Positions 1 to 64,000 of a DNA stretch of 64,000 nt are shown here, one piece after another. Each line of letters opens with the position of its first letter. Position 1 is the first letter of the stretch. The notes beneath the pieces were generated by a model that was given only the letters and a program-made list of their open reading frames with translations, was not told the origin of the DNA and did not search any database. The translations under genes and the position numbers were made by a program. The DNA comes from Cladocopium goreaui (Eukaryota > Sar > Dinophyceae > Suessiales > Symbiodiniaceae), in contig CAMXCT020000515.1 in assembly GCA_947184155.2 (NCBI GenBank), positions 25,001 to 89,000 on the forward strand, given 5' to 3'.

Positions 1-34
1 ACTCCTACAACTACTACTCCTACTACTACTCCTA
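1..34. repeat. (ACT)n microsatellite
   Basis: Imperfect trinucleotide run of CTA/ACT units at the window edge; it may continue outside the window. Confidence 0.85.
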
Positions 35-287
35 ACTTGCTATTCCCATCAATGCGAGGACACAAACTGCCGTTCCTGATGTTTGATTCCGGGGTCGGCG
101 GCAGGGGCGGCAGCCCTTAAATAACATATTATAACTTTTCCCAGCAAATGACATACAGCCCATCATTTCTGCATGGAAATCCCCATTGACCCAGCTATTT
201 TTTCCGGTAAACATCGAAGTATCCAGTGTTTTCAAACGAAATGATCTAGAAGTGGTGTTTGTTTTAGATCTCGGCGTTAAATTAGTG
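35..287. other. No gene recognised
   Basis: Short open frames occur on the minus strand but none resembles a known protein or has convincing splice borders. A short inverted repeat follows further on: ATGCCGAAAA at 439-448 and its complement at 508-517. Confidence 0.4.
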
Positions 288-425
288 GAGATATCATATC
301 ATATATCATATAGTATATAAACATATAACATATATCATATATCATATATATAAACATGATCATATAGGTTTATCATATATCTATAGGTTTATGTATCATA
401 TATCATATCTATCATATATCTTACC
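288..425. repeat. AT-rich TATCATA repeat
   Basis: Degenerate run of ATATCAT/TATATC words, low complexity, similar to the tract at 8690-8886. Confidence 0.85.
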
Positions 426-539
426 ATATCCCGGAAAAATGCCGAAAAGTGTTTCCAGGTTGTTCGATGATAATCTTACCTCATAATATCCAGGTTGCTC
501 TTCGGTATTTTCGGCATGACTTGGGGGTGCTAGGGGGTC

Positions 540-1018
540 CTCTATCACCATGTAGAGCCCATTCTATGACCACCAACCACCACGGGAGGGTCGAACACCA
601 CTAATTGTACTAACTGTACTAAGTGTATTGTAGTACTCACCACGACTAATCACTAACTAAGTCTATCATGTCAACCCTGGGTATTTAGCTGGGGGGATAC
701 CATTTAAGTACTACTGTAGATTATCACTATTTGGGAAATACTTTCCTAATCAGCAAACCATGGTAGATTTTAATCTGGGCTTGACATTCACCAACCACCA
801 CTAGGCTACTATCCACAGACCACCAACTGTACAAGGTGTACACAGTTTTATAGTATTAAGCACCACGAACCACTAACCAATTCAATAACCATTAAGATGG
901 GTGATGCTTATGTAAGTTCTGTAATCTTAATTAACAATCCATTCACCATTACCAGATGGTTGGTTTACTGTTTCTTCATTAACATCAGTAGCCTAAACCC
1001 TGACATTAAACCCTAACC
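540..1018. repeat. CCACCAACCAC-rich dispersed repeat fragments
   Basis: The words ACCACCAACC and CACTAACCA recur many times. They match the ends of the family-2 element at 1020-1134, so this looks like decayed copies of that element. I see no gene here. Confidence 0.5.
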
Positions 1019-1019
1019 A

Positions 1020-1134
1020 TCTGGTTGGTAGTATACCTACCCCTCTGAAAAATCATGGAGTTCGTCAGTTGGGATCATGACATTCCCAACTGAATGGAAA
1101 GTCAATAAAATTCATGTTCCAAACCACCAACCAG
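1020..1134. mobile_element. Family-2 MITE-like element, copy 1
   Basis: About 115 bp bounded by inverted ends TCTGGTTGGT and ACCAACCAG. The inside (CCCCTCTGAAAAATCATGGAG, cut at 20 here as CCCTCTGAAAAATCATGGAG, then a CAACTGAATGGAAAGTCA stretch) matches the copy at 10052-10175 closely. It has no coding capacity. The ends carry CTG|GTTGGT and CAACCAG|, so a GT..AG intron could be excised. Further partial ends lie at 1201-1222 and 1299-1320. Confidence 0.65.
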
Positions 1135-1330
1135 CGATTATTAACCGTTATTAATCATCATTAACCATCATTATGCCATACATTTCACCAATGTTCCAGT
1201 CATGTTCCAAACCACCAACCAGATCACCATAATATTCCCATAGTTGTTGGTTTATAGCCTATTAACCACTATTAACCACTATTAACCATCACTATTAAAA
1301 TGTTCCAAACCACCAACCAGCTAACCATTA
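1135..1330. repeat. Family-2 end fragments
   Basis: Several GTTCCAAACCACCAACCAG words with ATTAACCATTA spacers. These are probably truncated right ends of the family-2 element. Confidence 0.5.
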
Positions 1331-1368
1331 ATGGGTTTACCACTGACCCCATCACCCCATGACCCCCT

Positions 1369-1540
1369 TCGGCTCGGCGTCCGTCCCATCTGTAGCATCT
1401 CGCCGGCGCGAAAGGACGAGCGCCCGAAGCCTCTGGGCGTCAAAGTCACCGAGGAATTCCTCGGGGCGACAAAAACCGGCCGAAATAAAAACCACGTTTG
1501 GGGAAGACGAGGAGACGATGGCGCCAGATTGGTGTTTGAT
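1369..1540 (+). CDS. Possible exon, function unknown
   Basis: A GC-rich island inside AT-rich repeats. One plus-strand frame is open with a GC-rich third position and reads ..RPKPLGVKVTEEFLGATKTG... A minus-strand frame is open too, so strand is uncertain. No domain was recognised. The sharp change in base composition against the flanks is the main reason to suspect an exon. Confidence 0.3.
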
Positions 1541-1559
1541 GTTTCGGAAAAATGTGATT

Positions 1560-2240
1560 GTTATTGTGGTTATGAAATGTTACTAACCTATTGTGGTGGT
1601 AATTTCTGTAGATATGATGTCATCTGGTGATAAATAAATGGTATGAGGTGTTATATGCCCATGATATTCCCATAAAATTCCCATGATATTCCATTATAAT
1701 GATTTGATTAAGGAAAATGTTATGGCTATATTAGGCTAAATAATGGATATAATATGTTGGTTTTTCATGGGTATTCCCATGATATGCCCATAATCAGATA
1801 ATGAAATGAGGTGTTATGATATTGTACAATCATAAAGGTGAAATTTTTGGTGGTCTTCAGCAAAATATGATGGGTGCACTTTCTATTCCCATGCTATTCC
1901 CATTGCAGGTGGTCCATTCTACGTTCTAAAGAATGGGGACTTCACCATGCCTCATAGCCAAAATGGCCATCATTTTGACTTTGACGGTGAAAATGATAGA
2001 AAATTCAGGTATGAAATTTGGTGGATGCCAGTCAGCCGAGCATCACCAGGACTTCTTTCCAGTCATTCATGCCCTTCAAGTTCACGAAGACTTCCTGGTT
2101 TGTGAAAGTCGACCAAACTGAAATTCCGACCACAAATCCAGGCCATAAGAGCCATCTGGAACACCCATGACATGATTCGTTTCCACATGATTTTCCCATG
2201 AATCAATGAGATTTCCCCCGCCGGCCCATTGTTTGTTTAT
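1560..2240. other. No gene recognised
   Basis: AT-rich sequence with repeated words such as ATTCCCATGATATTCC. No frame with coding character and no clear repeat border was seen. Confidence 0.4.
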
Positions 2241-2242
2241 GG

Positions 2243-2345
2243 GTTTGTCTGAAAATAGTGTACCCCATTTTCCCAATGGTTTTGCTGATCATTATCCCTA
2301 CTAAATGGCTATTTCATTGGGAGTATACCCTATTTTCAGACAAAC
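2243..2345. mobile_element. Family-3 MITE-like element, copy A
   Basis: 103 bp with inverted ends GTTTGTCTGAAAATA and TATTTTCAGACAAAC. The interior has a GCTGATCATTATCCC stretch that reappears in reverse complement at 2565-2668. TTAT occurs just outside both ends and may be a target duplication. The ends hold T|GTCTGA and TTTTCAG|AC, again a possible GT..AG pair. Confidence 0.65.
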
Positions 2346-2399
2346 TCTTATCAGACCGGAAGGGTTTCATACGATGGTGGTGGAGTCTCTACGCCAAAT

Positions 2400-2459
2400 C
2401 TGAGGTTCGAGGCCGGAAATCGCGATGATCACCTGATATCGCCTGAACCTTCAATTGGG
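2400..2459 (-). CDS. Possible exon fragment after family-1 copy 1
   Basis: On the minus strand the sequence directly after the 3' splice signal of the family-1 copy at 2460-2568 stays open in the same phase used by other copies, and reads EGTQLKVQAISGDHRDFRP before an in-frame TAG near 2390. It may belong to the same minus-strand gene as 2749-3039. Only about 20 codons support it, so confidence is low. Confidence 0.25.
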
Positions 2460-2568
2460 TACCTTCTGGTAAACTAACAAAAAACTATGGAAAATCACCA
2501 TTTTTAATGGGAAAACTCACTATAAATGGCTATTTTCAATAGTTTTTTGTATGTTTACCAGAGGGTAT
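2460..2568. mobile_element. Family-1 introner-like element, copy 1
   Basis: 109 bp with ends GTACCTTCTGGTAAAC and GTTTACCAGAGGGTAT. The inside is an imperfect palindrome (AACTATGGAAAATCACC / GGCTATTTTCAATAGTT). It is joined directly to family-3 copy B, and the pair is flanked by an 11-bp direct repeat AACCTTCAATT at 2446-2456 and 2666-2676. Confidence 0.8.
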
Positions 2569-2668
2569 GTCTGAAAATGGGGTATACTCCCAATGAAATA
2601 GCCATTTAGTAGGGATAATGATCAGCAAAAGCATTGGGTGTAGGGGTTTAGCCTATTTTCAGACAAAC
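2565..2668. mobile_element. Family-3 MITE-like element, copy B (inverted)
   Basis: Reverse complement of the copy at 2243-2345 over most of its length, ending TATTTTCAGACAAAC. Its left end GTATGTCTGAAAAT shares its first four bases with the right end of family-1 copy 1, so one element inserted at the edge of the other or both derive from one composite. Confidence 0.7.
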
Positions 2669-2748
2669 CTTCAATTATTGGTGAAGTGGCATGCAGCCCA
2701 GATTCCTGTGATCAGAAGACATCCAAGCAAAGAGCATCTTCAAAGTCT

Positions 2749-3039
2749 TTACTTCCAAAGCAACAGTTGTTTGTTCCACAAAAAACTACACCCAGTAACC
2801 ATGTTACCCTCTGGTAATTTAACATAGCTATGGAAAGATCCACCATTTTCAATGGGAAAATCCACTATTTCTATGGCCATTTCCAATAGCAAACTGTTAG
2901 TTTACCAGGCTCAAAACTGCACAGCCCCACCCCCCACCCAGCCCAGCGGTCCCTATGCGTCTTCTCGCCCCACGCTTTGGTAACGGCTTCCATATTCTGG
3001 CGCACGCCCCGGTTGGTCCAACCGCTACCAACGAAGGAC
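2749..3039 (-). CDS. Two exons of an unknown protein, split by family-1 copy 2
   Basis: Minus-strand exon 2906-3039 (134 nt) has a GC-rich reading frame (..SGWTNRGVRQNMEAVTKAWG..) in a region where the flanks are AT-rich. It ends GAGCCTG|GTAAAC exactly at the edge of a family-1 element. The 95-nt intron 2811-2905 ends TTACCAG, and the frame continues in phase 1 as EGNMVTGCSFLWNKQLLLWK to TAA at 2749-2751. The upstream border (GCGAG|GTCC) is a guess. No domain was recognised. The second exon may have a further donor before the stop. Confidence 0.5.
2804..2909. mobile_element. Family-1 introner-like element, copy 2 (acts as intron 2811-2905)
   Basis: Left end TTACCCTCTGGTAATTTAAC is intact. 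The right end has decayed to TTAGTTTACCAGGCTC. The interior is the family palindrome (ATAGCTATGGAAAG .. CCATTTCCAATAGC). It lies precisely between two open minus-strand frames, with GT and AG at the expected places. Confidence 0.8.
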
Positions 3040-3094
3040 CTCGCGGCTCGGGGTCAGGATTCTCGGGGGCCCACATAAACATGATTAAAATGTA

Positions 3095-3195
3095 TGTTTA
3101 TTATATATATATATGTATATGAAAGTATATGATATATATATATATATAAATATATGTATATTATATATAATATATATATATATATGTGTGTACAA
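3095..3195. repeat. (TA)n microsatellite
   Basis: About 100 bp of TATATA with occasional G, ending in a short TG run. Confidence 0.9.
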
Positions 3196-3535
3196 TTGTG
3201 TACATATGTGCAGCAATAGTTAATCGCGTTTCTTCATCTTAGGTATTGATGGGAAACTGGTGAATATCTGAAACTGCCAGTTTCAAGACCAGGATCTGCA
3301 TTTAACTTGCAAGTAGTATACATTACTTCAAACAAGATGAACCAACAAGGCTGGCAGTGCTCGTAGAATCTGGTTGGATGAATTGTTCGTGGGATTTAAC
3401 ATGACTTAGTGAATGATAACCAGTGAACTAACATAGATCTTCCCTGAATTTCAGTTCTATTCACAAACCTAAAAGTAGCAACTTGCAGCCAACTACGGGG
3501 ATGACTCCCTGCAATTCCCATCATTCCGGGAGTGT
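3196..3535. other. No gene recognised
   Basis: Unique-looking AT-rich sequence without a convincing frame or repeat. Confidence 0.4.
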
Positions 3536-3539
3536 AAAG

Positions 3540-4372
3540 TTCAGAGTGTGGAGAAAGTGTAGATTGCGCAGTGTGAAGTGTAAAGTGTGAAGTGTAGAGT
3601 GTGGAGTGTCAAATGTAAAGTGTGGAGTGTGGAGCGCAAAGTGTAAAGTGTGGAGTGTAAAGTGTAGTGTGTGGAGTGTAAAGTGTAGAGTGTGAAGTGT
3701 AAAGTGTAGAGTGTAGAGGATGGAGTGCGTGGAGTAAAGTGCACCGTGTAATGTGTAATGTGCGAAGTGTAAAGTGTAAAGCGTAGAGTGTAGAGTGTGG
3801 AGTGTAAAGTGTGGAGTGTGAAGTGTAAAATTAGAGTGTGGAGTGCAAAGTGTAAAGTGTAGAGTGTGGGGTGTCAAGTGGAAAGTGTGAAGTATGAAGT
3901 GTAAAGTGCAAAGTGTGGAGTGAGTGTGGAGTGAGTGTGGAGTGAGTGTGGAGTGAGTGTGGAGTGAGTGTGGAGTGAGTGTGGAGTGAGTGTGGAGTGA
4001 GTGTGGAGTGAGTGTGGAGTGAGTGTGGAGTGTAAAGTGTAAAGTGCAAAGTGTAAAGTGGAGAGTGTAAAGTGTAGTGCGCGGAGTGTCAAGTGTAAAG
4101 CGTGAAATGTAAATGTAAAAGTGTAAAGTGTAGAAGAGTGTACAGTGTCAAGTGTAAAGTGTAGAGTGTGGAGAGTAGAGTGTAGAGTGTGGAGTGTAAC
4201 GCGTAAAGTGTAGAGTGTGGAGAGTAGAGTGTAGAGTGTGGAGTGTAAAGTGTAGAGTGTAGAGCGTGGAGTGTGGAGTGTATATAAAGTGTAGAGTGTA
4301 GTGCAGAGTGTAAACTGTAGAGTGTGGAGTGTCATGTGTAAAGTGTAGAGTGTAGAGTGTAGAGTGTCATAA
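3540..4372. repeat. AGTGTAAAG / AGTGTGGAG minisatellite
   Basis: More than 800 bp of degenerate 9-11 bp units (GTGTAAAGTGTAGAGTGTGG). A homogeneous core of a 12-bp unit GAGTGAGTGTGG repeats perfectly from about 3917 to 4026. Because the units lack stop codons on the minus strand, several overlapping minus-strand frames of 60-300 codons (TLHFTLHTPHSTLYT type) are open. I read these as artefacts, not genes. Confidence 0.9.
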
Positions 4373-4375
4373 AAT

Positions 4376-4625
4376 GCCACCCCTGCCACGTAATTTGCAC
4401 GTTGTCGCCACTTGACGCAGCCCTGACAATGGGACTCGCAAAAAACACACAACACGGCACGTCTAAAGTGCTGGGCCTGCCACGCAAAATGATGATGGAG
4501 GTCTCCGAAGTGCTGGGCCTGCCACGAAAAATGAACCTCATCTTTTGAAAACGATGCAAAAAAAGTATGGCGCCTGTCACACAAAACGAGGATGTCACGA
4601 AGTGCCACGCCTGCCACGCAAAACG
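4376..4625 (-). repeat. Cluster of GCGTGGCAGGCG modules
   Basis: On the minus strand the word TTTTGCGTGGCAGGCG or close variants occurs about five times at 30-90 bp spacing (for example near 4476-4492, 4516-4531 and 4606-4624). Similar clusters lie at 26446-26760 and 40190-40350. Confidence 0.6.
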
Positions 4626-4629
4626 ATGC

Positions 4630-5640
4630 TACGCGACGTTTGAAACTTCCAAAAGCAGCACTCCCCAGAGGCACGGCCATAAGGCCCTCACGCGGACACT
4701 TGCAAACGGTTGCGGACGGGTTGCGTATGGTTGCGGACGGTTGCGCAACGTCTGGCGAACACACCCTCAACCCCTAGACCCCCAGAGTGAAACGGGAACC
4801 CTTGCTACACATGCGGGAAAAATATTTCAGAATTTTCCAACCTGAAATCAGGCTTCACTGTGGGCTCGTTATCCCTACTCACCATCATTCCAGTGAGGTT
4901 GCAGTGAAGTCATTATAATATAATCTATCCAGGTACATCCAGATAATACTGTGTTGAAAACTTGGGGACAAAGTGCTAGTAAACTTACCGTGATTGGAAA
5001 ACCCTGACATCCGCACTGCTTGCTATGCTGCAACCAGATGGTTTTAAAAATGGCCGGCCATGTCACAGGGTGCCCATTTGGCAAGCTACTCTGCCATCGA
5101 ACGTGCAAAAGCAAAATTCACTGGTCGGCAGCTTTCTTGGCGATACTTCAGTTAAAGTATGTTAAAATCATATCAAATGATGATTATGTTGAATCATATC
5201 AAATCAAAATTAATACTGGACTCCAACTTTCAATGCTTCAACACTCCAATAAATTGGGCCAGTCAAGCAACATGTCTGGCACCTCAAATCAGCCCCAGCC
5301 ATAGATGCCGAAAATACCTTGGAAACCTGGAAACAATGGGGAAAAATGTCATGAAACCCCTGGGTTTGTCCCATAGTTTCCCATCTTTATCAGAAAAATG
5401 TCATGAAACCATCCTGGAAACACGACTTCCCGTCTTTTTTGGGGGCTCCGTCGGATCCGTGATACCCACGAAGCATCCCTTAGCCCGCCGCCAAGTCACA
5501 CGAAGTATCTCCGGGACGCTATGGGTATGTCTGGCAGAGGCGTTTCTGGCTGCTTCAGTAGTGGCACTGGAATGTGCCCAAAACCTGGAGCAGGTGTTCA
5601 CTGGAAAATCCATCGATAAAAACTTGAAACCCTGCTGTGA
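4630..5640. other. No gene recognised
   Basis: Mixed sequence with overlapping open frames of up to 160 codons on both strands but no domain, no codon pattern and no clear splice borders. A tandem GTTGCGGACGG word occurs around 4710-4745. Confidence 0.35.
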
Positions 5641-5643
5641 AGT

Positions 5644-6056
5644 TTAAAAAACCCTGGAAAAACCCAATGAATTGATGTCAACATTTGCTGTTGACGAACG
5701 GATATGGAAAATCATTGGTTTCACAAGATCATCAAGGGGGCGGGCTTCCTGGATGGAAAGTATGGGGAGATCGTCTTTGGGGATAGAACTTGGCTTCATG
5801 GCAATGAGGATAGCAACAACAGAAGTGAAAGTGCCAAGTCTTGATACTGGGATACCCTCTGGTAATTTAACATAGCTATTGAAAATGGCCATTTATAGTG
5901 GATTTTCCCATTAAAAATGGTGATTTTCCATTGCTATGTTAGTTTACCAGAGGGTATGAATTACAACTTGAGGATATTAAATGGATCCAATGGGGGTGTA
6001 TATGAATATAACTTGAGGATAAGCCAAGTCTTGAGGATCTTAAATGGGGGTTGAAT
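5644..6056. CDS. Ambiguous exon pair around family-1 copy 3
   Basis: On the plus strand a frame opening at 5672 runs into the element as ..VPSLDTGIPS and, after removal of GT..AG, continues in phase 1 as EGMNYNLRILNGSNGG to a TGA near 6056. On the minus strand the sequence from 5858 to 5644 is also open (..SSIPKDDLPILSIQEARP..) right after the element's 3' splice signal, but the upstream side has an in-frame TAA 12 nt before the donor. Plus is therefore slightly favoured. No domain was recognised. Confidence 0.3.
5852..5957. mobile_element. Family-1 introner-like element, copy 3
   Basis: 106 bp, the cleanest copy, with perfect 14-bp inverted ends ATACCCTCTGGTAA and TTACCAGAGGGTAT. The interior pairs AACATAGCTATTGAAAATGG with CCATTGCTATGTT. 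No open frame of its own. Confidence 0.9.
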
Positions 6057-6100
6057 GGTGGTGTAATGGCTGGTGTGGATGTTCAACCACTAAGATCATG

Positions 6101-6206
6101 ATACTCCCTGGCAAATTAACATAGACCCTGAAAATCACCAATGTTTAATGGAAACTAGTCTTCCAACCCCTATCTGCCAGGGTCTATGTTAATATACCAG
6201 AGGGTA
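6101..6206. mobile_element. Family-1-related element, copy 4 (divergent)
   Basis: Ends ATACTCCCTGGCAAAT and ATATACCAGAGGGTAG. The left donor has become GC (CTG|GCAAAT) and the interior has diverged (CATAGACCCTGAAAATCACC). After its right end one plus-strand frame is open for about 50 codons (RSCELSMPRGNPRLGCERW..). Confidence 0.65.
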
Positions 6207-6207
6207 G

Positions 6208-7000
6208 ATCTTGTGAACTGTCAATGCCGAGAGGAAATCCGCGACTCGGATGTGAACGTTGGCGTTGCCTGGTGACCTATGGTCCAAAAAATCTACGAAT
6301 GGCCAACCAAATGCCGTTTCAATGTTTGGGGATGGGTCAAAACCCTGGTACCTAGTGAACCTCAATTCATCGCTGGGATTTATGGATGTTCATCCCATTA
6401 AAAATGGTATTGATAGGTATTGATCCATACCCATTTAACAATCACAGAAAAGGCGCCATATTACATGTCAGCAATCCCAGAAAAAGGGAACCATAATTTT
6501 TGAGCCAGACCCAAAAGATCTAAAAGGGGCTCCCATGTGATTTGCAACTCAAATATACAAAAAAAATGCTGTGATGAAGGAACTATTTCAAAGTTGCCAT
6601 GTTTCAGCTAGCTTAGCAGGTGACTTTGTACAGTATCAGCTAGCTCTCGGCCAATTTAGTTCGATCATTCGCCTACTCCGAACCGTTAAAGTCGACCAAT
6701 TTAACAGAATTGTGTCAAATCTCATTGGGACGCCGTTGGATCAGGAAGTCAAATAAGTTGACCAAAAGCAAGGCCAACCCCAATGGGACGCCGATGTACG
6801 ACAAACTCTGTTTTGGCAAGTTTTGCTGTGTGAAAGATGAGGAAACACCTTGTGGACGCAACTCCCAAAACATCTTCAAAGTGGTATTAGATACAACAAA
6901 AAACACTCATGTCATATTGGGACGCCAGTGATTCACCACATGTAGATTGCAAGTGATCACAAGAAAAGCTGCTTTTACCTGTTGGATTCTGTAGGGACAC
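6208..7000. other. No gene recognised
   Basis: Short open frames only. No repeat border seen apart from family-1 copy 4 to the left. Confidence 0.35.
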
Positions 7001-7012
7001 GGTTAGCTGTTT

Positions 7013-7057
7013 CGAACGACGTCCGAACGACGTCCGAACGACGTATCGAACGACGTC
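7013..7057. repeat. Four copies of an 11-bp CGAACGACGTC repeat
   Basis: CGAACGACGTC repeats four times in tandem, the last preceded by an extra AT. The unit contains the palindrome GACGTC. Confidence 0.8.
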
Positions 7058-7080
7058 AAAGGGTATCAAAACCCAGACCT

Positions 7081-7155
7081 TTGGATTCATTTGCTTTCAT
7101 GTTCCTTTCATTCTCCTTTCATTTCCTCTCATTTCCTTTCATTGTCCTTTCATGC
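7081..7155. repeat. CATTTCCTTT pentamer-type repeat
   Basis: Pyrimidine-rich run of TTTC/CATTTC words about 70 bp long. Confidence 0.7.
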
Positions 7156-7159
7156 GATC

Positions 7160-8689
7160 ATGAAAACATGGTATACACACAACCTAAATACGAAGTCACA
7201 CAAAGTCGCTGGCAATGCAAAACCCACGAAAAAGTCAAAAAACTGAAAAAAACTAACTTGCTAGACACAAGCTGGACGCAACATTGGTCAACTTTAGAAG
7301 TTGCGTGCGCGCAGCTGGGACGCTCATTTCATTGAAATCGTTCAACTCAGAGTAGAAACATGGTGATTTTCCACAGCTATGTACCAAATGCACCAAATTA
7401 TCATAGGGTGTAATGTGGTAGACCCAATATGACCCAATAAACCCCAAGTCATCACCATTTTTGGTGGGATTTCAACCATCCCCGAGTCAGCCACTGGGCA
7501 GATGACGCCAAGGCGCCACCCGCGCTGAAAACAAAGAGGTTCGGCATGTCACTTTGCGGAAACGTCGACATCCTGAGCCACGTTGCTGCCGTGGTTTTGC
7601 CCTAGATCTCGGTGCGGATTGTCCTTGTCATCAAGTGATTGCAATGGTTCTTAGATCATCCAGCCATGGGTCGAATATCTAACAGAACAACAATTAATGA
7701 CTAACAAAAATCTGGGCAAATGACAAGTCAAACGCAGTCTTTTCGGTTGTGTTTTGAAAAGCACAATGGCTGTCCTCTGTTTTGGTTGTTTGTGGTACAC
7801 TTTCAGCCCAAACTCTTGACCCAGCTTGGCCCAGCTTGATCCGAAAACGCCCAGGCGCTTGGCTCCCCCGAAAACGCCCAGGTCATGCTGGGAGACCGTG
7901 ACGTACAGCACCGTCTTCCGCATCTTCTGCTTCAACATACTCGGAGTGCGGGGATCGATATGTGGGGCAGGCCGATTGTCCAGAAACCAGCCCTAGATTT
8001 TCGGATGGCCTTCCCAGAAATCGGAGGTCGACCATCAACAATTGGAGGATTATTATTGGGTTAGACTACATCAAAATACCAGGGATACTGGAAAAACACT
8101 CGTGACCAAGCTGGGATTGGTTGGGGCCATTTTTTGGACATGCAAAAAAAGTTGCATCAGTTGCGATCCTTTGGAAGGCACAGTTCAAAAAACGTTCGTG
8201 GGTCCCTTATGTTTTCTTTGTACTACAGGAAGCCATGGGGCAGAAATTACTCGCGAAAGTGGACTCAACTCTGCGACTCCCGTTGAAGTACTTGGCATTG
8301 CAAACACATTGACGGTTATTGAACGGCTGGAATTTCTTTCAAGGTTACCAGCTTTGCTGCCGCAACCTATCAGCAAATTAATAGCCCTATATTCTAGCGA
8401 GGCTACCATTTGAAAAGCAAATCACTGCTGGGTACATAGATCGATCAATCAACCAGGATTTATTCATCTAGGGTTGACCTTAACAGCTTCATGCTTCAAC
8501 ATCCCACACCAGTGTGGCCCCACCCCATGGTTCATATCTATGGCTAGCTCACCCAGTTATACCCAGTTATAATGTGTTATATCATGTTACATCATACTAA
8601 GTATGATAGTTTCTGCCGATTCTGATCTTTATGTCCATGACTTAGATAGAGCCCCTGCATCTGTCACTACATCGATAGAACTATTTCCT
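7160..8689. other. No gene assigned
   Basis: Two stretches have mild coding character: minus strand 7651-7938 (..QHDLGVFGGAKRLGVFGSS..) and plus strand about 8223-8413 (..VEVLGIANTLTVIERLEFL..). Neither has a recognisable domain or matched splice sites, so neither is called. Confidence 0.3.
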
Positions 8690-8886
8690 TATACATATAT
8701 GCATATATATATATAATTACATATTATCATAATATACATAGACATATATTATCATATATCATCATATATCATCATATATCATATATCTATATCATATATC
8801 ATCATATATATATCATATATATATATATCATATATCATCATATATCATCATATATTATCATATATCATCATATTAATCATATATCT
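8690..8886. repeat. (ATATCATC)n AT-rich repeat
   Basis: Nearly 200 bp of CATATATCAT words. Confidence 0.9.
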
Positions 8887-9700
8887 AGTTCACCTAGTCA
8901 TATATCTGTGTTCGACCTGTGAACTCAAGGTCCGCCAGGTCCGCCAGGTCACTCGATCATCCCTGCAGGATATGCCCTTTCTCTCACCGCCAGGTCGACC
9001 CAGGGGACGAAGATCGGGATGAACCTCGGGTGGTACAAAAACCACGGGAGACCCCAAAGTCTCCAAGAACAAACATCGAAAAATGGAAACCAAAAGGAAA
9101 ATGATCCAACATGATCCGAAAAATGTGGAGTCTGGTTGGTTTAAACATGTTTAAACACTCTTTTTCAGTACTTCGGACTGAAGACAACCACCAGGTTTCA
9201 TGAGGATTCAAGAAAAAAAGCGGCTCGATGGCGGCCCGATGGTTTTATACAAAAACCTATTGATCCCAACAGATCTTGAATATTGACCCAGCTATGACGA
9301 TCTGACATTTTAATGATCGTCCGAAACAAGAAACAAAGGAAAACGGAAAATGGACCAAACAACTCTGCAGAAACGGGCCAAAGACATCTCGCAACCTGGT
9401 GCCTTCTGCGCGTTGAAACCACTTTGAAGTAAAGTTCTTGATCCAATAATTCCTGAGCAATCTGGCCATGGGAACCATGGGACTGAAACCCAGGATGCCA
9501 AATTTCCTGCAGAGGCTTCCGAGACATTATGCTGATGAGGTGCGGGGGAGTCCCGTTATTAAAAAAACATCTTATATATCATCCGACCAAAATTGAATAC
9601 ATTATATCTTTGCAAAAAATAAATAAATAAAAAACATATCACGTCCATCAATCATCCAAGATCATCACATCCATCCCGTTCCACTGTACATTCCACCCTT
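8887..9700. other. No gene recognised
   Basis: Open frames up to 109 codons on the minus strand at 9198-9527 without domain or coding pattern. A short AGGTCCGCC repeat lies at 8930-8950. Confidence 0.35.
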
Positions 9701-9707
9701 CTAACAC

Positions 9708-9815
9708 CGTCGTAGCTCAGCTTCTCGATCCAAGGTCCGGTGTATCCAGCCCAGTGATGCGCCGGAAAGTCCATGGACACGAAGCTGCTGATGTTGTCGT
9801 AGATCTGCCACAGAT
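9708..9815 (-). CDS. Internal exon of an unknown protein
   Basis: A 108-nt minus-strand exon bordered by TTGGTAG| and GACG|GTGTTAG, reading ..DLWQIYDNISSFVSMDFPAH.. then ..GYTGPWIEKLSYD. Third positions are GC-rich. It is flanked by family-2 repeat ends, so those lie in introns or between genes. No family was recognised. The upstream neighbour at 10216-10443 may belong to another gene because it ends in a stop. Confidence 0.5.
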
Positions 9816-9876
9816 CTACCAACAAAGATGGGTTGGCTTTTTGCAAGTGACCATCATGGGGTAGAAAATAGGAGAT

Positions 9877-10050
9877 CTGGTTGGTGGTTGACCTACCAAT
9901 AGTCATGGTTAATGATGGTTTAATATGATGGTTAATGATGGTTAATATATGGTTACTGATGATGGTTGGTGGTTGACCTACCCGAAAAATATGGTGATTG
10001 TATGGTTTAATATGGTGCAAAATCCCATTGATGATCATACTTAGTTACTT
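9877..10050. repeat. Partial family-2 repeats
   Basis: TCTGGTTGGTGGTTGACCTACC occurs at about 9877 and again, shortened, near 9965, separated by ATGGTTAATGATGG words. These look like incomplete copies of the element at 10052-10175. Confidence 0.5.
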
Positions 10051-10051
10051 A

Positions 10052-10175
10052 TCTGGTTGGTGGTTGAGCCACCAACCCCTCTGAAAAATCATGGAGTGAA
10101 AGTCAGTTGGGCTGATGAACTTGCCAACTGAATGGAAAGTCATTCAAAATCCCATGGTTCCAGTCACCAACCAGA
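10052..10175. mobile_element. Family-2 MITE-like element, copy 2
   Basis: 124 bp with perfect 11-bp inverted ends TCTGGTTGGTG and CACCAACCAGA. The interior (CCCTCTGAAAAATCATGGAG, GTCAGTTGGG, CCAACTGAATGGAAAGTCA) matches copy 1. No coding capacity. GT and AG sit at the same relative positions as in family 1. Confidence 0.75.
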
Positions 10176-10215
10176 GATTACCTCATCTTCCCCATTCAAA
10201 TGACCATCCATTGGG

Positions 10216-10443
10216 CTATGCCCAAGGGGCACATTTTTCATGACACAATCCGCATCCGCATCGATCCACCATGGCATAGCAGCATAGCACCTCCTGGAAA
10301 TGTTCCTCCGCATCGTCGGGATAGGTGGCTTCCAGTTGTGGATTGGTGAGGCGCATGCATGCCAAAGCCTGCGTTGAAACGCACGAAGCGTCCGGTGATG
10401 ACTTACAGTGTATGCATGGATCTGGAATACATTGTATATTCAA
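10216..10443 (-). CDS. Terminal exon of an unknown Cys-rich protein
   Basis: Minus-strand frame open from about 10443 to TAG at 10216-10218. The C-terminal part reads ..NPQLEATYPDDAEEHFQEV.. followed by ..CGCGLCHEKCAPWA, rich in cysteine. A GTAAGT donor-like word at 10401-10406 and a CAACGCAG acceptor at 10369 would define a 38-nt intron, but the frame is also open without splicing. No metal-binding family was recognised. Confidence 0.45.
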   Translation of the reverse strand: MNIQCIPDPCIHCKSSPDASCVSTQALACMRLTNPQLEATYPDDAEEHFQEVLCCYAMVDRCGCGLCHEKCAPWA

Positions 10444-10560
10444 TACTATATATATAGTTATAGTTATATATATATATGATATACTTGAAATATGAACATG
10501 CAGATATCAATATATGTCAATATCATTGATATGATATGTTTAATGTTATTGTTTCTTATT
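10440..10560. repeat. AT-rich repeat
   Basis: TATATATAGTTATAG words and a TA run. Confidence 0.8.
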
Positions 10561-10972
10561 GTAGATTTGCAAAAACATCTGATTCATCGCAACCCCCCAG
10601 CCCCAGAACGAACTAGTTCAATCTTTCTGGGGACCCATGGGGACCCAACCCGCACCAGTTGGGAACCATTCATTCTATAGGTATTCAGTATTCACCAAAG
10701 GTTGCAAAAACGTCCCAAACATGGAAAGCCGAATCCAATATTGCTATAGTATGCTATAGTAAATGGGTAACATAACATGGTCATACATGGTCATACATAC
10801 TCAATTTACCCAAGTTTTGACCATAACGCACATCATAAATCTACACATCTACAAGGTGATGCCACCCATTTTTAATTTGGCTTCTAATCCTCATTGGCTA
10901 TATAGATATTCTGATATTCTGGATCAAAATTGAGTACCCCGAGGTACCAAGGATGGTTATTGCTAAAGATCA

Positions 10973-11921
10973 TCAAAGGTGCAGTCCCATGGCAGTCTAC
11001 AAAAAATTGACCCATCGCCATATTAATCTACCTTGTCCTTGTGGCGATTCAACTATACTGGACACTGGGGATATAATGAAAATTATTATTGTTATTATTA
11101 TTCGAAAGTCATCTATAAATGGGGATATATACTTATATATATATATATGTAATACTTATAGATATTTAATGATATTTATATATAATATATCTACCAATAA
11201 ACCCCAAAGAAATTGGAGTTTGTTGGTTCCCAACAGCTCCCTCACCTTCTCCACAGTGTCCACGGAGGAGAGGAAATTGGGATCTATGACCTGAAACGCT
11301 GCTGTTCAATGGCCATGCCAACATCCGATTTTCATGGGATTTTCGACATGAGAAATAACCCACGTGTGGAAAAAATATGGCGATTTATGGGATTTCTTGA
11401 CATTCTGAATAGCAGAAAATCACCAACAAACCAGAAAATGAGTGAAAATTGAAAAACTTTGAGGTATCCCCCCTTTTTACGCTGCCAAAAATAGCACGAG
11501 CATGTTCCTGACTCTTTGCCGGAGCCGATGGGGCCTGGTGGGAAACGTGTTGGCGGATCAACTCACTGGGTGCCTCTTAACGAGTCTGAACATTGATCTG
11601 ACCATGCGTACCCACCATGTATATCTATGATTTATGATCATCAAAAACCAGTGGTTCTGGTGTACTATGGTCCTATGCTTTACTATGCTATGAACAAGGT
11701 ACAGATGATTCAAGGTTCCAAGATCTCCAAGGTACAGAAGCACTCTCTGTCGTCCGTGTCGTCGTCGTTGTGGTCGTGGTCGTTTCGCTGGTTGCTGTGC
11801 TCGTCGTGGCTTCGGCCACGAAGGCTGTGGGCATGATGGGCAGCGCAGCGTCGGGCGTCAGTGGTGCTGTGGTCTCCGACCAGAAGGAGTCCTTCCAGCG
11901 GCTGATGTAAACCCAAGATGT
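10973..11921 (-). CDS. Multi-exon gene with Thr-rich linker, function unknown
   Basis: Exon 11736-11921 (186 nt, phase 0 to 0) follows a good acceptor (GGCTGTTGCAG|ACATCT) and reads TSWVYISRWKDSFWSETT.. then a Thr-rich linker (..SETTTTTTTTTRTTESAS) before |GTACCT. Exon 11246-11290 (45 nt, phase 0 to 0) reads VIDPNFLSSVDTVEK between CGTTTCAG| and |GTGAGG. Two smaller phase-0 exons are possible at 11032-11052 (LNRHKDK) and 10973-10996 (TAMGLHL then TGA). Thr-rich linkers are common in dinoflagellate surface and secreted proteins, but no signal peptide or domain is visible. The opposite strand of the first exon is also open as a Val-rich frame, which I rejected. Confidence 0.5.
11130..11195. repeat. 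TA-rich microsatellite
   Basis: Short TATATAT run within a presumed intron or spacer. Confidence 0.75.
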
Positions 11922-12300
11922 CTGCAACAGCCAATGGATTACTTTGTCACAAGTTTGAGACGTTGAATGTCAATGCTGTTGAGGCTTGAATCATAACATG
12001 CAACAGGGGTACATGGGTGTCTTAAGTTGGGTAATTTCGGTTGCCATCCCACGTTCGTTTGACAAAGTCACATGGGGTTTGACAAAAAAATGAGGATATC
12101 CCAAAATCATTGGTTGATTGCGAAAACTGATTATTTTCTCAACTATGAGATGGAATGGGGTCTTCCCCATCTCAAACAAGCTATAGCAACCCCCAATAAA
12201 GATAGGAAAAAGAAAAAATACCCTTCTTCTAGAATCAAATTTTACAAATGTGACTTTTCTGCATCCTTTTGTGGTTTTGCTTCAACCTTGGATCCACCCC

Positions 12301-12976
12301 TTAATCCCCATCTGTCGTAACGTTGGCCTTCAAATTCATGAGGTCGTCCAGATCTTCCAATCCCTGGCGCTTCATGAAGCCCCAGTGGGTGAGTAGAATG
12401 AAGGACAGGAGGAACAGGCCACAGATTCCTGGGATTTCTGCGCTGATCAAAAGGATCAAAAGCTGAGTTTTGTCATGGGAAAATGGATCAAAAGGTGACT
12501 TTAGATGGGAAATTCACACGGAAACGAAAATCTCTTGGGGCCAGGAAAGAAAAACATAGCATACTCCCGGTGTCCGAAATCGGTGAATGTACCAAGGTGG
12601 GAACTTTTCAAAAAATCACAGCGTTCTCCAAGAAATCCAAGAGTCCAAGGGAGCAACAACTGCAGCGGCACCACATCCTCAGATGGTTTTGTCGGGGAAT
12701 GAGCCCTTTAGTTACTGCGAAGAACCATTCGAAAGATGATCAAAGTTGAGCAAATTATGAGGGAGATCCACCCTTTTTGGACAGATATCAGATGAACAAG
12801 CTGTAGAATGTAGAATCTCTTTTAGATGTCGGTTTTACTGCTTGGTGGAGAACCATCTGGTATGCATCTGGTGAATTCGGATGATCTAGAGACAGTTTGA
12901 ACAAATCCTAACCGCAAATACCTTTGCATCCAATGAAGAAAACATGCTGACCTCAAAAATCATCGCAATGCCAACG
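12301..12976 (-). CDS. 3' end of a membrane protein gene, three exons
   Basis: Three minus-strand exons with consistent phases: 12922-12976 (VGIAMIFEVSMFSSLDAK, CTGCAG| and AAAG|GTATTT), 12605-12677 (DVVPLQLLLPWTLGFLGER..) and 12301-12437 (..IPGICGLFLLSFILLTHW.. then a polar tail ..EDLDDLMNLK.. to TAA). Introns are 244 and 167 nt. The last exon contains one clear hydrophobic segment of about 20 residues followed by KRQG, which fits a C-terminal transmembrane helix with a cytosolic acidic tail. This suggests a transporter or channel, but no family was recognised and the N-terminal exons were not found. Confidence 0.55.
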
Positions 12977-13235
12977 CTGCAGTGTGTAGGAACCCCACAT
13001 GTTTGTTGGTCAAATGCCCATGTTGGTTTGTGGATATCCACGTGTTGACTGGATAAATCGAAGTTTTTGCTGTTTGACATCCCCATATCTGTTGAATCTG
13101 TTGATTGACATCTCCACTCTCGGTCAATCTCCACATTTTTCCGGATTATAAACCCTCCAATAATGAATTTCCCATCAAAACTGCCATCTAGTTCGGGGGG
13201 TTCCACTGCCAGAGGGAAAATCCCCTAAAAATCAG

Positions 13236-13805
13236 TGGAGGCTTTACTGCGAAATCATCTACCCTCTGGTAAACATACAAAAAGCTATGGAAAATCACCA
13301 TGCTTTTAATGGGAAAATCCACTATTAATGGCCATTTTCAATAGCTATTTTGACATAACCAGAGGGTATAAATGGTGGATTTTTTCCCGCCACCACCTTT
13401 GAGGACACCAGGTTTCGATGCCACTTCCTCCGGGACATCCTCATCCACACCATCGACCTCCACGGGTTTGGAGCGGGGCTGGGACTCTCCGTTCTCCACC
13501 TATCGGAGCCGCCAGGTGAAGGGGGTTGGTCCTACCTATACGACATCACCAATACGAAGAGATACCCTCTGGTAATGACTAACATAGCTATTAAAATTGA
13601 CCATTTATAGTGGATTTACTCATTGAAAATGGTGATTTTCCATAGTTATGTTAGTTTACCAGAGGGTATCAGCATCAACAATGGGGGGTGAGCAAAATTG
13701 TTTTTTTTTTTTTTTCTGGGGGTATCCGCAGACTTGACCAATGAACCATGGGATTTTTTGACATCAAACTTGGAGATATTGGATTCTCTATATATGGTGT
13801 TCTAA
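13236..13805 (+). CDS. 3' end of a plus-strand gene whose introns are family-1 elements
   Basis: Exon 13363-13571 (209 nt) is open in one GC3-rich plus frame (..RFRCHFLRDILIHTIDLHG.. and ..SEPPGEGGWSYLYDITNTK..), and all three minus frames are closed. It lies exactly between the splice signals of two family-1 elements (introns 13269-13362, 94 nt, and 13572-13662, 91 nt). Downstream, exon 13663-13687 (25 nt) ends at |GTGAGC. A 44-nt intron with a poly-T tract ends ATCCGCAG at 13731. Exon 13732-13805 (DLTNEPWDFLTSNLEI..) runs to TAA. Phases agree throughout. A possible upstream exon is 13236-13268 (VEALLRNHLPS). No domain was recognised. Confidence 0.6.
13260..13369. mobile_element. Family-1 introner-like element, copy 5 (intron 13269-13362)
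   Basis: Ends CTACCCTCTGGTAAACAT and TAACCAGAGGGTATA. Interior palindrome AGCTATGGAAAATCACC .. GGCCATTTTCAATAGCT. It lies directly upstream of exon 13363-13571. Confidence 0.85.
13562..13669. mobile_element. Family-1 introner-like element, copy 6 (intron 13572-13662)
   Basis: 108 bp with ends ATACCCTCTGGTAATG and TTTACCAGAGGGTAT. Downstream of exon 13363-13571. The interior has the family palindrome (AACATAGCTATTAAAA .. CCATAGTTATGTT). Confidence 0.87.
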
Positions 13806-13809
13806 TGTC

Positions 13810-14430
13810 AAAACTGTCAGCCATCCACCTCAGTGTTTGCCATGCCTAAGCGGCTGAGTGGCTATTTCAGCCCTTCGCTGTTGAAACCGCAGAACGATGT
13901 GAATATTTCTGAATTCTTGGGGGGCTCCAAGTTATCATTGAGTTATTTGTCATTCTCAACGGGCAAATCTATGTGTTTTTGTGTAATCACCCCAATTTCA
14001 AGACAAATCCATATTGTACCTTAAGATCATTGAGTCACCATGTCTTGCGCTGACTCCAAGTGCCACACTACTTTACAATACTCAAGCCGATTGCAGAATC
14101 ACATTCTCAAACCAAATTCCCGCATGGTTTGCGATGAAGATCCATCAGCCACATCTGTTTTTTGGGGGGCCGCGGCCGGAATCTCAAATTCCCAAGGGTG
14201 TGGCTCAAAAGAATTGACCCCGAGATCGTGGCAAAAATTAAACGTCTATAAATTACCCAAACATCCCCACAGATATTCCCAAAATTAGTTATTCTCCATC
14301 TACTCTGGATGATAACTCTTGCCTATTCTAATGCACCTGTACATGCAATTAGTGTCTCTACCACTATCCCCAAACATCTCCCCAGTTATTGCCATGCCAA
14401 AATCAGATCACAGTGAACTCCCCCCATTTT
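13810..14430. other. No gene recognised
   Basis: Short plus-strand open frames (13833-14024, 14014-14288) lack coding pattern and splice support. Confidence 0.35.
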
Positions 14431-14437
14431 TCTCGAG

Positions 14438-14692
14438 TCAGATCCAAGCGGCCAAAAGCCCCAAATCTTCATCGCCAGTCCCAACTTCTTCGTCTTCGAG
14501 GGCGTCGCCAAACACGTCCGCGCGCGGCTCAGGCATGGGCCCAGGCTAAATGAGTTGCATCATCTGGGGAATGTCCGATGGTTTTTAAGGGAATCTTTGC
14601 CGGAAACTCAGTGTCTTTTTTGGCTCATCTCTGACCATCACATGGGGGATGTCCAGTAGATGCTGTTGAAGAACCTCAATGGTTGCTTGGTC
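14438..14692 (-). CDS. One or two exons of an unknown acidic protein
   Basis: Exon-like frame 14585-14692 (36 codons) follows CCGTAG| and reads DQATIEVLQQHLLDIPHVMV.. then ..TLSFRQRFP and TAA. Downstream, 14438-14545 (36 codons) follows CATTTAG| and reads ..PEPRADVFGDALEDEEVGTG.. ..LGLLAAWI and TGA. Both are phase 0 and have coding-type third positions. Whether they are two exons of one gene (with a donor inside the first) or two gene ends cannot be settled. No domain was recognised. Confidence 0.45.
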
Positions 14693-14699
14693 CTACGGC

Positions 14700-15070
14700 G
14701 AGATTCGTGTTGAAGTTGAGGGTATGATTTTTCTTGTCCTTTCAGTAGGCCACGGGGGCATTCACGAAGTTCATACATTCAAAATATTCAAATTGACCTT
14801 TGACTTCTGGGATGTTGAACTGAGTGTTAAACCATAAAATGGTCACACACATATTGACCTCAAAGGTAGGTTCGAAAAAAAACATGCCCTGACCATGTCC
14901 CATGAAGTGATTGGAAATCACAACGCGTAAAGCCAGAGCTTTCGGAGACGCGCAAGTGGTAAAAAGGCGGAGAGGTGGACCTGGTTGTGGTCAGTGACAG
15001 GCGACAGCCGCCTTATAAGTGGGATATGACAAGGATATACATTACATGATATACATCAATATAATTCAAT
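14700..15070. other. No gene assigned
   Basis: A short minus-strand stretch near 14750-14785 (MNFVNAPVAY) could be an upstream exon of the 14438-14692 gene with a non-GT donor. Nothing else was seen. Confidence 0.3.
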
Positions 15071-15074
15071 ATAT

Positions 15075-15200
15075 GGGGTTTTCCTAAAATGGGGCGTACC
15101 CCCCCCAAATCATCCATTTTAGATTAGGATGTTCATGGATTTTCCATGAAATCAACCATCCAGCTATTGAGGGCGGGTAGCTCCCATTTATGGAAACCCC
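15075..15200. mobile_element. Family-4 MITE-like element, copy 1
   Basis: 126 bp with inverted ends GGGGTTTTCCTAAAATGGG and CCCATTTATGGAAACCCC. It shares ends and an AAATCATCCATTTTA interior with the copy at 49228-49340. Unlike families 1-3 its ends do not place an AG at the right border. Confidence 0.6.
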
Positions 15201-15444
15201 TATCAGTAGGTCCGTTGCGGATCACGGTTGCTTCAAGATCCGAGCGAGCGAACAAAGGGCACCTGTCTGTTGGGATACTCCAAGTGAGAAATATCAGTAG
15301 ATAAATGTGGGAGATGTTCCATCATCCAGTAGATAAATATGAGAAATATCATGAGAAATATCATACAGTTGTTTCATCATACAGTGTTTAATCAACAACG
15401 TTTCGGACCTTTGTGGGCGCGCGCCGACATGTTTACTTTTTCAT

Positions 15445-15570
15445 TCATATCTTCAGCCATGCGTTGTCATCTGACACTTTCCCAAATTTTTTGGGATCGC
15501 ATCCAACCTGAGACATTCTGGCTTGGCGGTAGAAAGCCATGGCCTGCAACACTGTTTCTAATCCGGGAGA
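15445..15570 (-). CDS. Possible terminal exon, function unknown
   Basis: Minus-strand frame with coding-type codons reading ..ETVLQAMAFYRQARMSQVG.. ..KKFGKVSDDNAWLKI to TGA at 15445-15447. The upstream part (to 15702) is open too but AT-rich. No domain was recognised. Confidence 0.4.
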   Translation of the reverse strand, partial: SPGLETVLQAMAFYRQARMSQVGCDPKKFGKVSDDNAWLKI

Positions 15571-15879
15571 ATTTAATTTTTTTTGCATCGCCAAAGGAAT
15601 TATGTGAGACTGGGATGGCTGCATTCGACCAATTTGGTTGACACGTCTCAGAGATCGCTTGACCCGCGAAAACTCTGCTTCGCTGCTATTATCTCCTCCC
15701 ACGATTTTGGCAATTGTTTTCTATGGGCTCATCACGCAAGCTGGCTTCTTCATGGATGCACTCCGAGTTAGCATTTTTTGTTGCTACTCTGCAAAGCCAA
15801 CACAAAAAGGCAGCAGCATAAACACAAGTCGACTCAAAAACCATGATCAAATTCATGAATAAAAATTCTTATACCATAA

Positions 15880-16690
15880 CATCACGCGTGAGTGCAAGTG
15901 CAAGAGAAGATCTTACAACGTAACATCACGCGTGTGTGCAAGTGCAAGAGAAGATCTTACAACGTAACATCACGCGTGTGTACAAGTGCAAGAGAAGATC
16001 TTACAACGTAACATCACGCGCGTGTGCAAGTGCAAGAGAAGATCTTACAACGTAACATCACGCGTGTGTACAAGTGCAAGAGAAGATCTTACAACGTAAC
16101 ATCACGCGTGTGTGCAAGTGCAAGAGAAGATCTTACAACGTAACATCACGCGTGTGTGCAAGTGCAAGAGAAGATCTTACAACGTAACATCACGTGTGTG
16201 TGCAAGTGCAAGAGAAGATCTTACAACGTAACATCACGCGTGTGTGCATGTGCAAGAGAAGATCTTACAACGTAACATCACGTGTGTGTGCAAGTGCAAG
16301 AGAAGATCTTACAACGTAACATCACGTGTGTGTGCAAGTGCAAGAGAAGATCTTACAACGTAACATCACGCGTGTGTGCAAGTGCAAGAGAAGATCTTAC
16401 AACGTAACATCACGCGTGTGTGCAAGTGCAAGAGAAGATTTACAACGTAACATCACGCGTGTGTGCAAGTGCCAGAGCAGATCTTACAACGTAACATCAC
16501 GCGTGTGTGCCAAGTGCAAGGAGAAGATCTTACAACGTAACATCACGCGTGTGTGCAAGTGCAAGAGAAGATCTTACAACGTAACATCACGCGTGTGTGC
16601 AAGTGCAAGAGAAGATCTTACAACGTAACATCACGCGTGTGTGCAAGTGCAAGAGAAGATCTTACAACGTAACATCACGCGTGTGTGAGT
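15880..16690. repeat. 44-bp satellite, about 18 copies
   Basis: A 44-bp unit (contains AAGATCTTACAACGTAACAT then CACGCGTGTGTGCAAGTG) repeats head to tail with few changes, mostly CGCG/CGTG and TGCA/TACA. Copies near 16434-16525 carry single-base indels and a CCAGAGCAG variant. The 100-codon open frame over it is a repeat artefact. Confidence 0.95.
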
Positions 16691-16742
16691 GTGCCCCCCC
16701 CACCCCCCCTGTTCCCCACCCCAAAAATAATAACATGTCATG

Positions 16743-16995
16743 CGGGCACAACTTCTAACTGACGGGCACAACTTCTAACTGACGGGCACAACTTCTAACT
16801 GACGGGCACAACTTCTAAGTGACGGGCACAACTTCTAACTGACGGGCACAACTTCTAAGTGACGGGCACAACTTCTAACTGACGGGCACAACTTCTAACT
16901 GACGGGCACAACTTCTAACTGACGGGCACAACTTCGAACTGACGGGCACAACTTCGAACTGACGGGGACAACTTCTGACTAACGGACACAACTTC
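16743..16995. repeat. 20-bp satellite, about 12 copies
   Basis: GACGGGCACAACTTCTAACT repeats in tandem with variants AAGT, CGAACT and GGGGACA toward the right end. It is separated from the 44-bp satellite by a C-rich spacer. Confidence 0.95.
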
Positions 16996-17435
16996 AACGC
17001 AGCACCACGAAACACTGCCCACAGTGAGCGAAATGAAGATAAACGCGCCCTGACAGGCAGTTTTACGCTCTCCCCCGTGCGCGCCGACAGGGTTCCGGAA
17101 GGATCAACAAGGAACATTGGTGGGATATGTTAAAAAACGCCGATGTTCCTTGATGGTTCAACATGTTGAGGGGCTGGTCAGCTTCTCCAGTTTGAGGGCA
17201 GGAGTTGAATGGGCAGATTACTGGGAATATCTCTAGGTCTTTAGCCCTAGAAACTAGAAACACCGTGAAAATCATGTGTGAATCAGCTCATTTGCCAAGA
17301 GCTCACTACCTTCTGGAATCATAGATCATCCTACTAGATGATTGGGAAACTCTAAGTAGCTCCGCAATGCTCCCCATTTTTTTTATAGGAACTATGAAAA
17401 CCCCTAGCTCCTTAGCTCCCTCCTAACCACTGGAT
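16996..17435. other. No gene recognised
   Basis: A few short frames only. Confidence 0.35.
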
Positions 17436-17439
17436 AGCT

Positions 17440-17587
17440 AATGTCTTGAAAGTCAATGTGATCCACAAAGTCACAGAACGATAGAACCGTTTCCGCTTTG
17501 CTGGTCGCGAAATCAAGCGGCAAGAAATCCATCATCCATTCGGTTGCAACAAACGTCTGAAGTTGGAACCCAAACCCATGACGGATC
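17440..17587 (-). CDS. Possible exon, function unknown
   Basis: Minus-strand frame after CCTAAAAG| reading ..GFGFQLQTFVATEWMMDFLP.. and ..TVLSFCDFVDHIDFQDI, with a coding-type residue mix. The donor side is not clear. No domain was recognised. Confidence 0.4.
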
Positions 17588-18401
17588 CTTTTAGGTGCTG
17601 CGATATTAATGGTGCTCCATGGATCCCATCTATATACCCCCTTTATGTTAGCATTAAAATACCATATGGTAACATTGACCATCTATATATACCCCCTATC
17701 TATGTTAGCATTTTTCTATACCAGCACCGTTTGGATCCGCCATGGGAAATCAAACCCGACACACTTCATTTCTGACTTCTCGACAGCTCCCGCCTCGGAT
17801 CACGCTGAAAGGATCGCGCCGGGATCATCGGAAACCGATCGGAAAGCGACGGGAAACCGGGCCTGGTCAGTGGTTCAGCAACCCATGGGATTCTGGGAGG
17901 ATTCCCCTGGGGCATGGGGCATCATTCAACATCAGATTCTCAACGTCTACGGCTTTGCAAGACTCAACTGTTGGGATATCAAGGCCTTGGCAACCAACTT
18001 TCTTATACTTTCTTGCCGCTTTTGCCGTCGTTTTCTCACATCAAATAGTACAGACATAACCTGGTTGTCATGTTGGATCTTTTGTGGTTCTGTGTGATGA
18101 ATGGCCCTGGCTAGTCATGTGCTTCCCGCCCGCAAGAGGCACCCCCATGTGACCCTCTTGCCATCGTCACCCACCTCTGTTCCGCTTCGGACTTCGGCCA
18201 ACATACCTTTTCGATCTCAAAAGTTGATGCCTCGGCGTATCTGGGTCCCACTCAAAGTTGTTCTTCCACAGTGTCTCGACTTAGGGTCCGAGTGGTTTCT
18301 AGAATTCTGACCAGTCGACGAAACTTCGGCTCCATTTGCTGTATGCTGTGACTACCAGCAGTCTGTGAGGTCTGGTTTCAATCAATCTGTGCTTTAAAAG
18401 A

Positions 18402-18663
18402 TGGGTGCAACCTCCTGTGTGAAGTGCCCCCTGGGCGATAGGTCTGTGTCTTCCCCCGCAGCGTCTCTCACTACAACATATTTACCCTCTGGTAATTTAA
18501 CATAGCTATTGAAAATGGCCATTGAAATAGTTGATTTACCCACTAAAAATGGTGATTTTCAACAGCTATGTTAGTTTACCAGAGGGTTATGTGTTCATTG
18601 TCCAAACTACTGCATTCAGCTACATCTTGGTAAAGGGTCATGCGAAATATGTCATGTTGAGCT
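18402..18663 (+). CDS. Possible short gene split by family-1 copy 7
   Basis: From ATG at 18402 the plus frame reads MGATSCVKCPLGDRSVSS.. into the element (..TTTYLPS). If GT..AG is removed it continues in phase 1 as EGYVFIVQTTAFSYILVKG.. to TGA near 18663. In the duplicate at 44.6 kb the frame is broken by indels, so coding status is doubtful. Confidence 0.25.
18482..18588. mobile_element. Family-1 introner-like element, copy 7 (absent from duplicate)
   Basis: Ends TTACCCTCTGGTAATTT and GTTTACCAGAGGGTTAT. The paralogous sequence near 44680-44715 runs from CAACATATTT to TTGTTCATGGTCC without any element, so this is an insertion in A or a near-precise loss from B. Confidence 0.85.
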
Positions 18664-18728
18664 GATGGGATGTTCACTTGCTGTCAACATTCATCAACGC
18701 AAGGGGACGAATCGCCACAGCTTAAAAT

Positions 18729-20614
18729 CTATTTGCGGCTTGCGACCAAGCCATAGAACACGGCATACTGCGCCATCAATGGCACGGTTTCGTGCACAAA
18801 GCCAACTTCTTTGGCAAAACCATGTGCCATGAGCATTGCATTGATCCACTGGCCGATGTGGTCGGAATCGAAATCCCAGTCCCGCTGGTCCATCAAGGCA
18901 CGCCAAACGAAGTCAAAGGATGGACCATCTGTGATGCGAGGCTGTCGTGCGTGGAGAATGAAGCTGCGACCACCGTTGAAGGCGTCAAGCCACTTGGGAT
19001 CAGGAGTGCTGGAAGGAGGAGCTTCGGATGTCCTTGGATGATCGTGGACTTGACTTTCAAGGTAAACTTACGCCTTGAAAAAACAAGAAAATAAAGAAAT
19101 AATAGCTGATGGATATAATGCATGATTTAATTTTCAATAATGGTTTTGACTCTAGTATAGACAAACATAATCAAATTATCTGTCATTCTGACAGAATGCT
19201 CAAGAAAATAAATGGTCTTCCCATCTCAACCAGCTCAGCTTCCAATTGCCACCACAAGAGACATCAGCAATCTTTTGCCCAGCCACATTGCGGTAGAGAA
19301 ATTGACGACTTGAGACATCGAAGCGCCACTGTTCCCCGACCCAAATTGCATCTGGCGACTGACAGTTCTGTCCGTCCTCGTCGCAAACACCCACAAAGTC
19401 AAGGCTTTGCAACTTGCCGAGGCGGTCAAAACACATCACTGTGGCAGGCCCTTTGTATTCAACGCATAGGTCGTGGACAATTTCACCATTTCCATTTTCA
19501 GGACAAATGATGGGATCTCCCCGCGCAGAGAAGGACCAACTGCGGCGCCGCTCTGCTTCCAGCCTCTCGCGTGCCTCTCTTTCTTGCCGTGCTTTCTCCT
19601 CCAAACGTCTGCGTTCGGCTTCCAGCCTTCCACGTGCCTCTCGTTCTTGCCTCTCTGTCTCCTCCAAACGTCTGCGTTCGGCTTCCAGTTTCTTGCGTGC
19701 CTCTCGTTCTTCTCGCTCTGTCTCCTCTAGACGTCCGCGGGCCGCTTTTAGGTCAGCCTCTTTCTGCCGGCTCTCCTTCAAATTTTCTTTGAGCTGCTCA
19801 TGCTCTTTATCCAACTCCTCCTTCTCTTTCTCCAGCCGTGACAGATCAGCCTGAATGGACTCCTGATTCATCTTGCCACTCCTGCGAAGCTCTTCCACGC
19901 GTCTCCAACTGTCCTCTTGACTCTCCTCATGCTGCTTGTCCCAGTCCAGAAGCTGCATGAACTCCCGCAGCTGTGTCATGAATGGCTGCGCAGCATGCTG
20001 GATCCAGCCTGGAACACCTGGAAGATCCAAGAATGATCCACCATCAAGCAGGGATTTGTGAGTCAACCCGAGCCTGCCCAACGAGCGGGGCATTGCCAGC
20101 ATGAAGCCATTTTCAGCCCCATCCTTCAAGTGCTTCAAGTCCGCAGCCAGCTCTTCTTGGCTCCTGGATCAGCACTGGATCCAGTCGTTGTGACCCAATG
20201 TTCATGGCGTATCCAATGTAACGATTTGCAAAGTAGACTGAATACATGGATATAGACATATAGAAGAAGCATCCAGAAACAGTGACCTCCTTCCTACAAG
20301 AGCAAAACCATTGAAAGTGCATCCAGAAGCAGCGAGCCCTTTTCCTAAACATCCTAAACCGGTCCAAGGCTCACACGGGGATCTTTGCCATACAATGGCT
20401 CGTAGAAGTTAATGAAGTTCGCCGGAAGCTTCGTGCCAAACTCGTGCGATTGCACCACTGCCGCGGTTGCCAGCAAGACCCAATTCCTCGGCATGGTGTA
20501 AACATCCCTGGGGGCGGATACACCCAGATGTTTGAGTGCATGGGTTACACTCTCAAAGTGCATAAAGGATCCGAAAAAATCCCCAAGTCTGCCAGCTTGC
20601 ATGGCCGACATCAT
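18729..20614 (-). CDS. Coiled-coil protein gene, at least three exons
   Basis: Probable exons on the minus strand: 20375-20614 from ATG (..QAGRLGDFFGSFMHFESVTH.. ..FINFYEPLYGKDPR|GTGAGC), 19231-20163 (933 nt), and 18729-19008 (280 nt, ..FVWRALMDQRDWDFDSDHIG.. to TAG). The 222-nt intron 19009-19230 has CTG|GTTGAG and CTTCCAG|CACTCC, and its phases match. The junction between the first two exons is not resolved and may include another exon. The middle exon holds a long Glu/Arg/Lys-rich coiled coil of about 130 residues with three near-identical repeats (EREARERLEAERRRLEE type), followed by a globular part with cysteines (..CVEYKGPATVMCFDRLG..). No family was recognised. The duplicate at 44.8 kb retains only the last exon, in decayed form. 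Confidence 0.6.
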
Positions 20615-20981
20615 GGGGCAAGAATTGAAAGGTATGAGATATGGGCAAGATATGAGCTGGGTGGGCAACAGTCAAGAATGTGAGAGCGCGAGAAAAATCC
20701 TGATTCCTTTACACATGGAAATCTGCTAGCTGCTAGCTTATATGGCCAAGTGTCATGCTGCTGTCGGCCCAGAACTGAATAGGGGTTGCTTAAGCTCAGA
20801 AATGGCACTGAGGGCAGATGCGAGTACAACAGAAACACACACAAGAAAAACGACATCGCACCATATCTGCAACCTGTGAAGGAACCGGCACGGGCTGAAA
20901 GGTGTCTACGACTCAGCTGGATTTTAGTTCCAGACTTCTAGAAGGATTCAGAGACCCGGAAGCAGCGACGACCTGAAGCTG

Positions 20982-21197
20982 ATGCATCTGTGTTTTGAAG
21001 GACGGCTACCCTTGGCGGACGAAACATGGAAATTTCTGGCAGATGAGTGGGGACGTTTTGTGAATTTTTGTGATCCGTTTCTGCCTATAAATGGCATAAC
21101 ATGCAAGGCAAACTGTGCCAGGCAGCTCTTGATCAGAAACGCCAAGACCAGAGAGGATGGACAGCAGCTCCTCCTTCCCGACCATTCCACTTCCTGA
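20982..21197 (+). CDS. Conserved short open frame, function unknown
   Basis: Plus frame MHLCFEGRLPLADETWKFLA.. ..FVNFCDPFLP.. to TGA at 21195-21197. The frame may extend upstream to a GTTCCAG| acceptor. In the duplicate (45062-45259) the frame stays open and a 6-bp difference is in frame, which weakly supports coding. The minus strand is also partly open. No domain was recognised. Confidence 0.4.
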   Translation: MHLCFEGRLPLADETWKFLADEWGRFVNFCDPFLPINGITCKANCARQLLIRNAKTREDGQQLLLPDHSTS

Positions 21198-21520
21198 GAC
21201 CGGTTCACAACCGAGTCATCACACCAACGACACCAACCCACGGGCCCATCGCAACCTGACAGCTGATCCAATCGCTGGAAGATGGCTTCAACACCAGCAT
21301 GCTCTGCCTGGTGCGCTAGACACGAGCTTCGGAAGTTGGGTGTTTCGCTTCAGGGCCCAACAAGAATCCACCACGGACCATTTTGTTGCCTTTGTTGGGA
21401 AACACAAGAATATAGGGATTGGGATGCCTCCCTGTTTTTTGGGACATCCCTAAGGTGCATCAACAGCCTTGGCCCTCACTGGCGGTTTCAGATTTGCCGC
21501 TTCTTGGCTTGGCGTGGATG

Positions 21521-22087
21521 TCAACGATATGGAGTGTTAACTTGGAAACACAACTTAGACCAACCAACTACTAAAAACAAAACCTGTGAGAAACTGAAAC
21601 GACCCAGCTGGACATCCACAAACACATCCATGAAAAAGTGGAAACGAATCCTATACACGATAGAACATGATATACTTGAACTTGCGAGGCAATCCTTCTG
21701 TGACCACAGCGTTTTTGATGCAGTGTCAATTGGATGATTAGACAAACCTAGGTCAATCGGTGAAAACCTGCAAGAGGTTGAAACAAATGCTCGGGACATG
21801 CGTAAGCAATGGTAATGGACACGATTCGTCAAGGAAACCGGTGAAATAATCCCTGACTTGATCCCAACAAATTTGTTGTTTTCACATGCTTTCACCATAT
21901 CAGTTTCCAACGTCAGAACAGCGTGGATTCCGAAGTTGGAGGTCTCACATCTGGGACGCCCTGCCGAGGTATCTGGGCCATCCTTTGCCATGAAGGTGGA
22001 ATTCCCTAGGGGAATTTCCGCAAGGATGGTGAAACTCCGCAAGAAATGTGGTGAAAACATGAAAACTTCTGGTTCCAAGTGGATCAC
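21521..22087 (-). CDS. Hypothetical ORF conserved in duplicate
   Basis: Minus-strand frame of about 188 codons (..ILAEIPLGNSTFMAKDGPD.. ..RFSPIDLGLSNHPIDTASK..). In copy B the first 117 codons (45716-46069) are conserved, but an extra base near 45720 shifts the frame. Substitutions between copies are a mix of silent and replacement, so selection is not evident. It could be non-coding. Confidence 0.3.
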   Translation of the reverse strand: MIHLEPEVFMFSPHFLRSFTILAEIPLGNSTFMAKDGPDTSAGRPRCETSNFGIHAVLTLETDMVKACENNKFVGIKSGIISPVSLTNRVHYHCLRMSRAFVSTSCRFSPIDLGLSNHPIDTASKTLWSQKDCLASSSISCSIVYRIRFHFFMDVFVDVQLGRFSFSQVLFLVVGWSKLCFQVNTPYR

Positions 22088-22261
22088 CTGTTGAAACTCT
22101 GGAGGTCTGGCAATCCATTGATTTCAAACCAGGACAGGCTCTGGAACGGCATAAGAACCATTTTTCGCCAAGGGTAAGCAACAAGCAAGGTCTGCAATCC
22201 AGATTCACCAGCATGTTTATGCCAGCGGGGGGGAAACCGCGCCAGTAGTCGTGCACGTTTT

Positions 22262-22500
22262 TGAAAACACGCATATGTTACTGGGTCGGGGGGATGGGGT
22301 GTATTAACGTTCATGCTAACATGCGTCACATGCACATGCTACGTCACGTCTTGGGTTGGGGGGTGGGGTGTGTTAACGTTCATGTTAACTTGCATCACAT
22401 GCACATGCTACGTCACGTCTTGGGTTGGGGGGTGGGGTGTGTTATGTTAACGTTCATGTTAACTCGCGTCACATGCACATGCTACGTCACGTCTGGGTTT
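22262..22500. repeat. Three copies of a 66-74 bp repeat
   Basis: The unit contains CACATGCACATGCTACGTCA, TTGGGGGGTGGGGTGTGTTA and GTTAACGTTCATGTTAAC. It sits within the 780-bp block found only in duplication copy A. Confidence 0.85.
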
Positions 22501-23390
22501 CCCCTTGATGGCATCATAATTGTAGGATGCGCACAGATGTTGATGCAGATGTAAAACAGGAACAAGACCTTGTAACCTGTCGACACTAAGCTTCATGTTG
22601 TGATTTGCTTTTCATACAATCAGGGTGCTATGTTTCATAAAATCGGCCATACCATGTAGTCTTGCGACCAGAGTCAACAGCTATGTGAACCCAAAACTGA
22701 TGCGAAGCATCAGGGTGTGGCAATGGCGTTGGATGAACTCCAAATCACAAAACCTTTTGGAGGTCACTGGCCGCTCTTTGAAGATGCGCATGGCGATGTG
22801 AGAGGAGGAAAACATCGCGCGTGTTTTCAAGAGCAAATTCCCTGTAAATTACAGGACATCAACAAAAATGCACTTCAAATTCCCGGGGAATTTTGAGCCT
22901 ATTTTGTGGAATGAATCAATAGTTTCGCTATGGCAAAAACGACATTTTTTTCAAAACGCTCACAACCGCTGGCGCGGTTTTCCCCCCGACGGGATGTTTA
23001 AGATTCATAATCTAGGTTAGTCATGGTGTGATGTCGAAAATCAATGAACTTTGGGTGAAAACAAGTGTAAGCTGAGCCGAGAACTACGGGAATTCGAACC
23101 TCTGGTATAATGTGCACATGAATCACCTTCAAATAACTGTATTTCTCCCACGCCATGTCCATGTCGCAACAAATACCTACGGCCTGTCACTCCCTGAAGC
23201 AAACGTCCGAAGGTTTTGCGACTCGGCGCGTGCTCAGTTGCAAAGCTTTTTCCCCATGTTCTAGATGTTTTGAATGTCTCACTTCGTTTAGGATAATCTG
23301 CCTGTTACTTGACCCAATTTTATCCGGAATCACAAAGGATCGCACCATCGGAGGGTGGAATCCGGCAGCAGTACTTCGATTTTTTTTGAC
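22500..23390. other. No gene recognised
   Basis: Mostly copy-A specific sequence to 22995, then sequence shared with 46217-46700. Open frames are short. Confidence 0.4.
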
Positions 23391-23395
23391 TTTGC

Positions 23396-24043
23396 CTAAT
23401 TGAATAAGATGCCACTGCTGGTAACAGAATCCGCAATCTGGTCGGCAGCGCCTTCGGCATTGTTCATCTGCCGATCATCTATAAACGCTAGGCCGTTCTT
23501 GAACACGAGTTTATTTTGAATAGTGCCTCTTGGATTGTCTTGCGGCGCTGGTGGCCACTCTTCGCAGAGCCTAATGGGAAAGATTTGCAACTGGTGGTCG
23601 TGTGCATATTCCAATTCATGGAAGGTTTCGTAACCAGCTCCAGTATAGGCGCCGTAGTCCGACGTGCAGAAGGCCACCATGCCTTTGGCACGGGACAATC
23701 CTATCCACGCCAGCTCGGCGAAACTTTGGCCGACCTGAGCTTGCACCATATATGCAGGTATTCGTCTCTCTTCCAAGCGCCTCTTCACCGCTTTCATGTA
23801 GTTGTTGACCCTCAGTGGCGGACAAGAAAAGTCCACATGACAAGGAGGACGCAACCAAGTGTCAATTGAAAAAGTAAGGATCAAAATTCAACAGCAATAT
23901 TCGGAGCTAAATCCAAAAATGTCGCCAATCAATCTATGCCAATCTCAGATCAGAAACCTTTCACTGTTGAACCGGCCACTCAGCAGCAAATGGCATCGCC
24001 CTGGCCGCGGCGCCTCAGACAGCTTGATCCACGGGAGATCCAT
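23396..24043 (-). CDS. TIR-like domain protein, copy A
   Basis: Main exon 23396-23810 starts after CCACTGAG| and reads ..YMKAVKRRLEERRIPAYMVQ.. ..GLSRAKGMVAFCTSDYGAYT.. ..YETFHELEYAHDHQLQIFPI.. to TAG. The order (basic helix, hydrophobic strand with CTSDY, then a helix starting with Glu, then a hydrophobic strand) resembles the second half of a TIR domain, in which a Glu in the WC..E helix is catalytic in NAD-cleaving members; here that position would be in YETFHELEYA. This is inference from pattern only. A possible first exon at about 23965-24043 starts MDLPWIKLSEAPRPGRC and could give the first strand, but its donor phase was not matched. A close copy lies at 46717-47131. Confidence 0.5.
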
Positions 24044-24347
24044 GTTGGATCCAACCGTTGGATCCCATCTTATCACGATATCACGAGCTCCATCCTCCAT
24101 TTTTTTGAAGGAAAGATTTCTTGCTCTGCCCGGTATCGATTTTCGATTCGAAAGTATGCATTATTGATCAATGTGCATTTTCAAAATTCCAGTGTCAACA
24201 TGTGTCAACCATATGATTTGCATGATCCAAGCAATGGCACGTTTCAGGTGGGCTCTGCTGGCTCACACCTTCCAATTCTACTCCCAGCCACTACTTTGAC
24301 ATGTCGTGCTTTCTTGTAATTTCACACCTTCTGCGTCTTAGATCGTC

Positions 24348-24590
24348 TTAGTGCCTTTCTGAACCATGCACAAATGGGGTGTGCTTGAAGGTGGTGTGCC
24401 AAGAGCCATGAAAAGTGCTCTCAGCCATTGATTTGAGTGCCTTTCTCAGCCTTGCAATTTTGTGTGCTCCTAGTCCCGAAACCACAGATGAGATCCGCAT
24501 CTTGGATTCTGCTGGATCTGCCGACACTTCTGAGGTCACAACTGCAGAAGGCATCGCCTGCCAGGTGCTGTGAGAGGTTGTACGTGTTTC
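24348..24590 (-). CDS. Possible terminal exon, function unknown
   Basis: Minus frame with coding-type codons reading ..SAVVTSEVSADPAESKMRIS.. ..LGAHKIARLRKALKSMAES.. to TAA at 24348-24350. The start is uncertain. No domain was recognised. Not present in duplication copy B. Confidence 0.4.
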   Translation of the reverse strand, partial: ETRTTSHSTWQAMPSAVVTSEVSADPAESKMRISSVVSGLGAHKIARLRKALKSMAESTFHGSWHTTFKHTPFVHGSERH

Positions 24591-24894
24591 TCTGAAAGAA
24601 ATTCGTGAGCATGTCGCTGCATGACCCCGATTTGGCCCGAACCTCGTCGTCGGCTTGGGGCTCATCCGGCTCCATGGCAACGCGCGGCTTCTGACCTGAT
24701 GGTGGGAATCGCTGAGAACACTACACTCACTACACCATGTGTGAGATTCTCCACATGTCATGTTGTGATACCTTCATGCCACCTACTGCTGGATGTCCGA
24801 TGCATCAGTCAAGATAGGGCTCACCTGTCTCGATTTGAAATGCAACATGAACTGGAAGTAAACATATACTGTACAATATTATATGATACAAAAT

Positions 24895-24990
24895 GATAAT
24901 AGCATGTCTAAGTATACATCTACGTGTATAATCAATACATAGATAATATAATATATAATATAATATATATATATATATTTATTTATTTGT
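24895..24990. repeat. AT-rich microsatellite
   Basis: ATAATATAAT and TATATATATA runs. Confidence 0.85.
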
Positions 24991-25101
24991 TATTGAGCTA
25001 TCATTATATTTACTAGACTATTATGTAACAATCAGCACAGCATACAACCCCAATAGCAAAGTTTCGCATCTCCATTGACGCCAATCTAATATTGACAGGT
25101 G

Positions 25102-25115
25102 AGCCATTTTGGCTC
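25102..25115 (+). other. 14-nt match to the 3' part of the dinoflagellate spliced leader
   Basis: AGCCATTTTGGCTC here is identical to 14 internal bases of the conserved dinoflagellate spliced leader as I remember it. The match ends before the leader's final CAAG, so no splice donor is preserved, and the word is nearly palindromic. It may be a relic of a retroposed transcript or chance. Confidence 0.2.
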
Positions 25116-25129
25116 TAAAAATGCCGTCG

Positions 25130-25300
25130 CTTCGATACCACCAAAGACCACCGGAACACCACCAAGATACCAAAAAACACCACGAAAACATGAACAAAAC
25201 CCAAAACATCACCTAACACCATCAAGACTTACGGACACACCACCCAAAGTGCCACCAAGACGCCACAGACCACCGAAACACAATTGAGAGACCGCCAAGA
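25130..25300. repeat. CACCAAGA/CACCGAAA degenerate repeat
   Basis: Words such as ACACCACCAAGA and GACACCAC recur, like the larger array at 32660-33385. Confidence 0.7.
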
Positions 25301-25397
25301 CACCAGGAGGACAGGACACCGATATTTCCCGAAAGGACCTGCAAAGGGTTTTCCAAAAAAAAACTGCCAGCATGATTTGACACCGTCAGTACAAACA

Positions 25398-25615
25398 ACC
25401 ACCATCATCGTCATCATCATCATTTTCTTCTTCATCATCATATCCATCATCATCTTTTTCTTCATCATCATCAGCATTTTTTCTGTTTCGTCAACCATTC
25501 CCGTATCATCATCATCATCACCATCATCATCGCCATCATCATGATCGTCATCAACATCATCATCGTCATCATCGTCAATTAAAAAAAAAGATCATCATCT
25601 TCTTCTTCATCATCA
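25398..25615. repeat. (CAT)n microsatellite with TTC interruptions
   Basis: Long ATCATCATC tract with CTTCTTC segments. Confidence 0.95.
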
Positions 25616-25904
25616 ATATCCTCTCCTTAATACATACAAAATGATGCTCTTTAGTACATCTACACAAAGGAAATTTTATACACAGGCGTAGATGCAGGCA
25701 TCAATCTTAGTGAAAGGTGTCTAGGTGCAGATGCATAGACGCAGATTCACAGAATCAATCTCCTTTGACACAGCTACCAAACGAATATATGCAGGTGTAT
25801 TGCGGAAGATATATCGGTGCAGGCGGGGATAGATTTTCGCAGGGAAGTTTAGAAGTCAAACTTCCGACAATATGGACAGATGAAAAGCAGAGATGGGCAG
25901 TCAG

Positions 25905-25950
25905 AGAAGAGAAGAGAAGAGAAGAGAAGAGAAGAAGAAAGAAGATCAAA
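25905..25950. repeat. (AGAAG)n purine run
   Basis: AGAGAAGAGAAGAGAAGAG tract; purine-only on the plus strand. Confidence 0.9.
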
Positions 25951-26070
25951 AAAGAAAAAGCCTCAGAAGAAAGAAGATCCAGGCTTGCGAAAAGTATCTC
26001 CGGAGGGTCGAAAAGTAGGCTCGCTAAAGCGGCGGGTGCGGAGCCATCTGGCCAGATGAGAAATGAAAAA

Positions 26071-26446
26071 GTGCACGCCGTTGTGGCGCGAAGCACATTT
26101 CGAAGTCAAAAGGTACAAAACACCTCAGCTTCGGAGTGCTTTTAGAAGTTGCGATGTCGAAAAAGTGAACGTCGTTGTGGCGCGAAGCACATTTCCAAGT
26201 CAAAATGTACAAAACACACCAGGTTCGGAGCACTTGTAGAAGTTGCGATGTGGAAAAAATTCACGCGGTTGTGGCGCGAAGCACATTTCGAAGTCAAAAT
26301 GCACAAAGCACACCATGCTCGGACCACTTTTGGACGTTGTGATGTCGGAAAAGTGCACGGCGTTGTGGCGCGAAGCACATTTCGAGGCCAAAAGTGCAAA
26401 AAACTGATGGGTCCGGAGCACTTTTGGACGTTCAGATGTCGTTTTT
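26071..26446. repeat. 94-bp tandem repeat, four copies
   Basis: Units start at 26071, 26165, 26259 and 26353, each exactly 94 bp. All contain CGTTGTGGCGCGAAGCACAT and end with GTTGCGATGTCGAAAA-like sequence. Copies differ at scattered positions. Open frames across the array on both strands are repeat artefacts. Confidence 0.95.
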
Positions 26447-26760
26447 GCGTGGCAGGCGCAAGGGATTATGCACCTTGTCAAAAGTGAGCAAAACGTGAGG
26501 GTTTTGTGGCATTTCGAAAAACCATGGCAGGCGTGGGACATTTGAAGAGGATCTGCAAAGATGCATTTTCCGTGGCAGGCGCACGACAAGCAAGAGACAT
26601 GTTCATCAGAGCTGTTAGGAGGTCCGGGCGCTGATTTCCTGAGAGGGGTTGCATTTTGGAGCATCAGATCTTCAGGTTTGCTGAGATGATTTTGCGTGAC
26701 AGGCGCAGCACTTCGTATGACCTGGCATCACTTTTTCGTGGCAGGCGCAATATTTTAGAC
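26446..26760 (+). repeat. Cluster of GCGTGGCAGGCG modules
   Basis: TTTTGCGTGGCAGGCGCA and variants occur near 26446, 26521, 26568, 26690 and 26733. Same word as at 4376-4625 (minus strand) and 40190-40350. Confidence 0.65.
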
Positions 26761-26833
26761 AGGTGGAGTGGAAAAATCGCAAAACCCATTGGTACGAGGC
26801 CGTCAGCTCTGCACTCAACCTTCCATTTTTGAA

Positions 26834-27030
26834 GGAAGTCTCGCAGAATTGCTTCGTTTTTGATGTTGTCAACTTCGAAAAATGAGGAAGTCTCGCAGAA
26901 TTGTTTCGTTTTTGACGTTGTCAAGTTCAAAAATTCAGGAAGTCTCGCAGAATTGCTGCGTTTTTGATGTTGCCAACCAAGTTCAAAAACTGAGGAAGTC
27001 TCGCAGAATAGCTTCGTTTTCAAGCTTGCA
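26834..27030. repeat. 52-56 bp tandem repeat, four copies
   Basis: GGAAGTCTCGCAGAATTGCT begins units at 26834, 26886, 26938 and 26994. The rest of the unit reads CGTTTTTGATGTTGTCAA. Confidence 0.95.
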
Positions 27031-27039
27031 AATAGACAG

Positions 27040-27735
27040 ATAGATAAATAGACCACTACAACTGCAACAACGACTACAAGTACCACTACACTACACCACT
27101 ACTACAAGTACAAATATACTACGCTACATTACACAACACTAATTACACTACACTACACTAATTACATCTAATTACGCTACACTAATTACATCTAATTGCG
27201 CTACACTACACTAATTACATTACAACTACTACAACAGCAACTATTACTCCTACTGCTGCTGCTACTACTACTACTACTATTACTACTACTACCACCACTA
27301 CCACCACCACAGCTACAACTACAATCACAGCTACACTACACTACAATACACTCATTAAACTGCAGCACGTTACAGCTACAAATACAACTACAACTACACT
27401 ACATTACACTACACTACACTACACTAATTACATTACATTACGCTACAACTGCAACTACCACTACATTGCACTACGTCACTACACTACAACTACAACTACA
27501 CTACTTTACACTACACTACACCCTAGACTACACTAACGACAATACACTACACTAATTAAACCACACCAAAACTACAACTGCAACTGCAACTACACTACAC
27601 TATATAAATACTATATAAGTACACTACATTACAACTACAACTTACAACTACAACTCCACTACACTACAACTACAACTACACCTACAACTGCAACTGCACC
27701 TCCAACTGCACTACACCACACTACATCCAGCAGTT
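27040..27735. repeat. Degenerate (CTACA)n satellite
   Basis: About 700 bp of ACTACACTACA, ACTAATTACA and CTGCTGCTACTACTA words. No gene. Confidence 0.9.
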
Positions 27736-27739
27736 GTGG

Positions 27740-28195
27740 CGAGGTGACCACTGCAACCAAAGCAACCACTCCTGAAAACACAACTCCAACCACCTTTCGG
27801 TCCATCAGTGGATTCGCTCTGCCATCCGTGAGTCACAACAACCAACCCTGCCTATAGGTTTCCTATTTTTGAAACTTCCGCCACCGCCTTGCGCGGTGCT
27901 ACTGGTTAAAAAACACGGGGAAGTGGGTATACACAAGTGTAAAGCGGCAGATGTAAATACGAAAGCGAAGATCAATTTCTTGAAGACAACTACAATCTTG
28001 ATTGATTGATGTCCTCGAAACGCAACCCTCTCGCACGAAATGTCGATCGTCATTTGTTGAGGTAAAATTGCAATGTGGGCTTGTGCTGGGCCAACCCTTT
28101 CCCACGAAATGCGTCTCGAACGTCAAAAGCTGTGGTGAAACTGTGATTTTGCATATGCTTGCTGAACTCTCTTGCGCCATATGCATGTCCGTCAT
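27740..28195. other. No gene recognised
   Basis: Unique-looking sequence between two satellites. Opposed short frames on both strands share no coding pattern. Confidence 0.35.
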
Positions 28196-28199
28196 CGGA

Positions 28200-29545
28200 A
28201 ATCACGCAGTAATATGTCTGTGTAAAAATGCCCATCAGGTAAAAGCTCCCAGTGCAAATGCATTCCTTTGTAAAAACGCATGTTTTTGTTTGGGCCTCGG
28301 TGTGTAAAATTGTTCAATGTAAAAGCATCTCTCTGTAAACGTATTAGTGTGTAAAAAATCATTTCTGTGTGCGACTGTGTGTGGAAGCATCCCTGTGCAA
28401 AAGCATCTCTGTGTAAAGGTGTCTCTATGTAAAAAAAATATCTCTGTGTCAAAGCATGTGTGATTAAAAGCCCCTGTGAAAGAGCACGCGTGTATGTAAA
28501 AGAAAACGTGAGCAAAACAAATATCAGTGTGTAAAAGTATTTGCATGTAAACGCGCCTGCCACTGTGTGTCAAAGTGTTTCTGTGTAAAAGTGCTTACGT
28601 GTAGAGGAATCTGTGTGTAAAAGAATGTGGGCGTAAAAGCACTGTGTAGACGTATTGGTGTGTAAAAACACCAGTGTAAAAGCATCTGTGTAAAGGCAAC
28701 TGTGTGTAAATCCGCCTGCGTCGAAAAGTTTCTCTTAGCACACAGTAAATCCGCCTGCGTCGAAAAGTTTCTCTTGGCAAAATCATCTCTATGCAAAAAA
28801 GTATTTGTATCTTAAAACGCCCGTGTGTAAAAGCATCTCTGTGTTGAAAGTATCTCTATGTAAGCGCCCCTGTATGTAGAAGCATCCCTTTCTAAAATCA
28901 TCTCTCTGCGTAAAACCATCTCTGTGTGAAGGCCCCTCCCTCCATAATCCTCTACAGAAGCACTTGTATTTAAAAGCATCTCTCCGTAAAAAAAAAAAGG
29001 TGGAAGCCTGATTGCAAAATGGCTTGAACCTTCCCCTAAATCGTGTTTCTAGCCTCACCCATGTAAAAGTACCTTTGCCTAGATGCCTCCTAGTCTACAA
29101 GCACCTGTGTAAAAGCATCTCTCTGTAAAGTATCCGTGCAAGAATATCTCTTTGCAAAAGTATCTGTGTGTAAAAAATGCTTTTGATTTGCTTGTACCAA
29201 TGTATTTCTGTGTAAAAACATCTCTGCGTAAGAGTATTTATTGTAAAGGCTTCTGTGTGTAAACGCTGCTTTGTGTCAAAAGAAGCTCTGTGCAAAAGCA
29301 CGTGCGTGTAAAAGCATTCCTTTGTAAAAGCATCGCTGTGTGAAGGCATCTGTGTGTAGAAGTACCCGCGTGTCTGTTTGTAAAACTCTTTTGTGTAAAA
29401 GTATCCCTATGTAAAAACACCTGTGCGTGAAGGTACTGGTGTGTGTAAAACCATCTCTGGGTAAAAGCATGTGTATGTGCAAATGTCTTGTGAAAACAAT
29501 GTGTCTTTGTGAAAGCACCTCTGTGTGAAAGTATCTGTGTAGAAT
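28200..29545. repeat. Degenerate GTGTAAAAGCATCTC minisatellite
   Basis: Units of about 12-16 bp (TGTGTAAAAGCATCTC and variants) over 1.3 kb. All minus-strand frames here (FYTQ/HRDAFTQ type) are repeat artefacts. Confidence 0.9.
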
Positions 29546-30424
29546 ATGTTGGTCGTTTGCTGTTAGAATCTTGAAGCCGCGTAGTATTTGCCGCAAAATG
29601 GCTCATATTTACAGCATTTTGCAGCTCGCATCTGTACACTGCCTGGTATGATGCAGCATCAATTCATGGCACGGGGCTTCGCCATCGGACAATATTTTGC
29701 AGTAGTGCGAAGCTAACATCTGCAAATTGCATGATCTATGCAAAATTTGGAATCATATGTGACACTTGTGTTGTGATTTTACAGCGCTCTGAAGTACACT
29801 GTAGAATGCTTGCAGCATTTAGCAAGCAAAAAAAATTACTTGCACAGTATGTGCGGCATACTGGGGCAAGATTTAGTGCATCGCATAGTCTTTGCAATAT
29901 TTTTCAACTATCACTAGCAAACCGCATGGCATGTACAGAATTGTGAAATTGACGCCTGCACATTGGATGCTATTTTTATGATTTTCTGCAGCTCAAACCT
30001 GCAAATGGACGGTATTCGCAACATCTTGAAATTATCATCTGCACATTGCACAAAGTGGCATGGTGTTTGCAGCGTGTTGCGGATAAAATCTGTAAATTGC
30101 ATGGTCTTTGCCACCTTTTGAAATCAGCACTTGTAATTACTTGGGACCTGCAACTCTCTGAAAGTATCTGAAAGTAACATATGTAAATTGGAAAGTGCAG
30201 GCAGCATTTTGGAGCTAGGCCTTCCTTCCTTCCCTCCCTCCTTCTTTCCCTTCCTCCTGTAGAAATTATTTCCTTCTTTGCTGTTGGCTTTCTAATTATT
30301 TTGGTAGCTTTTTTATTTAATAAATCTGCGCGAGGGTCTCGGTGCAAGTGTGGCATGCAGCAGGTATGTCAACTCCTCTGGTGAGGTGAGCGGCCCCGCC
30401 CTGGTTGCTGTATGGCATGAGGGA
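28551..30424. repeat. 1.87-kb tandem duplication, unit 1
   Basis: Sequence repeats at 30425-32300 with almost no differences. The one clear change is a poly-A tract: 11 A at about 28988 versus 10 A then TA at about 30861. The unit holds the second part of the GTGTAAAAGCATC minisatellite, a 60-bp-periodic region, a CTTCC-rich stretch and a short unique end. Confidence 0.95.
29560..30130. repeat. About 60-bp periodic repeat (TTGCATGGTCTTTGCA type)
   Basis: Within the unit, phrases such as CATCTGCAAATTGCATG.., TCTTTGCAATATTTT.. and CTGCACATTGCAC recur every 50-65 bp with strong divergence. The second copy lies at about 31435-32005. Confidence 0.6.
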
Positions 30425-32300
30425 ACGCGCCTGCCACTGTGTGTCAAAGTGTTTCTGTGTAAAAGTGCTTACGTGTAGAGGAATCTGTGTGTAAAAGAAT
30501 GTGGGCGTAAAAGCACTGTGTAGACGTATTGGTGTGTAAAAACACCAGTGTAAAAGCATCTGTGTAAAGGCAACTGTGTGTAAATCCGCCTGCGTCGAAA
30601 AGTTTCTCTTAGCACACAGTAAATCCGCCTGCGTCGAAAAGTTTCTCTTGGCAAAATCATCTCTATGCAAAAAAGTATTTGTATCTTAAAACGCCCGTGT
30701 GTAAAAGCATCTCTGTGTTGAAAGTATCTCTATGTAAGCGCCCCTGTATGTAGAAGCATCCCTTTCTAAAATCATCTCTCTGCGTAAAACCATCTCTGTG
30801 TGAAGGCCCCTCCCTCCATAATCCTCTACAGAAGCACTTGTATTTAAAAGCATCTCTCCGTAAAAAAAAAATAGGTGGAAGCCTGATTGCAAAATGGCTT
30901 GAACCTTCCCCTAAATCGTGTTTCTAGCCTCACCCATGTAAAAGTACCTTTGCCTAGATGCCTCCTAGTCTACAAGCACCTGTGTAAAAGCATCTCTCTG
31001 TAAAGTATCCGTGCAAGAATATCTCTTTGCAAAAGTATCTGTGTGTAAAAAATGCTTTTGATTTGCTTGTACCAATGTATTTCTGTGTAAAAACATCTCT
31101 GCGTAAGAGTATTTATTGTAAAGGCTTCTGTGTGTAAACGCTGCTTTGTGTCAAAAGAAGCTCTGTGCAAAAGCACGTGCGTGTAAAAGCATTCCTTTGT
31201 AAAAGCATCGCTGTGTGAAGGCATCTGTGTGTAGAAGTACCCGCGTGTCTGTTTGTAAAACTCTTTTGTGTAAAAGTATCCCTATGTAAAAACACCTGTG
31301 CGTGAAGGTACTGGTGTGTGTAAAACCATCTCTGGGTAAAAGCATGTGTATGTGCAAATGTCTTGTGAAAACAATGTGTCTTTGTGAAAGCACCTCTGTG
31401 TGAAAGTATCTGTGTAGAATATGTTGGTCGTTTGCTGTTAGAATCTTGAAGCCGCGTAGTATTTGCCGCAAAATGGCTCATATTTACAGCATTTTGCAGC
31501 TCGCATCTGTACACTGCCTGGTATGATGCAGCATCAATTCATGGCACGGGGCTTCGCCATCGGACAATATTTTGCAGTAGTGCGAAGCTAACATCTGCAA
31601 ATTGCATGATCTATGCAAAATTTGGAATCATATGTGACACTTGTGTTGTGATTTTACAGCGCTCTGAAGTACACTGTAGAATGCTTGCAGCATTTAGCAA
31701 GCAAAAAAAATTACTTGCACAGTATGTGCGGCATACTGGGGCAAGATTTAGTGCATCGCATAGTCTTTGCAATATTTTTCAACTATCACTAGCAAACCGC
31801 ATGGCATGTACAGAATTGTGAAATTGACGCCTGCACATTGGATGCTATTTTTATGATTTTCTGCAGCTCAAACCTGCAAATGGACGGTATTCGCAACATC
31901 TTGAAATTATCATCTGCACATTGCACAAAGTGGCATGGTGTTTGCAGCGTGTTGCGGATAAAATCTGTAAATTGCATGGTCTTTGCCACCTTTTGAAATC
32001 AGCACTTGTAATTACTTGGGACCTGCAACTCTCTGAAAGTATCTGAAAGTAACATATGTAAATTGGAAAGTGCAGGCAGCATTTTGGAGCTAGGCCTTCC
32101 TTCCTTCCCTCCCTCCTTCTTTCCCTTCCTCCTGTAGAAATTATTTCCTTCTTTGCTGTTGGCTTTCTAATTATTTTGGTAGCTTTTTTATTTAATAAAT
32201 CTGCGCGAGGGTCTCGGTGCAAGTGTGGCATGCAGCAGGTATGTCAACTCCTCTGGTGAGGTGAGCGGCCCCGCCCTGGTTGCTGTATGGCATGAGGGAA
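30425..32300. repeat. 1.87-kb tandem duplication, unit 2
   Basis: Second unit of the duplication starting at 28551. The junction word is AACGCGCC. The unit ends at GGCATGAGGGAA, the same word that ends unit 1 at about 30424. Confidence 0.95.
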
Positions 32301-32412
32301 TGTTCGCAGTTGCTTCGTCAGAAGCATCATAGCCATAGCAATTCAGCATGTTACTTCCTCATATACGTCAACATCCATCCCTCCCCCCGTTTCAACCCAA
32401 ACCTGCAAACGC

Positions 32413-32466
32413 AAGGTCGTCGTCATCGTCATCGCCGTCGTCATCGTTATGGGCATCGTTATCGTT

Positions 32467-32523
<57 letters not shown>

Positions 32524-32535
32524 GTCAATACCATC
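32413..32535. repeat. (CAT)n microsatellite
   Basis: CGTCATCGT then a pure ATCATCATC run of about 65 bp. Runs of His, Ser, Ile, Met or Asp in the six frames are artefacts. Confidence 0.95.
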
Positions 32536-32659
32536 ATCCTTTTCCTCATTATCACCGCCATCTTCAGCAATCAAGATGGTCAGCATGACAACAGCATGCA
32601 ACCATTGAAGACTACCTGGTGCATGGCACGACCAATCAAGAAAACGCACTCAAGATTTG

Positions 32660-33385
32660 AGTGACGCGAAGGTCAACACCACAGAGACATAACCAAGGAC
32701 CATCAACACAACCGCCCCGACACCACCAACCCGATCCCACCAAGATACGACCAAGACACCGTGGACACCTTGTATCAGCACGGAAGCTGCTGAGACACCC
32801 ACAACACACCACCCAGACACCACGTCGACACCATGAACGCACCAACGAAACACCATCAAAAGAGCACAACGCAATGCAAACACCTTTCAGACGCCACCGA
32901 GACGCCACCGAGAAACTACCAAGATATCACAAAGACACCACCGAAACACCACCAAACCATCACAAAGACACTAATGACACACCACCAAGAAATAACTCAG
33001 ACACCGCCAAGACACTACCGAGACCAGCGACGCCACCGAGACATCAGCGAGACACCGCAAGAGACACCAGCGACACACCACCAAGAGACAACCAAGACAC
33101 CACCAAGGCACCACCAAGACACCAGCAAGACACCACCGAGACATCATCGAGACACCAGCAAGACACCAGCGAGACACATGCGAGACACAAGCGAGACAAC
33201 ACCGAGACATCATCGAGACACCACCAAGAGACACCAGTGACACACCACCAAGGGACAACTGAGACACCACCAAGACACCACGAAAACAACACCGAGACAC
33301 CACTGAGACACCACAAAGACACGACCGAGACACCAACTAGAGACACAAACCGAGACACAACCGAGACACCAGCGAGACACCGCCC
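32660..33385. repeat. ACACCACCGAG / ACACCACCAAG minisatellite
   Basis: More than 700 bp of 11-13 bp units (GACACCACCAAGACACC). Three frames are open for 120-276 codons (RHHQDTTETP type and a Cys/Ser/Val-rich complement). I read them as repeat artefacts since no frame is favoured. Confidence 0.85.
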
Positions 33386-33735
33386 AAGCCGACAGCCGGG
33401 AACCCGACGGCGCCCATCCGCTTTTAGAGTTAACAACCCCCAGCTATCGCTATTGGGGAATTATGTATATCGACAAAGACATAGCAAGTAAGATCACATC
33501 TGATTCAAGATGGAAAGTGCATCCCTGGGCACCCTGTGCTAATCATCTGGGCACCGTGCTGTCAAGCAGGACCTTGTGGCGAAGGATCACATTTCTAGCC
33601 ACACTTTAATGATGAAAGCAAATGGAGGCAGGTCTTCCGACCCAAAGGACACGACACCAAGAAGCGGCAGCTTGAAATTTCAATGCGAATGTCTCTAGCA
33701 AATTATCACATCAAGACAACAGCTCTGATACTTAC
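33386..33735. other. Possible 3' exons of the helicase gene, unresolved
   Basis: A strong GTAAGTAT donor on the minus strand (33730-33735) lies six bases past the stop of the last helicase exon. Downstream, after a TTTCAAG| acceptor near 33673, a minus frame reads LPLLGVVSFGSEDLPPFAF.. to TGA. An alternative 3' end of the helicase gene is therefore possible. Confidence 0.3.
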
Positions 33736-33741
33736 CACTCG

Positions 33742-36700
33742 TCAAGCAGCTGATGGGAATGGGTTGAACCGGAGCTCGCAGATCTTGGCTATGATCGCGT
33801 TGTCGGCAGTATCCCAAATCAATGAGTCACGGACCTGTAAGTCTTTCGGTGCGGGATCTTCAACGGTTTTGGCAGAACTTATAGTTGGCTTCCACCTTGG
33901 ATTTCCTGTGGAATCTGCTGTTTTCACCTTGCTAGAGCCCTCACTGCTGTCACCTGGCCGAATCAGATTCAAATCAGACTCCATCGATGATGATGCGGCA
34001 TCACGCCGACGAGAGCCAGTCACCTGCATCATGATCTTCTCAGCGGCCTCTGCGTGTGTTTCAGCAAGAGCTTTCGATTCGTTGAATTCCTCCTCATGGT
34101 CGGGCCATCCAAACAGTGGATAACATTTGTAGATCTTGAGTGAGCAAATGCTTCCGCAGGCTTCGGGATTGAAATGCACAAGCAAAGGCCTCGCATTATG
34201 AAGTTCACTTGTGTAACATGCGGATGTGCATGAACAAATACAGAACCATTTCTTCACAGGTGGTTTTCAAAAGTGACCGGTGTCCTCTTTGAGTCTAAGG
34301 AGGTGAAGGAACTCCAGCCAGCCTCCTGGCACAAGCTCATTCACCACCATGGCCAGGAGCTGTGCCCTGGTAATGCTTTGGTAGAGTTGAGCCCGGGTCA
34401 CCTGGCAGCGTCAACGTGGACTTCCCCGGGATTTGGTTACGCTTTCCATCGCTTTCCCCAACTACGGTCTCACGTTTGCTGCATCCAAGTCACACGGTCT
34501 GCGTCCCTGGTCTCGATCTTCGCATCAAGTCCGATGGATACAGCAAAAAGGTACTCAAGACCAGCCACATTGCGAATGGTATCGAGAATGAGGACTTCGG
34601 CCTCTGCCTCTGCTTGAACCTGTGGCAAGAGGTATGCATGTAAAAAACACATCGCATCCTCACTCTTCTTCAGCAACAACTTCCGATGACCCAAGTTGTT
34701 GTTCAATTCTTCCTTGAGATGCTTCTTGAACTCCACCAGGAACTCCTCGTTGGGGACCAGAAGCGCCAAACGACGGTGGAGGCTGAGACCGGGATAGGTG
34801 CGAGTGATATACAAAATGGCGTTCGCTGTGTGCCGTGCGTATCCTATCAGGGTCGTTTCATCACCCCCAAAACAAAACGAAAAGAAATGGATCAAAACAG
34901 TTTTGGCAAAAGTGGCAGGCCCTGACCTTTGAAGCGATCAGCATCGCTTGCTTCAAACAGGAAGGACTTCAAAGGCGGCCCGGGCGGCCCACAGCATCTG
35001 ATGTTCTTCCTGGACTGCGCGCTGCATAGGAAGGGCGCTGCACCAGACACAACACGCTGGGAGCATCGAATCACTTCATCAAGTGTGACTCTCTCCAACT
35101 TTTCCATATCTTGTTGCTCTGTAAAAGTGTGGTCCAAAAAGGATTGGGAATCATCTGACAACAGCAATGTTCGCTGGGCTGGGGGACGAGAGAATTCGCG
35201 ACTGAGACCTGGACGGAAGATGTGATGCGCCTCATCATAGACCGCAATCAAAAACTGCTGATCCTTGGCCAGCCCGTCATCACTGAAACCAATTGAGCTG
35301 CCAAGAATCTGTGGGACTCGGCCGTAGTTGTAGGGATCATGGAGCAGCACTACCCGGCCAAAAAGCTCTTCAATCTTCCGATATCGATCCTCGGGCGGAT
35401 CTTCTAAGGTGTATACTGTGGCCAGCCATTGCAAGAAAAAATACCCCAGCGATTTGGAAGGAGCCACATACAAAACGCGACCCGTGCTTTCATTGCGAAC
35501 AATGTCCAGTATGTACTGAACGGCAACAAAGGTCTTCCCAGCGCCTGCAGGCGCCAACAAGTTCACAAAGGAGAATTGCCGGAGTTGCTCGCACTTTTCC
35601 GACTGGTGCGGCGTCAGCTTCGAAAAACTGAGCAAACTTCGCTCCATCAGTTTGCAAAACAGTGTCTTGTCAATCTGAACACGCTCACTGCACAGTTTTT
35701 CTTCCAAATTTTTGTTGATCTTCGCTTCCAAATCACCACTCAGGACTTGATCTCGGAGATGCTGCAGAGCTTCAACCGTTTTCATCCTAATCCTGATGGC
35801 CACAGATGGCATTCCGCTGCGTGACCTGAGCTGCTCCGAAGTTGCCCCAACGTCGATGCCTGGAGGCAAAGCGTCCTCGGCGAGGTTTGTGCACCTATCT
35901 CTGCCTCTCTTAACATTGACCAAATCACTTCGCAAAACAGCAGCGCAAAAAAGAAAAAACACAAACAAGCGCAAACCAGTCCTTCATCATTTTCCTCAAG
36001 GCATCATGGCCAAGCGCTTCAAAGAGCTTCTCTTTAGCTTCAGAAGTCTTGCCCAAGACCAAGTCATCCAAGCCATCTTCCTCCTCAATAGACACAGCCT
36101 GAACAGATCGGCCAATAGATTGCAACAGTTTCTGCACAGAGTTGGAGACATGTCGCACGTGTTGGGACTCGAAAGACTCTCCATCCTTTGCCTTCACCCG
36201 CCATTTTGTTTCAGCTGGGTCTTTTGTAATCCATTTTGGTTTATCCACCAAAGTCCCTCTGCGCCATGCACGCGCATCTTCATACCAGGCATCCACCAGA
36301 GTTCCGATGTGAAATTGCTCCTTCAGAAAGTGTGCCACGTCGACCTCATCATACTCCCAGCCCGAACCAGGTTCTCTTTCCTTCATAAGGTCCAAAGTTG
36401 CTATCTCTGCTTTCTGGGACGCTCCGCATCCAATGTCATCCCACAAATCCGCCCGTGCCAGCTCTTCCATCGTCCTCACTTTTCCAAGTCCCTTCTCATT
36501 GGGGAAAAAAACTACTTGAAGCTTTTGGCCTTGAGCCACTGCTTCTGTGACTTTTTGGAGCCAAATGTGATACCAGTAACATCCATGCGGTGCCCTCTTG
36601 CCATTACTCTTCCATTTTTCTCTTTGCCCGTAGATTCTTGCACAGTAGCACTCTCCAGAACCTTCTGGATCTTCCTCATGCTTCCCCAAGCCATCTTTGG

Positions 36701-36979
36701 GCGTGCAAAGGAACACACATCCAACACTGTCCCCGGCTAACTGTTGGATTAAGGCATCCCATCCTGTTGTGTATTTGCCAGGAAAGGACGCGTAGCATCT
36801 GCGAGCACCTGTTTTGATGCTCCCATGGTAGCTGATGTCCGCGGTGTTGTCCAACACAGCAGATCGTTCCCTTAGGGTCAGATGTAGTGCTCTGAGTTCA
36901 TCAAACTCTCGTGCCATGTTCTCATCTGACTTCTCCTCAGGCAAACGGTGGCGTACCAAAAACTTTATGCATTTTGCCT
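33742..36979 (-). CDS. SF1 helicase-like protein with Tudor-like N-terminal region
   Basis: Five exons with matching phases: 35977-36979, 34927-35927, 34494-34843, 34278-34401 and 33742-34160. Introns are 49, 83, 92 and 117 nt, all GT-AG, and about 965 residues are visible. The first exon starts after a pyrimidine-rich acceptor (TTTTCGTCCTCAG|), so more 5' exons probably exist. It contains ..VDAWYEDARAWRRGTLVD.. and ..KWRVKAKDGESF.., a Tudor/chromo-like pattern. Exon 2 has motif I (LLAPAGAGKTFVA), Ia (VLYVAPSKSLG), II (AVYDEAHHIF), III (LLLSDDSQSF) and IV (DEVIRCSQRVV). Exon 3 has motif V (LDTIRNVAGLEYLFAVSIG). The exon 3-4 junction recreates motif VI (LYQSITRAQLLAMVVNE). This order fits UvrD/DUF2075-type helicases acting on nucleic acid. 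The last exon is acidic and low complexity. Substrate unknown. Confidence 0.75.
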
Positions 36980-38810
36980 CTGAGGACGAAAAAAACCGGG
37001 AAGGACGCCACAAGGTAGCATGAAATACTTTTTAGTTTTTTGTGTAATTGCGAACAGCACACATCGCACAAATTACTGTAAATCAGAGACGCGATCAATA
37101 TGTTTGGGAAGGTATCGGGTATGTCAGATCTTATTCTGGAATGTCATGTTCATGGGTACCATGGTATTAATCTTAAACTTACAACAGTCCAGGGTTAGCG
37201 AGGGAACATGAAAAGTGCAACTATAAAAATAACAGCGGAGAAGGTGAATGTGGCCAGGACATGGCTTTGCTGTACTGTGATAAAGAAACGGAATGTGATC
37301 TAGACTTGCCTGATGCATGAGGGACGGGTTGGATCGAACTCTCAAAAGCAGTACTTGTTTTTTCCTCGGGCCGTACCCCTGAGTCCCCTCCCCTGAGCCC
37401 TATTCCATGATGATGCCTTCTTTGAAGATGAAGATGTTCCTCTTGCAGACCTGGACCAACAACCCCTAAGTGCACATAGGCCCTGCTATGAAAATATAGC
37501 GATATCTAGAAAGATTTGTAGTTTCCGCTTCGCGGATCTTCTCACGTTCATGTCATACTGAATCACTTCTCATCAACAATATCTGCAAGACTCTTTTCTG
37601 CGTAACTTGTGTTGATCGGAGCAGCTTTTAGATCTTTTAACCACTTTTCAATCGATCTACTTTATTACCCCACTTTGCTGTCAGTATCTAAAGTTCAACT
37701 TCTGCACAATGTGAAGACCCGTCTGCATTCACCCCTTTGTCACAGTGTCAGCGCGAGACATTTGCATCAAGGTGCCCATGTGCTTGGCCGATGCCATTCT
37801 CTTCCTGCAGGTGTTGTTTGCATTGGCTGCATTGGTTGTTAGAAGTCGTTGTTTGTTCGGATTCACGAACTCACCGACGTCTGTTGAACAAAGAGGCCAG
37901 CAGTTGCATGAATACAAAAAAAACAGTACCACGATTCCTTGTGTTGGGCTGCGAATTGCTTTGCTTCGAAATGCGATCACAAGTCAAATAGGAGTGGCGT
38001 CTGAACATGTCTGAACCATCCTGGCTGTTGTTAATCTCCAAGGCTTCCAACAAGAGCTGCCTGCCGCATTCCGATATGTCCTGACTGCACCGCGGCAATG
38101 ACAACTCATGGGTCTGAGTCGGATGGCGGCAGAAGGTGTGAGTTGGACAGCGCCAAAGTGAGAAGACGGGATGCGCCCTGTCATGCCCTGTCAGCTGTCG
38201 GCCAGTCAAACCGCAGGGAACGGGAAACTATACACAAAGATACACAAAGTAAGGTCGGGCGTGCGACTGTGTGTATATGCGTGCGCGTGTTTCGGATTGT
38301 GTTCGCAGAGTCCCGTCCTGACTACAAAGTGCCTGTGTTTCAACGCTTCCCATCACAACGTTACCCGATGAAAATGTTGTCATTTTATGATTCGTGAGTG
38401 CGTTGTCTGACTCCTGTGTGACTCGCGGGCTGCTGTTGTCTAAGTTGCGCATGGGTTTCGTCTGACTCATATATTGTCTGACTCGCAGCCCTATTGTCTG
38501 ACACGGTCTTCGCTCAACAACTCATGCTGTAATTAAAAGACATTCGCATCAGATTTCAATGCAAAACCAATAGGTCTGGCACAAAAAAATATCGAAACTC
38601 TGCAGACTGTGGACAAGAAATCGGATGGTGCCGACCCCCTTTAATTGCCCTGCAAGATGTGCTTGCACTGTCCTCTTTTGGAAGGTCCTGACGATGCTGA
38701 TGGCCGTGCAAATTCTGTGACACATGTCAAGTGACAAAGGTACATGCATAAACGCTTCAATATGACTTCACTTTGACTGAATTGCTACAATAGAAGCCGC
38801 TGCTTATCAG
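36980..38810. other. No gene assigned
   Basis: Probably includes 5' exons of the helicase gene, but none could be placed. A hydrophobic plus-strand frame at 37745-38014 (..ADAILFLQVLFALAALVVRS..) has no other support. TTGTCTGACTC recurs about four times at 38404-38500. Confidence 0.3.
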
Positions 38811-38816
38811 GCTAAG

Positions 38817-39167
38817 GTGCAGTTCATGACCATGAGGTCCAAAGCGGCTGCGAACATGGTGCAGTCCTGCACTATGTTGAACAACTCCTCACGGTTTGCA
38901 TTCCCCACAGGGTATCGTCGGTCAGCTGACGCACAGATGCCCATTGCGGCAGCAGGGTTTCTGGAACCAATGGAGGCAGAAGACACTGAACAAAATGTAT
39001 CGCTTCCAAGTGTTTGCCGAGTGGCATCCTATTTCGACCTTGAATGGCGATTTTGTGAGCCCAATTCCCGACATGCGACATGTCTTGTCAGATATTGCCC
39101 GGCCAAGGAAATCCCAAATCCAAACGAATTGAAAATCCAGCAGTCCTCAAACACGAAGCTAAAATGA
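38817..39167 (+). CDS. Uncertain open frame
   Basis: A 116-codon plus frame (..AAAGFLEPMEAEDTEQNVS.. ..VASYFDLEWRFCEPNSRH..) overlaps a second open plus frame with a similar residue mix (..MYRFQVFAEWHPISTLNGD..). One of them may be an exon. No domain was recognised. Confidence 0.25.
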   Translation: MQFMTMRSKAAANMVQSCTMLNNSSRFAFPTGYRRSADAQMPIAAAGFLEPMEAEDTEQNVSLPSVCRVASYFDLEWRFCEPNSRHATCLVRYCPAKEIPNPNELKIQQSSNTKLK

Positions 39168-39459
39168 ATGAGATGCAGTCTTGCCATATCCGATCTTTGA
39201 AGTAAGGTCTTAGTGCAAAATGACCACCATATGCCAATGTGAAAGTTTAGAAACCCAAAAGAATGCCTTGGTTGAAAAGGGGCCCTGTCCACTTCGGAGA
39301 ATGCACATAGTGTACAAAGTGTTCATCTTGTCGTTTGCGGTACTGTGACAGTTCTGTGCTGTGAAGTTGGGCAATTACCATCCGTGACCGGCCTTCAAGC
39401 AGACTTTTGGTTTTCACATGAGCAAAAATCGCTGCAGATTTTTACAAGTCCCTCAATTT

Positions 39460-39850
39460 CAAACGAGAATTTTAACCCCAAAATTCTCAATTCTCTTTTT
39501 TTTTCCTTCAAATTCTCTACCCCTAAATGTTTGACATCTCTATCTCTCTTTCCCTCTTCACATTCTCTGCTTGTAACCCTAAATGTTTCAATTCATTGAA
39601 ATCTGGATTTTTTTCAAATTCTAACCTAAATTTCTGACATGTCTGTCTCTTTTTCTCTCTTCACATTTTTTGTTTTTTAAACATTTCAATCGATTAAAAT
39701 CTTCAGATTTTAACCCTAGATGTTTCAATTCCTTGGAATCTTCAGATTTTAACCCTAAATGTGATAAGCCCCTGAAATCTTCAGATTTTAACCCTAATAT
39801 ATGTCTCACGTTTTTCACAAGTTTTTCATAATTTTCTATTTAAGTGTAAC
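39460..39850. repeat. Degenerate repeat with AACCCTAAATG words
   Basis: Units of about 45-60 bp containing AAATCTTCAGATTTTAACCC and TAAATGTTTCAATTC. The heptamer CCCTAAA appears several times, and TTTAGGG once at about 39855. Confidence 0.8.
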
Positions 39851-39994
39851 TTAGTTTAGGGTTAAAGTGAGAAAATTGGGAAAATTGTAGAGAAGAGGGG
39901 TCCCGTTCCAGCTTGAACAGTTGTTCCCATATGTTCCCATCTTTGTGTGGGGTTCTTGCTTTCGATTCTGTATCCCGCTCCCGCCTCCCGCCTC

Positions 39995-40190
39995 CCGCCT
40001 CCACTTTGTCACACTCTCTGTCACACACAACTTTGTCACACACTCTCTTTCACACACATCTTTGTCACACACTCTCTCTCTCTCACACACAACTTTGTCA
40101 CACACTAGCTTTCACACACAACTTTTTCACACACCATCTTTCACACACCACTTTGTCACAGACTCTCTTTCACACACCACTTTGTCTGGC
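39995..40190. repeat. CACACAACTTTGTCACACA minisatellite
   Basis: Units of roughly 25-30 bp (TTTCACACACAACTTTGTCA). Also a CCCGCCTCCCGCCTCC run at 39980-40000. Confidence 0.85.
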
Positions 40191-40350
40191 GCCGCGGCAC
40201 TTTGCGTGGCAGGCGTGGCACTTGGCGACATCCACCTTCGTTTTGCGTGGCAGGCGTGGCGCTTATGGCACTGGGTTGGATCTGGTGGCACGGCACTTGG
40301 CGACATCCACCTTCGTTGCGCATGGCAATGGCAGGCGTGGCTGGCACTGG
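40190..40350 (+). repeat. Cluster of GCGTGGCAGGCG modules
   Basis: TTTGCGTGGCAGGCGTGGCA, CTTGGCGACATCCACCTTCG and GCACTGGGTTGGATCTGGTG alternate two to three times. The conceptual translation FAWQAW recurs. From memory such strings appear in predicted Symbiodiniaceae proteins; this was not checked. Confidence 0.65.
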
Positions 40351-40399
40351 GCTGGCTCTGGTGTAGTAAGCTACATGCAAGCAAAGCGCGTGTGGACTC

Positions 40400-40776
40400 C
40401 ATCTGCCGCGTATGCGGGTACCACCGCCCGGCGCGACCCAGATGCCCTGGAAATTGGCATGGTGGGGGCCGGGGACAAAGGGAAGAAATCCAAGGGCAAG
40501 GGAAAGGATGCCAAAGGCAACAATAAAAGCAAAGATAGCAAGTCCAAAGGAAAACAGCAAACCCAGCAAACTGGCAAAGGAAAAGGCTCCGAAGCCAAAG
40601 ATCAATGTGCCATTTGCTGGAAGACAGGCCACACCACTGAGAAGTGCTGATCCAACTCCAAAGGGCAGGAGAAAGGAAAGGGCAAAACCTCTAAGAATGT
40701 CTCAGCTGTCGCTGAGAAGGACGCGTCCCAAGTTGGGGGTAGTGCCAGCATCATCTCCTGATCATCTCTACGCCTG
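40400..40776 (+). pseudogene. copia gag remnant with CCHC zinc knuckle
   Basis: Lys/Gly-rich region (GKKSKGKGKDAKGNN..) followed by a perfect CX2CX4HX4C knuckle CAICWKTGHTTEKC at 40606-40647. TGA at 40648-40650 follows at once, yet the same frame stays open for another 38 codons of Lys/Ser-rich sequence to TGA near 40761. The first TGA may be a mutated sense codon. Nucleocapsid function (RNA binding) is expected for this motif. Confidence 0.75.
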
Positions 40777-40829
40777 TCACTTCGACCACCGGAAAAGGGG
40801 TCAGGAAGATCGGGGAACACCGACTTCTC

Positions 40830-41252
40830 ATGGTGAAGGCTGTCCAAAAGAACCACAAAGCCATTTTGGCTGACCAAGTATCACCAACTGCCATTTTGGC
40901 ACTTCAGAACAAACCTGGCTGGCATGACCTTGACGCGTGCGCTAAGGTGTTCGTGATACGAGGCAAAGCTGGAGCCCAAAGGAAGCATATGACCCCAGGT
41001 CCGCAACACCCAGAGTACACGCTAAGGACCACATGGCAATGGAACCATGCCTCTGACACATGGGAAAACCTAGAGTTCCAAAGAAAGTGGAAACTTCTCC
41101 GCACCTGCCATGTGGGATCCAAGATCTGGGCAATGCATGTTTTTGAAAGGAAAGTGGCTAAGATAGCCCAAGTACCCAGCAAAGGATGCCTGCAAGTGGA
41201 CACTGGAGCATGTCATCCGTCACCCTGGTGCCTTCAAGACAGCCGAGATTGA
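40830..41252 (+). pseudogene. copia protease region remnant
   Basis: Frame of about 140 codons ending with LQVDTGACHPSPW. DTG is the aspartic protease active-site triad of retroelements. The upstream part (..TWQWNHASDTWENLEFQRK..) was not recognised. The frame shifts before the integrase part. Confidence 0.5.
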
Positions 41253-41303
41253 CCCAAGCGCTGTGGAAGAGCTGTACACTGTGGATGATACACTGCTCAA
41301 GGC

Positions 41304-42905
41304 GTGCGGGGAGATCCGCCCTATAGGCTGCGTCTTGGAGAACAACTCCAAGAGGAAGCGCTTGTCACATTTCAGGTGGTAGAAGGGATTACGGAGAATA
41401 TCCGGTCTGTCAATCGAGCTCTGGAGACAGGAGCTCGTGCGCACTTTGAAACAAACAACTGCTACATCCACCCGGCCGATGGGAAGAAGGCCACCTTCAC
41501 GCAAGAAGGGAAGCAATTCCTTCTGCCGTTTGAGGAACTCAGCGAGTCCGCCAGACTCAAGCAACCCAAGGTTGCTGTAGTTGACCCAGCGGATGAGGAA
41601 GCAGTAGCAGCGCAGGAGTACGCAATGCATGTGGACGAAGACACCGAAGCTGTGCGTGAGTATGCCGAAGAAGAAGAAGAAGAAGAAGCAGCAGAAACCT
41701 ATGTCTGGGCGGAGGAACTGCGCCGTGAGGATGCAGGCCTTCTGGCCGATCTGGAACAGGACGCAGAGCGGGAAGATCCGCCTGAGGGCAAGAGCCTACC
41801 ACAGCATGGCTCACCGAGCCAAGACGAAATAGAGACTCATCGGTTGACGCACCTTCCCTACCAACCATGGTGCAAGGAATGCGTCGGCGCAAAGGCAAAG
41901 GCAGATCACCACAAGCGCAACAACGGTGTTGAACGGGACACTACCACATTGTGTGGTTCAGATGGATTACTTCTTTCTCTCTCCCGAATGGGAGGAGGAG
42001 GTTCAGGGCGAATCACGACTCGTCACGATCCTCTGCATGTCTGAGACGACCACTGGATGGCCGCTAGCCATGCAACTTCCCAACAAGTCCACCAAAGTTG
42101 CTAAATCCAAATATGTGTTCCAAAACATAGACCTGTACTTTAGGACTTTAGGAATCTCAGGTATGACAAGGTCATTCTGCAGCACGACGGCGAACCCGTC
42201 ATCCACGCTCTGGCCAACAGCATCCAACAATACGCTTGGGCCTCCCGAGTGTCGGTGCGGGAAGCTCCGCCTAAGCAGCATCAAAGCCAAGGTGCTGTGG
42301 AGTCAATGAATGGTTTTGTCGCATCTCAGATTCGAGCCCTCTGGCTTGATGTGCGCCTGAGATACCCTGAGCTAGATAGAGAGCTAGCCGTAAGTTGCAG
42401 TCTCACACCCTGGTTGGTGCGACATGCTGCCTGGTTGATTGCTCGCTATCATGCCAGGAGCCGGGATCAAATGACTCCTTACAGGCTGGTGACAGGAGCA
42501 GACTACGGTCATCCCATAGCCATGCTAGGGGAAGTAGTGCTTGGGAAAGTGCCATGTCCAAAGGACAAGATGCAAAGAAGATGGATCAAGGGTCTGTGGC
42601 TTGGAAAGCTCGGGAGAAACGACAGCCACATCCTAGACACCACCGCAGGTGCCATCACAGTTCCATCAGCGCGCCGCCTGCCCAGGGAGAATCAGGTCAA
42701 CAAGGAGATGATGGCTCAAATGAAGGCCATTCCGTGGCAACCACGGGACGGCGTGCAACACAAGATCCACCGCGAACTGTCGCAGCCTTTGGTGCTACCA
42801 GCACCACCGGCAGCGGGACCTACCGCCCTCGAAGAGGAAGCTGGGCAGGACGAGAAACTCAACATCCCTCGATGGCAGAGCACAATCTGGATGAAGATGG
42901 CCTAA
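41304..42905 (+). pseudogene. copia integrase remnant
   Basis: The first frame (to 42044) has an acidic region and then THLPYQPWCKECVGAKAKAD, the pre-integrase zinc-binding part. After a frameshift near 41930 the core begins with VQMDYFFLSPEWEEE (first catalytic Asp). After another shift near 42170 come LQHDGEP (second Asp) and QSQGAVESMNGF (catalytic Glu). Integrase inserts the cDNA copy into the genome. At least two frameshifts make this copy inactive. Confidence 0.75.
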
Positions 42906-43269
42906 TCGTCAGAGCAGCGAACCAGCTGGAAGAGCTCCAAGGTGACGAAGAGCTTGAAGAGCCAGCAGGTAGCCCCGCAGACGACTATGCGCCAACAGCC
43001 ACCACGTTCACCTCCGCCGGCAGAGGCCAGCGCGGTAGGCTCTGGAAGGAACCAACAGCCATTCAGAGGCTCAGGATGGTCATCCCCGCTTCAGAGCCTA
43101 CCAGACGAGCCCATGAGCCATCAGGTCTCGGTACAGGAGGGAAGCGAGAGAGAGAGAGGCCACCGGACAAGCCCGAACCGGCGAAGCCGAACCCAAGCTG
43201 TCCCGACAAGCAGGTGTCCTGGGTCACTTCACCAGAGAGGTATGGGAAAACATTCAGCAGTGGGGCAAC

Positions 43270-44160
43270 TTGGAAGAAACTGACAACCCTACGGCACTGC
43301 AGCGAATCTCCAATGTCACAGAGTTTGTGGATCAGCTGCTGGATCCGCAGGAAGTGACCAAAGCACGCAAAGCGGAGCTCAGGAAGCTTTGGGAACGTGG
43401 AGCGTTCACTCCACTTCATAAGAATGAAATTCCTCAGGGATCCCAAGTCTTCTCCCACAAGTGGGTAGACAAATGCTCCATCTACAAATCCAGGTTCACC
43501 TGCGCAGATGTGAAAGCAAAATATTCAGCTGCTGAGGAGGAGGAACTCGACGTGTTTGTTCCTACCCTGACTCCAGAGTCACTCAACCTTCTGGAGGTTT
43601 ATGCGCTGATGAATGACTACTTCACCCGCAGTCTGGATATTGTGGCCGCGTTCTTGATCGGTAAGGATCGAGGAGCCGCGGAAGGAAAGCCCGTGTACAT
43701 GCGAACCCCTGTGGAATGGCAAGAAGTTTTCCAAGAATGGCTGCAGACACTGAACCCATCAGACAAAGCCTTGTACGCGGCAAGGTTCAAAGAGATCTAT
43801 ATCCGCCTTGACTGCAATCTCTATATGGCCGAAGGACTGCCGGATCGGTCTACAGGAACGAGCTTGAAGAGATTGTCTGCTCGCGGGTGGATCCGCAGCG
43901 CTATGCCTTCGTTAGAGGCCAAAAGGATCGTGCGTCTTCCGGTACACTAAGACCAGAATCGTGCTGATTCATCGCATAGATGATATCCGTGCAACTGGCC
44001 CAACAGAAGCGCCCGCGCACCTGTTTGAGCAAGAACTGCCCAAGTACTGTGAAGTCCAGGCAGGAGATTTGGAAAGGGAAGGAACCGCCGTTGAATATCT
44101 TGGCCGGACTACTTGTGGAGACAGCCTCAAAACCACCTTTTGCACGCAAACAATTGATCA
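43270..44160 (+). pseudogene. copia reverse transcriptase remnant
   Basis: Frame 43270-43950 contains SHKWVDK, KSRFTCADVK, FVPTLTPESLNLLEVYAL and SLDIVAAFLIGKDRGAAEG, the N-terminal blocks of copia reverse transcriptase. After shifts near 43810-43950 the catalytic block reads LIHRIDDIRATGP (the DD pair). Similarity ends at about 44155 before RNase H. Confidence 0.75.
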
Positions 44161-44834
44161 AACACTACCAACTTCTTGCCGCTCTTGCCGACGCTTCCTC
44201 ACATCAAATAGTACATACGTATCATAATTTCATGGTAATCATGTTGGTCCTTTCTGTGGTTGTGTTTGATGAACGGCCCTGGCTAGTCATGTGCTTCCCG
44301 CACTGAAGCACCCCCAAAACCCTATTGCCATCGTCACCCGCCTCTATGTTCTTCCGCTTCAGCCAACATACCTTATCTCAGAAGTTGTTGCCTCGGTGGC
44401 GTGTCTGGGTCCCACTCATCTTCCTCTCCAAGATGCGCTACAAACCGCACTGTCCTGCAAAAATGCCATTCTGAAGTCTCAGGAAGTCCAAGTGGTGTCC
44501 TGATTCCTACAGTAGCCTGGATGTCTGACCAGACGACTCAGCTTCGGCCCCATTAGCTGCGACTACCAGCGGTCTGTCGTTTCAATCTGTGCTTTGAAAG
44601 ATGTGGGCAACTTCCTGTGTGAAGTGCCCTGGGCGATAGGTCTGTGTCTTCCCCGCTCAAACCGTCTCTCACTGAATCAACATATTTCACATCTGCAATA
44701 TAATTTGTTCATGGTCCAAACTCCTGCATAAAGCTACATCTTGGTAAAAGATCCTGTGAAGTATATATCGTTGAGATGATCGGATGTTCACTTGCTATCA
44801 ACATTCATCAACGCAAGGGGATGCAGCTTAAAAT

Positions 44835-45060
44835 CTATTTGCGGCTTGCGACCAAGCAATAGAACACAGAATACTGCACCATCAATGGCACGGTTTTGCA
44901 TTGCATTGATCCACTGGCCGATGTGGTCGGAATCGAAATCCCAGTCCCGCTCCATCAAGGCACGCCGAAGTCAAAGGATGGACCATCTGTGATGCGAGGC
45001 TGTCGTGCGTGGAGAATGAAGCTGCGACCACCGTTGAAGGCGTCAAGCCACTTGGGATCA
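44835..45060 (-). pseudogene. Decayed copy of the coiled-coil gene's last exon
   Basis: Equivalent to 18729-19008. Several small deletions break the frame: 3 and 4 bases in the CGCTCCATCAAGGCACGCCG stretch near 44950-44968, and others near 44826 and 44898. It is joined directly to sequence that in copy A lies 1.97 kb away. Confidence 0.6.
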
Positions 45061-45061
45061 G

Positions 45062-45259
45062 ATGCATCTGTGTTTTGAAGCACGGCTACCCTTGGCGGAC
45101 GAAACATGGAAATTTCTGGTGGATGAGTGGGGACGCTTTGTGAATTTTTGTGATCCGGTTCTGCCTTTTTGGCATGACAAGGCAAACTGTGCCAGGCAGC
45201 TCTTGATCAGAAACGCCAAGGCGAGCTCATCGTCCAGCATGCTCTGCCTGGTGCGCTAG
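45062..45259 (+). CDS. Conserved short open frame, copy B
   Basis: Plus frame MHLCFEARLPLADETWKFLV.. ..FVNFCDPVLPFWHDK.. to TAG at 45257. Counterpart of 20982-21197, open in both copies. Function unknown. Confidence 0.35.
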   Translation: MHLCFEARLPLADETWKFLVDEWGRFVNFCDPVLPFWHDKANCARQLLIRNAKASSSSSMLCLVR

Positions 45260-45715
45260 ACACGAGCTTCGGAAGTTGGGTGTTTCTGAAGCTTCAGGGC
45301 ACAACAAGAATCCACCACGGACCATTTTGTTGCCTTTGTTGGGGAACGTAACAGTTTGGGGATTGGGATGCCTCCCTGTTTTTTGGGACATCCCTAAGGT
45401 GCATCAACAGCCTTGGCCCTCACTGACGGTTTCAGACTTACCACCCTAAAGGTACGGTAGAATTGCAGTAATTTGCATAGATTTGCCGCTTCTTGGCGTG
45501 GCGTGGATGTCAACGATATGGAGTGTTCACCTGGAAACAAAACTTAGACCAACCAACTAATAGAAACAAAAGCCTGTGACCAGTTGAAACGGCGCAGCTG
45601 GACATCCGCAAACACATCCATGAAAAAGTGGAAAAGAATCCTATACACGATAGAACATGATATACTTGAACTTGCGAGGCAATCCTTCTGTGATCACAAC
45701 GTTTTTGATGCAGTG

Positions 45716-46069
45716 TCAACTTGGATGATTAGACAAACCTAGGTCAATCGGTGAAAACCTGCAAGAGGTTGAAACAAATGCCCGGGACATGCCTAAACGA
45801 TGGTAATGGACACGATTCGTCAAGGAAGCGGGTGAAATAATCCCTGACTTGATCCCAACAAGTTTGTTGTTTTCACATGTTTTCACCATATCAGCTTCCA
45901 ACGTCAGAACAGCGTGGATTCCGAAGTTGGAGGTCTCACATCTGGGACGCCCTGCCGAGGTATCTGGGCCATCCTTTGCCATGAAGGTGGAATTCCCTAG
46001 GGGGATTTCCGCAAGGATGGTGAAACTCCGCATTGAATGTGGTGAAAACATGAAAACTTCTGGTTCCAA
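45716..46069 (-). CDS. Hypothetical ORF, copy B
   Basis: Counterpart of 21521-22087, truncated to about 117 codons by a one-base insertion near 45720. Coding status uncertain, as for copy A. Confidence 0.25.
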   Translation of the reverse strand: MEPEVFMFSPHSMRSFTILAEIPLGNSTFMAKDGPDTSAGRPRCETSNFGIHAVLTLEADMVKTCENNKLVGIKSGIISPASLTNRVHYHRLGMSRAFVSTSCRFSPIDLGLSNHPS

Positions 46070-46716
46070 GTTCCAAGTGGATCACCTGTTGAAACTCTGG
46101 AGGTCTGGCAATCCATTGATTTCAAACCAGGACAGGCTCTGGAACGGCATAAGAACCTTTTTTTCGCCAAGGGTAAGCAACAAGCCGGGTCTGCAATCCA
46201 GATTCACCAGCATGTTTGAGATTCATAATCTAGTAGGTTTAGGTTAGTCATGGTGTGATGTCTCTTCAATCCTGAAAATCAATGAACTCTGGGTGAAGAC
46301 AAGTGTAAGCTGAGCCGAGAACTACGGGAATTCGAACCTTTGGTATAATGTGCACATGAATCACCTTCAAATTACTGTATTTCTCCCATGCCATGTCCAT
46401 GTCGCAACAAATACCTACGGCCTGTCACTGCCTGAAGCAAACGTCCGAAGGTTTTGCGACTCGGCGCGTGCTCAGTTACAAGATGTTTTTCAGGTTCGTC
46501 TACCTTGAGAGTAGCAGGGACTTTTAGACCCATGTTCTAGATGTTTTGAATGTCTCACTTCGGGTGAACTCTTCTGATCGTTAAGGATGATCTGCCTGAT
46601 ACTTGACCTACTTTAATCAGGAATCACAAAGGATCGCACAATCGGAGGGTGGAATCCGGCAGCAGTACGCTTTGATTTCCGCCACATTCTGCGATTTTTT
46701 TTGACTCTGCCGCTGC

Positions 46717-47131
46717 CTAATTGGCAAAGATGCCACTGCTGGTAACAGAATCCGCAATCTGATCGGCAGCGCCTTCAGCATTGTTCATCTGCCGATCATC
46801 TACATACACTAGACCGTTCTTGAACACAAATTCATTTTGAAAAGTGCCTCTTGGATTGTTTTGCGGCGCAGGTGCCCACTCTTCGCAGAGCCTAGTGGGA
46901 AAGATATGCAACTTGTTGTCGTGTGCATATTCCAATTCATGGAAGGTTTCGTAGCCAGCACCAGTATAGGCGCCGTACTCCGAAGTGCAGAAGGCCACCA
47001 TGCCTTTGGCACGGGCCAATCCTATCCGCGTCAGCTCGGCAAAACTTTGGCCGACCTGAGCTTGGGCCACAAACACTGGAACTCTTCTCTCTTCCAGACG
47101 CCTTTTCACCATTCTCATGTAATTCATCGTC
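46717..47131 (-). CDS. TIR-like domain protein, copy B
   Basis: Single exon after CCACCGAG| reading ..RMVKRRLEERRVPVFVAQ.. ..GLARAKGMVAFCTSEYGAYT.. ..YETFHELEYAHDNKLHIFPT.. to TAG. It is intact over the same length as copy A with conservative replacements (D/E, I/V), which suggests constraint after duplication. The proposed catalytic Glu is retained. No upstream exon was found here, so this may be a partial gene. Confidence 0.5.
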
Positions 47132-47160
47132 CTCGGTGGCCAGAAAAGTCCACATGACAG

Positions 47161-48246
47161 GGAGGATGGAACCAATTGATGGTGACCGATAGTCCCACCA
47201 ATAAAAAGCCCCCACCAATAACGGCTGCCATTGGCACACCTGCTTCTTGGGGCTCTGATGAGGGCCATCCCGGCGAAAAGTCTGGATTATCAATCAGTTT
47301 ATGGGATTACAATGATATTATGGCGGGGATACTGATAGTAGGATTTATAGTTTGACATATCTTCTAAAAAATAAATATATAAAAATGTAAAAATGATAGG
47401 TTGCAAATGTGCTATCGTCAAGTTCGATGTGTATGCAATGGGATGATCAGGGGATAAATGGGACAAAGCCATCCACAATTGTAGGGATTATAATGGAGAT
47501 ATTGGGCGTTAACCATCAACGATATCATGATATGGGAGTAATAAACATGGGATGAATGGGGTATGGTCATCCATCCCATGCCATGGGAATCCACACATGA
47601 TTGGTATATAAATTTAATAAAGCCCTATTCATTGATTGATGCCCAAAGGCAAATGTCATAAAAAGAAAAGCAAATTGGACATGGAACTAGTCACAATCTT
47701 TGTGTTTAGATCATACTTCAGCCCAAAAGAAGTACAATCATGGGAGCGCTCTGACCATCCCCTTTATCGTAAATCAAATTCGCCGTTGACATCACGAGGA
47801 AACATTCAGGGAAAATCTTTTTGGGGAACCATGGGTTTTTCTTTTCAAATATGGTGGTAAAGCCTGCAAATGTTCTCTTCAAGCAATTCTGGGACTGTGA
47901 CCCTTAAACATCCAATAGCCATTAACAACACTATGCTTAAGCCCATATGATTGGCATATCTGTTTAACCCATACAATTATGTGGCGCCTTAAACTGTAAC
48001 CTTGGAGTACCCCAAAACCTTTGGTTTCCCACAGAAAATGGAGAATTTGGGATGACAACTGATAACTTGGGGTCCGCCACTTCAAGAAAAAACCATTTAC
48101 CAAGTATTTGGGTTGATCCAAAACATTAGTTTGAGAAGACCCCCAGAGTCCAAAAGCTTAAAGCCTGGTTTTCCTCATTTTCCCCATGGTTTCCCCCATG
48201 ATTTGGTGACACATTCCCCACAAAAACGGCCGATCTCCCACCGCAG
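47161..48246. other. No gene recognised
   Basis: AT-rich, with short frames only. Repeated words such as CATGGGATGAATGGGG and GGGATTATAATG. Confidence 0.4.
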
Positions 48247-48309
48247 CCCTGGGGGGATACCTTCTTCGGCACCGTCCAGGGTGCTGCGGCTGCGGTCACC
48301 ACATCATGA
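48247..48309 (+). CDS. Possible short terminal exon
   Basis: After a TCTCCCACCGCAG| acceptor the plus frame reads PWGDTFFGTVQGAAAAVTTS and stops at TGA 48307-48309, with GC-rich third positions. Isolated, so tentative. No domain. Confidence 0.3.
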   Translation, partial: PWGDTFFGTVQGAAAAVTTS

Positions 48310-48820
48310 AGGGATGGGTCCCGCATGGCGACGTTGGCTGGTTTTTGGGTGTGACACCTGCGGGGTAACCTGAGATGTAGGGGATATGTATAGAAACGTA
48401 TTAAACATGTGAAGATATGTGAATATGATACATGTATTATTGATATGCATGTGTGTTTTTGAATTCCGAAGTGATTGATTTTACGTTTAAAAAGGGTCTT
48501 AGAAGTGAAACGGTTGGTGGAATTTTGACTTCGAATTGGGGAAAGGAAGGGCCTGGCTCTAGCTACATATACCTTTGTGAGATACTACAAAATAAAGTGA
48601 TGAAAGCCACCAGTGAAGCCACTGAGACATAAAAGTTTCCTGACATCTTGATCCAGCTGGCCATATGCAGGAAGAACCATGATACTCTGTGCGATGACAA
48701 ATCAATGTGATGTACAGAATTCATTTTCCTTGCAATTCATCCCCATTGAGTACCATCTGTAGATAATTCACTTCACAGAAGGAAGCTTTTCCCATTGCAC
48801 TGAAGACTCCAGTGCCTTCA
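48310..48820. other. No gene recognised
   Basis: AT-rich sequence, nothing identified. Confidence 0.4.
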
Positions 48821-48822
48821 AA

Positions 48823-49026
48823 ATGGGAACGCCTTCTCAAAGCGTATCCCAATCATCCCAAGACACCCCTGGTTTTCAGGCCATGGCCACATCTTCGCAA
48901 TCTGTTTTCCTTCGCCCAATTGTTGCAATTGCTATGCCATTTTCGGCAACAGCATGTGAAATTCTGTGCGCCTTGTCGACAAACACAATTCAGCGCGTGA
49001 AACATGATGTGCAAATGATCTGGTGA
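48823..49026 (+). CDS. Small open frame, function unknown
   Basis: 67-codon plus frame from ATG (MGTPSQSVSQSSQDTPGF.. ..SVFLRPIVAIAMPFSATAC..) to TGA. Mildly hydrophobic C-terminal half. No domain or splice support. Confidence 0.25.
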   Translation: MGTPSQSVSQSSQDTPGFQAMATSSQSVFLRPIVAIAMPFSATACEILCALSTNTIQRVKHDVQMIW

Positions 49027-49227
49027 CGTTCTCTAGCAGGCCAAAGGATATTGCACTATACCAATTGGACTTGTATTTCTTTTGGATTCTTTTGGTGTGC
49101 TTCAGTTGGAGTTTCCGGATATAGTGGCTGTAAATTTCTGCTCCAATTCTCCTGCGCTTCATTCATTTTCCGAAGACATGGCAAGTGCATTGCGGCATAT
49201 CCTTTGGCCAACTCCGATTTCCTACAT

Positions 49228-49340
49228 GGGGGTTTCCTGAAATGGGGTGCCCCTAAATCATCCATTTAAATATAGAATTGTCCATTATAAACCATCCATT
49301 TAAACATCCATTTTGGGGTATCCCTATGTATGGAAATCCC
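49228..49340. mobile_element. Family-4 MITE-like element, copy 2
   Basis: Ends GGGGGTTTCCTGAAATGGG and GTATGGAAATCCC with an AAATCATCCATTTAAA interior and CCATTTAAACATCCATTTTG near the right side. Related to 15075-15200. Confidence 0.6.
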
Positions 49341-49425
49341 CACACGGTTTCATAGACTTGCGGTGTCGCAACTTGGTAGCAGCCCGTCCGACTGACCATC
49401 TAAATCTATCTGAATCATTCTAAAT

Positions 49426-50948
49426 CTACAATCGGATCTTCAGCTGCGGTCGCTGCTTCATCACTTTGCGAAGGGCAGCTGTCCCGATGTCACTGAAGCC
49501 TGGCTGCTACAACTTCGAGTTGTGTCCATTTCAACATCTTCACATCTCACAGACTCCAACATCTTCGTTCATCTTTCCGAGATTGGGGGTGAAAAAAAAA
49601 ACATGCCGTCATTCCAAAGGTTCAAAACAATGTAAAACAATGCCAAACATATCGCCAAAAAACGGTTCCCAGTCAGACTCAGATGTTCCAATCGAGCAGC
49701 AGCTGAGCTCATCAGTGCCTCTGCCATTGCATCTGCATCTTCATCTTGTAGAGAACACGACTCCATTTGGATGTCCGCCGCACCTGAGGTCACCATCGCC
49801 ACGGCATCTTGCCCCTTCAGGGCATTGCCATTTACCACCAAGTACTCCAACCTGTTGTAGTGGGGCAAGGCGTCATGTAGACATTCCAAGTCATCCGCAG
49901 AGAGTTGTTGGAGCTGCAAGTGTGTTGTCCTGGAGACTTTGTCTCTGAACACCTTCTCTTGCAAAGCAAGCACCTGCTCGGCATCATTTCGATGCGTGAA
50001 CCGCATCCGTTGCATCCTCTTCCTGAATATTTCTGGAGGAGTGGGAATACAACCTCCAAGCACATCCATACGCAGGCGGGACCACTCAGATTCACTCTGG
50101 CACCAACCTCGAAGCTCATAGGGGGTGTTGTTCAGCCTCAGCTCGCAGATTGGTGTCAGTTTCACCTGGTCTTCCGTCGCGTTGTACACCAAAATCTCGC
50201 CCTCGAACTTCTTGTCCTCAGGTGTGAGTTCAGTGAGGATGTCTACCTGCACAATCTCATGACTGTACAGCCAGTGCATTCGCTTCAGCCCCTTCCTGAA
50301 GAACTCATCTTCTTCAGCAGATCTCTTGTACTGATACAGCGACAGGAAGTCCACGAAGACCCAAGTCACCGAATCCTTGGGTAATTCTCGGTACTTCTCC
50401 ACAATGCTGCGGACCTGGAATCCCCAGGGATCCGGATGCTCCATTGCCTCCCACATGTGGGAGATTGACCGGAATCGCACTATGGAGGGGCCCTCAGCCG
50501 TGCGGATTGTGACGTGTCCTCACAGGGCGGACACTATGTAGTGCCAGACAAGCATAAATCTGATGATTACAGTAAAATGCAATCATATGCGGACCAGAAA
50601 TCTAGCACAACATCCATCGATCTACAATAATATACTACAACAATGTTTGCCATCTAGAGACCGTAAAGTCATTTGAAATCATCTCTGGTGTTTTTGTACC
50701 TCTGGATGTTTGCAGGGACTGAGCCAGCCTGATGTTTGATTCACGTGCAACTCTTTGTACTCACCAAGCTCCACCAGTGCAGTTGCCCCACTCCGCACGT
50801 GCATGAACTCTGCCTCTTGTCGGCGAGGCATGGGGGTCCCAGTCTCATCCAGCTCGATCAAGAACTCGGCGCGGACCAGCCGAATGTTCGCTGAGATGAG
50901 GAACTCAATGAAGTCGTTGGGATTTTGCAAATCGCCTGGCAGCATCAT
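49426..50948 (-). CDS. HET/TIR-like protein with C-terminal leucine-rich repeats
   Basis: Complete model from ATG at 50948: exons 50765-50948 (CTTG|GTGAGT), 49664-50518 (CTGTGAG|GACACG to GAACC|GTTTTT) and 49426-49499 (GCAGCCAG|GCTTCAG to TAG). Introns are 246 and 164 nt, and the 1113 coding nt divide exactly into 370 residues. The middle exon has SVTWVFVDFLSLYQYKR, a MHWLYSHEIV segment and NTPYELRGWCQSESEWS. This (F)VD..s..Q .. lY .. YxxRGWCxxE pattern is like HET/TIR-type signalling domains, by inference. The C-terminal part has ribonuclease-inhibitor-type repeats (RLEYLVVNGNALKGQDAVAM, ..RLEHLSLTGNR|FSDIGTAALRKVM). Splicing restores the last repeat exactly. It could act in intracellular recognition or signalling; the partner is unknown. 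Confidence 0.7.
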
Positions 50949-50968
50949 ACAGCCAGACCGTGACAGCT

Positions 50969-51930
50969 AGAGCAGCCCCTGGATTTCATTGTGGCTCAGT
51001 CAATTCCGGTCCCAAACTCTTAAAAATCAGACCCTGGAGATGATGTGTGACTTTGGATCCAACTAATGATAATTGGAATACCTGTTGACGGTTGACAGCT
51101 TGACTGATGTGTGTTTGTAAGTGCTGCATTGAATACCCTACTGGTCTCGTCTCTTGGCAGCCATCCACTCTTCTTATCCACCCAACTATATAACAACTAC
51201 CACCAATTTATAGCATTGATTACCCTGATCAATCACAAACGCCATCATCTTTGCGGCCTTCATCCTCTGCCAACTGCTTCTCCTGTGGGATCCAGCCATA
51301 TTCTACAAAGTTCAACAGAAATCACTGCGTATAAGGTTCATGAAAATCAGGTGTGTAAAGAGATGCTGTGCTTGTTGAAGGTGCATCTCAAATGTCTGGG
51401 TTCCGTCTTCGGATGTTATCTCACGAACCTTTGGAGTTGATCCCAGCAATGCAGACCCAAGCAACGCAACCGTACACCATTTGCAATCCTTTACGCACAG
51501 AAATGCACACATGAAAATTCCGCCATCACCTAGCTACATGGAGCTGCATCCAAAGACTGGACATTGGCAAATCTTGCAACTTTCAAAGTGGCTGCCATTG
51601 AAGTTCTGCCGCACCCGGCGGTCATGTCACGGGATTCCCAGAGCCTCCCTGCAGAATGTTGTGTCCCACATCTCAAGATACAACCCCAGCCTCTGAGACA
51701 TCACCCTGCCCCACTGCTGGCGCCTAGAATGAAAGAAGATATCGACATCGACGGCAGTTTCTACACAAATCTTCGAAGCAAAATTTACCAGTGAAAAACA
51801 TGATCAAAAAAAGGTGCTCTGCAGCTAATTTACAAACATCTCGATCACCATCAGGGATGCGATAACAGCAGAGCTAAGCACTGATCCGGCTTGGGAGGCT
51901 CATCACTTTGGGCTGAATTTAATCGACAGT
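50969..51930. other. No gene recognised
   Basis: Overlapping short frames on both strands, none with domain or coding pattern. Confidence 0.35.
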
Positions 51931-52296
51931 TTGTTGCCGGTTTTGCGTTGTTTGCTTGCAAATTCCAGTTCTAATCAGAATCTTTCCATGGCAATGGGTG
52001 ACTCACATCACTCTTGCAGGCCGGGGAACGATGACTGCGGTCAACGTATGTCCAGGCAAAACACCGGTTTCTTCCAGAGTCTTTGCTTCGTTCCTGATGG
52101 CTGGGCCAAGCTCCAAATTGTTTGGGACAGCGAACTTGACAAATTTAGGTCTGATGCACTCGCTCCAGAGCTTCAGGAGTTGACTCCTACAATTACAAGT
52201 CTATTGCGACTGCGTTGTGAGGATGAGAGTAAGTTCGCTGAAAGCAGCATGACCAATGCATCTAAAGAGTGCAGTGCATTGCAGTGCCTGGTATAA
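51931..52296 (+). CDS. Uncertain open frame
   Basis: Plus frame of 121 codons. The second half has a coding-type residue mix (..FVPDGWAKLQIVWDSELDKF.. ..LTPTITSLLRLRCEDESKF..) and ends TAA at 52294. No domain or splice support. Confidence 0.3.
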   Translation: MLPVLRCLLANSSSNQNLSMAMGDSHHSCRPGNDDCGQRMSRQNTGFFQSLCFVPDGWAKLQIVWDSELDKFRSDALAPELQELTPTITSLLRLRCEDESKFAESSMTNASKECSALQCLV

Positions 52297-53586
52297 ATTG
52301 CTAGGATCTTAGGATCTCTGTAGATCAATGACCTTGTCAAACTTGTTCGACTTATCTTAATCAACTGGTTCTACTTGCATTTAATCATCCTTCACTGTGC
52401 GATATCTTCTCTAACCAAGAGGAGTCTTCGCGGTTCAAAGACATTGGGATGTTCGATCAAACCTAGTCATCCAAGATTAGTCAAATTTATCAGATCTGGA
52501 CCACTTTCTCTGGAATGCCGTGCTCGCTGCCGAGCGCAAACAGACCGTGACTGATCCGTGAACGACCCGTGAATCACTTTGAACCAACCGTGGGTAGGGA
52601 CAGTATACAAAGTCACGGAAAAGCAGGATATGAATTGACCTCGTAAAACTTGCGCTGAATCGCAATATCCGTGCTAAGCTTGCACTTTGGATGATAAGAT
52701 GTGCTAAGATGTGACAAGCGCTTTCATTCCCAATATTTCCCGAAAGGCAGACCTTTGCATTCGTGGCCGCTTCTGCTGTTTGTTCTGCAATATTCCGCAT
52801 CACTCTTTCACTGACTCTCTCGAACAAACCGCAACAGCTGCACTTTCTGTCTCATTTGAAGCACTATCAAACAGCTTTCTCATCGCATCGTATAATATAT
52901 ACATTAACAATGTATTTATTTGTCGTTTGCCATCAGGGCCATCAGCATCTACTACTGTATGCCGGCAGAGCCTTCAAAACGGTTTCCAAATATTTCCATT
53001 CTCAACGACCTTGGTCAACTTATCACATTGAATGTCCCCAGCTGCATGGGGTGAAAGATTCTAACATCAAACCACCACGAAACACCGAGGTCCCCATCAT
53101 CGTCACTGAAGAGTCTTGTCACTGACCCAGTGAGCATCCCAGAAGGCTCAAGCTCCAGATTGGTATAGAATCTAAATACATCTAAACGTCGTCCCTCTAT
53201 TCAGCGTCAAGTGTGTCAAGTTCTGTGCCAAGCAGCAATGGTTCCATGTTCACCCCAATGAGACGCTGGATGGTGATTCCGAGTTTCTTCCTCGGAACCG
53301 CGACGCGTGGCACGGCGGAGCACGGGGTGTCCGGCAGGGCCAACTGACACATGCCAGGGTCACATCTTGGTGACAGCGCGTGAGCTCACTAAGATCTGAC
53401 TATCACCCCTGCATATCCCATCTTTCCCATGCAACAGACAGGAGTGCCAGATGCAATGAAAGATAATGATATGATAAACCTCATCAATCATATAAATAGT
53501 GTTGGGGAAGTGCAAGCCTCGATCTGCAATGGCTCATTCACGCTTCATAAGCCAATTTCGGACTGCAGGGAACTTACAGTAGCTTA
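52297..53586. other. No gene recognised
   Basis: Several short frames around 52480-53125 without support. Nothing repetitive was noted. Confidence 0.35.
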
Positions 53587-53871
53587 TTAAAGCATCACGG
53601 GTCTTGTGTAGCCGTGGGTAGGCAACGCCATGCCTCTGAATACCGGGATGACATGTTCAATTTGCACAATCAGATGAATTACGGCACAAACATCTTTGGA
53701 CTTGCTGCGAAATGCAAAAACATGTTGTCGCACATATTTTGCCATGGGTTTGCATGTTGTTGCAATGTGTGTCATCATACCATTGTTGTCTAAGCATGTC
53801 CGTGCATTCTCGGCCAACATGGTACATTGAGGAATCCAGGAAGTCTTTATTGCAACAAAGGCAGTGGACAA
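53587..53871 (-). CDS. Uncertain open frame
   Basis: 94-codon minus frame from ATG (MSTAFVAIKTSWIPQCTML.. ..YVRQHVFAFRSKSKDVCAV..) to TAA. Residue mix is protein-like but codon use is AT-rich and no family was recognised. Confidence 0.25.
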   Translation of the reverse strand: MSTAFVAIKTSWIPQCTMLAENARTCLDNNGMMTHIATTCKPMAKYVRQHVFAFRSKSKDVCAVIHLIVQIEHVIPVFRGMALPTHGYTRPVML

Positions 53872-54752
53872 AAGAGGCTGCCTGATTTGCTCCTCAAGTA
53901 AAGTGGAGGAGGGATGTCAATTTCTTCGTATAGAGCCTACCATATTGCATCTTCTTCGATAATACCACACAACTGCATGAAACAACTCCTACAGACTCAT
54001 GGAGAGGGAAATGAAACAGACTCAGCACAGTGAAAGTATGGCCATGCGAGTACAAGATTTAAAAAAATCGCCATCCGTCGGCTCATGGAATATTAATTAG
54101 CATGTCCATCTCACAAACGCATTAGATCAAAATGCAAGAACCTCAAACGTTGTCAGACCAACAGAACACAAGCATTTCGACCAAGATGGTTTGATATGGC
54201 CTCAGAGAAAGCCAAGCTGCTCTGCTTCATCCTTCAATTCCTGCACCGTCTCGTGATAAGAACTATAAGAACTACCTGAGTGTCATAGTTGCTTGCATTC
54301 CCAGGTTGCACATAACAGCCACTCATGAACAGTTCAGGTTTGACGGAAAATATCAGAAACGTTGATGTGTGGCACCCAACAAACCGTACAGCCTTTTATG
54401 TCTGCAGGTCGTATCAAGTGAAAAAGTCACTCACCTCATGCATCTTTTGAGCACTTCAATTGCTTGGTTCTCTTCAAATTCTACACATTGCCAATCCAGA
54501 TAACCCTGAAACACCCTACATGACTGGCAAAAGATTGCGACGAATTACGGCACTAAAGTACCTGTCCACCATTTACCCACTGCAAATTTCGGAGCAGCCG
54601 AGGCACATTTGCAGCTCCGGCCACTGAGAAGGGCCACAAATACCTCACAAAAGAATGGCAACGCATCGGAGTCAATTCGAGCGCATGACAGCTTCACAAC
54701 ATCAGGATTGCAACGACCCAATAAGAACCACCGTCTTTTCTTCATCATGTTC
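53872..54752. other. No gene recognised
   Basis: Lies just 3' of the ankyrin gene on the minus strand. A minus frame at 54545-54829 overlaps the terminal ankyrin exon in another frame and could be an alternative 3' exon, without other support. Confidence 0.3.
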
Positions 54753-57700
54753 CTATAGCCCACATGTGCCGAAGCCCTGGTCCACCAAGGGATGTTCATC
54801 CCAGCGCCAAGGGACCGGGTCCAGCACACCCATCACCTTCTGGCGGCCCATTTTCTTGGCGTAGTCGTACGGCGTCTTGCCTTGCGATACGCAGCTGGAA
54901 GTGCGAGGGCCCGGTGTAGACGGATGTGGGGCTGAGTTTGGCCCCAAAATCCAGATACCAGTAGTATCCAGTAGTATCATTTAGATTCATCTAGTGTCAT
55001 TGCTTTTCAAGTTGTTTTACGGATGCTTCACGTTGATGTCTGGAGGACGTACTAGCATATTTCCTACATATCATATCACCCACTTTCACCCCCTATATAT
55101 AACCTTATCGTTGGTATCCTAATCGCTGTTTCCAAAATCATATCATTCTTAACAAGTTCTTACTGTGCCAGTGGATGCCACTGTCTTCTGTGGCTGGTGT
55201 CGGCGTGTCACCCCATGTTGACACTTGCCAAACATCCCACCACGACAGCGCCAAAAAAAAAAGCAATCTCCACAGCCTGAAACAAACTCAGAATACGTTC
55301 ATGTTTCTGGCTTTGCTGGTGCAGTGCATGCACTTGAGAAGATTCAAAAAAAACAATTCCATCTACCGCAAATAGCACCTATTAGTTTTATCCTGCCACA
55401 GCTCTGTGCACATGGCGCATTCAAAATCATCAAACAACTTTAAACCGAGTTTGTTCTTTCACTCACTCTGCATCAGATCATCCCTCCACTCCATTCCCTG
55501 TCGTCCCCACCGGCCGTTTCCGGGGACCCTGGCCTTCGCTGTCCAAAGCATCCACGGCGGCGCCCGCGGCGAGGAGCTGCTCCACAGCGGCGGTGTGGCC
55601 GTTGAGAGCCGCGTAGTGCAGCGGTGTCGCACCTCAGGCGCCGAAGGGCTCGGAGACGTCAACGGCTGGAGGGCTCCACCCCGTGGCTCTCCACCGCCCA
55701 CCCCACTGCAGTGGGAGAAACTGCAATCTGTGGAGTGAAGTCCGTGAGTTTCATCTTTTACAAAATCGTATAGCGAGCTGGCTCAATGGCAGCCACTATC
55801 GTTGCTGGTGTTGTGAAGATCACCAAGACTACCAACTGATGGAACCGTCCACAACAGAAAATCCGAAAAAGGGAAAACAGTTTTCTTACGACTAACTTAT
55901 CTCAACATATCTCAAGCATTTTCAAGCGCTCTTTCACACCCATACAGTAGGCCCATACGAGTAGCAAATGTGCAAGAGTTCTTCTCTCTCAAGATGTTTT
56001 ATGATGTCTTGTTGTGTTTCACATCGATGTCTTACCATCGTCATGCAGGGAATGTTTTGTCAAAGGTGGACATGGCGTGTGGACAATTCGTGTTATATCA
56101 TGTTATATCCCTGCAGTGATGGGGCACCCCAAAGATACCAGTGGATGCCACTGTGTTCTTGTCACTTGCCAAAATACCTCACCATGGCGTATGAGAAGAT
56201 TCAAAAAATCCTAATCCCACCTAATTGACACCAATCCTGTCACAGCTCTGTGTACATGGCGCATTCAAAATCATCAAGCAACTTGTCACCGAGTTGTTCT
56301 TTCACTCACTCTGCATCAGATCATCCCTCCACTCCACCCCCGTCGTCCCCACTGGCCGTTTCCGGGGACCTCGGCCATCGCTGTCCACAGCATCCACAGT
56401 GGCGCCCGCGGCGAGGAGCTGCTCCACGACGGCGGTGTGGCCGTTGCTAGCCGCGCGGTGCAGCGGTGTGTCGCCTCAGGCGCCGAAGGGCTCGGAGACG
56501 TCAACGGCTGGAGGGCTCCACCCCGTTGCTCTCCACCGCCCACCCCCACTGCAGTGGAAGAAACTGCAATCTGTGGAGTGAAGTCCGTGAGTTTCATCAT
56601 GTTTCATCTTTTACAAAATTGTATAGCGAGCTGGCTCAATGGCAGCCACTATCGTTGCTTTTGTTTGTGAAGATCGCCAAGACTACGAACTGATGAAACC
56701 GTCCACAACAGAAAATCCGAAAAAGGGAAAACCGTTTTCAAGCGCTCTTTCACACCCATACAGTAGGCCCATACGAGTAGCAAATGTGCAAGAGTTCTTC
56801 TCTCTCAAGATGTTTTATGATGTCTTGTTGTGTTTCACATTGATGTCTTACCATCGTCATGCAGGGAATGTTTTGTCAAAGGTGGACATGGCCTGTGGAC
56901 AATTCGTGTTATATCATGTTATATCCCTGCAGTGATGGGGCACCACAAAGATACCAGTGGATGCCACTGTGTTCTGTCGCTTTGTCACCTCATGTATTGT
57001 CACTTGCCAAAATAACTCACCATGGCGTATGAGAAGATTCAAAAAAATCCTAATCCCACCTAATTGACACCAATCCTGTCACAGCTCTGTGTACATGGCG
57101 CATTCAAAATCATCAAGCAACTTGTCACCGAGTTGTTCTTTCACTCACTCTGCATCAGATCATCCCTCCACTCCACCCCCTGTCGTCCCCACCGGCCGTT
57201 TCCGGGGACCCTGGCCTCCTTTGTCCACAGCATCCACGGTGGCGCCCGCGGCGAGGAGCTGCTCCACGACGGCGGTGTGGCCGTTGCCAGCCGCGCGGTG
57301 CAGCGGTGTGTCGCCTCAGGCGCCGAAGGGCTCGGAGACGTCAACGGCTGGAGGGCTCCACCCCGTTGCTCTCCACCGCCCACCCCCACTGCAGTGGAAG
57401 AAACTGCAATCTGTGGAGTGAAGTCCGTGAGTTTCATCTTTTTTTTAATTGTATAGCGAGCTGGTTCAATGGCAGCCACTAGGTTCAATGGCAGCCACTA
57501 TCGCTGCTGGTGTTATTAAGATCACCAAGACTACGTACTGGTGGAACCTTCCACAACAGAAAATCCGAAAAAGGGAAAACCATGGAAAACCGTTTTCTTA
57601 CGCCTAACAAAACTTATCTCAACATAATATAATCCAATTGCATCCATCTGCCATAATTAATAATCCTAGACCCCCAAAATGTCCCCTAAACTTGACTCAA

Positions 57701-60700
57701 CCACCCGAACCACTGTGTGACATACCCGCAACACAAACTTGCAACTGCTGTCTACTGGTAGTTGACTTCTCAACATGGAGTTTCATCCTTTTCAAAATTG
57801 TGTGGCAAGCTGGCTCAATGGCAGCCACTATCGTTGCTGGTGTTTGTGAAGATCAACAAGACTACGACTACGACCTGATCATACCTTCCAAAGCTGAAAC
57901 TCGGAAAAGCGAAACCGAACTGATTGTATGTCTGATAAAACATCATAAAACCTTATGTATCAGGCTCTTTTACACCCATAAAGGGTTAATCAAGGTTGCA
58001 CATGTGCGAGATCACCTCTCAGAAGCTGTGCATCCCAGCAGGGACAACTTCATGACTTCATGTGCCTGATTTCCTTCTAATTGTCCACCCTGTGGCTCTC
58101 ACCTGGGTTCATCTCCAGCTAAGGTGGCAAACACCATCGAATTTCATCCTGAAATCCGTGGCACCGCCTTCCCACCACGTCCGTCCTGTCGCATCCGTCC
58201 CGTCTCTGGGGGCCGCTGCCGTTGCTACCCTTCGCCTCCATGGAGGCGCTGGCGGCGAGCAGCGCCTGGACCACCTCCGGGTGGCCGTTTATAGCCGCCA
58301 GGTGCAGCGGCTCGTTGCCTCGGTCCGGGGGGCGCCGCTGGAGATGGCGACGAGACGTGCCAAGTCACATGAGTTGCTTCGGAGGATTTCGGAGGATTTC
58401 GGGGCTGAAAAATGGGAGTTTGGTCATGTTTGGTCCACCATTTCAAATTGAGACATGCATCACTGCCCATCAAAATCAAGATCAACTGATTGGGAAGTCA
58501 CACCTCTGCAGTGCCATACACTGCAAACCAGATCAAAGATTCACAATAACACACTACAATCTAAGCAAGAAATCATTAGATCCATTTGCATCCATCTGCC
58601 ATAATTAACAATTACTAGACCCGCAAAATGTCTCCTCAACTTGACTCAACCACCCGAACCACTCTGAATAATATTGTCAAACTTGTAACTGGTGTCTACT
58701 GGTACTTGACTTCTCAACATGCACAATCACGTAAAGTCCACTGAAGATTCCTGGAACAAAGTTCCCAAAACTGGCAGCAAATTCGATGTCGTGTCGCGTC
58801 TCTTCCGCTTTTTGCCTGTTGCACCGCCTTCCCACCACGTCCGTCCTGTCGCATCCGTCCCGTCTCTGGGGGCCGCAGCGGTTGTCGTTCTTCGCCTCGA
58901 CGGAGGCGCCCGCGGCCAGCAGCGCCTCGACCACCTCCAGGTGGCCTTCCTGAGCCGCAAAGTGCAACGGCCCGTTGCCTCGGTCCGGAGGGTGCCGCTG
59001 GAGATGGCAACGATTTCGGAGGATTTCGGATCTGAAAAACTGGGAGTTTGGTCATGTTAGGTCCAGCATTTCAAATTGAGACATTTATCACTGCCCATCA
59101 AAATCAAGATCAACTGATTGGGAAGTCACACCTCTGCAGTGACATACACTGCAAACCAGATCAAAGATTCACAATAACACACTACAATCTAAGCAAGAAA
59201 TCATTAGATTCCATTTGCATCCATCTGCCATAATTAACAATTACTAGACCCGCAAAATGTCTCCTCAACTTGACTCAACCACCAGAACCACTCCGAGTCA
59301 TAATGTCAACTGTGACATACCCGCAACATCCCGCAACACAAACTTGCATCTGCTGTATACTGGTAGTTGACTTCTCAACATGGAACCTGAGAAGGGGTGG
59401 AACGAAAGCCAGCGCTTGCTTTTTGACTCGCGCGGGGGCGCGTGAAACTCCACCTCATCCATATGGCATGGCTCAAGCATGAAGCGCCCCAACATCAACA
59501 ATTGCTATCGGGTCATAATTTTCCAATCATTAAATGGACCTTTTTAGGGTAAACTCCACGATTTTGTAACTTCTATATCCAAATATGTGTCCTACAATGT
59601 ACTGCGGCATTGTGAAAAGTTCTATCTCAAGTTCCGTAAATCCGCCTTTGGTTGCTCATTTATCTTAAAACAGCGCAAGTTTGCTCCCACCTATTGTAGA
59701 TAAATAATACCCGTTTTTTTGTGTGAACAGTGGTCATGTGACTTCTCAAAGTCTAAATTGTTTTCTCCCCAGAATCGTGGTCCATGCTTCTCCGCGAAGT
59801 TCCGCAACATTTTGGCCGTACGGTGAGAAATCAAAACATAGCTCTACTCGCAAAATGGGCAGTGCAAACCCAAGACAATATAACATACGTAAGAAAGGGT
59901 ATAAGAACGAATGAAAATCGAGGAAAACAATGCAAAACCCACGGGAAATATAGAACAGTGGCGAACATGCAGTCCAAATCAAAAGTATGTATATTTAGGC
60001 CATTTACAGACCTGGGTACCCCCCCAACCCCCCCCACCCCCCAAGGGTCTGGAAAATAGGTATTTTACAGGAAATGTCGCGGAATAGCATCATCCCTGAC
60101 ATCGATCGATAGAGATAATTGTTTGGCATTCCGGAAAATCTTCTCAGCTATCACACTCGCCAAACATCCCTTTTTAAAAGGCACACATACTATCACGGAC
60201 GTACAGATGCGTATCATTCCCGTCATTGCCATTAGAAGATTCAAATTCTTTCTCGATGTTTTAGTACAAGATTCACTTTTAGTTCTGTTTCAGCCTTCTC
60301 AGTACGGCCTCTTACAATGATATTACAGCATTTGTCTCCTAACCTAGGTGGCTCCTGGGCGCAATCTTCATTCCAATGCTTTGTGACAATAACCAGATGC
60401 CTGGAGCCTATGCATCACTTGACAGTCGACTCAGTTCTAAACCGGAAAGACTATTCCTTCCGTTTACCAGTAGATCGTTTTTGTAGTTCTTATCACAAAA
60501 CTACCAGAATCAGGGAGGCACCAAAAAACGTCAAACAGCTTTAAGCATTATTATAAATACTCTAATCTGCAGATTGTATTTATTTTTCTTACACTGTGAA
60601 CGAAATCACAGTTTTCTAACTTCACACAGATTACCATGAAACCAATTTTCCCATGCAACTCCTCAAATCTTACAACTCATACATCTTTTTTCCTATACCA

Positions 60701-63700
60701 TCCGCATCTTGCTCCAAGGTTTCATGGCAATGTCTTGTACGCGAGTCAGCCACTATTTCCTATCACCAAACTACATTGCTCATCATCTAACATTATCTAC
60801 AGAAACCAAATCGGATTTCCTGCTCAACTTTTCCGCTCGTTAACATTGTCTTGGTTTTCACTATATTTTTAAAGCATCTTTAGTTATAACATGTTCCTAG
60901 GTTTTCACTGTATTTTTCTAACATGTTACATGCCTCCTAGCATGTTCACGCGTGTCCTCCATGTTGTACTGTTTTCTACATCGTTTCCTCTAGTTGTTAC
61001 AAGCATTTCCTAGCTTGTACACCGTTTTCCTAATATTGTCACAACTTTTCTTCCAGTTTCCACTGCGTTTTCTACCGTTTCCTGTGGTTACTTTCTTCTC
61101 TTTTGTAAGTTTTCACTGTGTTTTGTCCAGTTTTTTTAATTACATGCTTCCTACCATTTTCACCGCTTTCCTCTATGGCTTTTTGTACCATTTCCTCTCG
61201 TTTCCTGCATTTCATGCATTTTCAATATATTTTTTCCAAGAGTTTTACCCGTCTCCTTCAGTTTCCGATCGTTTTTGCACCATTTCCTCTGGTTGTTATC
61301 GCATTTTCCTGCACTTTCACTGTATTTTTCCAGCATGTTTACTGCATCGTCATAGTTTGTTCCTAGCAGTCACTCCGGTTTCCTCCATGTTCCAACAGAT
61401 TTTGCATGGTTTGTTCCTAGCATTTTCCTCTGATCGTTATCATGCTTTCCTCAAGTTTCATTGTATTTTCCAATACATCCTCTTCGTGGGGTTTCAATAT
61501 GTTTTATCCAGGTGATCTATCAGTTCTTTCACACCTTGGAAAGACGTCCCATTCACCAATCAAACGGAGGTACAGTCATCCGATCTGCTGCTCTCCAACA
61601 CATCTCTTACTTTCATTCGGTACCATGATCACTCCACTTCTCCAACCCTCTAGCTTTTAACGTTCTCCACTTGCACTCGTCGCAATACATTTTCCTAGCG
61701 TTCTCAACACTTCTGCCACTACTTTCGAAACCCGGGGGGGAAGCAGGTCTGTAAGTTGCTATATTTTTGTCCACCAATTTCCAACACTTTTCCTCTTTTT
61801 TAACGTCGTTTTCGCAGATTTTCCTGCGCGCCACTGGTCTTTCCATCGTTTCCGCTCGTTAACATTGTCTTGGTTTTCACTATATTTTTTAAAGCATTTT
61901 TAGATATAACATTTTCCTTGGTTTTCACTGTATTTTTCTAACATGCTACATGCCTCCTAGCATGTTCACGCGTGTCCTCCATGTTGTACTGTTTTCTACA
62001 TCGTTTCCTCTAGTTGTTACAAGCATTTCCTAGCTTGTACACCGTTTTCCTAATATTGTCACAACTTTTCTTCCAGTTTCCACTGCTTTTTCTACCGTTT
62101 CCTGTGGTTACTTTCTTCTCTTTTGTAGGTTTTCACTGTGTTTTGTCCAACTTTTTTTATTACATGCTTCCTACCATTTTCACCGCTTTCCTCTATGGTT
62201 TTTTGTACCATTTCCTCTCGTTTCCTGCATTTCATGCATTTTCAATATATTTTTCCAAGAGTTTTACCCGTCTCCTTCAGTTTCCAATCGTTTTTGCACC
62301 ATTTCCTCTGGTTGTTATCGCATTTTCCTGCACTTTCACTGTATTTTTCCAGCATGTTTACTGCATCGTCGTTTGTTCCTAGCAGTCGCTCCGGTTTCCT
62401 CCATGTTCCAACGGATTTTGCACCCTTTATTCTGGTTGTTATCACATTTTCCTGCCAGGTTGTTATCACATGTTCCTTCACTGTATCTTTCCAGCATTTT
62501 CCAGTGGATTTTGCACGATTTCCTCTGATTGTTATCATGTTTTCCTGCAGTTTCTATATCCTCTTCGTGGGTTTTCAGTCTATTCATGCATTTTTAATCT
62601 AGTTTTCCAAGATTTTTACCCGTCTCCTTTTTGCACCATTTCCTCTGGTTTGCTACATTTTCAATGTATTGTTCCAAGAGTTTTACCCGTCTCCTTCATT
62701 TTTCCGATCGTCTTTGCACCATTTCCTCTGGTTGTTATCGCATTTTCCTGCACTTTCACTGTCTTTTTCCAACATGTTTACTGCATCGTCATAGTTTGTT
62801 CCTAGCAGTCACTCCGGTTTCCTCCATGTTCCAACAGATTTTGCATGGTTTGTTCCAAGCATTTTCCTCTGATCGTTATCATGCTTTCCTCAAGCTTCAT
62901 TGTATTTTCCAATACATCCTCTTCGTGAGGTTTCAATATGTTTTGTCCAGCATTTTTTTACTACATGTTTCCTATCATTTTCACCTCTTTCCTCCATAGG
63001 TTTTTGCACCATTTCCTCTGGCTTCCTGCATTTTCATACCTTTTCAATATTAATATTAATCCAAGAGTTTTACCTGTCTCCTTCATTTTCCGATCCTTTT
63101 TGCACCATTTCCTCTCGTTGTTATCACATTTTCCTGCACTTTCACTGTATTTTTCCAGCATGTTTAGTGCATCGTCATGGTTTGCGCCTAGCATTCGCTC
63201 CGGTTTCCTCCATTTTCCAAGGGATTTTCCATGGTTTGTTCCTCGCATTCGCTCCGTTTTCGTCCGTTTTCCAGGGGACTTTGCACGATTTCCTCTGATC
63301 GTTATCATGTTCTCCTGCAGTTTCATTGTATTTTCCAATACATCCTCATGGTCTCTCCGGCCACCAAAAAGGCGGACCTAGGGGGAATCGATACCCCACC
63401 GTCAGCAAATTGCCTAGTGGTACATAATCCAGCGTTTTCTCGCGCTCAACACAGGGGCACGGCGAGATTTCGTTCCCTTTCGGCAACCCCCCCCCCACAC
63501 CCCCTATTCTCACTTCGTTCGCAAACAGCAACTAGCCAGCTAGCTGGCTTTCGTAATAAATCTGCAGTATACTGGTAGTTGACTTCTCAACATGGAATAT
63601 GAATAATGTAAAGTACACTGTTCCTGGAACGAAGTTCCCAAAACTGGCAGCAAACTCAATTTCGTGTCGCATCTCTGTCACATTTCACCTGTTGCACTGC

Positions 63701-63847
63701 CTTCCCACACCGTCCTGTCACATCCGTCCTGTCTCTGGGGGCCGCAGCCAATGTCGTTCTTCGCCTCGACAGAGGCGCCCGCGGCCAGCAGCACCTGGAC
63801 CACCTCCAGGTGGCCTTCCTGAGCCGCAAAGTGCAACGGCCCGTCGC
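54753..63847 (-). CDS. Ankyrin-repeat protein gene, 3' part (seven exons)
   Basis: Minus strand. Six exons of exactly 99 nt each encode one ankyrin repeat: 63749-63847, 58880-58978, 58220-58318, 57216-57314, 56376-56474 and 55534-55632 (GNGPLHFAAQEGHLEVVEAL.. and DTPLHRAAGNGHTAVVEQLL.. types). The terminal exon 54753-54880 starts GKTPYDYAKKMGRQKVMGVL, a degenerate last repeat, and ends with TAG. All exons begin and end in phase 1 after GAG| (or CAAG|) and, unusually, before |GC (GAAG|GCCAGG, GATG|GCCGAG, AACG|GCAGCG, ATTG|GCTGCG), so all six internal donors look like GC. Ankyrin repeats bind proteins; the partner is unknown. More 5' exons probably lie beyond 64000. The exons at 58.2-58.9 and 63.7 kb are a different subtype from those at 55.5-57.3 kb. 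Confidence 0.75.
55388..57600. repeat. Three tandem 840-bp exon-intron units
   Basis: Units begin near 55388, 56229 and 57068 (CACAGCTCTGTGTACATGGC marks each). Each contains one 99-nt ankyrin exon and its introns. Units 2 and 3 are nearly identical. Unit 1 is more diverged and differs in exon sequence (HYAALNGHTAAV against HRAASNGHTAVV). Confidence 0.9.
58160..59340. repeat. Two tandem exon-intron units of about 630-660 bp
   Basis: Units around the exons at 58220 and 58880 share flanks such as CACTGCCCATCAAAATCAAG (58460 and 59090) and CTTGACTCAACCACC. Related flanks occur at 57640-57800 and 63560-63720, so the whole array grew from one ancestral exon-intron unit. Confidence 0.85.
59341..60829. 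other. Presumed long intron of the ankyrin gene
   Basis: AT-rich, with small open frames only. A C-rich run CCCCCCAACCCCCCCCACCC lies at about 60018-60045. Confidence 0.4.
60830..63345. repeat. Block-duplicated TTTTCC-rich satellite
   Basis: Units of about 45-60 bp (ACCATTTCCTCTGGTTGTTA, GCATTTTCCTGCACTTTCAC) form larger blocks. 60830-61360 recurs at 61845-62375 with about 95% identity by eye, parts again at 62650-62960 and 63060-63340. A separate 350-bp spacer lies at 61500-61845. Phe-rich frames (FLHFHCIFPACL type) are artefacts. All of it lies inside a presumed intron. Confidence 0.9.
63346..63700. other. Intron segment with ankyrin-unit flank
   Basis: From about 63560 the sequence (ACTGGTAGTTGACTTCTCAA, TTCCTGGAACGAAGTTCCCA) matches the flanks of the other ankyrin units, marking the start of a further unit. 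Confidence 0.6.
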
Positions 63848-64000
63848 CTCAGGCTCCGCTGATGATGGCGACACCACGCGCAAAGTCACAGGTCGGTCAT
63901 GTTCCGACTGAAACCCGTATCAGCAACGGATTGGGAAGTCACAGCTGCGCACCTATAACAACCTCCTCAACCTTCAAGCCTATCCCTTCTCAGGTGTCCG

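Follow-up and report, generated by a model that had tools for sequence, protein, structure and literature searches.

A very abundant TA-duplicating MITE family in Cladocopium goreaui is probably a passenger in non-coding DNA and not an introner

Introduction

A 64 kb stretch of the Cladocopium goreaui genome (C515:25001-89000, hereafter the window) contains short palindromic elements whose ends resemble splice sites on whichever strand is transcribed. An earlier note, made from the sequence alone, described seven such copies and regarded them as introner candidates, which raises the question of whether these elements act as introns through their own ends or are simply transposable elements lying in non-coding DNA. 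Inverted-repeat introners have precedents. As the relevant passages of Gozashti et al. 2022 describe, those of Symbiodinium microadriaticum have terminal inverted repeats and a 4-bp target site duplication, with the donor arising from the duplication and the acceptor carried by the element (PMC9860276). In the introner elements of Amoebophrya, according to Farhat et al. 2021, the intron ends carry inverted repeats, and direct repeats 3-5 nt long span the exon/intron boundaries (PMC7789003). The assembly searched here comprises 1,165,616,438 bases (1.166 Gb) in 6202 contigs. The GC content of the window is 0.46, and the value reported for genomes of the S2 Symbiodiniaceae lineages is 45.8% (PMC11114475).

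Results

Ends, copy number and target duplication

All seven copies claimed for the window are present, with coordinates within 1-2 bases of those given earlier (Table 1), and no further pair with at most two mismatches in the ends is listed in the window beyond 18586. The elements have the structure TA|CCCTCTGGTAA...TTACCAGAGGG|TA, are about 100-110 bp long and form a hairpin; single-strand folding of the seven copies gave z values from -4.06 to -11.48. The palindromic MITE character proposed in the earlier note was confirmed in both its inverted ends and its hairpin folding, and the ends do give CTG|GTAA and CCAG|AGGG on either strand. The repeat proper is CCCTCTGG...CCAGAGGG with TA on each flank, and the outermost A of the end as first described lies outside the element. 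That the seven copies share common ends is only partly correct: these are real family ends, but both 14-mers are exact only at 5852-5957 and 13562-13669, and the copies at 2804-2909, 6101-6206 and 13260-13369 depart from them in the ways listed in Table 1.

Table 1 Features in the window (positions counted from its first base; a dot means no strand assigned)
Feature	Position	Strand	Remarks
MITE copy 1	2460..2567	.	104-bp element at 2462-2565 plus TA flanks; left end CCTTCTGG; fold z -11.48
MITE copy 2	2805..2909	.	right end stops after TTACCAG; fold z -4.06, 1/200 shuffles folds as well
MITE copy 3	5853..5956	.	both ends exact, TA..TA, 100 bp
MITE copy 4	6102..6206	.	core subfamily ATAGACCCTG...CAGGGTCTAT; family ends in diverged form
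MITE copy 5	13260..13368	.	end AACCAGAGGG; inside predicted intron, starting 30 nt downstream of predicted minus-strand donor AAAG|GT
MITE copy 6	13563..13668	.	both ends exact; upstream of predicted minus-strand exon starting 13499
MITE copy 7	18483..18588	.	paralogous stretch 44560-44870 without element
Predicted exon	13397..13499	-	acceptor CGATAG|G, donor AAAG|GT; by inspection, no Pfam match
Predicted next exon	12328..12437	-	in-frame join with exon 13397..13499; GC donor; by inspection, no Pfam match
Second-family copy	1021..1134	.	introner-type ends CTGGTTGGTA...CACCAACCAG; without exact 4-bp duplication
Second-family copy, composite or nested	9877..10174	.	4-bp duplication AGAT at 9873-9876 and 10175-10178

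Within the window, ATACCCTCTGGTAA has 17 matches at up to three mismatches, compared with 4.21 expected (maximum of 100 shuffles, 11). Searched across the whole genome, as the earlier note had suggested, the exact 14-mer end occurs 18,690 + 18,835 times (reversed control, 1 + 4), and 29,768 copies have both 13-bp ends perfect and 66-96 nt apart (reversed control, 0). Because this figure counts perfect-ended copies only, and 96 paired copies (80-135 bp) stand against 59 exact 14-mers in a 264 kb sample, the true copy number is probably above 29,768.

The sampled copies come from the window and from stretches of contigs C2 and C3 picked for exact ends, and thus do not represent a random sample of the genome; the C2 stretches look gene-poor. 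The first sample (264 kb) yielded 105 end pairs, some with a common end; the 96 of them at 80-135 bp were used, 94 with full flanks. The second sample, from contig C3, comprised 20 loci, three without a pair, and 18 copies were scored. Loci L001-L008 are left out of all counts. Target duplication was then evaluated on 115 pairs of this family and 34 of a second family described below. For the two TA positions, 103 and 105 of the 115 MITE pairs had identical bases on both flanks; for ten neighbouring positions the number was 14-42. The duplication is therefore TA and nothing longer. TA stood on both sides of 83 of the 105 pairs in the first sample, and the duplication was found in 17 of the 18 copies on contig C3.

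On inspection, each arm is pieced together from short alternative modules, among them ACTAAC, TTTAAC, ACATAC and GACTAAC, and the two arms of one copy often carry different ones. Arm identity inside a copy was 0.574; 500 shuffles gave a mean of 0.517 and did not exceed 0.569. Among the matches listed for 11-mers of the MITE end in paper texts, none had a dinoflagellate or transposable-element title, and nothing on this family was among the matches listed from the literature.

Candidate partner transposases

A genome search with the DDE_3 profile returned eight matches. The stretches around five were examined, leaving two on contig C4 and one on C3580, and nothing that matched the MITE ends well lay near these five matches in the stretches examined. 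The element represented by L029-L031 gained no support as the autonomous partner: its 4.5-5 kb stretches hold only look-alikes of the ends with two mismatches. The repeated DDE_3 match sits in an element of different appearance that also carries a Rep-like ORF. The best match, on the 7.4 Mb contig C1 (L032), was dropped; its surroundings have 51% GC and ORFs that look bacterial by inspection, and the contig is probably bacterial.

Splice arithmetic and reading frames at the flanks

With a TA duplication, removal of GT..AG at the MITE ends leaves CCCTCTGAGGGTA, that is 13 nt, and use of the next AG leaves 11 nt. The frame would therefore be shifted in both cases, so splicing at these ends does not keep it. 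By comparison, the passages of Gozashti et al. 2022 on transcript length report unchanged mRNA length for most introner families, and the Aureococcus example in their Fig. 2F adds 12 nt (PMC9860276).

The frame was open over the putative splice in 34/94 copies of the first sample and 9/18 on C3 (43/112 combined), and after exact excision in 39/94 and 11/18 (50/112 combined); the C3 copies alone were thus the more open in both measures. In a random control drawn from the same loci as the 94 copies, 39.3% of 4000 stretches were open, a control that belongs to the first sample and not to C3. In these stretches, which were chosen for their ends, there is no excess of open frames over the putative splice (43/112 versus 39.3%). 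The GC content of the MITE flanks was 0.40, similar to that of the C2 sample (0.396).

Kinesin genes

Kinesin genes were used as a test of the introner reading. A genome search with PF00225 gave 104 exon matches, of which ten loci (L053-L062) were examined, followed by eight stretches (L063-L070) picked from larger gaps. Protein homology located four introns at L053: GC-AG (236 nt), GA-AG (236 nt), GC-AG (157 nt) and GT-AG (128 nt). When the spliced protein was searched against the PDB (cutoff 1e-40), its motor domain, recovered in full, matched KIF3B (3b6u) with an E value of 3.1e-80 in one alignment, residues 5-352, across all four junctions. GC-AG and GA-AG introns are thus in use in this homology-resolved gene; a review names them as a dinoflagellate trait (PMC11453091).

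The first L053 intron (GC-AG, 236 nt) holds a MITE copy, a CTGGTTATG variant, which begins 26 nt past the donor and ends 99 nt before the acceptor. Splicing this copy at its own ends did not restore the kinesin protein. By homology it is a passenger inside the intron, and it is the single intact copy examined in a homology-resolved intron. No copy occurred in the 11 gaps, putative introns, between adjacent exon matches of L054-L062. None of the 15 kinesin introns or adjacent-exon gaps (four in L053, 11 in L054-L062) is therefore a TA element, and the sole trace of the family in L063-L070 was a degraded, one-ended copy in L069. HECT, considered as a further test gene, gave 15 matches and no adjacent exon pairs, and was left unused.

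The earlier proposal that the inverted ends act as splice sites found no support in these analyses: 13 or 11 nt would be left, the sampled flanks are no more ORF-like than random stretches, and the kinesin copy is internal to its intron.

The window gene and a paralogous stretch

In the predicted minus-strand gene of the window, joining the donor at 13397 to the acceptor at 12437 links VLK to EIPGICGLFLL in frame, while the donor of copy 5 itself, joined to the same acceptor, leads to a stop in that frame. The gene model gave nothing significant against Pfam and PDB. In the paralogue of copy 7, the blocks on either side of the site are 86-87% identical, and other long blocks of the duplication are 80-96% identical, values that would fit non-coding DNA. 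The junction in this paralogue has diverged too far to tell whether the site was always empty or keeps a remnant, and the joined flanks of five other copies gave weaker spanning matches.

A second family as likely introner

The fourth L053 intron consists of exactly one element of a second family, AAGA|GTTT CTGGTTGGTG...CACCAACCAG|GTTTGAG, with 124 nt plus the duplication GTTT. Its donor GT comes from the 4-bp duplication and its acceptor AG from the inverted end of the element, and excision restores kinesin INKS-LSALGNV (KSLSALGNV) with the frame kept. In one gene, judged by homology, the element therefore equals the intron, preserves the frame and obtains one splice site from its target duplication. 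The second family, CTGGTTGGTG...CACCAACCAG, is thus likely a true introner, a case that rests on this one L053 intron and gives no family-wide rate, most copies having been seen outside identified genes.

For this family, 36 pairs were found in 309 kb, some of them nested and three with one common right end. An exact 4-bp target duplication was present in 14 of the 34 pairs in the length range, compared with a mean of 0.76 and a maximum of 4 in 2000 shuffles. Among the matches listed for the second-family ends in paper texts, none had a dinoflagellate or transposable-element title.

Discussion

We consider the TA family to be most probably a non-autonomous Tc1/mariner-type MITE with a TA target duplication and about 30,000 perfect-ended copies, which would be a passenger and not an introner (probability roughly 0.88). 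A transposase supplied in trans would act on the terminal inverted repeat CCCTCTGGTAA, and the spread of the element would have produced its perfect-ended copies, each insertion duplicating TA. The sampled copies appear to have landed in non-coding, AT-rich sequence, some of it existing introns, and would be removed together with these as passengers; the CTG|GTAA / CCAG|AGG look of the ends would then be a by-product of the repeat sequence. Like Tc1/mariner-type MITEs, the family has a TA duplication, short terminal inverted repeats, a length of about 100 bp, an AT-rich hairpin and a very high copy number. It differs from them in the mosaic build of its arms from alternative modules, and a transposase with matching ends was not found in the five DDE_3 stretches. 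The type of element, which we take to be Stowaway-like, is ordinary, but its abundance is unusual.

According to the introner interpretation, an insertion into coding sequence would become an intron some 90 nt long whose donor and acceptor both come from the inverted ends, whichever strand is transcribed. Both strands indeed read CTG|GTAA and CCAG|AGG at the ends, inverted-end introners exist in S. microadriaticum (PMC9860276), and an element of another family fits such a role in L053. We nevertheless regard this interpretation as very improbable, as the 13 or 11 nt remaining would shift the frame, whereas published families mostly leave mRNA length unchanged in the account cited (PMC9860276); in addition, no kinesin intron or adjacent-exon gap is a TA element, the L053 copy appears as a passenger, and the sampled flanks are no more open than random. 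A narrower proposal is compatible with the passenger MITE: a minority of genic copies might supply a cryptic splice site, donor or acceptor, with alternative exons as the outcome or with new intron ends that pair with host sites. Intact copies do carry a donor-like GT and an acceptor-like AG in both orientations, and at a copy number in the tens of thousands some use would be likely a priori, but no case was seen and the MITE donor leads to a stop at the single window intron examined, so that we hold this only as a tentative possibility. Across the kinesin genes, the sampled flanks and the window gene, all judged from sequence, no use of the MITE ends as splice sites was seen. It is unlikely, in our estimation, that some copies in transcribed genes now serve, on one strand or the other, as introns or as alternative splice ends, within UTRs or helped by a compensating host site, so that the family would form a reservoir of symmetrical splice signals for introner evolution.

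The greater likeness of arms within a copy than between copies (0.574 versus 0.517, maximum 0.569) could also suggest a hairpin maintained by the host under selection, as a regulatory RNA or cruciform, and not a transposon. We give this hardly any credence, since transposition is expected to yield a precise TA duplication, a very large number of copies and many sites of insertion, and a palindromic founder would likewise give arm similarity.

Like the introners of S. microadriaticum, the TA family is a non-autonomous DNA element of a dinoflagellate genome and has inverted ends, but, judged against their published description, it differs in that its splicing would shift the frame (PMC9860276). 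With the Amoebophrya introner elements, as described, it shares hairpin-capable inverted repeats, while the MITE copy tested here is internal to its intron (PMC7789003). The second family, in contrast, is like the S. microadriaticum introners in the architecture described for them (PMC9860276). Two kinds of inverted-repeat element can thus be told apart in one genome, a very abundant TA MITE with splice-like ends, which acts as a passenger where a test was possible, and a less conspicuous family with one copy that, by homology, forms a frame-keeping intron. The deciding trait would be the target duplication: with the MITE ends, one of 2 bp (TA) leads to a frameshift, and one of 4 bp, combined with an acceptor in the element, to a silent intron.

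This distinction may matter for surveys. At least one published dinoflagellate introner count, in the procedure it describes, screens for inverted repeats (8-20 nt) and direct repeats (3-5 nt) lying no more than 30 bases from each intron end (PMC10666404). Other inverted-repeat elements near intron ends could enter such counts unless splice sites are required to fall at the boundaries of the element; at 99 nt from the acceptor, the L053 copy would escape a count of this type. An introner with inverted ends in C. goreaui seems, from the kinesin gene, to belong to another family than the TA MITE. It was in tracing the TA MITE that this likely introner of another family came to light nearby.

A second inverted-repeat family

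Distinct from the abundant TA-flanked MITE, a second family of inverted-repeat elements, a candidate introner type, carries the ends CTGGTTGGTG...CACCAACCAG, and 4-bp duplications are frequent at its copies.

Copies of the second inverted-repeat family
Location	Coordinates	Remark
L053 (kinesin locus)	C3546:287420-287547	Coincides exactly with a kinesin intron (placed by homology)
Window	1021-1134	
Window	9877-10174	

Repeats around and within MITE copies

In the MITE copies of the window and of the sampled stretches L009-L028, the arms have a mosaic structure, composed of short modules that come in alternative versions, and the two arms of a single copy often carry different ones. By eye, another palindromic repeat, GTTTGTCTGAAAATAG...CTATTTTCAGACAAAC, was seen to flank MITE copy 1 on either side (window 2240-2670).

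Other elements in the window and the assembly

The window also contains a diverged duplication (18010-23858 versus 44173-47175), whose long blocks are 80-96% identical. Its first half holds a TIR-domain-like ORF (PF13676, E 3e-4, under the curated cut-off), which an ORF in the second half resembles. ORFs at window 41289-43950 looked by eye like a copia-type polyprotein; a Pfam search with two of them gave no match.

A repeated element on contigs C2234, C1410 and C3954 (L029, L030 and L031, respectively) encodes a DDE_3 transposase-like ORF, 397-415 aa long in intact copies, adjoined by a Rep-like ORF containing GASASGKTEYAKS, which we take to be a Walker-type motif. This element appears to be of viral or transposon origin. 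L032, a 5.3 kb stretch of contig C1 (7,377,000 bases), has a GC content of 51% and ORFs of bacterial appearance; judging from this single stretch, C1 is possibly a bacterial chromosome remaining in the assembly.
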